A stretch of DNA of 64,000 bases from Scatophagus argus (lineage: Eukaryota; Chordata; Actinopteri; Scatophagidae), in contig NC_058499.1 of NCBI RefSeq assembly GCF_020382885.2, forward strand, positions 1,758,001 to 1,822,000, read 5' to 3'. The position numbers and the translations under genes were made by a program. This document shows positions 1 through 64,000 of the stretch, in pieces (position 1 is the first letter of the stretch; every line of letters starts with the position of its first letter). A model generated the notes under the pieces. It was given only the letters and a program-made list of their open reading frames with translations. It was not told where the DNA came from and did no database searches.

Positions 1-3000
1 CGACACAGGAGCAGACATCACCATGGCTCAGAAATAGTTCATCACACGGAGGAGTGAAGAATCAACCCGCTTATTTCAACCTGCCCAAAACCTCCCGGCC
101 AGTCGGACGAGCCGTCATTCTGCCCAGGTGACAGGCTGACCCGAACACCTGCAGAGACTCACAAACATGACTGAGCGTGAAGACGGGCCTCGCGGCGAGC
201 AACGGCGAAGGCTGTACAACAGAACTGATGCTTACATTCAGCGTGACCTTTTGCCATCTTGATCTGAACCTTGAGCTGGTCCTGCTCGGCGTTACAATTC
301 GTTGACTTTAATCCTCGAGCCTTTCTCGGTCTGTCAGTTCTGGTCCAGGTCCAAGAGCCTGTCCGTCGGTATCAGAGGACGGAAGCGAGGCTGCGATTGC
401 GGCTTCCTCAGCCGTTTCCTCATATTGTTGCTCTCTCGTGGTTGCACGCCGGCCTCCGTGTGAACGACAGGTTAATGTTGACAAATGTATGGCGGCGCTC
501 AGGCAGTCGGCTGGTCACCGCCGACGTGTTTGGGCTTCGACGTTTGCACTCGAACTGCAGAGTGAAAGCACTTCAGCTGAGTAAACAGCAGTAACTCTTA
601 ACTTTTACTGCCAGTTGGGTCGTGTCATCTTGAAGTCAAGTAAACAGAAAGTGCAGTAAAACGATTTCGCTTGTTTCTGTTTGGTCAAACGTGTTGTCGA
701 GCTGCTCGATTTACCAGCCGCAGATGACTGATCAACTATGACAACAAAATATCAGAATAATAACAAAAGTGAGTCAATAATGAGTAAAGCAGTTAGTTAC
801 AGTGACAGGAACATTAACTCTGTGATCTGCGACCTTTGACCCCGAGTGAACCTCAGTCCTCAGTTTTAGTTTCAGTTCAAAGTCTGTGTGTCTGAGGAGG
901 ACAGACAGTGAGTCTGCCTTTTAACCAGTACTTTCTTTGTTTTGTTTTTGCTGAGTCACACTGTGTCCTCACAGACTGGTAGAAAACGCTGTGTGGCCGG
1001 GAACCTTTTCTGTCTGAGGCTCCAACTGTTTGGTAGATCCGGCTGTTAAAGGTTCATCCAACGGTTGCTCTTGCCATCGCCCAGCCGAGATGAGGGTGCA
1101 AACAAGCGGTCTGATGTGTAAATGTTGAAGTTAGCAGTGAAAACAGGAAGTGAGGCTCAGGAAAGCAAAGAAGCGACGGCTACGCGAGAGGCGGAGTGCG
1201 ACCGGAGCCTCGGCTTTCTAATGACTGCTGGTGGATCGAGCCAATGAGGCAGAAAAGCTCTCCACTGGGTCGCAGCAGGCAGCGAGAGCAGAGGGAAGAA
1301 GGGGAGGAGAGCAGGCGAGGAAATGAGGGGAGGAGTGGGGGACTCCGACTGCAGAGAGGGGAGGATGAGACTGAATAGACTGGACGGGGGAGAAGGGAGA
1401 TGGCGACGGCGGCTTCAGCAGCGGAGGGACTAAAATAGAAGCGAAGAGCTGCCTCGGCTCGTCCGCTGAGGCCATTTGAATCAATTGATCATCGTCGCGC
1501 AGCGGAAGTTGAAGTCTTTTATTAGATTAGAGCCGCAGCCGTGGTAACACAAGCCCAATCGAACCGCTTCATCACCAGCCTCACCCGTCCGAGCCCCACG
1601 AGAGGCTCAGGAGACATTTTAAAACCATCCAGGCACAAGCCAGACCGCAGTCCGCAACCCTCACGACACGATGGTCCACCGGAGTGACTCCACAGCGTCA
1701 GGGTCTGCTGTGTCCTCGTCAGGAGGGACGCTCAGCCGTCATGTTCTGATCCCCAAACAAAACAGTGGGCTCAGAAAGTGGGCTCGCATCATGTCCAGTA
1801 GACATCCCAACATCAGGTGAGGGTGACGAAGAGACAATTATCCCAACTTTTTTAATTTCAGCTCAAAACTTCACGATCCATAACACAAAATGTTATGAAT
1901 CCATCGACTCTCAGCGTCTGCCACACTTTCACTGCAGTTGGTAAATTACCGCTCAGACTGTGTGATTCCCGATTTAAACTGCGACTCAGAGCTCGCTGAG
2001 ACACGGAGTCAATAAGACACAGGGACACAGGCAGGATGGCAAAGTGAAGGCAGACACTGAGAGCAGCTGATGGATTCTTACACAGACGGACAGACGGCTG
2101 CTCGTCCACTGAGGACAGCATCCAATTAAAAACAAGTCAGTCAGGTCTCAGTTTCTGTCCAGACTCGGGCAGGAAGAGATTAGTGTGACCAGTTCATTAT
2201 GTGACCACACATGAAATCTGGACCCAGTCTGCCCTCCTGGTCTTGAGCTCTGCTGCTGAACGACAGACAGGAAACACCATGACGCCACAGTGAAGCTGAC
2301 CTTTGACCTTCTGCCCCCGGGTCATCTATCGGGCGGAATCAGGGCGTGAATTCTTGGTCTGACCTCCAAAATCCAATCAGATCATCTGTGAGTGTGAACG
2401 AATCATTGGTGTGAAGAACTTCCCTCCAGACGTTCCTGAGACATGCGGTTCATCACACTGCGACTGTTTTTCTTTCACGAAAACGCGAAGGATTTTATCT
2501 TTAGGCACACAGTGTTTTCAGTGGCAGGACTCTCACGGTGTTTCTGGCAGCAGGTGTAGCTGTGTGCCATCAGTGGCTGCAGGAGAGGCTGAGTTGGACA
2601 AAGAAGTGGAGGGAGCTTCTCTTCTCCTGAGAGGACACTCGTCCTGGCGCCGTGCTGATCCACATCGTCTGTTCAGAAAAGCAGCAGCTTCTGCCTTCTG
2701 ACTGCACGCGTGACGGCACATCAAACGCGTCCACGCTGCAGCCAGTATGTGTTGTATGTTCAGGAGTGTGTGCTGCCTCCCACGTCCTCACACCGCCGGA
2801 CCGTTAATGAGGCCACACCAGGCAGGTGCTCCGCAGCTTAACGAGGACGACGCCAGTTATGCCCAGCACATCACAGTTAACGCACAAAAACCAAACACCA
2901 GGAGGACAACAACCAGAGGGGAAACATCTGGAAGTGTTTGATGTTAACGAGATCGACGTGGGCAGACGCTTCTTTAAGTTCTGCACTGTATGTAAAGGAG

Positions 3001-3014
3001 TGTGTATGTGCTCA

Positions 3015-3038
3015 GTGTGTGTGTGTGTGTGTGTGTGT
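3015..3038. repeat. (TG)n microsatellite
   Basis: About twelve uninterrupted TG units inside the cadps2 intron. No gene context beyond that. Confidence 0.9.
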
Positions 3039-3251
3039 TATCAGCACTGAGCAGAGGCGCCGTGGGGGGAACAATCAGCCATGACAAACCTGGGAGACAA
3101 ACAACAACCAAAGGCGGCGTCAGACTTCCTGCTCTCTTTTCTCGTTCTGCTGTCGTGTCAATGGCCGACCGCGTCAGTCATTTCGGTGAAGACGCAGTCC
3201 GTAACTTCAGAACCGAAGTCTACGTCTGCGTGTTTGCAGCTGGAGTCGGGA

Positions 3252-3640
3252 TGTGATTAGCCTAGCTTAGCTCAGCATAAAGACTCATGATGGAGATGCA
3301 CCAGATTTCACAGAGCTCGCGTACTCCCCAACACGTGTCAGCAGACTTCGACGCGCTCACCAACAGAAATTTAAAAACCTCACTTTTTAACGGTTTCCGG
3401 GGGATTTGCGTGTCAGCATGACTGACTGTGTGCAGCGTCCTCAAGTCTTGTCGTCACAGTGAGGTTGCCAGGTTTGGCGCTATCTTGCCTCAACAGACAG
3501 CAAAACCAAAGCTCTGCTCGCTGCATCCCTTACGGCAACCCGTCAAACCGTTTGTGAGCCCATGCTGGAATACGACAGGTGAGCCCCCGAGGTGACCGTC
3601 AGAGCAGAGTCAGGCTAACCGTTCTGCTAAGCTAAGTAAC
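3252..3640. mobile_element. Non-autonomous inverted-repeat element
   Basis: The left end (around 3257-3290) reads AGCTTAGC...CATAAAGACT. The right end (around 3605-3635), read on the other strand, gives a similar start, CTTAGCTTAGCAGAAC...GGTTAGCCTGACTC. This AGCTTAGCA-type terminus is, as I recall, common in teleost genomes as the end of a small non-coding DNA transposon. The interior has no transposase. The ends are diverged, so the limits are approximate and the family assignment is an inference. A second pair of similar ends lies at 15322-15602. Confidence 0.4.
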
Positions 3641-4565
3641 AGCTTAAGTGTTGGAGGCATCCGGTCGGTCTATGGGGAAAATCGTGAATGTTGTTGTTGG
3701 GTGGGAAACGCATAAATTATATCACCACTGTGTTCACCAAACACACGACAGACAAACGTCTCCCTCTGTGAAGGTGTGTGAGGACACGTCTCCCGTTTCC
3801 TTCATTAGGATGGATTCAGTTAAATGTGAGTCTCTGCATGCAAAGCACACAAAATAATCCGTTTCTGCGGGTGATCGTTATATTTGCTGGATGGAGGGAT
3901 CAAAGAGAGCAAAAACACAGGCTGCCGAGACCCTGATCAAGAGAAGGCAAAAACTCTCCCAATACGACCGTTTATCACTTTTACTCTTTAACGGCTTTGT
4001 TTTCATGTCCTTATTTATCAAACATCAAAGCCTCAGAGACACATGTTGGACAACTTTCTGACGTCACAGTGCTAACAATCTCAAAAGTGATAAAGCTAAT
4101 ATGATGATGTTTGTGGTGCAAAATGTTTCCCGTATTCATCATCTGCACTGAATGTGACAGCCAGCTAATATTTGCTAATTAGCCCAACGAGGAGCTGAGG
4201 CTGATGGGAATGCAGCTGGTGGAGGTCATTCATCAACGCAGGGAACAAATTGAAATTTCAACCTGAGGGCAGCGCCAGTAAAAGTCAGAGCAACAAAGTT
4301 ATTAAAATCCTGAAGAAGCAAGAACGTCTTGACCAAATTTACTGGCAATCAACACGTGTTGAGACATTTCACTCAAAAGTCCTGGGGTGAACCTGGACGA
4401 GGGTCGTCCCAGTGTAGGGACACGAGACAGGCCGTCGGTCCAATAGGGACTTTGTGGCGCATTTAAGCACACCTCAGAAATCAATACTCAAATGGTCTCG
4501 AGGGCCAAGTTTCCATTGTGTTTTGATTATTTTTCATTTTGGTCAGTAGAAAAAAAAAGCGGCTG

Positions 4566-4642
4566 TATGGATGGATGGACGGATGGATGGACGGATGGAT
4601 GGACAGATGGATGGACAGATGGATGGACGGATGGATGGATGG
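4566..4642. repeat. (GGAT/GGAC)n microsatellite
   Basis: About nineteen tetranucleotide units, mostly GGAT with interspersed GGAC and AGAT variants. Confidence 0.9.
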
Positions 4643-7600
4643 TGAGAATGATGTGAGTGAGAGAGTCTATTAAAAGGTTTAAACAGGTTGATTGTGTGGA
4701 AATTCAACCAGAGGCCACTCTGGTCTGAAGGGTTCGGCCATGAAAAGCAAACTGATTGCTTCCACAAAAGGCGTCATTTTCAATTTCATACTCTGAGATC
4801 TGCGAAGCCTTTGTGCTGTACAGCACCTCCACCCCGTTACTGCTTCATCAGAACACAGAGGAAGCACACAAACACACAGAGTGTGTGGGCCGATCACTGA
4901 ATGATTGATTACCATGTCAATTTATTTTCTATGAATATCTGAGCCACAATGGAAACAACTGGAATAAGAGAAAGAGAAATCTGCTGTTTTGTTGGGAGTT
5001 AATTCTGCACATTTGGGGGCTGATAGACAACCGCTGATAACTGAACATTAAAGTGAAAAATCGATTAAAAGAATAGACGCAGCCCTGCAGGAGCTCCAGT
5101 CTGACGCTCAACGTGCTTTCTCCATCACAGGAAAATAAAGAGAATCACACTGCGCACACACACGGAAAGCCAAACGCGTGACTGAGTCGCTGCTCAGAAA
5201 AATAAAATGACACTCAGAGAGCAGAAATCACATTTCTATCTGCCGGTTTCATGATGTACACATTAAAAACCTTGAGGGTAAAAACAACCTGAGTAAAGTC
5301 AGCTTTTCTCTCTTTTAGTCCCGAGTGTGCGTCAAGCTCCACAGGATCACAGGATCCTACATTACCCACAATGCAAATGGACGGCAGCGAAACCCTCCCT
5401 GCCTGGCAGACACAAAGACCTGTGGCAGGTATACGATCACATTGAAGAAACGAAGTGAAACCTTCAAACCTTCAGGGCGAGTTCATTCTGGTGAACACAA
5501 ATTAGCATCCATAGCGACCAGAAGGTGAGCAGCCGTCGCAGTGCTGAAGGTGAGCACCAGCTTAACCCCACAGAGGAGAAGAGCAGCTGCTTCTCCAGCT
5601 CCAGCTCCACCGTTCGCCCATCCAAGGCACCTCACCTTGTCATTTCAATATGTCAAACATCTTTATTTGTAATATTTGAGACCTGCTGACTGGACTGAAT
5701 GACGCATTTCCTCCATGAAAACTCGCTCTGACAGGAGACTGAAGGGACTTCAGACTCTGGTGCCAAAGTGGTTCAGCTGCCAGAGAGGATGTACTTGTCT
5801 TTTTAAAACGAGTGGATTACACCCATTGAAGTCCTTTCCCGAGTTTAGCTGTGAGCGGGGATTGAGATCAGCCTCTGGAGTCCTAAACAGCTGCTGCCAA
5901 AGCGGAGGGTTACGTGTAGGTGGAAAGACAAAAACCAAGGCAGGACGTGCAGCGTGGGACTGCTTTTCTTTTCCTTTTTTAACCAACAGCTCAATTATTC
6001 AATATCACAACACGGAAGTGTTCTCAAAGGAAGCATGAAGACAAAGAAAACGAGCACAAATGTGAATGACAGACACGAGGCACTTGGCACGAAGACAACC
6101 TGGACACCTGTGCAGGTCGTCCCCCGGGGCCGGCGAGCTGCTATTCACAAATTTGAAGTTGCACTTCGCTGCACAGGTACACGGAGGCGCCGCGGCGGAG
6201 ACAGGAAGTCTCCGGAGCCTCTGTGGGGAGGGAGCGACACAGCAGGCCGTCAGCTCAACAAACGAGCGGCGGCGGAGACGCCTCAGGGGACGTCATTAGT
6301 CAGCAAAAGCAGCGAGTGAAACTGCAGGCTGATCCGGCTGCCACGCGGGGACGTGACGCAAGCCTCTCAACCTGTCAATACTGATTTATTCACGACGACT
6401 CAGAAAAATCATCGACCTCCAGAGGACTGCGGACGGCGGCGGAGTTAACCCCGCGTGACCCGTTCGGAAATACACTCAGTGGCCATTTTATTGCCTGTTT
6501 ATGTCTTACGCAGCGTTCAGACGTTTTTGGAATCGGGGTTGGAAACACCTGCGAGGATTTCTGCAGCCACGGCCTGAACGTTTGACTCTTGTTCCTGTAA
6601 ACTTCTCAAAGTCTTGTCTGAAAACAAAGTGGGGAAATATAACGACTTAACGGAGAACGTGTTATTGAGACGCTCTAAAGAGAATACGGAGCTCCCGACG
6701 CATCCTCAAATGCTGCAAGGCCTCACCAGTCCGAGTGTTCGGAATGGCTGCTGTTGCACGCTGGACTTTCCGCTGCGGGTGTTAAAGAGAGTCCTGAACA
6801 GGAAGCAGAAACAGGCAGCGGTCACAGCCTATCCACAGAGCCGCCACATTCAAGAGGAAAACCTGCAGAGCTGAGACAATCAGTCCAAAAACGTATCGAG
6901 AAAATGAACACTCGCTCTTTGGCTTGCTGATTACTGATCACTGATAAACTCTGAGAGGTGACGAATCTGAAGCATGTTTAGTTTGAGATGTTTGCGCAGC
7001 TGCGTAGCACAAACACGACAGCAGTATTTAAGGGTTCCAGAAAGAATGTCTGCTTTTAATCTGCCGCACAGGACATGTATTGATCTGCGAAGAGTTTGGA
7101 CCGAAGGAGGACGAAGGTGCTGCAATTTTAATGAGCTCACTGCAGCTCGACGGCAGCAAAAAGAATCACTCACAAAGAGTTTCTGAGGCTGGAAACTTTA
7201 ACGGCTGCTCTAATTCAGCACAGCAATCACTTCATTTATCCATTTCTATTTTTTAGTCAACACGTCCGCTTTCTGGGTCCTCAAACTCCACACGCATCCA
7301 CCTCCACAGCAAGCAGACGAAACAAAAAACATGAGGAGTGGAGGCCGCTTAGAGCCAAGCTTTAGAAACCCCTTTAGCTCTCATACATGCTGCATCACAG
7401 CTGTGCTAACTGTCAGGGGTAGGAGTCAAAACGCGGTGAAATCACACGGCTGATGTGCTCTTGGATACTTTTACAAACCAAAATTAACACACGGTTCTGT
7501 TTATAAACTCACAAAAGCACAGCCTGAGCTAATCTGTCCGATACGTCATCTCAGCGGTGAGACGTTCCCTCTCTTCCGTCCACGCCTCCCGTTTCCTCCT

Positions 7601-9592
7601 CTGAAGAAGGAAGCCGATGCTTGTCTTTGGAAACCGGCTGGTAAGAGCAGCCGTGGCAAAGCGGACTGAATAATGAACCAACTGTTTCAGCACCGAACTG
7701 TTTTATTGTTAGCTCAGTTAGCCATGCGGCTAAAGTGCTGACTCAGGGTGCCAGGAGCCAAACCGGCCATCAGACCTGTCGCCGGACGCCGGGCTGAGAC
7801 GGCCAGCTGGACATCTGGCTGATTGATGCACAGTCAGCACCGACACTGCAGGCTTCCATAAACACCAGCCGACAGCCGTGATTGGTCAGAGACAGAAGCT
7901 CTCAGCCTTCAGTCCCTTGTGGACTCGAACTTTTTCTTTCATCATACTTGCTGATAAAACCAGCACACAGCACCACAAAGAGACTGCATTGCAGGTCTGC
8001 TGCAGGACCAGCAGCAGCGTGTGCAGAGTTAAAGTGACTGTACTGTACTGTACTGCTGAGTGAGGGCCGCCTTTGGCCCCGGGGCCAAGCTGACTCGCTG
8101 TCTGACGCTCCTCACAGATCTCCCTGCTCTGTGAGAGCCCCGCTGAGACATCCTTTCACTAGTCTGACAGGAGGAGGAGGAGGAGGAGAAGTTGCATAAC
8201 CCTCTCAGAAGAGTCTCAGGGAAGCTGACAGGGGAAGGCGAGATGACAAAGGAGGACTGAAGGCGCCTCCAGCAAATCTGCGGCCAAAATTTGCGCCCAC
8301 CACCCAGCAGGAAGAAAACCAAGCCCCCACATCAGCAGAAGTGGCTTCTTATAGCAGCGAAGCAGGAGGAGATGGTGTTTATCTTGTTTGTGTAATAAAC
8401 AGCTGCCAGGGGATTACATGTGTGCAGGGAGGGATGCGTGGGTCTCCACCAGGAGGGGGTTTCTGCAGTTCTGGTTTCCCTGCTCGGGTTGTCAGGCTCA
8501 CAGGAAGCAGGACAAAAACAGAAACACCGAGGCAAGAAAACCCAACAGGTGGGAGTCTCCTCACAATGTCAAGAAAAATATCTGCCGAATAAATTAAACG
8601 CATGAATATTCACTCACTTCTGTTGCTGGCTGCTTAACTCTGGCGACCTGATCCACATTTCGCATTTCTTTACATTTTAAATGAGAGAAGCCTCGAGACT
8701 GCAGCTCAGACGGGAGAATATAAAGGGTCAGAGACCGAAACAGCACAAACGTTTCATTCAAAACTACGGGGAAATGAAAAGAAAGAAATGGAGGCTCCAC
8801 AGGCTTGTCTCCTCGTCCACCTGCAGACGGACTGGACTGACTGCTTTACGTACTCATTGTGGGCCTTTGCACTTGCTTCTCCCTGATTCTCTTTTGTTGA
8901 ATGTGTTGACACACCTGTAAAGTGCCTTGAGATAACTAAGTCCAGTTGCATTCGATTGAATTTCCTTGAGATACACGGGATGTGAAGCAGCACAGGCCGA
9001 CCTCCTCCACCATCTCACACCAAACTGCAGGGATCTCATGCAGAAATTCACCTCTCGTTTCCACGGCAGCACAGCAGAAAACCACAATGAGCTTGTTTGG
9101 AAATGCAGTTCATCTTTATGGATTATACTGATGTGACAAGAGGGCTGAGGACATGAGGACACGAGGACACGTTCCATGTTGTGCTGCTAAAAGCAGTTTG
9201 GTGTGGCATTCAGGGAGGAGAGCACAGGGAGCTTCTGTTGAATTCAAATGCTGTTTGTGTATTTTTTAACTGTGAAAGTACGATAAGGTGGTCCAGCATT
9301 CAGAAATAATGTGCCTGTTGTGATCACTCGCAGCAGCTGATCACTGATCAGGCTTGCCTTAAAAATGACTGTGAGAAACAATGTTATTGTCATTTTAAAA
9401 CCATTTTAAGCCACTGAGAACAAATTCAATGACGTTTTTAGTCTTAAATAATATTCAGATACTGAAATGCAAAAAACATCAAAATGTCCCAACAAAAACA
9501 GAGAAATTCTCGACAAGTTTTGGTTGTAAAAAAATCAAAGGGGTGTCATGTTGTCCTCATAAAACAAAAAAAAGAGATTTGTGTGGTTTTAT

Positions 9593-10147
9593 ATACACTA
9601 TATGGACAAAAGTGTCCAGACACCCCTCTCTATGGGCCTGTTCCTCAGGGTTTGGGCTCGGCCCCTGACTTCCAGTGAAGGGAAATCTTAATGCCTCAGC
9701 ATACCAAGACATTTTGGACAATGCTATGCTTCCAACTTTGTGGCAACAGTTTGTTGAAGGCCCTTTTCTATTCCAGCATGACTGTGCCCCAGTGCACAAA
9801 GCAAAGCTCCATAAAGACATGGTTGGATGAGTTTGGTGTGGAAGAACTTGACTGGCCCACACAGAGCCCTGACCTCAACCCCATCCAACACCTTTGGGAT
9901 GAACTGGAACGGAGATTGTGAGCCAGGCCTTTTGGTCCAACATCAGTGTGTGACCTCACAAATGCTCTACTGCATGAATGGGCACAAATTCCCACAGAAA
10001 CACTCCAACATGTTGTGGAAAGCCTTCACAGAAGAGTGGAAGCTGTTAGAGCTGCAAAGCTGTCTGAGTGTTTACAATGAGACGTCATTAAAGTCCCTGT
10101 TGGTGTGATGGGCACCTGTCCCAATACTTTTGTCCACAGAGTGTATA
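9593..10147 (+). mobile_element. Degenerate Tc1/mariner-like element
   Basis: The element is bounded by imperfect inverted ends: TACACTATATGGACAAAAGT at the left and ACTTTTGTCCACAGAGTGTA at the right, next to TA dinucleotides. The interior encodes the C-terminal part of a Tc1-type transposase. Around 9824-9921 a frame reads TWLDEFGVEELDW, then SPDLNPIQHLWDELERRL, which is the block around the last acidic catalytic residue. The frame is broken: the part before it (from about 9770) is in another frame and the N-terminal DNA-binding half is missing. It is a dead, internally deleted copy, likely once mobilised in trans. Confidence 0.85.
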
Positions 10148-13100
10148 ATAACATACCGGATGTAGTTTTCCATTAGTTCTGTGCTCCCAGGAAAATGAGG
10201 CCCCCCAGGTAAATCTTGCCTGGGGCCCCTGTTGTCTAGCTTCTTAATAAAGAGTTTTAGCGTGAGTGGATCAGATTTATGTTTGCCGTTTACACAGAGA
10301 GGGAAGAAAAATGAAGAAAAACAGGATTATTATCGACTTCTCCTCTCGCCACTCGGTTTGGTGAAGTCCTGCACAGATCAGGTCAGATTTGTCGCTCTGG
10401 AGGGAGACGTCAGCTGCTTTTCCAGCTACACATGTAAATAATTTATTAGAATGAAGAATGAACCTGAGAGACTGCGCTCTTTGGGAAATAAACATCCTTT
10501 ATTTTATCGCGACGGCCTCGGGTGAAACCTGAGCCGTTTCCTTCCTCCCATCCGATTCACAACAAAGTTCAATCTGCTCGGGGAACATTTCATCAATACC
10601 AGACGCTTGTTTGATAAAACATGAATCAAAAAGCCCAATTACTTTCTCAGTCTCTTACAGCTCTGCTCTCCTGCAGCTCCACGTGTAACAAATAACTGAG
10701 ACCAGAGCTCTCGTCCAACACTTAAAACTGGCTGCTTTGCAAAGAGCAGAACAAATCCAAGATCCTTTAAAGCACGAGCTGACAGGAAGCGTCACACCTC
10801 GCTCAGTCCAACAGTCAAACTATGCAAACAAGGAAAACCGACGTGTTGCACGGCTGGTTTCTCCACCTCATTTTCTCTGCAAACTTCCTGCAAAGCTTTC
10901 AGGTTCAGGTCAGTCTGGTTCATATCTGTGACTGAGGTCATCACGCAAACCTCAGAAAAGCAAACAGCTGAGCCGTGTGGCAAGCTGCACGTTTTATTCT
11001 TTTCTGTTTATGATTTTATTTTATCTTATTGTTGTGGTGATGCGTCCGACTGGGCCGATCGCAGGTGGGAAGCCGGTGAGCGATGGGTGTCGGCCCCGAG
11101 CTGGAGGCCCCGTCTGATTGGTCGGACTCTTTCGGGGCTTTGAGAATCTGCCAGGCAACCAGCAGAGACTCCAGGAAGTTAGTGGCCACAGCTGAGAAAC
11201 AGTCCAGCGGCACACAGTTGGGCCAATAAGACAGTCTAAACTCTTCAGCAGCAGCAATGTGTCCACCAGGACAGATTTGGAAAAACCAGAAGAGCTAAAC
11301 TTTGGTGTCTCTGCTATCAGGGAGGCTAATCGGGGCTAAATTCCCCTCAGTTAGTGGCAATAAATGTAATGTTTTTGGATTGTACTGTCTGAGGTCAGGC
11401 CATTTCAAACGTTAACCTGGAAACCTCCAAGACCTGACATTCCAGGTTTCCCAAACATTCACTGACTGCTACTCACCAAACGCATTTGAAAGTGATGGAT
11501 GCCACAGAATTTCCATCCAATCTGCCAGACATTCGGCTCAGTTCTTTTGTACTGCGACCACACGGAGCCACAGGAACAGGAAACCACGGACACAACGCGG
11601 CTTTCAGTCATCCGTTTCAACGCCGTTTAGCCTTTAGCTTTGAGCTAATAATTTCAATTATTTCTCCATGACAAACTCTTTCATCTGCTCTGGCAAGATT
11701 TCACACACTCTTAGCTGGAATTAAGAAACATTAAAAGAGCTAAATGAGTTATTACAGCCGACTCAACATGTGGATGTTTTAATTTTAATTAAATCATGAA
11801 TTTCATTTTTTCCAATTAGCTGAGCCTCTCCCCTGGAAACACAAGCTCTCCTGGTGGACTCACGATGGTTCAGCAGATCAGAACGGGGGTCAAGATCCAC
11901 CTTCTCTTGTTGGCTTAAACTTTCCGGAAAATTTCGTGTTTCGTTTCCGCCTTATTGAACGTGATAAGAAATGATAAATTTTACAGTTTGGGACAGAGAG
12001 GGAAAGAGTTTCTAAACTAGCTGTATTAACTCCCTCGGAATGACAAAATCTTCCCTTAAACTTTGGTTCAAGGCCTTGGATCCTGTCCAAGGATCACAGC
12101 AGCGACGTTTCAGTGTCATCGCCCCTCAGCTGCAGAATCCACCTCATCCGTCAGCTGCTTTCATCCTCCTCTTTCCTCTTTCCTGTGATTGTGTTGTATG
12201 CACAGTCGCAGAGACAAAGAGCCAACAGTCGTCGGAGGTTCTTTGGCGTTAATGTGTTTTCTGGGACGCGAACCCCTCAGCATCATGGAGGCCCACAGTG
12301 AAACTCGCTGCAGGCTGAGTTTGTGCGAATGGCTCACATCATTAACTCCTCCTCCAGAGCGACGGCGGCCAGCAGGAAACTGATGGCGACAAAGTTTCTG
12401 TGCAGTGCAGATGTGACGAAGAAGAGCAGACCTGAGCCCCATAAGGAAACAACGAGGGCTGTGATTGGTCAGCTTCCACTGCTTGTATTCTCATCTACAG
12501 GCTGAGGTCTGTGGAGACTCGTTGACAGCGAAGTGCTGCACTCGGCTATCCTCACATGTCTAATGTCCACACTGAAGACAAGCTGACACTGACGTTACCT
12601 GCCTCGCTGTTTTACTCCTCTGCAGCCAATCAGAGCCCTGTTCCTACAAACAATTCCACCGAACCACCGGAAAGCTTTTATTGTGAAGGGGCAACGAGAA
12701 GTCCAGCTTTATGGATAACAGTTTTTAAGCGTCATGTCCAAACCTGCGGCGGCTTTACGTTTGCGTGGACGGTCACGTGAACCTGATGGCAGCATCACTC
12801 GCCCCAGCGGTGAGGACGATCGCTGTTCTCAGATCTGCTTCCTGTCACAGCGTGTGACGCGTCCCACTGCTGACCTGCTCCTCCCCTGCCAGTGAAACAT
12901 GATCCTAAATGTCCAAGAGTCTTTGAACCCACCACAGGGGAGCACCTACGGCCACCAACTTGGAGCACTGCAACGCAGAACTTCCAGCATCGGAGGCCGA
13001 TTTCTCCTGACGCATTTCCAGCTTCTCTCTAATTAATGAGACACGGGTTTCATATTCTGAACTTACACTTGCACACAAACAAACTCCTACGTCCGCCTTC

Positions 13101-14315
13101 TGTCTGAGCAGATTCATCACTCACACACGAGCTGAGGGAAAACACCTCATTTGCATACTGAACACCACACAGGGTTTCCACAGCACAGGAGAACGTGGAG
13201 GTTCTTCGGGCAGAACCGGCTTGTTTCTATTCGTGGGAGCTCACATGTCCAGGCTGCCCTCCAGCACAGCACAAACTCAATCATCTGAATGTGATGTGGA
13301 CAAACCCACAGAGGACTATTCATCCAATCAGCCCAACGGCCCTGGGATGCTGTGCGGCCGAGGACAGCAATTCAACACATCCTGCAATCCAAGGCAGCCA
13401 CAGCGAAGACACAGCGACGTCAGACTGAACGCACAGCCTCACGCCTGCCTTAAAACCACACAAACACATGGACAGATCCACCCTGACACACTCAGTGTGC
13501 GGACTCCGTCAGCAGGCGATGTAATAAGCATCAGAACAACTTCAATGTTGCCTTTCTCTTTGCATTTAAAGGGCTGTGGCACAAATACAGATTACACTGA
13601 ACTTACAGAAAAGTACAAACAGAGTGGATTTTAAGAGGAAGTGTTTTTATTTCTGTAATGGCGAAGGTTTACTCAGGGGGGATTTTTCTAATTTGGTGAT
13701 AGCTGCATGCATGAATTGCATGCTGGTGGTGGTGTTCGTTCACATGTGCTTTTTTAAAGGCAATTTTAAAAAATGAAACCGCAAAGAGCGGAGTGGATGT
13801 CACTTTTAACAGCTTTCACTCCCGTACCAGACTCCTTTCGGATTTCCTTCCTTTTAAGATTGACATGCGGCGTACCGGGCGACCACACAGAGCACAAACG
13901 ACTCACTAACCGAACACTAAACGAGTCAAGTGGACGCTGAATTCGGCGTCGTTTCATTCGTTATGCAACTCTTGTTTACGAAATATTTCAAATTTTACAG
14001 CTGGATGACAATGGTGTCCGTCGGCCTTCCATGGAGTGTTTTGGAACGGCAACAACGTGGAAGCAACAGGAGGATCGAAGACAAAAGAAACTATTTAGTT
14101 GAAATAAATGACTTGTTGTTGGTTACATGTATGACGAATTAATCGGCGGCTCGTTATGATTCCAAGAAGACTTGCAGTTTGTCTGTTTGTTTCAAATTCT
14201 TCGTCAGACAAGCGAGTCGGTTTCAAATGAACACATTTCTAATGGAGGTTTACCAGCGGGTCTCCCCGCACCAGACCACAGGTGCATGTTGTGTCAGTGT
14301 GCGGCACAGACTCAC

Positions 14316-14660
14316 CTTCTGCTGCCGCCTGGCCATGTCGGTGGGCTGCTTGGCGTTGAACGGGTACGCTATGCACCGCAGGACGAACACATAAATCTGA
14401 AGTTTAATCTTTCTCTCCTCTTCCTCCTTCTGGACCCGCTCGCGCTCCCTCCTCTCCTCCTCTTCACCTGTAACGCCGCTGTCTTTGGCACCTTTGCCGC
14501 GGGCAGCTCCAGGTGCGACAGGCTGTCGCTGCTGGCCGCCCGGCCGACTGTTGTCCCCTCGTTTCCCCGCCGAAGAGGCAGCCGGTTTCCGCGGAGCCTC
14601 CTGAACAACTTCTGGGTCGGACTCCCCGCCGGTGTCTTCGCTGGAGGACGGGTCCAGCAT
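14316..14660 (-). CDS. cadps2: cadps2 first coding exon (calcium-dependent secretion activator)
   Basis: CAPS proteins prime dense-core vesicles for calcium-triggered release. The exon encodes the first 115 residues, from an ATG at 14660 to a donor (AAG|GTGAGT) at 14316. It opens with MLDPSSSE, the CAPS family start. A disordered acidic/Pro-Gly linker follows, then an E/K/R-rich helix (residues 66-84), then the family signature [20 protein letters not shown] and TDMARRQQK, where the known first exon ends. The rest of the gene lies outside the window to the left. The paralogue call rests on neighbours (slc13a1, iqub, asb15, wasl); the KEEEERK stretch is somewhat like cadps, so cadps remains possible. 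The gene runs in the same direction as slc13a1. Confidence 0.88.
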
Positions 14661-15060
14661 GGCTCACGGCGCTGAGACCCCGCTTCAGACCGACAGATGA
14701 CAGGAAACAGAGAAACAACTGTGGAAGCGTTAGTTTGTTTGTTTTAGTCGACGTGGCGTTAACGACCGCACTTTCCCAACCGACGGTCCTTTCCTGACGC
14801 TGTCGGTGGTGTGTTTGGATCCACGACCTGAGCGGAACGTCGACTTTCTTTCGGGAGGGGGGGCGGAGTTTTAACGGTTAATATTTGGGGGTTGTCGCCG
14901 CGGGGATGTGTCGGAATGGCAGCGCGCGCCCGCCTCCCGTGGCTGCTGCACGGAGCTCGTGCGCACTGAGTCTGAGCGCTACAGCACACAGGTGAGCAAC
15001 CTGTAGCAGCTGACAGAAGTACAGCCGCGAAGAGGTCTCACTCTGTCCGCGTTTCGACAA
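14661..15060 (-). promoter_or_regulatory. GC-rich 5' region of cadps2
   Basis: Upstream of the cadps2 ATG, the sequence up to about 15060 is richer in G+C and CG dinucleotides than its surroundings, continuing the CG-rich first exon. That fits a CpG-island-type promoter. I see no convincing TATA box. The transcription start cannot be placed from sequence alone. Confidence 0.4.
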
Positions 15061-16704
15061 CCGCAAAACCGCGAGTCTCCTTTACGTTTTATACTATGAA
15101 TAACCCCAAACGATGCTCATTTCGGGCTAAAAGGGCGACCAAGTCAAACGCACCGCTCACCTGAATAAAATTCTCAGGTCTAAACGTTGTGTCAAACATG
15201 GGGAACAGAAGTCGGCCTGCACCTACTTAAACATCTACAGAAATTTGAAAAATCTAATCAATTAGACATTTGAATGTTGAAATATCTTCAAATGTCACTC
15301 TTGTGTCTGTATGGTAACGATGAGGCTAAGCTGCATAGCTTAGTTTAGCACAAAAAGTGGAAACTGAATGCCTTCCGTTAGCTTGCGTCTGTTCAGCAAA
15401 GCAAAGCAAACCTCACGCATTAGCAAATTCACACAAGTGAATTTCCCTAATGTGGGATCAATAAAGTTCATCTGATCTGATTACATGTTGTTTGTTTAAG
15501 TCTCACAAAAAGTTTAAACATAATTGATCACAGTTCTGCTGACAAAGTCAGGCTAGCTGCTCTGTTTGCACTCTTTGTGCTAAGCTAAGCTAAATGTAGC
15601 TTACAGTCTTAGAGAAAGAAGCCAAAAGGTAAATACGTGTTTGTCTGTTTTGTCAAAATATCAAACCCCCAGTCACAAATGTCCCTCAAAGGGCTTTCCA
15701 GTCTTTACAGCAAAGCAGCACAGTCTGGTCCTCAGACCCTCAGTCTGGCATTAGCTTCAAATGTGTGACTGATCAATAAACTCTTTGAAACCAAACTCTT
15801 CTAAGTTTTTAGCATTGGCATACATGATTACCCAGAATAACAAGGACTACAACTTTAACTACTGCACTCCACGGACTGTGCACAACTCTGTTGGGCTTTT
15901 TATATAATGTATACTGTACATGATTCACTTTAATTAAGGTTTGTGTTGTGTTTTGTCGTGATGCAGGAATTTGATTGTACAGATCTCATGTAGGCCTGCA
16001 GATGGCAGCAAAAGTAATTAATGCGATTAACCACATTCAAGAGCGCAGGTGAAGATGAACGAAGAAGACGAGCGGCCCCTTTCGCAGCTCAGGAATGGGA
16101 GGCTTTCCCTCCCGCCGTGTGAGTCCTCGTTCTGCAGAGACGATCTTTGACTTGGGACTGCAGCAACGCATGTACAGCTGGAAGGAAAACTTGTAGTTCT
16201 CACACTAAATATGTCCTCACGTACTGCATCTGTGTCATAATACGAACATGTCCTCAAAAATGTATTTATTGATACAAATATCAACAAAAAAAATCATAAT
16301 GCGGATGGACAAACTATCAGAAAGCCCTGCAGTTCAGCACACACTACAACATTACCAGCTTCAGGCGCCACAGGAACGTGATGAAGCGCATCAAGCAGAG
16401 CCGCCACTTTAGCTCAGGTTTTACATTCTCACCGTGTATTTACATGAGAACAGCCCGTTTAGACACTGCGGCCACTAGAGGGCAGCGTTTCTCTGATGTG
16501 ATTTACCACCACTTAATTACAGGAGGAGTTTACAGAGCAACACATGCATGAAGCAACAACACTGAAGACTTTCCAGCATGGAGGATTTTCATTCACTGCT
16601 ACGTTTACTGACACCACAGCCCAGTAATTATACTGTACCACAGTACTTCGAGTGCAGGTGCAGTGTGTGTTATTGTGTGCTATTTTGCATACATTCATTC
16701 AAAC
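15061..16704. other. Intergenic region between cadps2 and slc13a1
   Basis: No supportable exon. It contains an inverted-repeat element (15322-15602) with a SINE-type tail inside it (15436-15482). The stretch around 16020-16300 has open frames with no recognisable protein. The low-coordinate end of slc13a1's 3' UTR probably begins near 16705. Confidence 0.6.
15322..15602. mobile_element. Inverted-repeat element with nested SINE tail
   Basis: The left end reads AGCTTAGTTTAGCACAAAAAGTGGAAAC (split here: AGCTTAGTTTAGCACAAA, then AAGTGGAAAC). The right end on the opposite strand reads TTAGCTTAGCACAAAGAGTG, then CAAACAGAGCAGCTAGCC. The two match well as inverted termini and resemble the ends at 3252-3640. 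There is no coding content. Positions 15436-15482 carry AATTTCCCTAATGTGGGATC and AATAAAGTTCATCTGATCTG, the tail type seen in the SINE at 28495-28747, so an insertion into the element is likely. Confidence 0.5.
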
Positions 16705-16710
16705 TTTATT
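16705..16710 (-). terminator. Candidate poly(A) signal of slc13a1
   Basis: AATAAA on the minus strand (TTTATT on plus), about 410 bp beyond the slc13a1 stop codon and before the cadps2 upstream region. No competing hexamer on this strand is closer that I noticed. Transcript-end data would be decisive. Confidence 0.35.
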
Positions 16711-17008
16711 TACACTGAGACAGAGGACAAAGACTGGGGAGTTTCATTTTTTTCCTTGAACAAAAACAACAAAGAAGAAACATCAACATGAAGAAAAAAC
16801 AGTTCCAGGAGATACTTTACTGTCTGTAATAAATACACATTTCTATATAAAATCTAACATGTTTAGGCTTACAAACTGGCTGCAGTGGCCGAGCAGTCAG
16901 GGGCTCCTGAGTGTTGGGGTCAATAAAAACACCAAAGCACAACAACAACAATAAATCCTCTGTGTTTCAGTGAGTAAAACAGACGGACTTCAGAGCCTCC
17001 TTAGAAGG

Positions 17009-17103
17009 CCCTGGAGACGCCCTGAAGACGCCCTGAAGACACTCTGAAGACACTCTGAAGACACTCTGAAGACGCCCTGAAGACGCCCTCAAGACGTCCT
17101 GAG
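17009..17103 (-). repeat. 11-bp minisatellite in the slc13a1 3' UTR
   Basis: Eight to nine head-to-tail copies of an 11-bp unit (CCCTGAAGACG / CTCTGAAGACA on plus) with a few substitutions. It begins about 17 bp past the stop codon, so it lies in the mature 3' UTR of slc13a1. Confidence 0.85.
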
Positions 17104-17119
17104 GGACGAGGAGCCTTCA

Positions 17120-20100
17120 TCACGGTGCTGTGGAGTTGAACTCAGGAAGCACCGGCGCCCAGTCAGGGTACACGTCCAGAGAGAATAAGGGGACTCCCCA
17201 CGTGGCCACGGCCAACAGGACAGCCAGGACGCCGATCACATTGACGCCGAGCCCCGCCTTCACCTGCAGCGGCCATCAGGTTTAACACGTTTACATCTCA
17301 CACTGAGCCGTTTGTGCAGTTTGTGAAGCAGCGACGTAAAACCACACTCACCATGTCCGTGATGCTGATGTGTCCGTAGGCGAACACGATGGCGTTTGGC
17401 GGGTTGGACACTGGGAGCAGGAAGGAGAAGGACGTGCACAGGGTGGTGGGGATCAGGACGTACAGCGGGTTGACGTGGATGGCCTCCGCCTGAAGGGAAC
17501 ACAAACATCTGTATGTATGTATGTATTTACTTAGACACACACACACACACACACACACTCTGTGCTGCTGTAATTACTTCATCATGTCACTGCATCGCTC
17601 ACAGAGAAAACCATGCGGACGAGAGTTAGTGAAGGAGCAGCTCCGTTCGAATGTCTGAACATCGGCAGGTCAGGTCTGCAGCACGGGTTACCATGGTGAT
17701 CTGTCCAGGTTAAAAGAGAGCCAGCTTCCTGTCCGGCATCTCACTTAGCTGTCACACACTGCTGCTCTGCCTCCCTCTGAAACAGAACCGAATGCACCGC
17801 GTTGTGTGTGTGCTGCTTTGTCTCCTGAACAGGAAGTGACGTAGCCACCCTGCGCTCGCCACCGCGAACCATCAACTGCTGTTAACCTTCTGATGAAAGC
17901 TTCTGATGATGACCTTTCGTACGTTTCTGATCACATGACTCCACTGTTCAGGTTCTGTCCCATTAGCCAAGTATGCAAGAATATGGGGAAGTGCGGGATG
18001 AAGAGTAAGAACAGAACCGAAGGTAACGAGAAATAACAAAAGAAAATCTGAAACGTCTTCACGGACGATTAGGACACTTATGAGACATAAATGACAGTAA
18101 CTGGATGAGGATAAATCAATTCACAGTAATGACGGCTGACTGAGGAGATGTGAACCCACCAGAGGAGACAGGATGGGGAGGAAGATGGTGATGGTGGCGG
18201 CGTTGCTGGCCACCTCTGTTACCGTGGTGACGATGATGCAGGCGACCGTGATGGTGGCAAATACCGGCAGATCACCCAGAGGCGTCAGCAGCTCGGCCAC
18301 CCACAAAGACAGGCCTGACTCCTGCACACACACACACACACACACACACGTCATGATGACTGACGACTCGTCTTCAGGTTCTCAAGGTGTCTGGTTTCTC
18401 CCAAACCAGACCAGCACGCGTCTCCAGTCAATAAACGTGAGCCTTTCAGTCTTTTCGAGTATTTCCTTCCCTGAGAGTTTAGTTTTATTTCAGTTATGTC
18501 TCGTCTCAGATCGTCTTTCTCGCCAGGTGACACACCTCACCTTTGTGCCTTCAGCGAGCGCGAAGCCTCCACCCACCAGCAGGGCCACCTTCCACGGCAT
18601 GACGGCCTGAAACTCCGCCCAGGAGATCAGAGCCTCTGACGGAGATACAGACACATCCGGCTCATCTTCACAGACAGACAGGCAGGCAGGCAGAGAGACA
18701 GACAGACAGGCAGGCAGAGAGACAGACAGACAGACAGGCAAACAGGCAGGCAGGTAGAGAGACAGACAGGCAGGCAGAGAAAGCAGGCAGACAGACAGGT
18801 AGAGAGACAGGCAGACAGACAGGCAGGCAGGTAGAGAGACAGGCAGGCAGGCAGACAGACAGACAGGCAAAGAGACAGACAGGCAGGCAGAGAGACAGGC
18901 AGGCAGACAGGCAGAGAGACAGACAGGCAGGAAGGCACAGAGACGGACAGGCAGGCAGACAGGCAGAGAGACAGGCAAAGAGACAGGCAGGCAGGCAGAC
19001 AGGCAGGCAGGCTGAGAGACAGACAACCAGGTAGGCAGGCAGAGAGACAGACAGGCAGACAGACAGGCAGAGAGACAGACAGACAGGCAGGCAGACAGAC
19101 AGGCAGAGAAAGCAGGCAGGCAGACAGGTAGACAGACAGGCAGGCAGGCAAACAGGCAGACAGGCAGATGCTGTCTCTCTATATAATGATCACAGCTTAC
19201 TAACAGCTTACTAACAACTAACAGGCCTATGGTAGAGTACTTGACTAAATGTACTTTACATCTGGTGACCTGCTGATGTGGATGTTACATCAGAGCGATC
19301 GACCAATCACAGCTAAACTGTCGCGTCTGGCGAATTCACCATATTTTGTGGAGGGTCCGTAGGCAGGCAGGATGAAGAAGAGGAGGCCCAGCAGCAGAGC
19401 CACGGTGGCGTCGGTGATGTGGCCCGAGTGGCTGCTCGAGACAAGAACAGAAGAAACGGATCAGCCGGGACGCCGAGTCTCGTTACAGTCATTACATTAG
19501 TTCCATATGGAATACAAGAGGCAGCACATCACCACAGGAACCACCAATGCTGTGTGCTGTGGTTGTCTTTGGCCGTAGCTATAGCTACCGGTAAGAGACG
19601 GGGGACGAGAAGACGGGGCGGGAAACACCGAGACATCTTTGACTTAACGTCGTGACTCTGTTGATGATGGTTGAATTTCCGGCCATATCTTATAAATCGA
19701 CGCTGAGGCGACTTTGTGATTTATGATTTTGAGCTTTATGAATAACACTGATGCTGGAAAAGAGAAGAGAGCAGATGAAACACTCAGAGTTGTGGCTCTC
19801 ACTTTAGCTTTTAAAAATATATTCAATGAAAAGACCAAAGCCAATAGTGTATGAATCTACAGACTTCCTGTGCCCACTGATTCCTGCTGAAGATATAAAT
19901 TAATATTTAAAAACAGTTCTCAGATTAAAGGTTGTGCTCTTACAAAAGGCCTCAGTAATTCCCGCTCACTGCAGTCTCATCAGACTTGGGGAAAGTCCCT
20001 ATTTGTTCAGCACTAATTTGCGCGGCGGATTGATCCAGTGAGGCGCTCAGGATGGCGTCTGTGGGACTCACTGAGGGAAGAGGGACGCCCAGCCCGGGAT

Positions 20101-20507
20101 GAAACCTGGAGACCTGGTCAACCACAACAGCACCATCAGCAGGAAAACCACAGCGGTGAACACCTCCTGACAGCTGGAGGGAAGGCAAAAACAGATGAGT
20201 CACTGAATGACACGATGACAAGACAAGAACACGAGAGAGGATCAATGAGGGGATGACTGGATGAATAACTGAAAATGAATGAACAGTAATACAACTGACT
20301 GACCGACGGACTGACTGACTGACTGACGGGCTGACTGACTGACTGACTGACTGACTGACTGACGGACTGACTGACTGAGTGGACTGACTGACTGACTGAT
20401 GGGCTGACTGACTGACGGGCTGACTGACCGACAGACTGACTGACTGACTGACTGAGTGGACTGACTGACTGACTGACGGACTGACTGACTGAGTGGACTG
20501 ACTGACT

Positions 20508-20539
<32 letters not shown>

Positions 20540-20601
20540 GACTGACTGACTGAGTGGACTGACTGACTGACTGACTGACTGACTGAGTGGACTGACTGAC
20601 T

Positions 20602-20633
<32 letters not shown>

Positions 20634-20830
20634 GAGTGGACTGACTGACTGACTGACTGAGTGGACTGACTGACTGACTGACTGACTGACTGAGTGGACT
20701 GACTGACTGACGGGCTGACTGACTGACTGACTGAGTGGACTGACTGACTGACGGGCTGACTGACTGACTGACGGACAGACTGACTGACGGACAGACTGAC
20801 TGACTGACTGACTGAGTGGACTGACTGACT

Positions 20831-20861
<31 letters not shown>

Positions 20862-21081
20862 GGACTGACTGACTGACTGACGGGCTGACTGACTGACTGA
20901 CTGACGGACTGACTGACGGACTGACTGAGTGGACTGACTGACTGACGGGCTGACTGACTGACTGACTGAGTGGACTGACTGACTGACGGGCTGACTGACT
21001 GACGGGCTGACTGACTGACTGACGGACAGACTGACTGACGGACAGACTGACTGACTGACTGACTGAGTGGACTGACTGACT

Positions 21082-21112
<31 letters not shown>

Positions 21113-21308
21113 GGACTGACTGACTGACTGACGGGCTGACTGACTGACTGACTGACGGACTGACTGACGGACTGACTGAGTGGACTGACTGACTGACTGG
21201 CTGACTGACTGACTGACTGACGGACTGACTGACTGACTGACTGAGTGGACTGACGGGCTGACTGACTGACTGACTGACTGACTGACTGACTGAGTGGACT
21301 GACTGACT

Positions 21309-21340
<32 letters not shown>

Positions 21341-21703
21341 GAGTGGACTGACTGACGGACTGACTGAGTGGACTGACTGACGGACTGACTGAGTGGACTG
21401 ACTGACTGACTGACTGACTGACGGACTGACTGACGGGCTGACTGACTGACTGACTGAGTGGACTGACTGACTGACGGACGGACGGACGGACTGACTGACT
21501 GACGGGCTGACTGACGGACAGACTGACGGACTGACTGACTGACTGACTGGCTGACTGACTGACTGGCTGACTGACTGACTGACTGACGGACTGACTGACT
21601 GACTGACTGAGTGGACTGACGGGCTGACTGACGGACTGACTGACGGACTGACTGAGTGGACTGACTGACGGACTGACTGAGTGGACTGACTGACTGACTG
21701 ACT

Positions 21704-21735
<32 letters not shown>

Positions 21736-21859
21736 GACTGACTGAGTGGACTGACTGACGGACTGACTGAGTGGACTGACTGACTGACGGACTGACTGAC
21801 GGACTGACTGAGTGGACTGACTGACGGACTGACTGAGTGGACTGACTGACTGACTGACT

Positions 21860-21891
<32 letters not shown>

Positions 21892-21961
21892 GACTGACTG
21901 AGTGGACTGACTGACGGACTGACTGAGTGGACTGACTGACTGACTGACTGACTGACGGACT

Positions 21962-21992
<31 letters not shown>

Positions 21993-22229
21993 GGACTGAC
22001 TGACGGGCTGACTGACTGACTGACTGAGTGGACTGACTGACTGACGGACGGACGGACGGACTGACGGACTGACGGGCTGACTGACTGACTGACTGACTGA
22101 CGGACTGACTGACGGGCTGACTGACTGACTGACTGAGTGGACTGACTGACTGACGGACGGACGGACGGACTGACTGACTGACGGGCTGACTGACGGACAG
22201 ACTGACGGACTGACTGACTGACTGACTGG

Positions 22230-22266
<37 letters not shown>

Positions 22267-25200
22267 TGACTGACGGGCTGACTGACTGACTGACTGACGG
22301 GCTGACGGACTGACTGACTGACTGAGTGGACAGACTGACGGACAGACTGACCTTTAATGTGTCACCTCACTTGTTCTGTGCTAATAAAGCCTGTAAACGT
22401 CTCCCAGAGAAAACAGTCCTGAGCTACCTGAAGCTCCTCATCGGCAGTCCAGCCTTTCCTAACTCACCGACGTCACCTCGGAACACTTCACCGCCTCCAG
22501 GTGGGCTCAAATCCCACCCACTTTGCTGTTTGACATTATTAAAGGTACAAGCAAAGAAGACAACTGTGGCGAGGACGGACGACTGTCCAACATCTGTAAA
22601 CCTGAAAGCAGTGGAAATGTCTGCCCGAGACGAGAGCCTGTGAGCTGAGCAGTTTAACCGCTCAAAGATTTCACACAGAAGCCTTGGACTGCTCCCACCT
22701 GAGGACGTCAGAGGACTGTTTCTGATAGAGACGTGTCGAAGACGTCCAGCTCGAGTGGAAGACGGGGAGAGCAGTAATGTGCTTTCTGAACTGTAATGTT
22801 GTATTAGACACCTAAAGGAAAGACAGGAGCCTGAACATAAGCGTAATATGTCCACTTGGATCGATGAATGGATGAATGAATGAATGTAGATTTAACTGAC
22901 TGACTGGAGGAATGAAAGGATGACTGAATGAAGGGATGCCTGATCAATAAATGACTGAACATACGAGTGAATAAGTGAACATAAATATGAATGTATATAT
23001 AAATAAATATAATAAACACATGAATGGATTAGTGATCACCTCATCGGTCCCAGCCGCTTGTACTCGTCTTCTATCACGCTTCTTGCTGCTCTGTCTTTCT
23101 CAGACTGCTCTCCTCCACGTCGCCACGGGAACCCGAGGCTGTGTGTGTGTGTGTGTGTGTGTTCAGACAGATCATATTATTGACAGGTGACAGACAAGTG
23201 CTGACAGTGAACTAAATGATTGACTGTGATTGGTTAAAAGCACACTGAGAGCACACAGCGCTGACCCTCCGATGAAAATGTTACTGAGCATGTGCGGAAG
23301 CCAGCGGCGTCCACGGTTAACCTGTCTGATTAGCATCACACTGCTAATGCTAACATTAGCGTTGCACTCACGCTTCCATCTCAGGCTGTGCTGAGATGAA
23401 AGCAGGCGTCATGGAGTTCTGTGATTTGATCAAACGTCCATCAAGTCACTTCACATTCAGGTTCTTTGAATGTTTTTGAAGAATAAAGGTTTAGCTGGGA
23501 GGTGAACGTGGAGCAGACGGCGTGTTGACACTCACTCTGAGCCAATGAAGAGCCAGTAAAGCCACATCCACGTCAGCAGCAGCATGATCACACTGATGGG
23601 CAGGCACATCAGCAGCCAGTTCCCAAAGTTAATGCAGCTGCAGTTCGGGTAAATCCTGGATTTAAAGACACAGTCTGAAGTGGATTCATTTACATTTGTT
23701 TAAAATGCACACTGAAGCTTCCGTCCCCCTTTTACTTGTCCTTCTGTCTGTCTCACACATCTACACTCACTGGTTGAGGTACTCAGAGAAGATGAGGTTG
23801 GGCGACGTGCCGGGCAGCGTGCTGATGCCTCCGATGTTGGAGGAGTACGCCAAGCCGATGCACATGGCTTTACAAACCATCAGGTCCTGTTTGCTCCTGC
23901 TGGGAGCTGCAGCAACCTGCAAGACCACACAGAGGGACAAACGGCCCATTAGAGGCTGCATTCGTGGCAGTACTGCTGGTGGAAGCAGGACAAGCAGTAG
24001 AAGTATGAATCAGAGCTGCAAAACATGGAGTCAGACGCAGCTTTAGTAGTAATCGCAGTATCATTATGATGGCACTAACAATCATGTTTATAATAACAGC
24101 AGAAGTTGTAGTGGAACTGATGGTGCAGGAGTTTGATGTCGTGAACACAACAACTTCGTGCGGCGCCTTCTTCTTCTGCTCTGGGTTTACCAGCGAGTCG
24201 GGTGCCTACCAACAGCGACTGCACTGGAGTACAACCACGCAGTCGTGGTGTGCAGAGCCACCTTTGTGTCTGCGCTGATGTCTACCCATTGTGAAACTTT
24301 TTCAATTGTTAGCAACCAGAAACAGCAGAAACAGCAGCAGCAGAAGCTACCAGCATCAGAAGTGCTAGCAGAAGCAGTATGAGGAGCTGCAGAAGCATCG
24401 GGATCAGTGGCGGACCAACCTGAGCTGCAGCGGGCTGCGACGCGGTCTGCATCTGGACACAAGTGACCGTCTCTTCAGGAGCATCTGAACACCGCTGGCC
24501 ACTGAGGTACAAGAGGAATACAGTGAGAACAGCACAAACACCACAGAGGGACAGTGAAGGCACCAGGAGAGGACAGCAGTGATGACCGAGCAGCAGTGAA
24601 CCATCCCTCACGTACCTCACAGATTCTTTCATCTTTTCAACATGGCCGTCAGTTTCTGCACAAACAACAGACTCTGTCAGTTAGTTTTATGGAAACTAAG
24701 CCAGGCTGCTGCTCATGAATTATCGAAACTGCAATTCCCTCCCCTCTTATTTAATCCAGGACTACACATTAATGTATTCATTAAAAACACTGAGGTTGGA
24801 GAGCCCACACAACGCAGAAAATACAGTACAAATAAGTACTGTGAGGTCAAATGAGTTCAGTGTGTGTGTGTGTGTGTTCACATTCTGCAGAAAGACAGAG
24901 CAATGCGTTGATCCAGGTACCGTCCAGCTGCAGGGTGGGGTTGTCTTCACCGGCACATCCCCCCTCCTTGGCCTTCAGGATCTGCTGGAGAACAGCCTCC
25001 ACGATGGGCATCACCATGGTAACAGCCGACGTGTTTTGGACCCACATGGAGATAAACGCACAGCCGGACATGAAGCCCAACATCAGCCTGGAGACAACAG
25101 CGTGGCGCTCAGAGCAGGAACATCCACAAGAACCTCATGTGCACCACCACACGCTGTCACTTCCTGAGCCACTGACACCCGCTGAAACAGCGAGCCAGCT

Positions 25201-27110
25201 CTCTGGACAATGACTCAGGAAGGCTTTGGGGTGAGAAAATCCCCAAACCTGTCTGTGTGAGGACACCCGGCCAAATCGGAGAGAGAAGAATCTGCTTTTT
25301 AAATTCACACAGCTCAGACAGAAATGCAGATACAAGACGGCGTGAGGTGGAGCCATGAAGCCTCCGTTAACACATCCAAACGAGCCACAGACATGTAATC
25401 GACGTTGTTGTACGACACCAAAAACGTCAGCAAAACAACAGAAATTCTCCTGCTGCGTGACACGCTGAGGCGGGAAGCGGTTCACACAGGGCAGCGCTCA
25501 CCATGCAGGGTTGACTCCCACCATGAGGACGAGCCTCAAGGCGATCCTGCGGTGGAGACCCCACTTCTCGATGGACGTGGCGAGGCAGGTGACCCCCACC
25601 AGCAAGAAGTGGAAGTCTTTAAAGTACTCCTTCGCCACCTGGAAGAGGAACAGAGGCGGAGTGATACGAGAGCGCTGCTGTGGGCTCAGAGGGGACAAAG
25701 AAGGCGGGAAAACTGTTCAGATGCTGGCTTTTATTCGTGTTAATGACTGAGGAAACTCAAACCAAGCAGCAGAGAAGATGCCAAAATAAACAAACAGAAG
25801 CACAAATGACCAAAACGAGCACAAACACGCAGGCTGTGACTTCATTTAGTTTCCTTGTTAATCAAAAGTAGACATTTTTCCTCTTACATGCAGTGCAATT
25901 TATCCACCCAGATTGTTTTGGAGATGACATTTTCTGTTTACTTTCCATGTTACCACACATTAATGTTTACATCCCGCCTCGTCACGGACACGAGCCTCTC
26001 GTCTTTGGGTAGATGCACGTTTCCTTCTGCCAAAGAAAATAGTCCCTACATGAAACTGCTCGCAACAAGCTCTGTGGATTATTTTGAGCAACCGGGTCAT
26101 GATTTAAGGAAAGAGACATCGTCACATGTATTTTTAATTTATGCTGAACAGAAGGCAGACGTCTCTACAGGTGACTCCAAAACTCCACGCCACACACCAA
26201 AACTATCCGGACGGATAAACGGCACTACAGGGGAGAGGAAATATGCGTAGTTTTTGACTTTGGGGTGAACTGTCCCTTTAAGTTGAAGAACAGCGTGGCC
26301 AGAAAACAGACTGATGTACTCACGTCCGATGACTTCATGATGCCAAACACGGGGAACAAGATGGCGGGGAACATGGCGGTCACGGGCAGAGGAATCACCT
26401 CGGCCACCCAGAAGATGGCCATCAGCAGCAACACAAAGGCACATTCTGCCTCCTGCAGGGACGAAACACACAGAGGTAGGTGCGTTTACCTGTCGTACAG
26501 GATTTAAAGCAAAAATGTGCACGCATTCAGTTTAAATTAGTTTACCACATAAAGAACCAATCAGCAGCCACTCATTTACAGCAACGCTTTACACTGTTCG
26601 CATCCTGCAGTTCCTCTAACGTCCACCAGCTTCTGCTGCAGGAAAGCTTTGGCTGCCCTGAAAGCCACTGACTTCTGTGTGCGTTATGTTTTTGTTTTAT
26701 GACAGTGTGCGAGACAGGTGTATGTGATGATTACGTAAGTCCAACACTCACCTGCTCTGGTTTAGGACTGGTTGGTCTGGAGAAAAATATATGGCCCTTA
26801 AGGCGCAAGATACGTCACTTTCATCACCAGCTTATTTCTAACTTTGTCTTCAGAGATAACAACAGTGCAGTAGAACATCATAAGACAAATAGATCATAAT
26901 CTTTCAATGTCTTTCAAAGTTCTTTCATGCCCTGAGTTCGATTCAGAGGAGCGTTACTGCTGCTCTGTGCACTCGTCTGGTTGCAGGCATGTAAAGCAGA
27001 CTAACCTTGGTCCCGATGACAAGAGGAAGAGGAAGCAGCAGCAGAGGCGAGAGAACAATCATGGCCAGCCTGTGATAGTTCCTCAGCGCTCTGCTCCATC
27101 CCTCCAGCAT
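17120..27110 (-). CDS. slc13a1: slc13a1, sodium/sulfate cotransporter (NaS1)
   Basis: SLC13 transporter moving sulfate with Na+ across apical epithelial membranes. Fourteen exons join without a frame break to 551 aa: 27006-27110, 26324-26452, 25502-25638, 24921-25087, 24616-24655, 23771-23896, 23536-23655, 23040-23138, 20072-20173, 19340-19431, 18541-18635, 18160-18321, 17352-17489, 17120-17263. All have GT-AG borders. Landmarks: YFKDFHFLLVGVTCLATSIE (exon 3), the first sodium motif as Q141-N142-T143 (usually SNT), SSNIGG at 211-216, LVGGGFALA (exon 11), the second motif TEVASNAAT, then NPPNAIVFAYGH and VKAGLGVNVIGV at the C-terminus. These match NaS1 better than the NaS2 or citrate branch as I recall them. 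The cytosolic loop near residues 165-195 is short; an optional 75-nt exon at 24420-24494 would lengthen it. Human NaS1 is 595 aa. Start: first ATG before a hydrophobic helix. Confidence 0.93.
18660..19165. repeat. (CAGG/CAGA/GAGA)n tetranucleotide array
   Basis: About 500 bp of CAGG, CAGA and GAGA units with occasional TAGA or CAAA variants, in the slc13a1 intron between exons 10 and 11. Because stops are rare in such repeats, it gives two long Cys/Leu/Pro/Ser-rich minus-strand frames that are artefacts. Confidence 0.95.
20290..22350. repeat. 2-kb (GACT)n satellite with higher-order structure
   Basis: An almost uninterrupted array of GACT/TGAC units within the slc13a1 intron between exons 8 and 9. 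Variant units (GAGTGGACT, CGGGCTGACT, CGGACAGACT) mark longer repeats. One block with CGGACAGACT pairs and a CGGGCT marker recurs after about 251 bp (20771 and 21022; 20881 and 21132). A quadruple CGGA block recurs at 21474, 22044 and 22153. This is layered amplification, not simple slippage. True length may differ between individuals or be mis-assembled. Confidence 0.95.
24420..24494 (-). other. Candidate cassette exon of slc13a1
   Basis: Between exons 5 and 6, a 75-nt stretch is bounded by TGGCCAG at its acceptor and CAG|GTTGGT at its donor. It starts with one base and ends with two, exactly the phase needed between the flanking exons. It adds 25 residues without a stop, rich in Arg (LLKRR...SRCRPRRSP). 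It would fall in the cytosolic loop, which is longer in other family members. I do not recognise the peptide, so this may be coincidental. Confidence 0.4.
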
Positions 27111-29615
27111 TCTGTTTCTTCTGGTCTTGTCTTTGCTCTCTTGGGCAGGATCTGGTTGTAATCCAGCGGTTTTGAGGCTAAAAGACAACTCAGAGGCTCA
27201 TGGCCGTCCTGGTGTCGAGCTGACCTTCTTTTCAGAGACTCAGCCTCCAACCCTCGAAGGTCACAGGTTACGTGTTTTCTTGAGCAAGACGCCAAACCTG
27301 CTTTCTAATTGCCGGTTATCTCTGCAGTAACACAGAGGGGAGATAAAAAAGTCACATAGCTTTTAATTTATGACACTTCAAAGCGGCAGTATCAGGGGAT
27401 TTATGGTACTTGGTTTGCTGGGGATGGATTTTCTTCTTTTGATAGATCTGTGCTGGCAGATTCTCCCCGTTTCCTGTGTTTGTGCTCAGCTTGACCAGCA
27501 ACGATTACTCGATCAATGGATTAGCCAGTGCTTTTGCTGCTTTTCTGAATGCAGAGTCTTTAGGTTGTGAGCTGCTGGTTGGACAACTTGAAGATTTGCG
27601 ATGAGCAACTTTCACATTTTCTAATCAATTAATTGCAAAGATAATCTATATGAAGACAGGGGTTGGTTCGTCCTGGTGGAGCTGATAAACATCTACTCAT
27701 CTAACTCTGGTTTACGTGATATTTTGTGTGAGTTTTGTTGAGTGTTCCAATTTTTGACCGAAAGCCATCCAATGAAAGATGCCTCCTGTGATGTACTAAT
27801 GAAGGATACGTGATTATAGACGAACCAAACATAATTCTGAATATTCCATTTCTGCTTCTAAATCCTCCACACTGCACCTTTTGTGACTTTCACTCTGCAT
27901 GAATCAGAAAATGAATGAATCAGTTTTTTGTCACTGCATATGAATGTTTACAAATTGTGAACACTTCAGATTTTCAGCCTGGTTTGCCTTTTCAGTATAC
28001 ATATTTTTAATCAAGGCTAATTACCTCACATCAGCTTGAAACCCGTCTGATGGTGGCTCAGCCTCACGTATCACTGGGGGTTTGAAGTAAAGGCCAGTAG
28101 GTTTAGACACGAGCGTCCGGACACCACCTGACTGTGAGACAAAGAAACGTCCCGTGAAGACGGCGAGGACTGCGAGAGCAATACATCACCTTCTGCTCTG
28201 TGTGGTGTCATACGACAGCTCGTCACACTGCGTCACATTTGTCTTCAGGTGTACTTTTAACTCCTTATCTTTAAATTCCTAGAGGGCCGTTAAACAGTTG
28301 CTAACTCTATTCGTGACCTTTGGCTAACGCTTCTGATTATCAAAATGTTATTTTCCCTGAGCTTACCACACAAGCTGGAAGTATCTGAGATGATGGATTG
28401 GATGAAGCTTCCTTAGATACCTCACACCACTTCAACACATTCATGTGGAGGCTTGGGTGGGCCTGAACAACAACTACAGACTTGACCACGTTGATTCATT
28501 TTTTAGATTTAAGTTACTTTATTAATCCCAAGCTGGGAAATGACTTCTCTGTATTTAACCCATCACTGATTGAAACACACACACACGCAACATGCAGTGA
28601 AACACAGGAGCAGTGGGCTGCAATGGGGGGTGGGGACATTATCACTCCACCACACTCAAATTTTTCCTGCCCATCCGGTGGGGGAATCGAACCAATGACC
28701 TTCCGATCACAAGCCGCTTTTCCAACCTCTAGGCAACGGCTGCCCCCAATTACTAACTAATCCAATGATTATGGAAAGTAGATGAGGTGAGTGTGAAGCG
28801 AGTCACGAACTGAGCCAACACCTGCACGCAGCATCACGTCCCGACTCCAAATTCATCAAATACGCCTAAGCTTCGAACATGACGCTACTCATAAGGAATA
28901 TCTAATGTAGCCAGTTAGACTTTCAAAATAAAGGACCTCTGCTGTGGGGTTCACGTCTGTCTGTTAAATACATGAGACAGACACGAGATTTTAAGCTTTA
29001 TTTACAAATTGAGTCGTTGAGCGATCGGTCCATGAAGCGTCTCAGTGGTCACTTCTCTCATCATGAGTAAACGTGTGAATGCAACGTCATGGTGGACAAA
29101 ATGCTGAGGCTTTCCTCACCTTCTGCTGCAGTGAGATGTTGGTTTCTGTTCACAGACAAACTGAATTTCCCTCGGGATTAATAAAGTATCTATCTATCCA
29201 TCCATCTAACTGTTCAGTGGGTTTGAAGTGTTCGTCTTGTTGTTGTCAAGATTGATTTTGCTCAATGTTAACGTATGGAGGCGTAAAATGAAATGGCAAA
29301 CACAAACATTCATTATCTTAATTGTTTCTCACTTCTTGTCCATTTCAGGCTTAAGTTTCGATGCTGTTGAAAACACCCAAAAGAGAAATTTAGAAGACGG
29401 ATGTTAGGATCACCTCAGTTTAGAATTCTTTGCAGAAGTTGAGCCCTGGACACCAGTGTGCACATGTCAAATACATCCCATTTTCCAAACAAATGCACCC
29501 AAACGAGTCCAAACCAGGAGGACAACTCATGAAGTTCACACAGAATATGTTAGAAAGTGGCAGACAACATGAGCGCAGGAGGAAACAGTGACAGAAGACA
29601 TTAAACTGCAGGGTG
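27111..29615. other. Intergenic region between slc13a1 and iqub
   Basis: Upstream of slc13a1 and downstream of iqub. No exon is supported. It contains a minus-strand SINE (28495-28747) and a second SINE-type tail at 29157-29215 (CCCTCGGGATTAATAAAGTA followed by ATCT units). The low-coordinate end of the iqub 3' UTR must lie here; a minus-strand AATAAA at 28997-29002 is one possible signal. No clear TATA box could be assigned to slc13a1. Confidence 0.55.
28495..28747 (-). mobile_element. tRNA-derived SINE
   Basis: Read on the minus strand, it starts with GGGGCAGCCGTTGCCTAGAG and carries a B-box-like GGTTCGATTCC 50-60 bases in. This is the layout of an RNA polymerase III promoter in a tRNA-headed SINE. 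The body includes a G-rich stretch and a CA run. It ends with ATTTCCCAGCTTGGGATTAA and TAAAGTAACTT. The same tail type recurs at 15436-15482 and 29157-29215. It does not fold as a full tRNA gene, so it is not called a tRNA. Confidence 0.75.
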
Positions 29616-29816
29616 TTAATGAGCTGAGGCCGGCGAGGTGTCGATGGCATGGCCGCCTGTCGCCATGGTGACGGGCTTGGAGACAAGCTGGTTGCCCAGG
29701 GCAGTGGCCGGCTGAGAGTCCAGGTACTCGGCCACGACGGAGATCTGGCTGAAGTGGCGCCGAGCCAGCGTGTGTTTTTGCTGGATCCCGCGGATGAAGG
29801 CGACCTCATATGCCTG

Positions 29817-29850
<34 letters not shown>

Positions 29851-32800
29851 AGGGAGGCTCAGTTTGTGTAGCAGCTGCAGTCCAAACTTCAGCAGCTGCT
29901 TTTTTACTCAAGACCAAACAAAGTGCCAGAGAGAGACCTAAAGAGCTAAACAGTGAAATGTGTTGTTAAACTCCGTCAGAGTCGATGCCCACAAAGCTCA
30001 CTGCCACAGGTGCAACAGGTGCGTCACACACAGGTGGAGAAACGTGGCCGAGCTCGTAGCTCACCTTGTCACAGGTATGCTCCACACAAGGAGTTAAGTG
30101 AACCACATGAACTCGCGTTAATGATTAGCTCGTTATTCCGGGTGTGTTCACGAGTCCACTCTGAAAAGGTCAGAATGTCGTCTGAACTGTCGGCCACAAG
30201 TCCGCTTCTGCATTACTTTATATTTTGTGAAGAGTGATGAGAAGCTTTACTTGCATTTGCTTCACTTCTGTTTTCTGGGCGGCGCTTTTAATTCTCATAT
30301 AATGCTGGATAGTTTAATGAATAACAATACGTCATATTTTATTTGGCAGATTTTGAGTAAAATCTGTGTCACTCTTTCCATTAAAAGAATCAAGTTACTA
30401 ATGAGCTGACGGGAGTTCATTTATAAAATAAAGCCGTGGGGATTCTGTTCTTTATTTTTGTCCTTGTTTATCTTAAAAATATATCAAAAAGAACCAATAA
30501 GAGTACCACTGAAGTACCAGTAGGCAGTATCGGTAAGAGCAGCAGTACCACTGAAGACCCTGATCTCTGTGCCCACATGTGTGATGTGAGTGCAGGTGGC
30601 TGTGTGGACACACCTTGTGGACATCGTCCACCTCCATGTGAGCTGAAGTCTCTTCTTTGGACAGCAGGATGCAGTTCCAAGGGCTCCAGTCCCTCTGACG
30701 CTCCCAGCGGACAAACACCAGGTTGTAGACGTCGCTGCTGGCATCAAGGGCGGAGCAGGACGTCCAGACCACATCCACCAGGTACCGCACATCCTCCACC
30801 TGACAGGACACACAGGCAGACATCTTGTTTCGGGTGTCCATCACAGCTAACTGTACGGGAAACAGAAAGAATCTTCTTGAAGCTCGCAGCCTCTGACCGA
30901 CAGATCACCTGCAGCAGGAAGGGGATCTTGGCTTCCGGGTTGAGCTGCTGCTCGTCGGTCCTCAGCCTCTTCAGGATGTTTTTGTAGCAGGAGAAGTCAT
31001 CGCGGGGTCTTGCTATGTTGTTGAGTGTGGCGCAGTCGCGGCACCGACCGCTCAGACGGCCGCTGGTGGACGGGCTGAAGCTGGCAGAGTGAAGGTAGCG
31101 GTTGCAGCCCCGACAGAGGAACATGCTGTTCTTCAGCTGGGAGGGATTCTGGGGAACCTGGGGAAGATTTAGAATAGTTCATATGCCACTTATACCTGAG
31201 TGTGGACATGATCTCAGACCAGCAGGCCTTTTTGCGCACCTTCAGCAGCTTGGCCACCTCAGGGTTAAACGCTGGTGTTTTGATGTATTGGAGGAACAGA
31301 GTGGAGATCCTCGTTCTAAGCCCCTCCAGACTCGCTGCCTTAACGCCTCGAGTCATCAGGTCCACCTCCCTGTCAATCAAATCCACGATGTCCCGCGTCA
31401 GCTGACACTCATGCTCCTGTCCAGTAAGGATAAAAATCATCAGGCTACCAAAAGTAACATAACAGAAAACAGTTCAGGTAGCTCTGATAAAAGAAGAACA
31501 GATGAGTTGTGACATACCAACCATTAAAAACTCCCACCATATCCTATGAGAACTATGAGACACTGAAGAGCACGGCAGCTCCACAGGCGTTAGTTCCTAT
31601 TTATTCAGGGTCTCCTACGTGTTGTCAATCTGTATGCTTTCCAGTGAAAGCAAATGTTATTTCATTTAGCAAACTGTATGTATTTCACTTCTAGCAGCTC
31701 CACTTCAACATGTTGTGTCATTCTGAACTTTTCTCTGCGGGGGCCCAGAGAGCTTTTATAGAAACCCTGTGAAACCTTTGCTTTCGTGTGGCTGCAGGTG
31801 GGGTTAGGAAGGTGCCTTGCGATTAAGTGCTGAGAATCGGGCGAGGAAACTACACAACGCAGTGTAGTGTTAGCTTCAGTACACACAGTCACTGATAACA
31901 TTTCTCTGATGCTAAGAACTGAGTTGGACGCCTTCTGCTTGCTGGTTAACTTCCTGTTTCCGCAGACACAGACTCACGTGGCGGAGCAGACAGCAGAGAT
32001 TATCACACACTGACGCGGCACCATTAAATGTTTGAGCTGTGTGTGTGTGTGTGAGCGTGTGGTACCTTGACGGTGTGTTTGAGTGTCATCAGGACTTGGA
32101 GTCTCTGCTCCTGGCTCGCAGCCGACACGCTGAGCTCGCTGTACAGATCTCGCAGCTGTTTGGCTCTGATGGTGTGTTCACTGTCCATCTCGATCATTCG
32201 ACCGTCCGCTGCTCGCCAGCGATGAGGAGCCGCACACTGAAAACACCGTCACACTGCTGCTGGTAATACTGCTGTGACACCTGGCCACGACATTACGATT
32301 AAGACTGATGCAAATTAACACTACTAACTATTAACACTACTAGTGTTATTACTACTACTGCTACTGGCACTGGTATTACAACTACAACTTTGACTACTGC
32401 TATTCTTACTGATTCTCCTCCTCATACTACCACTACTACTGCTACTGCTAGTCTTGCAGAACTAACAGAAGGCTACAACTCCTACACCCACTGTGTCTGC
32501 TGCTCGTCCTGCGGCCCTTACAGCCACCACCACAGCACTAAGCAGCACCTCAGCACCTCTGACCTTGTCCAGGAAGTTCCTCACAGCTTTGTCATAGTTT
32601 TTGCTCTGAGCGGCGATGCGATGGCGTCCGATGTCGGCGATGAGCTGCATCTCCTGCTTCAGCAGCGAGCAGAGAGCTTCCTTCCTCTCGGCTCCTCGCA
32701 GGGACGAGTTGATCCGCTGCTCCTCCTCGCTCCTCCACCCTGTGACACACACACTTTAATCAGCACACAGCTCTCCAACAGAGCAGCTGTGGAAGGTAAC

Positions 32801-35800
32801 TAAGGACATTTACTCACATATGGTACTTCAGTACACCTTAGAGGTACTTGTACTTGACTGTTTTCTTTTCATGTTACTTCATACGGATAGCAGCTTTAGG
32901 CAATAGTTAGAAATTACATTTTCTGCATTTTATAAATAAAAAAATAAATATAAATTAAATGGCCCAACTGTGTAGTTTCTAGCTTCTTGAATGTGAGGAT
33001 TTGCGGCTTTCCCATATAAATCATAATGATATAAGTTAATATATACTCTCTAGAGCCTGGTACAGCAGGTTGAAGTCCTCCCTCCTCTCTGGGTTCATCC
33101 AGCGTTGGCGTCGGTCTCTCAGCTGCTCCTCTTTCTCCTCCTTCCTCCTCCTCTCCTGCACCTCCAGCCAGGCCATCCGCCGGTCCCGCTCCCTCCGCAG
33201 CCGGTCCACCTCCTGCCGGGCCAACCAGCGCCGAGCAAACGACTGCAGACGGATCACCTGGGTGACCAGAGAGGAGGGAAGCAGGTCACCACCGCAGGAT
33301 TTTTAATCATATGACAGGATATCACATCTTCCATACGTGACGCTTTCATTTTTGTTCCAGCAGCAGTGGGTCCAACACTGGTTGTAGTTCTCATTGCTAA
33401 ATTACTGGAATAAAACAAGCAGAAACAACCAAGGGTCACGTATAAAAAACATCATGGTGCGTTCACCCACAGCTCTCAGCCGCCTGTCGTGGTACTCCTC
33501 AGCTGTGATGTAGTTGCCGGGGGTGACCGTGACCAGCCTGTCGTTGAGACAGGAGACGTAGCAGCCGATGCCGGTCATCTGGGTGGAGATGCTGACGGGA
33601 CACTGCTGGGCCTGAGACTTCAGCTCTGCTGTCTGACAAGGACGAAGACAAAGAGACTGAATGAATTCAACACAAGACGGACACGTTTCTATAATCACGT
33701 AGAAAACACTCCGTGGCTGGGCCCAGTCGGAGGGCGGAGAGGTTTGCTCTTCTCCAACCTCTAGGCCACAGCTTGTGTAAAGGTTTTGTTTGATACTGGG
33801 AAAACAAAAAGCTGCTGTACAACATATGACTGAGAACTGAAGCAGGATGACGAGACAGTGACACCTCTGAGCAACAGTTCAGGAAAAATATAAGGAATCA
33901 GCAGTGACTGGTGAAACAGCTTCCTGCTGCAGTGTCAGCTGCACATTCATGTCTCTGACAAGCTGGAATCAACAACAGTCTTAAAGCTTCAAACTAGAGA
34001 TGTCTGGTCTTTCAGCCCCACTGGAACCAGATCACAGAATATCTGCTAACACAGTTAAGACCTGCTCAGTCTAATCGCTGAGTAGACTGCAGAGGACGCA
34101 ACCAAAAACCCACAGTAAACCCACAGAGTCCCACAGTATTTAGAGCTCGGCCACCTCGCAATGCTTCAGAAACAACCGAGGGTCACGTACGCTCCGTCAG
34201 CGAGCCGGAAAACAAATTCAAAATTGAAGGTTATTTAAGGGGGGAAATGATTATAACTGTGTCTCTGAGTTATATACAGTATATTGTGTCTATGTTAAAA
34301 TATCAAAGGCAAGAAGAAAAATAATACAACAGGTCAGTGCAAAATTAAGAAATAAAAAAATAATAAAAACTAAAAAGTCCTGATGTATCTTATAGCGTGT
34401 CTCATACCCACACCCATCTGAGGCGTTTGCCTGTTGGCTGTGAGGAATGAACTGACCTCAGGAACTTAACACATATGAACCGGCCCTAACACAGGTAAAC
34501 CAATGTCTAAAGTATTAATTAAGTTTAGCGACTGCGGCTGAGCAGAGATCAGCTCGCTGCCCCGCAGGCAGACTCTGAGTGCTGATATGGATGAACTGTG
34601 TAATGCAGGGAAGCAGGGCGGCTGTGAACGCAGCTCAGGTCACAGGCTGCCGGCTGTTAATTGAGGTTCAGTGTGGGCAAGATGAGCTGGTGAGTTAACA
34701 TTTTAAATGTTCCAGGCTTGTGACACAGATTGATGAAGCCTGAGTACCACAGAACAAAAAGCCTCTGATTACGGACGACCTTTTGGAACCATCGCAGACG
34801 CCCAAAGGACAGTACACACACTTTACTCGCATTCAGCTGCTACCCTGTACACATCTATGTACTGTATGAACTGTGTCCCCCGACTGTCTGTGAGGACATG
34901 AGCATCTGATGCTCACATCATCAGCACAAACAATCAGACACCGAGATGAAAACTTTGAGCTCCGCAGACAAACATCAGAGGTTACAGAGTGCGTCCTCAA
35001 CACCTGGAGGACACGAGTCCATGACGATCCCATTCTGTGTGTGAGAAGACCACACACACTCACACACAGGGCTCATCAGTGCAGTGGTGTGTGTCTTTGT
35101 ATATGTACATCTGTAATGAGCCAGCCACCATCATTCCATCATTACAGAGTGTGTGTGTGTGTGTGTAGGAGGTACACTAACTCGACGGGGACACACAAAC
35201 ACACACAGTGGGACATAGATGTTGTCTCACACCCAGCGTCATCGCCGCCATAAGAAAAGGCTCCTTTCTCATTAAAGCTGAAGGATTTCCTGTCATTTTA
35301 AAACGGTTTCTTCCAGAGAGCACATCGTGAACGATTCATCATAAAGTGAGCCTTTTGTACGGTTTTATCATCACTTACTTTTCCAGTCCAAATGTGCACA
35401 AATCTTTGACATGGAAAAACCTCAATGACAGCCAATAAAAACGTTCCAACAGCGCTGACGGCGCAGCTGTTGTGATACAAATTATTTGACTTTATAAACA
35501 AACGTTTTCACACCAAGGACACCTAAACTCACACTAAACCGCCATCAGATAAGGATTTAGGTTGGAGATCTTTTAATAAACCCGACCAACTTTGTCCTGC
35601 GTTCTCTCTTTGTGTCACTGGATGCCAGAACAGCAAGAATAAACTGACCGGCTGCTGCATCAGGAGATTTTAATAATTAATCAGGCTTTAATTAAAATGA
35701 TGGTGCAGATTCTCCCTGAGACAGCTGACATTATTTTCATTAACACAAACAACTGATTGCCTTTCGTTTAGTGTTTAAGCGTCAGGTTCTTTCCTCAGAG

Positions 35801-38800
35801 TGATTTTTGTTTAGTTATAATGCTGATTTTGAACGTTATTCTGTCCATAGCTCTTCTGAAGTCATGTTAAAGTTCAGTTTATTTGCACTCAGGCTGCTGC
35901 AGAAGTTCCAGACTTTCATTTTAACTGACACAGTGTAAGAAATAAAGCATCGGCCGTGATGGATTATCTCACTGCAGCCAGATTAAAGTCTCAAGTCTGC
36001 AAGTTTTTCACGGAAATAAAAATGCCTTAAAGCACAGAAATCAATCTGAAAAGTGTTGAGTGATGATTCTTTTAAGTGATATCTGAACTGAAATACTGTG
36101 TGTTTTCTCAGTCGTACTGAAATTCTTCTTCATGAGCGAGAATCAAAGTAATTAAAGCCAACGCTCAGCGGACCGTTCTTCTTCTGCCTTCTGCCTTCAG
36201 AGGCTCATTTACGCTCTTTTTCTCTCTCTGTAATTAGATTGTTTCATTTGCAAGTCATGTTTGTGTCATGCCTGAATGAGAACAATGTTCTGCAGTAATG
36301 AGTGACCTTTGAATGCACCACACACACGTGCTGCTGTCGCTATGTGTGCCTTCATGCCTCTGGATGATTTTATTGTGTTAAATTCTGTCTTGCACACAAA
36401 TCAAGCACCTCCTGAACACGGAGCTCACTTCCTGCTTTGAGGTTCTGTACCTGAGTGTCGCGGCTAAAGACCAGCACTCCTCTCTCGGGTCTCATCTTGG
36501 GCAGGGTCTGGACGGCGGCGTGGTGGTACTCCGTCCCCGTAAGTCGGTGTCTGTAGCCGCCCAGGAAGGCTTTCTGCTGGCGGGGGCGCTCGATCTCCAC
36601 CACCACCTCCTGGAAAACGGCCTCATCTGGAGGTCAGAGAGTCACTTTACAGAAAGCTGAAGTCTGACATTATTCTGAGGCGAGTACAGTGACAAAAACA
36701 CCAAATAACAACACTGTTTGAATTTAGTATTTACTCAGGATGACAGTATCCTCAATCTGCTTTAAAACAGTGAAGATAAAAAAAAAAACAACATTTCATT
36801 TCAAGCTGCATGCAGTGATTTCAGAACGTTTAAACTGACAGACGAGCTGCTGACGAACCGTCGGTTTACTGTCTGCAGAGGACAAAGTGCTCCCACCTGT
36901 CTGGACCCGGACCGTGATGACGTCCGGCATGCTGTCGTGCTCCGGGGGGCGCAGAGGGCGGAGCGGGTGGGAGGCCGGCTCGGTGGAGCTCATCTCCATC
37001 CGGGTGGAGCCGTGAGGCTGGACGCCGAGCTCCATCAGGCTCTGGTGCTCTGCCACTGCTCTGCCTGAAAGACAAGAGAGCCACCAATCAGAAGATCTCA
37101 CAGTCCACAGGTGAGAAGATGAGTCCCACAAAACAAAACAAAGCGTTTTATTTAAAAAACGGGACCGCAGCTTCATAGTATAACTAGAGACGTAAAAGTC
37201 CACAGGAAGCAGACCTGGGAACAGCTGGTCTAACGTGTCCTGGTTAAACTGAAGGTGCGTTTCTTTAGGTATCAGGCTGAAACAACACCTCCCAGGGCCT
37301 GTCAGTAGATAAAGCGTCCGTACCGTCCAGAGAGATCTGCAGCACCTCAGCGGGGACTCTGAGCTCTGAGGCGAGGTGACGCTTCAGCTCGTGAATGCTG
37401 AGCCCGATGGCGAAGGCCACGGTCATCACATGACCCACTGGCACCAGGACCAGCTTCACTGTGACCACACACAAACGTTCTGTCAGACCGTTTACCCCTC
37501 AAATCTGTTTTAGCACAGTTAAGTTAATACAAAGAGGTTTTATTGGTTTTATTAGTTGTGTCATCGTGATGGATATGAAAAGTCTGCTAACTGTTTGCTT
37601 AATGCTGCTTCTTTGTGACTGCTGTCTTTGTTGGTGCTAATGGAACTTTGACAAGACATTGATCCTCATGCTGTGTAATTCCTGTGCCATGTTACCTGGA
37701 AACAGCACCACACGTCTTACTTCACTGCCTTCACGTCTTCCTCAGATGTGAAGATAATGAATATGTTCTGCCTCGCTGTGTTTGTATTTTGTGCTTTATT
37801 GTATCTGAAACTGAACCTGGATGATCTGTGGCTTTGTGAGCCACATGCAATGTTTATTGTAACATAAAGATTGATCCTAGTATTTTAGCTGTCAGTATTT
37901 GTATCTTGTGACATGACAGACAAACTGCACATGATACACACTCTACTACGATTTGATCTGCTTTGGTTGTTACCATGGCAACAACTGCTCCTCCTGGACT
38001 CCATGCTAATAAACAGTATGTCCAAAGTGACATGTTACATCTCTGATATGTTACATTTAAACATACATAACACATGATAAACAAGAGAGAAAAGGAACCA
38101 CTGACAGTAAAATATTTTTGAAACCTGTTAAATCTGTGTTTCTTGTGTAGTTTGTGTGTAGGGTTATGTTGTTTTACGAGAACTGTTTGGGTCCATGTTT
38201 TCCTTCACATTTTCTTACCTGTGAATCGGAGTCGTACCTGTAGCTGTAGCGTTTCCAACGTTGTCTTTTCTCTGAGGCTGTCCAAGCTGCTCAGCATCAG
38301 CGGGCAGGTCAGTTTCTGCTTCTTCTGCAGTGTCCAACACATCTGCACAGTCCAGAAGGACAAAACACATTTAAACTGCAATAAAAAAACACCTTCCAGT
38401 CACCAGATTGAGAAAATCTTTCATTTTCTTTGTGGTCTTCTTCACATGGTGGCGAGGAGGTCACGTGACACCCCAAACTGCTCATATATTTCTTTTCATC
38501 TTCATGTATCATAAATCTTGTCACCACAATCAGCATATTTATGTGATTTTGTTGGTCTGTTCTGTACACGAGTCTGACGCCTCCTCTGTGGCTTTTCCTG
38601 AGGTTTATTCAGTGAGTTTACCCTCCTCAGTCAGGTGTCTAAGCACACTCACAAAGCCAGTGTGATTTGTGATTTTGGCCAATATAAATAAAACTGATTG
38701 AACTTTTCTTCCTGGCACAGCGTTTTGAGTGATGGGAACATCTGCCTGATGTTTGACGAGGATTTAAAATGAACTTTAAAATGAACTGTTTATGAACCAA

Positions 38801-39630
38801 GTTAAAGCTACGCTTATCAAAAATGCTTGTTTGTCCTATCAGAATTATAATGTTCTATATCAGCCAATTCTTCTCAGTTTAATAAACTGTCCACAATTTT
38901 CACGTGACTTTCGGTTTAATTGGTGACATCAGCAGGATGTTTCAGCTTGTCGGGCTGACAGTCTGACCGGCTGCTGTTGAGTTTTCATCCTTCTGAGGCT
39001 CTCCAAGCTGCTCAGCATCGTCCTCCACACCAGCCTGAGTTTCAGCTTCTTCTGCTTTCTCCAACACACCTGCACAGTCCAGAAAGAAACCCGAACGTTA
39101 ATACAAATTATTAATACAGTCAAATAGACGACAGATGGATAGATAGATAGATAGATAGATGGATAGATAGATACTTTATTGATCCCGAGGGAAAGTCAAG
39201 CATCCAGTAGCCCATTACAGCAGTGTAGGTTAGTCAAAAGCAAGCAAACAAACAACCAAACAAGGCTGTTAGTGCGAATAATAAACTAAACATACTAAAT
39301 GAACTAACATATGCTACATAATACAACACAACAGAGTGCAGAGAAAGCAGGTCGACCAGATTGACTGTGTGTCTAAAACAAGAGACTAAAGAGCCACAGT
39401 GTAAACATATGTAAAGTAAATATTAGTTTATTAAGAGTACAGTTAGCTCTGTCACCTCAGGTCAGTCTGGACTCACCTGCGGTGGACCTATCAGCCTGTC
39501 CATCACTTCCCGGCTCTCCGTCGTCCTCTGGCGGCCGCTCTGCAGTACTTCCACCCGGTTGTGAGTGCGTTTCCGTGTTTTCCTCCTCATCTTTCACCTT
39601 CTGCTCTTCATCTTCTCTGTGCTCCGACAT
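29616..39630 (-). CDS. iqub: iqub, IQ motif and ubiquitin domain-containing protein
   Basis: IQUB is an axonemal protein linked to radial spoke 1 and sperm-flagellum motility. Fourteen GT-AG exons join in frame to 789 aa (human 791): 39477-39630, 38968-39069, 38238-38342, 37324-37458, 36897-37064, 36451-36626, 33471-33632, 33047-33257, 32564-32739, 32066-32236, 31240-31416, 30909-31157, 30614-30799, 29616-29813. Order: acidic N-terminus; two similar short modules (exons 2-3); ubiquitin-like domain starting [16 protein letters not shown] (exons 4-5); [16 protein letters not shown] (exon 6); [12 protein letters not shown] (exon 7); an IQ motif [11 protein letters not shown] (exon 8) in an Arg/Glu helix; [12 protein letters not shown] (exon 9); [13 protein letters not shown] and [10 protein letters not shown] (exon 11); paired Cys pairs CRGC and CRDC, zinc-finger-like (exon 12); [13 protein letters not shown] (exon 13). 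Start: first ATG, MSEHRED, about 260 bp from an X-box. Exons 2 and 3 are a recent duplication. Confidence 0.95.
29819..29848. repeat. (CA)n microsatellite at the iqub last-exon acceptor
   Basis: Fifteen CA units on plus, so TG in the iqub transcript. The repeat ends six bases from the first base of the last iqub exon (29813) and takes the place of a normal pyrimidine tract. Confidence 0.9.
32808..32935. mobile_element. Fragment of a GTACTTGTACTT-type repeat
   Basis: Contains TTAGAGGTACTTGTACTTGA and ATGTTACTTCATACGG, which resemble positions 40028-40110 and 50705-50800. I recognise this as a widespread non-coding teleost element. It sits in an iqub intron; limits are approximate. Confidence 0.4.
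33633..36450 (-). other. Long iqub intron 6
   Basis: The largest iqub intron, about 2.8 kb. It holds a TG run around 35149-35167 and clusters of CACA, but no exon, RNA gene or clear mobile element that I can support. The protein sequence is continuous across it (RDTQ joined to TAELK). Confidence 0.7.
38238..38342 (-). repeat. iqub: iqub exon 3, duplicate of exon 2
   Basis: 105-nt exon encoding [20 protein letters not shown] and QPQRKDN. It is paralogous to exon 2 and shares its phase (starts with two bases of a codon, ends with one). The acceptor flank TTCTGGACTGTGCAG is identical to that of exon 2. Confidence 0.85.
38968..39069 (-). repeat. iqub: iqub exon 2, duplicate of exon 3
   Basis: 102-nt exon encoding [20 protein letters not shown] and [13 protein letters not shown]. 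It shares AEEAET, DAEQLG and PQ with exon 3. Both exons are multiples of three with equal phases at the two ends, so either can be skipped without a frameshift. Confidence 0.85.
39126..39345. mobile_element. Retroposon fragment with GATA-repeat tail
   Basis: A run of GATA/GATG units (39132-39170) is followed by ACTTTATTGATCCCGAGGGA and an A-rich stretch. This is a widespread teleost retroposon tail in reverse orientation. A related tail in the other orientation lies at 40375-40440. It lies in iqub intron 1. The exact family is not determined. Confidence 0.5.
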
Positions 39631-39892
39631 GGCAGCTCTACGCGACAGGCTAACGCTAGGTTAGCTTGTTAGCTACGCACTTTAAGTCAACTGCGCTGAA
39701 GTTAACAAGCGTGCTGTAAAGCACCTGCCTGCACGCTGAGTCAGTATAAAGAGCGGGGACACGGTGACAAACCGCCTTAAACTCCGTCTTCAACCCCCGT
39801 CTCCGTTTTATTCTTCTTATTTAACTAACGATTTAGCTAACACGGTCTCTAACGTTAGCTTGAGTCCCGGGCAACGCCAGAGTTTGGAGGAA

Positions 39893-39906
39893 GTTGCCAT
39901 AGCAAC
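39893..39906. promoter_or_regulatory. X-box (RFX site) upstream of iqub
   Basis: GTTGCCATAGCAAC fits the RFX consensus GTNRCC-N(0-3)-RGYAAC with a two-base spacer and is nearly palindromic. It lies 263 bp upstream of the iqub ATG in a CG-rich stretch. A GGCAAC half-site is close by (39870-39875). RFX factors drive ciliary genes, and iqub is a ciliary gene. Confidence 0.75.
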
Positions 39907-40027
39907 CACCGACGTCACTTGCGTCAGGTTCAACAGTCGATTGTTTCACGATGGACTTAACATGGAAAAGCTTTCTGTACCCGACACTTTTCTTAAAGTT
40001 ACTCTCATGCAGGTGCTTCGTATATAA

Positions 40028-40330
40028 CCGTGGAAAGTAAAGGCACTTGTACTTTACTACTTGAATATTTCCACTTTCTGTTACTTCATACTTATACTCC
40101 AGTACATTTCAGTGGGAACTATTGGACTTGTTAATCCACTAAATTTATTTCACGGCTTTAGTGTCCAACACAAAGAAGAATTGTATCAGAATTGTATGAA
40201 TTTTATCATGAGGACTATGTTGATCTCTAGTGGCAAATTTACAAACTAGTAGCATATAATTAAAGAAACCAAAAGATAAAAGTACTCTGACTGAAATAAA
40301 ATTTTAAATGCAGGACTTATGGTTGCCCAG
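40028..40330. mobile_element. GTACTT-type non-coding repeat element
   Basis: Opens with GTAAAGGCACTTGTACTTTA and TTCATACTTATACTCCAGTA, and ends near AAAGTACTCTGACTGAAATA and ATGCAGGACTTATGG. The internal words match 50705-51130 in the same order, so these are two copies of one element. No coding content. Confidence 0.55.
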
Positions 40331-40374
40331 TTTTACGTGATCTTGCAGTATTAAAACTAGAAGTGGCAGCCCAT

Positions 40375-40440
40375 CTTGACTTTCCCTTGGGATCAATAAA
40401 GTATCTATCTGTCCATCTATCTGTCTGTCTATCTATCAGT
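40375..40440 (+). mobile_element. Retroposon 3' tail with ATCT repeat
   Basis: CTTGACTTTCCCTTGGGATC then AATAAAGTATCTATCTGTCC and further ATCT units. This is the reverse of the fragment at 39126-39345. Confidence 0.5.
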
Positions 40441-42099
40441 AGCAGATGAAGAAAGACGTATCAGAGGTACACACACACACACACACACACACAGTTGAGT
40501 CACTTGTAAGAAATGCACTCGATCATTCGAACGGATGAAAACTCTTAAAGCGGCTTGTGTGTAGGGATGAGAACCAGGGTTATTTTAGTGACTCCACAGC
40601 CTCCCAGCTCTGTGCAGTGACAGTATGGAGGCTTTATGTTGAGCTGTACGTCGCTATTTCAGTCTGTGAGCCAGCGGAGGCGACAGGGTGGCCCCTGCAA
40701 AGCTCCACTAATCTGCAGCTGGCTCCCCAGAGATCAGGGAGCCTGCAGCAGAGCAGGAGGTCGGGGCCCCCGGCCTCCACCTGTCTCACACACACACACA
40801 CACAGGTATTCACAGGCTTGTCCTGTTCGCGCTCTTACAGGATCACACTGAGACACTCCAACACACACTGGGAGTGTGATGCTCTGTATGTAAATAAAGT
40901 ATGTGAGGTTACAAGGTGACAAGAATTCTGTGCTGTTCGCTTACCAGCCATCAGGTTACTGTGTCCAAGTGTTAATATGAATACCAGCAACATAAAGCTG
41001 CTGTTTTACGAGGGAGCTTCAAGAATTAGGAATCAAGTGGGTTGCCTGTTAGCTTTTCAAACTTTCGTTGACTTACAGACAATATTCGTTATGTGTAAGA
41101 CAAAAAGCAAAAAATTCACAAAAACTTTTTTTTTTTTTTGGTTCAGAAGACAAAGGAAATATAATCCTAAAGGTAGGGCTGCTAAGATACTTCAGATATT
41201 TTTGGGAATATTTGCAGGGACTCTGTTCACATCTCAACAGCAATCAGCAAATCAAAGCTTCCAATCATTTCATTTGGCCAAATCAAGTGAGTGGACGGCC
41301 TACCTGGACTCCACCTGTGTCTTCACTGAGCTCCATCTTTATTTACAGTCAGTCGGCGGCTGTCACTTAATATTGTACTGGTATGTTCTGCACCAGAATG
41401 CTTCACATAATTGGTCACCGTTAAATTCCCTTTATAAATGTATTTGCTGTTGCAGACGAGTAGGACATAAATGTCATTTCTAGCAGACGGGGCTGAAAAA
41501 AAATTGTTCAATCAACAAGGTTTCATCTTTTTAAATAAAACTTAACATCTCAACAAAAGGCTTTAGACTGAGAAAAGGAGGGCAGTAAACCTGAGGCGAT
41601 AAGTGCAGAGAAAAGCCCAAAACAACTTAAATCAAGCTGATAAAAGTCACTAAAAGTCAATAACAAACAGCATAAAGCCAAGAGCATTTAAAATCAGAGC
41701 AGGAAACAATTACAAAACCATTTCCTCATAAAAGAGGATTTAAAGCCCGATCAAGAACGACTCCGCTGTCGCCTGGTTGCCAATTTTCCCTCCGCTGACG
41801 CTTTTACTCAGCCAACAGTTTTATGAGACTTCATCTCACATGTCTTAGGCAGAGCAGCGGAGGAAAAAATAGATCCGAATGACTTTGTTTTCCACGAAAC
41901 AACAAATGGCAAAGTTGTTGGCTGCATGAGTCCGGGGTCTAAGCCCAGAGGCTTGTGGGATCTTGAATGTGGGATTCCCGCCAAACATGACAAAGACCCG
42001 GCTTAGCTCACACAATAGCACACGTAACCCGCTTCTATTTAAGAGCAGCAGGCCAGGTGTTGCCCACACGCCCCTCGCTGTGTTTGTGCAGGCGGAAAG

Positions 42100-42119
42100 C
42101 AGGTCACACCTAAATATAA
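42100..42119 (+). promoter_or_regulatory. asb15 (first copy) E-box-like plus MEF2/TATA core
   Basis: CAGGTCACACC is followed directly by CTAAATATAA, which fits the MEF2 consensus YTAWWWWTAR and can serve as a TATA element. The second asb15 copy has CAGGTGACACC then CTATAAATAG at 50293-50312, aligned base for base. A donor (CAG|GTGAGAATT) follows at 42182, so a short non-coding first exon starts about 30 bp downstream. Confidence 0.65.
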
Positions 42120-42139
42120 AAACAGTGAGTGCTGTTTGC

Positions 42140-42182
42140 GGGGCAGCAACCCGTCAGCGAGAGCCGCCAACATACCTCACAG
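42140..42182 (+). other. asb15: asb15 (first copy) non-coding first exon
   Basis: Inferred 5' UTR exon between the TATA-like element and the donor CACAG|GTGAGAATTC. The coding exon's acceptor is CCTGCACAG just before 42832, two bases ahead of the ATG. The second copy has the same layout with donor CAG|GTGAGAATCG. The exact start is not visible. Confidence 0.5.
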
Positions 42183-42833
42183 GTGAGAATTCTTACGCTC
42201 GTCAGCAGAGACGTGCAGGTATTTCACTCCACAGAGGATTTTTAACTGGATGTTTTTGTCACAGTTTGGATTTTCGTCGCTGGGAGGAGGTCAGTCGGTG
42301 TGAATTTGTCAGCAGGCGATCCTGCGTTTCTTTCTGTCCGCTCAGCAGATGGACACAATAAGATCTGTCACATGTTTGTCTTGTCATGTTTACGGAGATC
42401 CTTCAATAGTCAAACAAAGTTACGTTTAGAATATTTAACTCATGCTTTATGTAAGGGACTGTTTGCTGGAAAACCATGTGACTTTGTGCAGGAGAGGAGC
42501 ATTTGGAAGCCAAGATATTCACTTCATTTGGAATCAGAAAATTCTTCAAATTTGAAACTTTTTGCTGGCCTTTGTGACAAATTTCACATATTTTCTGTCT
42601 CAGCCTACCTCAAAGCAGGTTATTCCAACAGTCAACAGGAATTAATTACTCATGTTAGCCGGATGATATGCCAGATGTTTTGGTTTCAGCTCGTTCTGCT
42701 GCCCCCAAGTGGCCAAAAGATCAGCTGATGTACTTTAAAGCTCAGGTGATTTGTAGTCAATGTGCTCAAAAATGCAAATGTCCTTGAAATGCTGTTAAAG
42801 AGCAGGACTCGCGTGTCTCGCCCCTGCACAGTG

Positions 42834-45800
42834 ATGAACACCTACGAGGAACACGGCGAAGAGGAGCTCAGTGACTCCATCATCCAGCTAAGTATTCAGG
42901 ACTCCTGCCAGGATGCCTTTCTGAAATCTGCAGCAAGGTATGGCAGCCACAGACTTCACCCTCCTCCAAATAAAACACCTTTGATAGTGTGATCAGGCCC
43001 AGCTGACTGCCCTGTGCCCCCTCTGCTCCTGGCTGTTAGTTTAACAGCAGCGACGGATGAAAATCTGAGAGTCCTGGCTGCCATCGAGCAAGGTAGGCTG
43101 GACATACCTTCACCATTACAGAGCGCTGTGTTTGGCCCGTTGGCCCTCCTCTGACAGTCACAAGGCCAGCAGCTGCAGGTGAGGACTGCCAGGCATCAGG
43201 AGGCTGGCAGTCCGACAGAGAGACGGAGATAAATAAACAGAGAGGTTGGAGAAAGGTGTAGTATGGGAGGAGGACAGGAGGAAGAGGAGGGACTGTGGAC
43301 AGATGTGAAGGAAAAGTAACATACCCAACGCTGGAGCTCTGGGTGTTTTCAAAAATCTCTCCTCTCTTCTTTCTCAAACCCTGTGTTGTTGTCTTGTCGC
43401 CGTGGTGACCAGGTGAGGTCTCGGTCCTCAGGGAAATGCTGAGCTGCACCTTCGCCTTCAGGGAGTCGGACAGTCGTGGCTGGTTGCCCCTCCATCGAGC
43501 CGCGTCCCAGCCGGTCCTGGAGGTTCTGGAGACCGTTTTGAGATGTGAGTCCATCTGGTTGGTGTAAAGCCACTTTCTTCATCTCTCAGATCGTTTTATT
43601 AGCTCCTTTCAGCGTTAAAGCTGTCACCATGTACAGCATGATCTTAGGAAGAGAAGAAGAAAAAGGGAAGTAGGTTCAACACCTGCTACTGCTAAGTGTA
43701 CAGTATGAACACTTCCTCCTACGAGCTTAATATTAGCTGATGTTTTTCACATTAACAAAGCAGGGGTGCGTGTAAAGAGTAATTACTGTTGGTTCAAAAT
43801 GTTCTACGATGAGATGCACGTTTATTTGATTCCTAAAAATGTTTATTTTGAAAGCTAAAAACCCAGCTTGATAATAAATGGTAAATGTATTCTGTATATT
43901 GGTTCTCTTTCCTCTGTCAGTGATGTGCTCATCTGGAAAATAACAAACCTGAAATCATTTTCCTCAAAGCCAGGGCCGTAGGTTTGGTTTTCAGCATCCA
44001 GGGCTGGGGCACATTAGTGTCAAACACTTCACTTCCTGCGTGGTTTTTTCTAATGCACTGATTTGTGTCTTTTTCTGCGGTAGTTAACAGTAAATTTATT
44101 TATGTAAAGGAAAGCACAAAATTCAGGCACCTGGTGACAAAACAGACTATAATGCAGTCATGGTTCCTCAAAATAAAAATTTTTAGGAGGGGAGTTTAGT
44201 GTTGAAATCTGTGCCTTCCAGGACACCTCAGGTTGAATGCAGGGGAGGCGACGGGAACGCTGGCATCATCAAAATAATGGCTGCCTGAAATAATATTAAT
44301 CCACAGAAAAGTCCACTGAGAAAAGATGCTGATGGCAGCTGATGGCAGCTGATGGCAGCGGTCCTCTCGGCCTAAAATAACCTGTGATGTCTTCTCTGGA
44401 GGTCAGCCAGCCGTGAGGTTCACCGACTCAGCTGCCAGGTTAGCACAGGTGGCATCACGATACGAACTCCAGGAATGTGAATGTTGACCCGTGTTGTGTT
44501 CGTGTCAGTGGCGGCTCAGGGGCTCAGCCTGGAGGAGAGGACGGCCGTGGGCGGGGAGACGCCGCTGACGCTGGCAGTCAAAGCCGGACTGGTGCAGAAT
44601 GTGAAGAGCCTGCTGGAGCACGGAGCCTCACCTCACAACGCCAACAGCAGAAACGAGTCGCCGCTGCTGCTCGGTAACGCTGCGAAGGCTGCGGGTCACA
44701 ACTTACATTACCCAGAAAACTACTAAATAAATAAAGAAAAACTGAGCAAAAAGATGCTAAAAACAGAACTTGTGTTAAGAGACACCTTTTACTGTACACA
44801 GACATCAGGTTCATCGTTCAACATCAAACATACTGACAAATGCACACAAACACGGCCGGACTGGGACCAGACAGTTTGACAGCAGGAAACACAGAACTGA
44901 GGGGTTTTTTGGTTTGCGTCCTGGCATCCCAGAGCTGAGTGGGCTAATAAAACAGCTAGCTCCACAGCTAACTGAGCTAACTGAGCTAACGGTGGTCACT
45001 TTAGCAACAATAAAAGCAGAAAACTCTTTGAATCACAGAGAGTTCAGGCAGAGCAGCTGGAGGACATCAGAGGGAAAACATTTTTCTCTTTAAACATGAT
45101 TCAAAGTCGTGTATTTGCACAACATCACTGAACCACAGACACTCGACTCCAGCAGTGCCAAGTTCAAAAGACACCACACTGGATGCAAAATTAATATACA
45201 AACACTGGCAAAAAGGTGATGAACTTAAGCTGATTTTTTTTTTTTTGCAGCGGTGAGGGCGGACTCTTACGAGATGACATGCACGCTGGTCGCTCATGGC
45301 GCCTGGGTGGAGCAAGTTTGCCGGAAGAAGTGGACGGCAATGCACGAGGCGGCCAAGGTAGGCAACGTGGACGTCCTGATGCTTCTGCTGAGGAACGGCG
45401 GCCGGGTAAACCACAAGGACGTGACCGGGGTGACGCCACTCGCCGTGGCTGCAGAGCACGGACATTTCCACATCACGGAGATCCTGCTGAGCTGTGGTCA
45501 GTTTAGAGACTGGGCGTGGAAGTGCATTAATGTGTCAAATCTCACAGAGGCAATGAAGAAATCATAGCACATTACAATACACCAAAATTAAATCGTTTGC
45601 TTGACAAAAGTCTTTGAAACAAAACATTTGACTCATTCTGACAGCATGAGGGATTTATCATTTTCCATTTTCAGGTGTGCAAAGGTCCAACCTGCCCTTG
45701 TGTCCTCCCTCTCTCCCCTGCTTAGGTAGCAGAGTGAACTCTCAGGCCTGCAATGGGGAAAGTGTCCTGCAGGACGCGGCCGGATCAGGAAACACCGCCT

Positions 45801-48800
45801 GCGTTCGGCTGCTGCTGGACAACGGAGCCGACCCCAATCTGCCCAGCGTCACGGGACACCTTCCCATCCACAAGGCGGCTTACGCGGGACACTACGAGTG
45901 AGCTCCAAGTCCCATTCATCCACACATCCTTGTAAAAAAGGTGGTGCTACGGGCTTCTTGACACGTGGCTAACACACTGGCAATAAGCTAGTGTTGGTCT
46001 GTCACTGTCAGTACCAGGCCATCAGTGTGACGTCTGTACGTTATTTCAATCAGTCAAGAGAAGCTTACTGAAGAGGGTGAAAACATAAAACTCTTGGAGC
46101 TACCTTGATAATTTGGTCGCTAACCAGACAACAGGTTTGTACAGTTTATGTACTTGTACCATGAGCTCCTGTCTGAAAACTACAGACCACTCTCCTCTCT
46201 CACGGAGCAGCTTATACTCCATCAGGTGAGGGGAAGTAAATGACACACAGGTATAAAACAAAGATGGCCTCCCCTCAGAGGTCAGCAGGGTCAAGACAGT
46301 TTGCTATTGGTTGACAGCACAATTTTGCATCACAAGTTCACTAAAACTGAACTCAACATGAAAAATTCACATGGAATTACTTCACCCTGAGAATAAATCT
46401 GCTGATTGCACTGATTTGATCAAAATCAATGGATTTCAGCAACAGTTTTAAAGGCTGGACCTTTAGGTTCGAGGTCTTTCTGACTGTTGATTGGAACCCT
46501 GTTTTCATTTTGCTCAGTGCTCTGAAGATGCTGATACCTCTGACCACCAAGAAGGCCATTAAGGAAGCGGGTCAGAGCCCGATCCACTCTGCAGCAGATG
46601 GAGGCCACCGCTGCTGTCTGGAGCTCCTGCTGGCCTGCAGCTTTGACGTCAACTACCGCATGAACACCAGAAACTCAGAAAACTACCGGGACATGAGGCG
46701 GAGCGCCTTGTACTTTGCAGTCTCCAACGGGGATGTGAACTGCACCAAAGTCCTGCTGGCGGCCGGAGCGAAGACGGACCTGGACCCGCTGTGCTGCCTC
46801 CTGGTGGCGGTCAGGTCTGGACACTACGAGATCGTGAAGCTGCTGCTGGCGGCCAAAGCGGACGTGAACTGTTACTTCACGGTGGTGAGCGACACGGCGT
46901 TTCCCACGGCGCTGCAGTACTGCCTGAAGGACGAGGTGATGATGAGGCTGCTGCTCAACAGCGGCTACAAGGTGGAGACCTGCTTTCAGTGTCAGCACGA
47001 CAGCATCTTTGATGGTGCAGATGAGGGGGAGGGGAAAATTCCAGTGAGTGATGACTGTTTTTGTTTTCTTTAAAGCAAGTGTTTAGTACATTTTTATTTT
47101 TTCACATTTTCTTAAATGCTTTCCTGCACGCTGCCCGTCTGTATCACAGTTTGTATCACGAGCCGCCAAATTCACACTCACAGCCAGACGACCAACTTCA
47201 TGTCACACTTGCTGTTACCACCAGCAACCACAGGTGTCACCAAATCAACCAGGGCTGAAATATCAGGGATTATTACTGTAATGTTCAGTTCCAGTGTTGT
47301 TTAAGTTTTTGCTAATTTTTTGCAACCCTATTAAGTTTAAAGTTGAATGCACAAGGATTAAAGATATTTTCAGATCGTTTAAACGTCTCAGCAGAGAAAA
47401 CAATTGGATATAAAAAGATCTGAAGTTAAATCTCTCTGTGTGAATGAGATCCTTAGTTACTGACAAAGACCACAAGAGGGTGCCCCTTCTTAAAAAGAAC
47501 AGAGTGGACGCAGCTGCATAGAAGAAGTTTGCTTTCATACTTTAATGCAGACTTCTAAAGAAAACACGGCTGACCTGCTGGATGTCTGTCCTCTCTCCAG
47601 TTTTGTGAGTTCATGAGCCTCTGCTGCATCGTGCATTTGGCTGGGAGCATCATCCGGATCCTGCTGGACTACGTGAGCCACGTCCACATCTGCTCCAAAC
47701 TCAGACTCATCCTGGAGAAGCAGGCCGAGTGGCCCGACATATGTGACATCCTCTGTGAGTTTATCCACGATTTGGTCAGAATTATCAGGCTGGAGAGGTG
47801 CATCGTCTCACCTGACGAGATCACACTTCAATGAAATAAAACTGAAATTAAAACAAAATCAAGCAGAGTCGTTACATCACACAGCAACAGACAGCACAGA
47901 CTGAGACGATCGCTCTGAGACCCGCTGATCATGAGGTCTGTCAGGAGCTGTTGGACTGATTGATCACACTGTCCAGCAAGACAGAATATCAGAATATTCC
48001 GTTTTTTTAGGGAAGGGAAAATAAATCGCTCACAAGCACCACCTTAAACACAAAGTTTTTCAGGAAAACCCTTTAAGACACAGTGTCCAAAACAAACTTA
48101 ACGACGTTAGAAGTTCAGGTAAAAAACGGACCGAGAGATCCAAGAACAACAAGCAATCAGTCCAGAAGGTCACCAAATTAAAGCAGGAACACATGAAGAA
48201 ACACAGAGAGGATAAAAACTTACTTAATAAAACAAGAGCACCAAACCCTGACACCTAACAGTTACAGAATAACATTATTATTCATTAGAGAAAAGGAAGT
48301 GACCTCTTTTAGCTCCGTTTTTGGTCTCCACACCTCCTGAAGGAAAGATCTGCTCTCTGTGTTCTCCAGCTCGTCTCTAGCTGGATTTTTACACCTCAGT
48401 TGAAACAAATGTCACGTGATACACTGAAAAACGCTGATTACAGCTGCTTTAAGGTCATGCTCCTCTGCGACGTCTTCTCCACTTCACATGAAGCATCAAA
48501 ATCCACTGTCAGTCGGTTTATATTAAACTGTCCTGAGTGCATTCCTGCTCTCCAGAAGATGAATCCTTTCAATCAATTTCAATAACTCGTCCTCAGAATA
48601 AACTTTTGGCTCCACTGCCGCTAAAACAGACCATCATTACGCTGCTTCCCACTGCGGCTGTAAAGATCACTGCAGCCTTAAGGGGGCAGCAGCAGCACTG
48701 GGGAACTTAAAGTTTCTTGTGTCTTTAAACAAATTTTATTACAGAATGAAAATGAATAAAGTGATTTTCTGAACCTTACCCTCCAGGCAGCCCTCGCTCC

Positions 48801-48962
48801 CTCAGACACCTCTGCAGACTGGAGATCAGGAAGCGTCTGACCCTGAAGAGACTCAGCAACCCTGAAATCATGAACTCACACATTTTCCCTCCCAGACTGA
48901 AGAGCTTCTTACTGTACCAGGAGCTCGATCTCTACAGCCAGGACCCTGAACGCGTCACGTGA
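42834..48962 (+). CDS. asb15: asb15, ankyrin repeat and SOCS box protein, first tandem copy
   Basis: ASB15 is a muscle-enriched substrate receptor for a Cullin-5/Elongin ubiquitin ligase. Nine coding exons join in frame to 575 aa: 42834-42937, 43040-43092, 43413-43544, 44509-44673, 45251-45496, 45726-45897, 46518-47043, 47601-47754, 48787-48962. The N-terminus has the ASB15-type IIQLSIQDS, resembling a ubiquitin-interacting motif. Ankyrin repeats fill exons 3-7: [94 protein letters not shown]. The last exon carries the SOCS box; its BC box [10 protein letters not shown] keeps the Cys, while the human Cul5-box LPLP is IFPP here. Human ASB15 is 588 aa. It lies head-to-tail with a second copy, and 192 bp of exon 7 is almost identical to that copy. 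Start: ATG just after the acceptor. Confidence 0.93.
46777..46968 (+). repeat. asb15: Near-identical tract shared with the second asb15 copy
   Basis: Sixty-four codons of exon 7 that differ from 53963-54154 at only 6 of 192 bases. The preceding 96 bases of the same exon differ at 30 positions. See the gene-conversion finding. Confidence 0.9.
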
Positions 48963-50292
48963 AGAGACCTGCCTGCGTTCAAAGGATGTAATTATTTTTG
49001 ATCTTTGTAATCTCTGGCTTTGATAGGCACAGCAGCATATAAATAACTGTAATTAACTATTATTATTTGTTATTTTTAAAGTACTATTTTATTAATTGCA
49101 ATTGATTGTGAGCAGATTGTAAAAAACTGAATCTGTGTTTGCAGAAAATGAAAATGTTGAAAATTTTTTTCTCACATTTCAGCCCATTTAATGCAAGTCG
49201 AATGTGTTTTGTATTTCAAGGTGATGATGATCAGTCCAGGAATATCTGTGGTCCTCAAACGCATCACTGTTGTTCCTTCACTACCATGAACACACACACT
49301 GTAGTTTATTTTGTCCCATTCCCACACACACACCATCCTGCCACAAGTACTCACTAGAGCTCCAAATGTGGATTAATCCGCTGCTGAAAATAGTCCCCAA
49401 CAACTAAGTAACATTTAAGTTAAATAAATATATAAACTCTTCACCGAGAACCAAAGACAAGGAAGTCAAAGTACTGAGAGACAGACCGACATGCTGTTGG
49501 TTTTGGTGAGCTGCGGCTTAAGATTATTTTCATTACTATTTAATCGTTTTCTGTGCAAAATAACAAAGAAATCCCAACATTTCGAAAGCTGCAACCAGCA
49601 GATGTTTGACATTTTTGCTTGAGAAGTGACTGAATTAATCAGTGATCACAATAGTCGGCAACTAATTTTCTTTTGATGGACCAATCAATTAATCGACCAA
49701 TCACGGCAGTTATTGACGATCACAGAGTAAATATCAGAGCCAATCAGTCAGTCAGCAGTCACCTGGTGCCTGTAAGGTGCGATATGTTCAGGACCCAAGT
49801 TCACTGGTTTATTATTTAGAATTTTGAAAGAAATTTGAATATTCAGTCAGTTCAGACAGACAGACAGATTGTCCTTTTCTGTGAGGATGTCCTTCATTTG
49901 GTGGACGACAGGAAAAACGCCCAGCAGTCCCCCAAACCAGTAGCATGTTACTGAGAATTGTCTTCTTGGCGTAGAAACGTGTTCAAAGTCGTTCGGATTG
50001 ACGGCGCTGACGAGGCGCGAAAAGGTCGAAGGTCCGAGGTGCGAGCCTGCAGCAGGTGGAGCAGCTCCTCGAGGCCTCTTCGTTGTTCCTGCAGGTTCTC
50101 GTCGATTGGCTGCCTCCCAGCGTTGGCGGTCTGATGTTAAATCTCAGTCTGATGAACCATAATAACACAATAAATATTCACACAACAGTGCGGCTCGTTA
50201 TTGTTTGTCATTAGCTGTGGAAAATGTGTGCGGGGTGACATTACACTCCATTAGGTGCTGTGGAAACGGCCTGCATGTTAAACACACTGGAA
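48963..50292. other. Spacer between the two asb15 genes
   Basis: 3' UTR of the first asb15 copy, then AT-rich unique sequence up to the second promoter. No exon and no mobile element that I can name. A plausible poly(A) signal AATAAA is at 49423-49428. Confidence 0.6.
49423..49428 (+). terminator. Candidate poly(A) signal of the first asb15 copy
   Basis: AATAAA, 461 bp past the stop codon. I saw no earlier canonical hexamer downstream of the stop. Confidence 0.35.
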
Positions 50293-50312
50293 CAGGTGAC
50301 ACCTATAAATAG
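50293..50312 (+). promoter_or_regulatory. asb15 (second copy) E-box plus MEF2/TATA core
   Basis: CAGGTG (an E-box, CANNTG) is followed by ACAC and CTATAAATAG, a perfect CTA(A/T)4TAG MEF2 site that also reads as a TATA box. Its geometry is identical to 42100-42119. A donor CAG|GTGAGAATCG follows at 50443. A muscle promoter is inferred, as expected for asb15. Confidence 0.7.
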
Positions 50313-50325
50313 CACCGTGAGAGAG

Positions 50326-50329
<4 letters not shown>

Positions 50330-50373
<44 letters not shown>

Positions 50374-50443
50374 CACCCTGAAACAAACTCCGTGCTGCTG
50401 CTGCTGCTGCGTCCTGTGACTCCAACGCTGACACGTTTATCAG
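50330..50443 (+). other. asb15: asb15 (second copy) non-coding first exon starting in a TG repeat
   Basis: The expected start, 25-30 bp after the TATA-like site, falls at the edge of a TG repeat of about 21 units (50330-50372). The exon then has a CTG run (50395-50409) and ends at CAG|GTGAGAATCG. The coding exon's acceptor is near 51355-51358 (GACGTCAGCAG). Exact limits are inferred. Confidence 0.45.
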
Positions 50444-50704
50444 GTGAGAATCGCTGCGTTCACGTTTCACTTCGCTTCAGGTGTGTTTTCTGAGTTCTCC
50501 CACGCAGAACGACGTGACCTCGACTGGACTGAGACCAGCTGCTGGGTTCTGACCAACAGCCAGGAGGTCGGGGGGTCACGGTGCTCTGAAAACACAGCTG
50601 ACTGGAAAACAACGAGGAGCCGCAGACCCGGGAAGCAGATGATTTACACTTTCATCTGAATTTACTCAGATGAACTTAAATCTGATCTCAGACGGATATT
50701 GAAT

Positions 50705-51130
50705 GTGTGTCAACATACTTGAGTACATTTACTTTTAGTACACATTTGAGCGGTTTAATTTTATGTTACTTTATACTTAAACTGCACTGCATGTCAGAGG
50801 GAAATATTGATTGTACTTTACCACGTGTATTTGATGAATTTAGTTACTTCACAGATTATTCATAGAAAATATCATCAAATAAAAGATGGTGTGTTATTAC
50901 AGATTAAGCTGTGCAGCATTAAGTGGACTTTGCACTAACATATCAGTGATTTCAACACAGGAATGTTATGTCTGAAACGAGTCGACGTGCGTAAAAAATG
51001 TTCTTTTGCTTTTCAATATATTTTGATGTAGATACTTTTGTGCCTTTATACAAGTCGAGTCATGATTGCAGGACTTTTAATTATAAGGGAGTATTTCTCC
51101 ACTGCAGTGTTGCTCCTTCTAAGTAAATGA
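50705..51130. mobile_element. GTACTT-type non-coding repeat element
   Basis: Starts near ACTTGAGTACATTTACTTTT, has TTATGTTACTTTATACTTAA, GTCAGAGGGAAATATTG and TTGCAGGACTTTTAATTATA, and ends near TATTTCTCCACTGCAGTG. This matches a non-coding element I recognise as abundant in teleosts. It lies in asb15 (second copy) intron 1. Related pieces are at 40028-40330 and 32808-32935. Confidence 0.6.
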
Positions 51131-51362
51131 TCTGGCCCTTTCAGACCAGCTTGTGGACCAGGATCAGTTTACCTCAGAGGAGCCGCTGCTGCCTGAGGCG
51201 AGGAAGAACCTCAGGCACGTGAGGTTCACTTAGCGATTAGCAGATTATCACCCAGAGAGTTTAGGCACCAGGATGTTCAGCTGGACGTTTCAGCAGGAAT
51301 CCCTGTTACTGTCAGAAATGAACTGCAGTGGTGACTTTGTGTACCTGTGCGACGTCAGCAGG

Positions 51363-54300
51363 ATGGATGCCGCTGATGAGATGGATGAAGACCAGCTTCT
51401 GGACTACGACGTTCAGATGAGCATCCAGGAGTCGTGTCAGAGGGAACATCCAGCAGGATCAGGGAGGTACAGCGACTCAAACCAACCTCAGGTCAAACCT
51501 TGACTGCTTCCTGGGACTGACCCTCAAATTCCTGTTTGCAGGTTTGGCAGTGAAGCTCTGAAGCTTGCGGAGGCCATCAAACAAGGTGAAAACATCAGCC
51601 AGCAGTAAACAACAGTGAAGTCAGTCATTTCCTGTTCCTGGCACATCTTACAGCTGCTGCTGTGATGAGAAGAACCACGAGCAGTAAGTCTGAGCACTGA
51701 GATACAAGTCCAACCTGCTCTCTGAATGTGTCCCTGCAGGCGACATGTTGGCACTACAGCAGCTCTGTGATTTCCCAGAAGCCTTCAGCCAGGTGGACGA
51801 GCGTGGCTGGTATCCCCTGCACAGGGCAGCGGTCCAACCTGTGGTCCTGGTCCTGGAGACGGTGCTGTACGGTGGGTAAGAGGTCCAAACTTTCATTTCA
51901 CATGACAGTCAGAGGAGAAGTGAACAGAGCAGCTGGGCTTCACTGGAACCTGCAAACTGCTTCTTCTGGATCGTTTCCATATGGAAGTCCAGTTCTGCCA
52001 ATGTGACGGAAAGAAATAATGATATCATAGTGAGACACTTTTCAAAAGTAATTAGATACTATCTCAAAGTAATGACTTAAAATCAAAAAGTGATGAGAAA
52101 CTCTCCTAAAATAATGTCTTACATCTCGATGAGTTATCATCTCAAAATAATGCAAATCAATCTCTAAATTTGCACGGGTCGATGACCTTCTAACCCACAA
52201 AGTTCAGTAGATCCGAACTGATTCCATCAATGAAGACTGTTTCAGACACGGATTCACAAATCATGAAGTCTTAATGCTTTGGAGCAATCTTCTGGACCTG
52301 ATGATGGTATCGCTTTAGACCTCCCCAGCTTGATTCTGCTGCTTGGGCACGTATGAGGAAGCAGCGCCAAGGCCTAAATCTCAAGAATTTTTCTCATCAT
52401 TCTGAAAACGTTTCTCACTATAAGGACGTACAAGATCTTTCTTCATCATATGTTAATGAGCTTCTGTCAGCATCTTCTCTCTGTTCATGGATGGTCATAG
52501 GAGCTGAGTTCGGTGAAATCGTGTTTTTGCTGTGTTCTTCAGCATCTTTCAGTCTGACTCTGGAGGAAAAGACTTCAGACGGTGAGACCTTCCTGACGTT
52601 AGCGGTGAAGGCTGGTCTGGTGGAGAACGTCAAGATGCTCCTGGACCACGGAGCTTCTCCTCACACCACCAACAGTCAGAACGAATCCCCTCTGCTTCTC
52701 GGTGAGAGCGCCGCCTCTCCAACACTTGAGTATATTCTGTCCATCGTCACCGTCAGTTCCTCATCCTCTCCTGTGCTCCTGTGCAGCAGTCAGAGCCGGA
52801 TCTTATCAGATGGTCTCCAGTCTAATGGCCGGAGGAGCTCGGGTGGAGCAGGTGTGCTTGAAGAAGTGGACGGCCATGCACGAAGCCTCCAAGGTCGGCT
52901 GCGTTCAGGTCATGGAGCTCCTGCTGCACAACGGGGGTCAGGTTTCAGAGACAGACCAGCATGGGGTGACTCCTCTGGGCATCGCTGCAGAGTACAGCCA
53001 CCCCGAGGTCCTGGAGCTCCTCATCAAACACGGTGAACACACAACCACACGTTCTTTAATGTTCTCACGTTAACAGTGCGCCAAATAAAAGGGTCAGATT
53101 CCCAAGGTCACAGATAAGTGAAACGGCTTTGTACTCCAAAATGATTATTTTCTGCTTTAACATGAAGGTGCTGATGTGAACGCGCAGGCGCCGAATGGCG
53201 ACAGCATCCTGTACGACGCTGCGGGTTCAGGGAATCCTGACTGCATTGACATCCTGCTACAGCACGGAGCAAATCCAAACATCTGCAACCTGAGCTCCCA
53301 GCTGCCCATCCACCACGCCGCGTACGAAGGGCACTACCTGTGAGTAGGTCAGGTGATCTAAACACCTGCTGGATGAACGCTGAGCGCCTCGGACCGCTCA
53401 AACGCAGACACGTCTAACAATCAGATTTCAGGTTTAGTTCCTTTGGTTCCATAGGCGTTCACACCCCAATCGGCTTTCTAAAGGTGGTCACCGATGTAGC
53501 ATCGTACAGGAAAAAATTGATCAAAATCAATTCAGCACAAGATGTATGTTTATTTTCCACACAGTCTTCCCACATGTCAGCACTTGGCGCCTACATTACC
53601 CACAATGCACCCCAACCCCCAACTGATCTGTAAGAATTTTTTATGTGGGTTAGTTTCTGATGCGTCCTTTCTTACAGAATTCTTAAAGAATTTTCTCTGT
53701 CAGAGCTTTGAGGATTTTGATCCCGATCACCACCCGACGGGCCTTGCGGCTGTCCGGCCACAGCCCCGTCCACTCCGCCGCTGACGGAGGCCACGTCCAC
53801 TGCCTGGACCTCCTGCTGCAGAAAGGTTTCGATGTCAACGCGCTGTTAGCTCCTCATATCTCTGAAAACTATGGAGACAGGAGGAGAAGCCCGCTGTACT
53901 TCGCTGTGTCCAACGGGGACGCGACCTGTACTGAGATTCTGCTCAAGTCTGGAGCCAAACCTGACCTGGACCCGCTGTGCTGCCTCCTGGTGGCGGTCAG
54001 GTCGGGACGCTATGAGATCGTGAAGCTGCTGCTGGCGGCCAAAGCGGACGTGAACTGTTACTTCACGGTGGTGAACGACACGACGTTTCCCACGGCGCTG
54101 CAGTACTGCCTGAAGGACGAGGTGATGATGAGGCTGCTGCTCAACAACGGCTACGACGCCATAAAGTGTTTCTGCTGTAACCATGACGACGACTGGGAGG
54201 AGCTGAGTGAGTCTGGTTACTCACAACATCAGGAGGAAAAGATTGCTGTGAGTTCCTCTCTTTTCCGTATGAGTAATTATTAAAATGATGTTTCAAAGTA

Positions 54301-55444
54301 CGAAACTTAGCCGACAGCAATGGGTTGACTGGTCTTAGGCAACCTGGGGACGGCTGCAACAAAACGTATTCCTCCAATCAGGAACATGCTTGAGTGGTGA
54401 CACCGACGGCAGACGTCAGCTGCTGATATCTGCTGACGTCTCCAAAAACTCGCACCAAAACTATCTGGATGACTAAAGCGCAGTGCAAAACGTGGTTTTA
54501 ATTTTGGGGTGCACCTTTAATTGTGTTGCGCCTGTCCCCATTTGGAGTGCAACATCTGACTTGTGGCATTCAAATAAATATTGTGAACAATATTTGGTGG
54601 GTGGTGTGTCAAATCCACCTGACTGCCAGAACCCGAGCTTTCTGCAGGACATTAAAGTCTGAGCAGATGATTGGTGCTATTCACTTCACCTGTCAGTGGT
54701 TTTAATGTGGTGGCTGATTGGTAGATAGCAGAAAGGTGTACGTTTAATATAAAAACGTGGTCCATCTAGTTCAAACTGTCTATAAGTAACTGACAGAAAT
54801 ACTAAAAACTGTCCTCAGGCTGCCCTGTTTGAGTTTCAAACAAAGACTACACGTTAAAAAACCTTTGGTCATAAGACACATGACTGCATCAGAATAAACA
54901 GAACATCTTTGTGTTGGGACTCTCGGTCAGACACAATGAGATCGTCCAGACGCAGCCTGCGTCCAGCACAGATTCTCATCGGCTATTCAGCAGCAACCTC
55001 ACTGTGTTGGCTCAGTGTTGTTTTGTTTGTCCAGTTTTGTGATTTCGTCAGCGTCTCCTGGCTGGTGAACCTGGTGGGCCGAGTCGTGTCGATCCTCCTC
55101 GAGTACGTCGGTCAGGTTTCCCTCTGCGGCAAACTGACAAAAATCCTGCAGAAACACGACGAGTGGCCTCGCATCCACAGGACCACACGTGAGTTAAAGA
55201 CAGACTGAAGAGCTGAGCATCAAACCAGGAGATGCACCTGCTGACGCCATGTGTTTCCTGTCAAACTGCTGTTCTCTGTGATCCAGGTAACCCGCGCTCT
55301 CTGTCTCACCTGAGCAGAGTGGTCATCAGGAAACACCTGAGCTGCAGCGCCCTGACGTCCATGCAGCTGCCCAACAGGCTGAAGGACTTCCTGCTGTTCA
55401 AAGAGAACGACCTGTACGCCAAAATCATCTGCAGGGAGGACTGA
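51363..55444 (+). CDS. asb15: asb15, ankyrin repeat and SOCS box protein, second tandem copy
   Basis: Nine coding exons join in frame to 570 aa: 51363-51466, 51542-51585, 51740-51871, 52543-52701, 52787-53032, 53168-53339, 53704-54247, 55035-55188, 55287-55444. Exon phases equal those of the first copy, and exons 1, 3, 5, 6 and 8 have the same lengths. The N-terminus, [20 protein letters not shown] then IQES, is closer to human ASB15 than the first copy. Ankyrin repeats include [73 protein letters not shown] and [20 protein letters not shown]. In the SOCS box the BC box reads [10 protein letters not shown]: the Cys that contacts Elongin C in the family is Ser. The Cul5-box area is [19 protein letters not shown]. 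The gene may have changed its ligase partner. Start: the ATG aligned with the human one; an upstream in-frame ATG at 51273 lies in the intron. Confidence 0.93.
53963..54154 (+). repeat. asb15: Near-identical tract shared with the first asb15 copy
   Basis: Partner of 46777-46968, same reading frame, 6 differences in 192 bases. Confidence 0.9.
54530..54725. mobile_element. Remnant of a DNA-transposon-like repeat
   Basis: The right part reads TTCACTTCACCTGTCAGTGG then TTTTAATGTGGTGGCTGATT. I recognise this as the end of a common teleost repeat. It lies in intron 7 of the second asb15 copy. Left limit uncertain, no coding content. Confidence 0.4.
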
Positions 55445-55789
55445 GGGGAGAAGGACTTCTGTCTTAAAATGTCTTAAATGTCAGTTCAGATTTTTTACCT
55501 GACGAACGCACTGTACGACTGTGAAAGATTTCCTTCATGCTGTTTCAAAGGGGCATTCACCAAAATCCTCTCTGTCCGCGGCTGTTGTGACATCGGCAGG
55601 TAGTTGCCGATCGGGTGAGGTCTGGGACTCGAGTTCTGGATGATGGAACCTCTTCACTGTGACTCTGTTTGCACAAATATAAGAGACAAGGTGATGCTCA
55701 GAACCAAGCGAAAACAGGTAGGGCTCTTAAATACAAGCACTCACTTCCTGAGCGGGGGAGTGGATGCTTATTAAACAGGTTAGATTTGG

Positions 55790-55795
55790 AATAAA
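55790..55795 (+). terminator. Candidate poly(A) signal of the second asb15 copy
   Basis: AATAAA 346 bp past the stop. A second AATAAA follows at about 55820. Confidence 0.4.
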
Positions 55796-58361
55796 AGCAT
55801 GTCTCTATAAACCCGTTCAAATAAAGATAACATTTGAGAATGATCAGCTTCACTGCCACATTTCTACCCGCTGTAAACACATTTGAGTTGGATTTTATTA
55901 AACTTTTGTGTTAATCTGATTCATCAGCTGGGAATCATGAATGTCTGCACTTACTTTTGGGACAATCCAGATGTTGTATGTGGAAAGATCTCGCTGAGTA
56001 GGTGATACTTTGACCTGCAGGTGTTGTCACACAAAAACTTCATCACCAAAGTCATCATAATCAGGATACCATGAATGTCTGAGCCAAATGTCAAAGCAAT
56101 TCATCCAATAGTCGTCCCCCCCATCTAGTGGTCATTAGATGAACTGCAGCCGCTGAACGACAACAACACAGTGGACACAATGAAGAGGCGTGATCGGCTC
56201 TAAATTTAACCTCCTGACCTGCAGAAACAACGACAGCCACAACAACTTGGCTCCACATTCTGGCGGGTCACCCGAGAACCTGATAACAGGAAGAGGTCAC
56301 GCTGATTTGAACGACCTCCAAACCTGTCGACACCAGCTGGAAGTCACATCTGAGAGCAGAAACGAGGCCCTGAGCGTTAAACTGAGACAATAAAACAAGC
56401 AGCATGTGACATATGGCAGGCTTTTCAGGTGAGGTAACACCTCATCCAGCAGCCATACTGGAAGACCTCTGCTCTCAGAACAGCTGAGCTTCTGTGTGTT
56501 TGGATTCAAGTGAGCACAAGCTGAAGCAGCATTAAAGCTGGAACAAGTTTTGATTTGAAAGAATCCAACCACAAAAACAAAAACAAAAGCCAGCACCTCC
56601 CTGGGAAACTTTGATAATCATTCCAGTCACTTTTCTTGTTGGGTGCTCTTAGCTTCTCCTTGTGGAAGAGTAAAATACGTTTTGGCCACTTGGGGGCAGC
56701 AGAATGAGCTAAAAACACAAAGCTAACAAAGTAAAATGTTTATTAGAGCTCATTGTTGGAATAAATATATCGATTAGTGCTGATACTACAAACAAAACCA
56801 TAAAATTTGTTCAGTTTAACATCTCTGGTTCACATTTTTCAGTTGTGTCAAGTGTCAAAATCATCAGTTATTAAATGAGCATCTACTGTGACTGATTATC
56901 TCTCTTTGAGCTGCTTATGGTAAAAAAAGCCTGAAACCAACAGCTGCCTGGAGGGAAGAAAATTAATTTGTATTTATTGGGTTAAACATGCAGAAACCAG
57001 TTTGGTCCCCTGTCTTGTAAGTGAACCTGTGTCCACTCTCAGACTGCGCTGATGCTAATCAGCAGTAATCCGGGTCAGAGGTCAAAACTACAGCAGATTT
57101 GGGATGAGGTTGGTGTTATGTCACTCTGAGTCTTTTTACTTCAGACGTGTAACTCGATACGACCGCCAAGCAGCTTGTTAGACTCGATCAGGGATGGATG
57201 CATGTTGTTACCGAGCAACCACACAACAAACCCCGACGGCCGAGAGTCGGTCCTACGCGTCCATACATGTGACGAGGGGAGACAGAGTCAGGCCTGCCAT
57301 CAGGGGGGAGCTAAAGGGTACAAGGTGCAAAGAAACTATGACTGATCAAGAACAAGAACTGGCTGACTGGCCTTCATCACTGACAACACAATTTATAATT
57401 TAAGTAGTGTTAGCACAACTGACATGAAAAAGCTGAAGAACTGAAGTGATTCCTGCTCTGCTTCTGGACATTGGATTAGATACAACCCAACTGTGTTACT
57501 GAGCTCATTCTTAAGTTTAAATCATTCAGCAGTTCTGGAGCTTTCAGTCATGTCATCAGCGGCGGCTTCATGGTAAGAACCTCACATGTTTAATAAAACA
57601 TTCAGGATTCCTCGTTTGTGCCGGATGAGATTTCTCTCATGTGCTTCAGCTTTCGTTCATGCTGCACAGAGATGATTGTTTTCACTGCTGATGATCACGT
57701 TTCTTTGGGGACATAAGCCATAAGTTTTGGACTTGATATGGCTTAAGTTGTAACCAGTCTGTGCTTTGTTTCTGTTCCACCAAACGTCCATAAAAAAGTC
57801 TAAGAACTCAGTCTGTCCCGACGTGGCGCTGACGTGTCCTGGTGTAAACAGTCCACCATCAGTCCTCCTCAGTGCCAGCCGGAGCTGTACTGTACATAAT
57901 CCTGCATTCCTCGGGGAGAACAAGTGTTTCCCTGACGACACCACAAACCTCGGCGTGTTTCTGTGTCCTGACATGTTGCGTAACGCCGCAGAGCTTCATC
58001 CCTGATGTCCCCCCGCGGCGTTTTGTTCCCGTCGTTTCTTTTGAGGCACGAGCTGCTGATGAGCTCTCGGCACAGGCCACTCAGAGGGCTCACATTCCTG
58101 CCTTAAGCCTATCTCACTGACCCCCCCCAACACAACACCCTAAAAAAAGCCAGGACCATCAGAGGCGTGGCAGCCCTCCCCTCCACCCCATCAGGATCCT
58201 CTGGCAGCTGGGACCAGCAGACGAGTGAGGGATCCCTGATCTGAAAATCTGGTGGAGGACAAGTCACTGAGCAGAACAACAAGCGTGAAAATTTAATCAA
58301 GTGCACAAGGATAGAAAAGTGTTGAAGTTAGAGATTTAGGTGTTCATAGAGTTGTAGAGCC
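55796..58361. other. Intergenic region between asb15 and lmod2
   Basis: No exon is supported. The part just upstream of lmod2 holds a CAGCTG E-box in CTCTGGCAGCTGGGACC (about 58199-58215) and a CCCTAAAAAAAG element (58138-58149) that is only loosely MEF2-like. I see no clear TATA box or CArG box. The transcription start of lmod2 is not located. Confidence 0.5.
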
Positions 58362-61229
58362 ATGAGTACCTTTGGGTACCACAAGGAGCTGAAGAAGTAC
58401 GAGGAGGTGGACGAAGACGAGCTGCTGGCCGCTCTGTCCTCCGAGGAGCTCCAGGAGCTGGAAAGGGAGCTGGCCGACCTCGACGACAACGTCCCCATCG
58501 GCCTGAGACAGAAAGACCAGACCACCAAAACCCCAGTGGGGGCCTTCGACAGGGAAGCTCTGCTGAAATACTGGGAAGACGAGAACAAGAAGCTGCTGGA
58601 GGACGAGAGGACAGAGTCCATAGCTGGACAGGTGAGACAGGATGACGAACACACTCAAAGGACAGAGAACTGCACAGAGACTACATGTCACATCCCTGCT
58701 GGTTAAATAAGTGTGCCGAAATGGGTTTTTTGTTTTGTATTTTTGTTACTGCTCACACAATCCTTTACATCCTTACATATTTATTACCAAAAGTGAACCT
58801 TATCTGCAGCTGACTTCGAGTCCATGGATGTTACACAAGTTTGAATTCACTGCAGGCTGATGTTAATAGAAAAGCAGTCAAGGAAATCAACTTAAAAACT
58901 TCATTAAAAGGAATGCGACATTAGGTGTTTATGTTTCACGTGCAGGCTTTTCTTGTGCTTATGCATAAACCCAGTGCTATAACACATATTATAATGAGGC
59001 AGAAGGTGTCACATGTATCCAGCGTGCTGGAAAACAGTCTAAAAATAAAGACTGTCTGAGAAATGCCAGCTTAAATGACTGTCTGCCAGTGTCGGAGAAG
59101 GTTCTTAATTAAAAGTCAGGGGCTGGCGAATGTCAGGGTTCGAACTAATTTTCTGTGCCGTCACCGTGTGCAGGAGGAACGTCCAGATAAGAGCAGAGGG
59201 GAGCGAGTGACACTGACCACCGGCGACGCCAACAAGACTCTGGACAGTGACAGGAAGAAGACTTCACAAAAGGGGAAGAAAGCAAGTGTCTTCAGCAAAC
59301 ATGATGGCAGGGAGGCAGAAAAGAAAGACGGTCCGATTAGGAATAAATGTCATCAGAAGAACGGCCTGTCAAAAGGCTCGAGGAGGACTGAAACCACGGA
59401 CCAAAACCTGAACACAACCTCTGACAGGCCAAGCGGCAACCCGACAGTCCTTGACAAAACTCTGGAGCAGGTCCTGTGTGACGATCCCACCGTGGGCGAA
59501 GTCAACCTCAACAACATCGAAGACATTTCCCAGGAAACCTTGCTTCGTTTTGCTGAGGCCCTGTGCACAAACACTCACGTTCACGTTTTCAGCCTGGCCA
59601 ACACTCACGCCGACGACCGGGTGGCCTTCGCCATCTCCAAGATGCTCTGTGAGAACCGGTTCATCAGAAACCTGAACATCGAGTCCAACTTTGTGTCTGG
59701 TCAGGGAATCCTGGCTCTGCTGGCGGCTCTGCAGCACAACAAGACTTTGGTGGAGCTCCGCTTCCACAACCAGAGGCACATCTGCGGTGGGAAGGTAGAG
59801 ATGGAGATGGTCCAGCTGCTGAGGGAAAACTCCACTCTGCTCAAACTGGGCTATCAGTTTGACCTCCCAGGCCCGAGGATGACGGCAACCAGCATCCTGA
59901 CACGCAACCAGGACCAACAGCGACAGAGGAGGCTCCAACAGAAAATGGAACAGAGTCCCCCAGAGGTGTCGGGACAAGGTTCTGGTTCATCAGCAGAAAA
60001 CAGACCGCCAAAGAAGCTGTCAAAAACTTCTAAGACTGACGAAAACCAAAACAGGAATCATCCTCCTCCTCCGTCTCTTGACCCATCAACGAGGAAGATC
60101 GCAGAAATGGTCAAACAGCACGAAGGCTTGAACAACACAAAGAGTCAGTCAAACCAAAGGAAGCCCAAGTCAAAGAAGCTCAAGAACGGTGCCAGTGAAA
60201 AGGAGAGCGCCGATGTTCTCAAAGACCTGAAGAACGCCCTGAAGCCATCACCGCAGAAGAGGCGAGACGAACCGTCGCACCTGCCGCTGCCACAGAGATC
60301 GAGCCGCAATGACCTGATGGCGGCAATTCGAGGGAGCAGCATCAGGTCTTTAAAAAGGGTAAGACTCCCTCCGAGTCTGTCTTTGATTGCTTTGTATTTG
60401 AAGTTTGCAGGAATTTTGTTTTGCTTGAGTTAAAGCACCGCAGACATAATTTAGTCTCCAAAAGCCATCAGACCACCTCAGTGTGAACGCCGGCTGTCAC
60501 CAGACGACAGCCTCTGTCATTCGCTGAATTCCTCGACTCTCCGTCAAGTTATTAATAGTTTGACTTCTTCACTGCTGTTTGATAAGACCGAAGGCTCAGA
60601 GGGCTGATGGGAAGAGAGCAGACCGGCTGGAAAAAGCAAAGTGTGGTCCACCCACGTTTAAAGAGCTTTAAAGTGTAGCTGGCAGTTGGACAGTGAGGGA
60701 CAAACATTCAGTGTCACGATACTGCTGGCAAAATGAGTTTCGTGAAATCTATTTGGACAACAACTTCCGGTATTAAAGAATACATGGGAATATAAATGCA
60801 TGGCCTTATTATTTTGTTCTTTGAGATAAAGCTCACCAAGGAGTCCACTATCAGGAAAGGCTGAGCAGGGAGGCCAAACCGCCTCAGTGTCTCAATATGA
60901 CGATTGCACAGGAATTTGAGCTGAATTATTCCAAACATCATAAAGGTACAGAACATACTGTATTCCCTTCATAACAAGGTCAAACCATGAAAACAACCAC
61001 AACAGATGTTTTTGAAGCCTCCAGCAGAGACAGTTGAACAGAGCCAAAGTGGAAACTCCTCTGGGAGAAAAGTCCAGTTTATCTTTGCTTTGAAGGAAGG
61101 TCAGACAAACAGTTTTGAGACGTGACGTCTGGTTTATTTAAGTGTTTAACGTGCTGTGGCCTAACTTGTGTGTGTGTGTGTGTGTGTGTGTGATGTTTGT
61201 CGTTCCAGGTGGATCCGTCACAGGCCTGA
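58362..61229 (+). CDS. lmod2: lmod2, leiomodin-2
   Basis: Leiomodin-2 nucleates actin and lengthens thin filaments at pointed ends in striated muscle. Three exons, 58362-58631, 59174-60358 and 61209-61229, join on codon borders to 491 aa (human 547). Exon 1 starts MSTFGYHKELKKYEEVDEDE and holds the tropomyosin- and actin-binding N-terminus (LLAALSSEELQELERELADL, VGAFDREALLKYWEDE). Exon 2 holds the leucine-rich-repeat actin-binding domain (residues about 179-343: EVNLNNIEDIS, FSLANTHADD, LRFHNQRHICGGKVEMEM, LPGPRMTATSILTRN). After it come a short proline run HPPPPS, Lys-rich stretches, and a WH2-type end, LMAAIRGSSIRSLKR, finished by the tiny exon 3 (VDPSQA). The acidic linker of human LMOD2 is replaced by a Lys-rich one, and the long polyproline is nearly gone. 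Start: family-typical MSTFGY. Confidence 0.95.
61167..61192 (+). repeat. (TG)n at the lmod2 exon 3 acceptor
   Basis: Thirteen TG units in lmod2 intron 2, ending 16 bases before the first base of the 21-nt terminal coding exon. The repeat stands in for much of the pyrimidine tract. Confidence 0.9.
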
Positions 61230-62626
61230 ACTCACCTGCGGATCTCACCTCGACTGAACTCACTCTGCATCGAAACATTTCATTATTTCGTCACCTCTTT
61301 AACGGTTTTATTTAACTCGTCACACAGTGCAGGAGCAGACTCCAGTTGTGTGTGTGTGTGTGTCACATTTTATTGTTGTATTCTGTTCGTGTGTGAATAC
61401 TGACGTGCTTTTGTTCTGACTTCACATCTTCATGGATATCAACAGTCCAGCTGTAAAAGCTGCTGTGGCCTTCAGGTCTTACTTTGGTATCTGAACAACG
61501 AGGTGGTTTTGCAACAAAAAAACAAAAACATTATTATAGATTTGTTTTCCCTGAAAACATCACGCCTGTGAAGTGCACACGTCAACACTTCTGATCCCAA
61601 ACGTTGGTGTTGGAGGACTGACTGACTGACTGTCATATTAAAAGTTGAGCATCTTAGACATTTGGGGACGATGTGTACTTTATCATCAACGGGGATCTAA
61701 ACCAAAGAAGTGAAGGATCCACTTCTCCTGTCACAGACGTGATTACAGCCCACACATCAGCTTCACACGTCGGGGACCCGAGCCGAGGATCAGCTCGCTG
61801 TGTTTTCTAATGAACGCTGATGACGGAGGGATTAAACTCCCTGACAAACTGAGATGCAGGTTTATGTGAGCCGACTGCAGCTGTTGCTTACAGTCCATCA
61901 GTGAGCCACGAAGGTTCACAGCGTGTCAGAGGATTTGCTCTCAACAGTCCCTATTGGCCTACAGCTGATCATTTCAAACTCGGTTTTGGGAAAAGCAAAA
62001 TGAGTTTTCGTAAAGTCAGAGGTCCAAAGAAAGCTGCTACAGCAGGTAATCTATAAAACCAGATTCCCATGTTGTCCTACAAAGGCCACCGTAGGAGAAA
62101 CTCAAGACAAACGGCAGTACAGTGGTCTGTCTGAATAACCATCACAGTTACATCGGAGGGGGGGGGGGGGAGAGGGGGGAGGAGGGGGATGCCGCAGTAA
62201 AGTCTGAGCCTGACACATCATTACAATATTTAACAAAATGCCAAGTAAATGTTAGATTTAAGTTTAATTGGACTCTGCAGGACGTCTCTGAGGAGCTTCC
62301 TGCTGTCCTCTCAATAACACTAACAGCACTGACGCTGTTACTCATTACAGTCCTTCATGAGTACCGTGTGAGCAGCTGGGGGGCAGGAGTCGACCTCTTC
62401 ACACTGAAGCTTTAAATACTCATCTGTCACCCCAAAGATCCCTGCTGCCACATAACGAACATGAACACCGTGACTACCTGCCGGAAGCTTTGTGGACGCG
62501 GACACGTTCACCGGGCGCCGTTTGCTGAGGAAACCGTTCAGTGACGGACAGGATGCGACCAAAGCAAAGCAAACGCAGAACTGCTCGGACAAAAACAGGA
62601 GACACATTTCTCTGTAAATATTAACA
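61230..62626. other. lmod2 3' UTR and convergent intergenic space
   Basis: Downstream of the lmod2 stop there is a second TG run (61347-61361) and, near 62158-62170, a G13 run inside a purine-rich patch. No canonical AATAAA for lmod2 was found on plus; ATTAAA-like hexamers exist. lmod2 and wasl converge here. No further gene is supported. Confidence 0.5.
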
Positions 62627-62632
62627 TTTATT
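62627..62632 (-). terminator. Candidate poly(A) signal of wasl
   Basis: AATAAA on the minus strand (TTTATT on plus), about 1.24 kb beyond the wasl stop codon. It would give a long 3' UTR, as wasl has in other vertebrates. Confidence 0.4.
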
Positions 62633-63869
62633 TCAGTATACAATTTAGTATTCTCATTGTCCCCCCCGACCCTTTTCACAGGTTCTCTGTCGGTATCTCG
62701 GCTGCTCGGTGCAGCATCGGGCCTCGCTGGGCGGTTAAAACGAGCGCGCACACCGAGGATCACAGCCACCGCGACGCCACGAGCTGCTCGCAAATGCCAC
62801 ATTTGGTTCAATATTATTATTTGCTGTTTTTATATCTTTTTATTATTATTCTCCATACGGAGGCATTTACAGTCGCATTGCATAAAATTAAGTTTGTTAA
62901 CTGAAGGACGGAAGAGGATGAAGAGTTTTCATATCTTTTAGTTTCTCTGCGTGATGCGGTATTTGAAATACTGAGCGCCGATAAGGTTTCCTCCCGCAGG
63001 AAATAACGGAATGATGTCACAACAAAAACAACCAACCAGACAGGAAGAACAAAACGTTCGCTTCACAGACGCCACTCTGTGTGTGTGTGTGTGTGTGTGT
63101 TTCTGTATTAAGACAAAGGAAGTCAGTCATGTCACCATGTAACAAAATCTTTAGCTTTAAAAAGTGTTCACTGTAACCTGCTTGAAATGAAATAAAAACC
63201 ATTGGACAAAACACACACACCTGAAAAAACACAAAACTGAACTATCGTATAAACTGTGTGCAAATAAACGGCTTTGACTTCATAAAAAACAAAAAGCTGA
63301 AAATCCACACGAGGCGACCGAGCCGCCGCATTTTGGTCAAAGGGTTCGTGACAAAGTAGGAAACACGTTAAGGACGTAGCGTCAACTCACGTCTGAGCCG
63401 CCGGCCGTCAAACGCGAAGGGGATCCCGCCCGTTTGGTCGCTGCTCGTCCCGCCCCCCGAACCCGGGAACGACAACACGAAGAGATTAACACAAGAAGTA
63501 TTTCCCAAGGAGCACACGAAGTGTCCGATTCAGAGTCGCCCCAGCGGGGAGCGGCTCCCGTTTCATATGATCGATTATTGATAAAGACATGAAGCCGGCT
63601 GCGTTAAGTGCTTTGTAAGGACGGGCGGCGGGAAGCGCGCGCTCCTTAACGACGAGGTGGCAGATTTAACGGATGAGGTATTGCACAGATTAATTAGAAT
63701 CGTCATAAAAAACAAAAAGCAAAAACAAAAAAAAGGCAAAAATAAATATACAGCCGATTCATACAACATTTACATTAGAGCTCGAGTCAGGTGCTGGAAG
63801 ATTTGGAGGAGACATTTTAGTGCCAGCGGGAGGTGCAGAGGGGCTCGGGGTTCAGGAGACCAACGCTCG
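62633..63869 (-). other. wasl: wasl 3' UTR
   Basis: AT-rich sequence following the wasl stop on the minus strand, with a CA repeat (TG on plus, 63077-63100). No other coding exon is supported. The extent depends on the poly(A) site and is inferred. Confidence 0.5.
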
Positions 63870-63931
63870 CTAGTCCTCCCACTCGTCGTCGTCTTCGAAG
63901 TCCTCGTCGTCTTCGTCATCCTCGTCTTCGT
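63870..63931 (-). CDS. wasl: wasl last coding exon (N-WASP acidic tail)
   Basis: N-WASP couples Cdc42 and PIP2 to Arp2/3-driven actin branching. This final exon encodes the last 19 residues and stop, read with two bases carried at its start: EDEDDEDDEDFEDDDEWED. The tail FEDDDEWED is the acidic (A) motif whose Trp contacts Arp2/3. The acceptor is CCCCCCCAG just upstream (63932-63940). The rest of the gene, with WH1, CRIB, proline-rich and WH2 regions, lies beyond 64000. Its position next to lmod2, convergent with it, matches human WASL. Confidence 0.9.
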
Positions 63932-64000
63932 CTGGGGGGGAGGAGACACATTTGAAAAGGGACATCGTGACAGTGGAAACATTTTCACGTTAACTCAGTC

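Follow-up and report, generated by a model that had tools for sequence, protein, structure and literature searches.

Interlocus gene conversion is a familiar process among neighbouring duplicates such as those examined here (PMC3924818, PMC3758752). Its tracts have been estimated to be on the order of 10 to 100 bp long (PMC3924818), and its rates are reported to fall strongly near 80% identity (PMC3924818, PMC3758752), whereas the exon flanks at our locus are 48-64% identical. Like the present pair, the red opsin genes LWSa and LWSb of medaka arose by tandem duplication in a fish earlier than their similarity today would suggest; over part of the gene, likeness is described as greater between the paralogues than between species, and at least two conversions were inferred (PMC6389941). 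However, the medaka tract takes in introns as it extends from the second half of exon 2 to exon 6, and that study compared two sister species (PMC6389941). Here a single genome was examined, the tract covers 192 bp inside one exon, and the rest of the coding sequence is saturated. Salamander Nav1.1-1.2-1.3 and Nav1.4 exon 26a/26b likewise carry exonic tracts between tandem paralogues, detected with GENECONV; among the tracts listed, lengths range from 56 to >626 bp, with 0 to 25 differences (PMC8476164). Several salamander species are represented and some tracts include a known adaptive residue, in contrast to our single genome, where no adaptive effect is known (PMC8476164).

The locus analysed here lies in a window of 64,000 nucleotides from Scatophagus argus and consists of two tandem genes with predicted models of nine coding exons each, both intact. 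The models were built from the sequence and the alignment of both copies. We provisionally take both genes to be asb15, a name based on the sequence-only reading, on the human protein and on gene order. Both have the architecture of the ASB family, with ankyrin repeats (Pfam Ank_2, 5.6e-70 and 1.4e-53 for copies 1 and 2, respectively) and a C-terminal SOCS box (Pfam SOCS_box, 26.5 and 40.7 bits, with a cut-off of 23.5). Searches of PDB sequences with copy 1 exon 7 and with copy 2 as queries yielded ankyrin-repeat proteins, with no ASB protein named among the best 60 of 301 and the best 60 of 349 matches, respectively, and gave no clue to the direction of conversion. The copies encode 575 and 570 codons plus stop, share 58.3% amino-acid identity over 564 aligned residues, and are located on the same 26.9 Mb contig, in a window without any N. 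The features are as follows.

42834..48962, + strand: coding span of asb15 copy 1 (c1); the exons join into one open frame with Pfam ankyrin and SOCS_box matches
42834-42937, 43040-43092, 43413-43544, 44509-44673, 45251-45496, 45726-45897, 46518-47043, 47601-47754, 48787-48962, + strand: the nine coding exons of c1
51363..55444, + strand: coding span of asb15 copy 2 (c2); the exons join into one open frame with Pfam ankyrin and SOCS_box matches
51363-51466, 51542-51585, 51740-51871, 52543-52701, 52787-53032, 53168-53339, 53704-54247, 55035-55188, 55287-55444, + strand: the nine coding exons of c2
46777..46968, + strand: very probable conversion tract within exon 7 of c1 (residues 378-441); 6/192 differences, pS 0.042 versus 0.646 elsewhere
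53963..54154, + strand: very probable conversion tract within exon 7 of c2 (residues 373-436); same evidence as for c1
46518..46776, + strand: diverged c1 exon 7 flank before the tract (c2 counterpart 53704-53962); 86 codons, nucleotide identity 0.640, pS 0.688
46969..47043, + strand: diverged c1 exon 7 flank after the tract (c2 counterpart 54155-54247); 25 aligned codons, nucleotide identity 0.480

The two tracts lie about 7.2 kb apart in two old tandem asb15 genes and very probably result from non-allelic (ectopic) gene conversion between these genes. The sequence-only reading had proposed gene conversion, and the contrast in pS, the sharp edges, the permutation tests and a third copy all fit this explanation. 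Its counts of six mismatches in the 192 bp of the tract (186/192, or 96.9%, identical) and of 30 differences in the 96 bases just before it (66 matching) were exact, and the loss of likeness after the tract that it described is seen in the next three 24-base blocks, which match at 10, 12 and 6 positions. According to the gene models, the tract indeed lies within coding exon 7 of both genes. Nearly all third codon positions are alike, as claimed; two of the six differences are synonymous and the other four change amino acids (H/R, S/N, A/T and S/N). The placement of the tract before the SOCS box also holds, although the two do not adjoin: 77 c1 residues separate the end of the 64-residue tract from the Pfam SOCS box match (c1 residues 519-560). 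Both edges are sharp, in the 24-base blocks as well as in the all-site segment scored below. The longest exact match in the codon alignment spans 63 bp inside the tract compared to 15 bp outside, and all seven blastn matches between the two gene regions fall on exons.

Synonymous divergence sets the tract apart from the remainder of the gene pair. With gap-facing codons left out (564 codon pairs), there are 2 synonymous differences in 47.3 sites in the tract (pS 0.042; 95% Poisson interval 0.005-0.153) versus 228.3 in 353.3 elsewhere (pS 0.646), and the lowest value among 374 windows of 64 codons clear of the tract is 0.472. Where both copies encode the same amino acid with degenerate codons, 56/58 codons are identical in the tract versus 129/263 elsewhere (Fisher 3e-13); the tract's own codon usage would yield 43.5 identical codons of 58 (P 4e-6). 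In amino-acid-stratified permutations, none of 20,000 reached the identity of the tract, nor did any of 3,000 after correction for scanning. That protein constraint is not enough, as the sequence-only reading held, is borne out by the 17 windows elsewhere with 17/20 identical residues, in which pS is still 0.53-0.84; no window outside the tract has 18/20 identical residues. The conversion test proposed in that reading, here performed in the style of GENECONV with our own script rather than the GENECONV program, scored c1-c2 segments at 46788-46968 on all sites and at 46788-47617 on silent sites, each reached by 0/10,000 permutations, and an unbroken silent run of 11 was reached by 26/10,000. 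On silent sites, this test gave no segment for c1 or c2 with the third copy, c3 (902/10,000 and 8639/10,000, respectively); on all sites, c2-c3 showed a weak nominal scored segment at 45424-45447 (217/10,000; 388/10,000 without the tract).

The third asb15-like copy is located on another contig of the same genome (C22). Three-way counts cover 495 codons, since the model of the third copy lacks its first two exons and the last part of exon 7; two codons at its cut exon 7 end align arbitrarily. Outside the tract, the distances from the third copy to c1 and to c2 are similar to that between c1 and c2, and the site patterns of 202:173:189 do not depart from a star (chi-square P 0.33). Inside, the patterns are 53:3:2, uniting the tandem pair against the third copy (Fisher 5e-17, inside versus outside), so the near-identity is not common to the third paralogue. 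The C22 copy has three introns more than the tandem pair; of its additional introns in the region that corresponds to the tract and its surroundings, one sits at the codon aligned with 46822.

This comparison bears on the alternative that purifying selection on protein and codons, for example through an exonic enhancer, a splicing signal or an overlapping frame, has preserved the tract since duplication. The tract does lie within a conserved ankyrin stretch: amino-acid identity to the third copy is 0.66-0.67 in the tract, compared to 0.55-0.59 elsewhere. In both copies, the tract is also crossed by long antisense open frames. The same-amino-acid codons of the tract match the third copy at 24/42 (c1) and 24/41 (c2), slightly more than outside (104/232, P 0.18, and 106/249, P 0.06), such that some local constraint is possible. 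However, these values are far from the 56/58 between c1 and c2, so codon-level selection shared with the third copy, the refuting case that the sequence-only reading had raised, does not explain the identity. Compared to the third copy, the tracts have pS values of 0.579 and 0.586, the protein-conserved windows elsewhere are synonymously diverged, and four of the six differences alter the protein. The second frame of the + strand is open in c1 but is interrupted in c2 by a stop within the tract, and an Rfam search of 42800-55500 found no family at the gathering threshold. Judged by the third copy, selection is largely refuted, and we consider it highly improbable. Another alternative is an assembly or polishing artefact, with reads of one copy placed in the other, but the copies still differ at six sites, four of which change the amino acid, and share one contig in a window free of N; moreover, with flanks so diverged, misplaced reads would hardly end after 192 bp. 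This explanation has an even smaller probability. The confinement of the tract to one exon, along with the extra introns of the C22 copy, which imply that introns were lost or gained within the family, would be compatible with conversion from a spliced RNA copy (cDNA) instead of the DNA of the neighbouring gene; but the tract reaches no c1 or c2 intron, cannot show intron removal, and has no feature that calls for RNA, making such a template very unlikely.

In a protein search of viral contigs (query 46513-47039, which includes 5 intron bases and ends 4 bases before the exon end), 12 pattern matches were found, none of them a relative. A degenerate DNA pattern of part of the tract had no match in viral_contigs; in genome_contigs it matched one Bacteroidales stretch (L001), which is included in no count.

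Given gene conversion, the question is whether it occurred once or repeatedly. Exon 7 of one copy would have suffered a break or gap, and repair with the other copy as template would have overwritten about 192 bp of the recipient. Such exchange may have recurred over a long period, with each round leaning on the near-identity left by the previous one, while introns and other exon parts drifted beyond the reach of recombination; G/C was perhaps favoured at mismatches, and the copies would afterwards have come to differ by the two synonymous and four amino-acid changes. The minimal identity for efficient ectopic recombination is given as 132-232 bp in mouse and 337-456 bp in human (PMC3758752) and as about 200 bp in rodents (PMC3924818). 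We lean slightly towards repeated conversion because no aligned exact match outside the tract exceeds 15 bp: a tract once as diverged as the rest would have offered a single event matches of at most about 15 bp. This argument is weakened by experiments cited in PMC3924818, in which conversion proceeded on about 10 bp of identity. A single recent event is also the simpler count and fits the low divergence of the tract, but one copying step does not raise the G/C content of third positions (GC3) in both copies unless the donor was already GC3-rich; we see it as a serious possibility, if below an even chance. The fuller reading, a 192-bp island of long-running concerted evolution in which this piece of exon 7 was converted repeatedly with GC bias ever since a duplication of roughly the same age as the C22 split while its surroundings diverged to saturation, is advanced tentatively, at only just short of even probability.

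GC3 in the tract is 59/64 in both tandem copies, compared to 384/511 (c1) and 359/506 (c2) in the rest, an excess that persists after adjustment for amino acids (P 0.0016 and 9e-5, respectively); in the third copy it is 43/64, not raised over its own rest (P 0.28). A GC bias is nonetheless not clear-cut because the tandem copies are GC3-richer than the third copy throughout (0.78 and 0.73 versus 0.60 outside the tract) and the strong:weak excess at third positions relative to the third copy, 18:3 in the tract, is not significantly larger than outside (127:47 for c1, P 0.29; 114:58 for c2, P 0.08). Whatever its mode, conversion matters for dating: a tree from this part of exon 7 would place the duplication as recent, when c1, c2 and the C22 copy are really all about equally distant. 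If repeated, it would serve as a modest natural experiment on the smallest homologous island that can remain conversion-active amid diverged surroundings, and on GC bias there.

Polarised by the third copy, three of the six tract differences appear derived in c2 (46818, 46889 and 46961), two in c1 (46823 and 46827) and one is uninformative (46897), a split that gives no donor direction. Three differences fall within ten bases near the C22 intron site, a clustering judged post hoc from which nothing is claimed. Nucleotide identity to the third copy is 0.70-0.71 in the tract; in exon 7 before the tract it is 0.674 for c2 and 0.574 for c1, and this closer match of the c2 flank, to which we give no weight, weakly hints at c2 as the donor.

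Two asb15 genes lie in tandem on the + strand, and both coding models were built manually from splice sites and mutual alignment. Exon phases agree between the copies, and at every internal join AG precedes and GT follows the exon (judged by eye for coding exon 2 of both copies and the revised exon 3 start of copy 1). Across 564 aligned residues the two proteins share 58.3% identity, and Pfam ankyrin repeats and a SOCS box score over the cut-off in each. The name asb15, which follows the sequence-only reading, the human protein and the neighbouring lmod2, is putative among ASB genes; the frames at 58350-60433, downstream of the pair, are presumably leiomodin-2-like. The gene content fits the teleost origin that the sequence-only reading assumes.

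42834-48962, + strand: coding span of copy 1, nine coding exons, 575 codons
51363-55444, + strand: coding span of copy 2, nine coding exons, 570 codons
46777-46968, + strand: tract in exon 7 of copy 1, residues 378-441
53963-54154, + strand: tract in exon 7 of copy 2, residues 373-436

A recount agrees with the sequence-only reading that the two tract sequences differ at 6 of 192 bases and the preceding 96 bases at 30, and that similarity is gone directly after the tract. The remaining end of exon 7 (46969-47043 in copy 1; 54155-54247 in copy 2) is weakly conserved and 18 bases longer in copy 2. By the Nei-Gojobori method, the tract carries 2 synonymous differences over 47.3 sites and 4 non-synonymous differences over 144.7; the corresponding values for the other 500 aligned codons are 228.3/353.3 and 354.7/1146.7. 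As a measure of age, tract divergence is thus a pS (proportion of synonymous differences per synonymous site) of 0.042, with an interval of 0.005-0.153. Where both copies encode the same amino acid with degenerate codons, the codon is identical in 56/58 cases in the tract and 129/263 elsewhere. The tract would be expected to have 27.1 matches if its codons were used as in the remainder of both genes, and 43.5 under its own usage, the most conservative choice (P = 4e-6); when codon identity was permuted within amino-acid classes, the observed value was reached in 0 of 20,000 permutations, and in 0 of 3,000 with scan correction.

Protein constraint alone had been held insufficient to account for this identity, and the pS controls uphold the claim: among 374 64-codon windows clear of the tract the lowest pS is 0.472, and in 17 20-codon windows elsewhere with 17 identical residues it ranges from 0.53 to 0.84, so protein constraint does not suffice. 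This control is close, not perfect, because none of 462 20-codon windows elsewhere has at least 18 identical residues, compared with 60 among the 64 of the tract.

A search for further copies in the whole source genome (570.7 Mb, 48 contigs) recovered both tandem copies plus two pieces on another contig, C22, and no other place among the best candidates scored. The C22 stretch carries a third asb15-like gene and, after it, another lmod2-like gene, with a frame at 3732-4037 of the C22 sequence L007, an order that makes the block look like the genome-duplication partner of the tandem-pair block. In the C22 sequence L006, the counterpart of exon 5 is split once (7457-7563 / 7682-7820) and that of exon 7 twice (8526-8686 / 9102-9246 / from 9345), by introns that neither tandem copy has. 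These introns end in GT/AG, and one of them interrupts the tract counterpart, at the codon to which 46822 aligns. Adjoining this site, a ten-base span (46818-46827 in copy 1; 54004-54013 in copy 2) holds three of the tract's six differences, a grouping that may be chance.

Exons 3 to 9 of the third copy were aligned by codon with both tandem copies (495 codons, 431 outside and 64 inside the tract). Outside, amino acid identity is 0.566 between the tandem copies, 0.550 between copy 1 and the third copy, and 0.587 between copy 2 and the third copy; two-against-one site patterns (202:173:189) do not differ from a star (P = 0.33). The tandem copies are slightly nearer in pS (0.636 vs 0.716 and 0.695), all values being near saturation. 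These three near-equal distances point to a tandem duplication that either dates from about the time of the C22 split or is somewhat more recent. In the tract itself, the site patterns are 53:3:2 (Fisher, 5e-17). Had codon-level selection common to asb15-like genes made the tract identical, it should have kept the third copy alike too; this copy differs from copies 1 and 2 at synonymous tract sites (pS 0.579 and 0.586), which counts against such selection, although its same-amino-acid codon matches are a little more frequent in the tract than elsewhere (24/42 vs 104/232 with copy 1, P = 0.18; 24/41 vs 106/249 with copy 2, P = 0.06).

A GENECONV-style permutation, run on the three-way alignment with our own script rather than the published program and on as few as three sequences, gave 46788-46968 as the best scored segment between the tandem copies (score 43.9 vs a top of 14.9 in 10,000 shuffles, all sites). 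When only silent sites are used, the top-scoring segment (17.7 vs a top shuffle of 15.7) runs from 46788 to 47617, reaching that far because silent sites are sparse beyond the tract. An unbroken run of 11 silent sites, the longest observed, was matched by 26/10,000 shuffles. With the tract removed, no segment was found between the tandem copies, nor was any found between copy 1 and the third copy, tract kept or removed. Copy 2 and the third copy share one weak nominal segment on all sites, 45424-45447 (217/10,000; 388/10,000 without the tract), which was not recovered on silent sites. Gene conversion, of a known kind, is thus a well-supported reading of the tract. Passages on medaka red opsins (PMC6389941) and salamander sodium channels (PMC8476164) describe parallels. 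In openly licensed full text, we found no paper joining asb15 and gene conversion, and the excerpts retrieved for ankyrin repeat/SOCS box asb genes and gene conversion came only from papers on other subjects. Deletion of zebrafish Asb15b is said to lower intermuscular bone, according to a title in citing papers; one of those papers puts the reduction at 30-40% for asb15.

Ectopic conversion, that is, repair from a non-allelic template, is described as established in general (passage in PMC3758752), and such repair would have copied the tract between the tandem genes. Such conversion may have recurred. The longest exact match between the copies in the codon alignment is 15 bp outside the tract, and 63, 61 and 41 bp inside; all seven blastn matches between the two regions (E up to 1e-3) lie on exons. 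The identity needed is quoted as 132-232 bp in mouse and 337-456 bp in human (PMC3758752), and as about 200 bp in rodents, with a steep drop near 80% identity (PMC3924818). It would therefore be hard for one recent conversion to begin between exons that had already diverged fully, and a stretch that had stayed alike since the copies were young could have kept converting, which tips the balance slightly towards repeated conversion. The argument falls short of proof, because about 10 bp of identity sufficed in experiments, apparently in yeast, cited in the passage of PMC3924818. The third copy, just 70% identical in the tract, served as outgroup for polarising the six differences between the tandem copies: three are assigned to copy 2, two to copy 1, and one to neither.

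GC3 (G or C at third codon positions) is 59/64 codons in the tract of both copies, and 384/511 and 359/506 in the rest of copies 1 and 2, an excess that holds after adjustment for amino acids (P = 0.0016 and 9e-5); the tract counterpart in the third copy has 43/64, not above the rest of that gene (P = 0.28). GC-biased repair during conversion could have left raised GC3 in both copies. Such a bias is likely at best, because GC3 is higher in both tandem genes than in the third copy throughout, outside the tract too, and the strong-over-weak excess relative to the third copy is not significantly larger in the tract (18:3) than outside it (127:47 and 114:58; P = 0.29 and 0.08). Minus-strand open frames span the tract in both copies (46675-47082, 135 codons, in copy 1; 53846-54220, 124 codons, in copy 2), likely a by-product of the high GC3.
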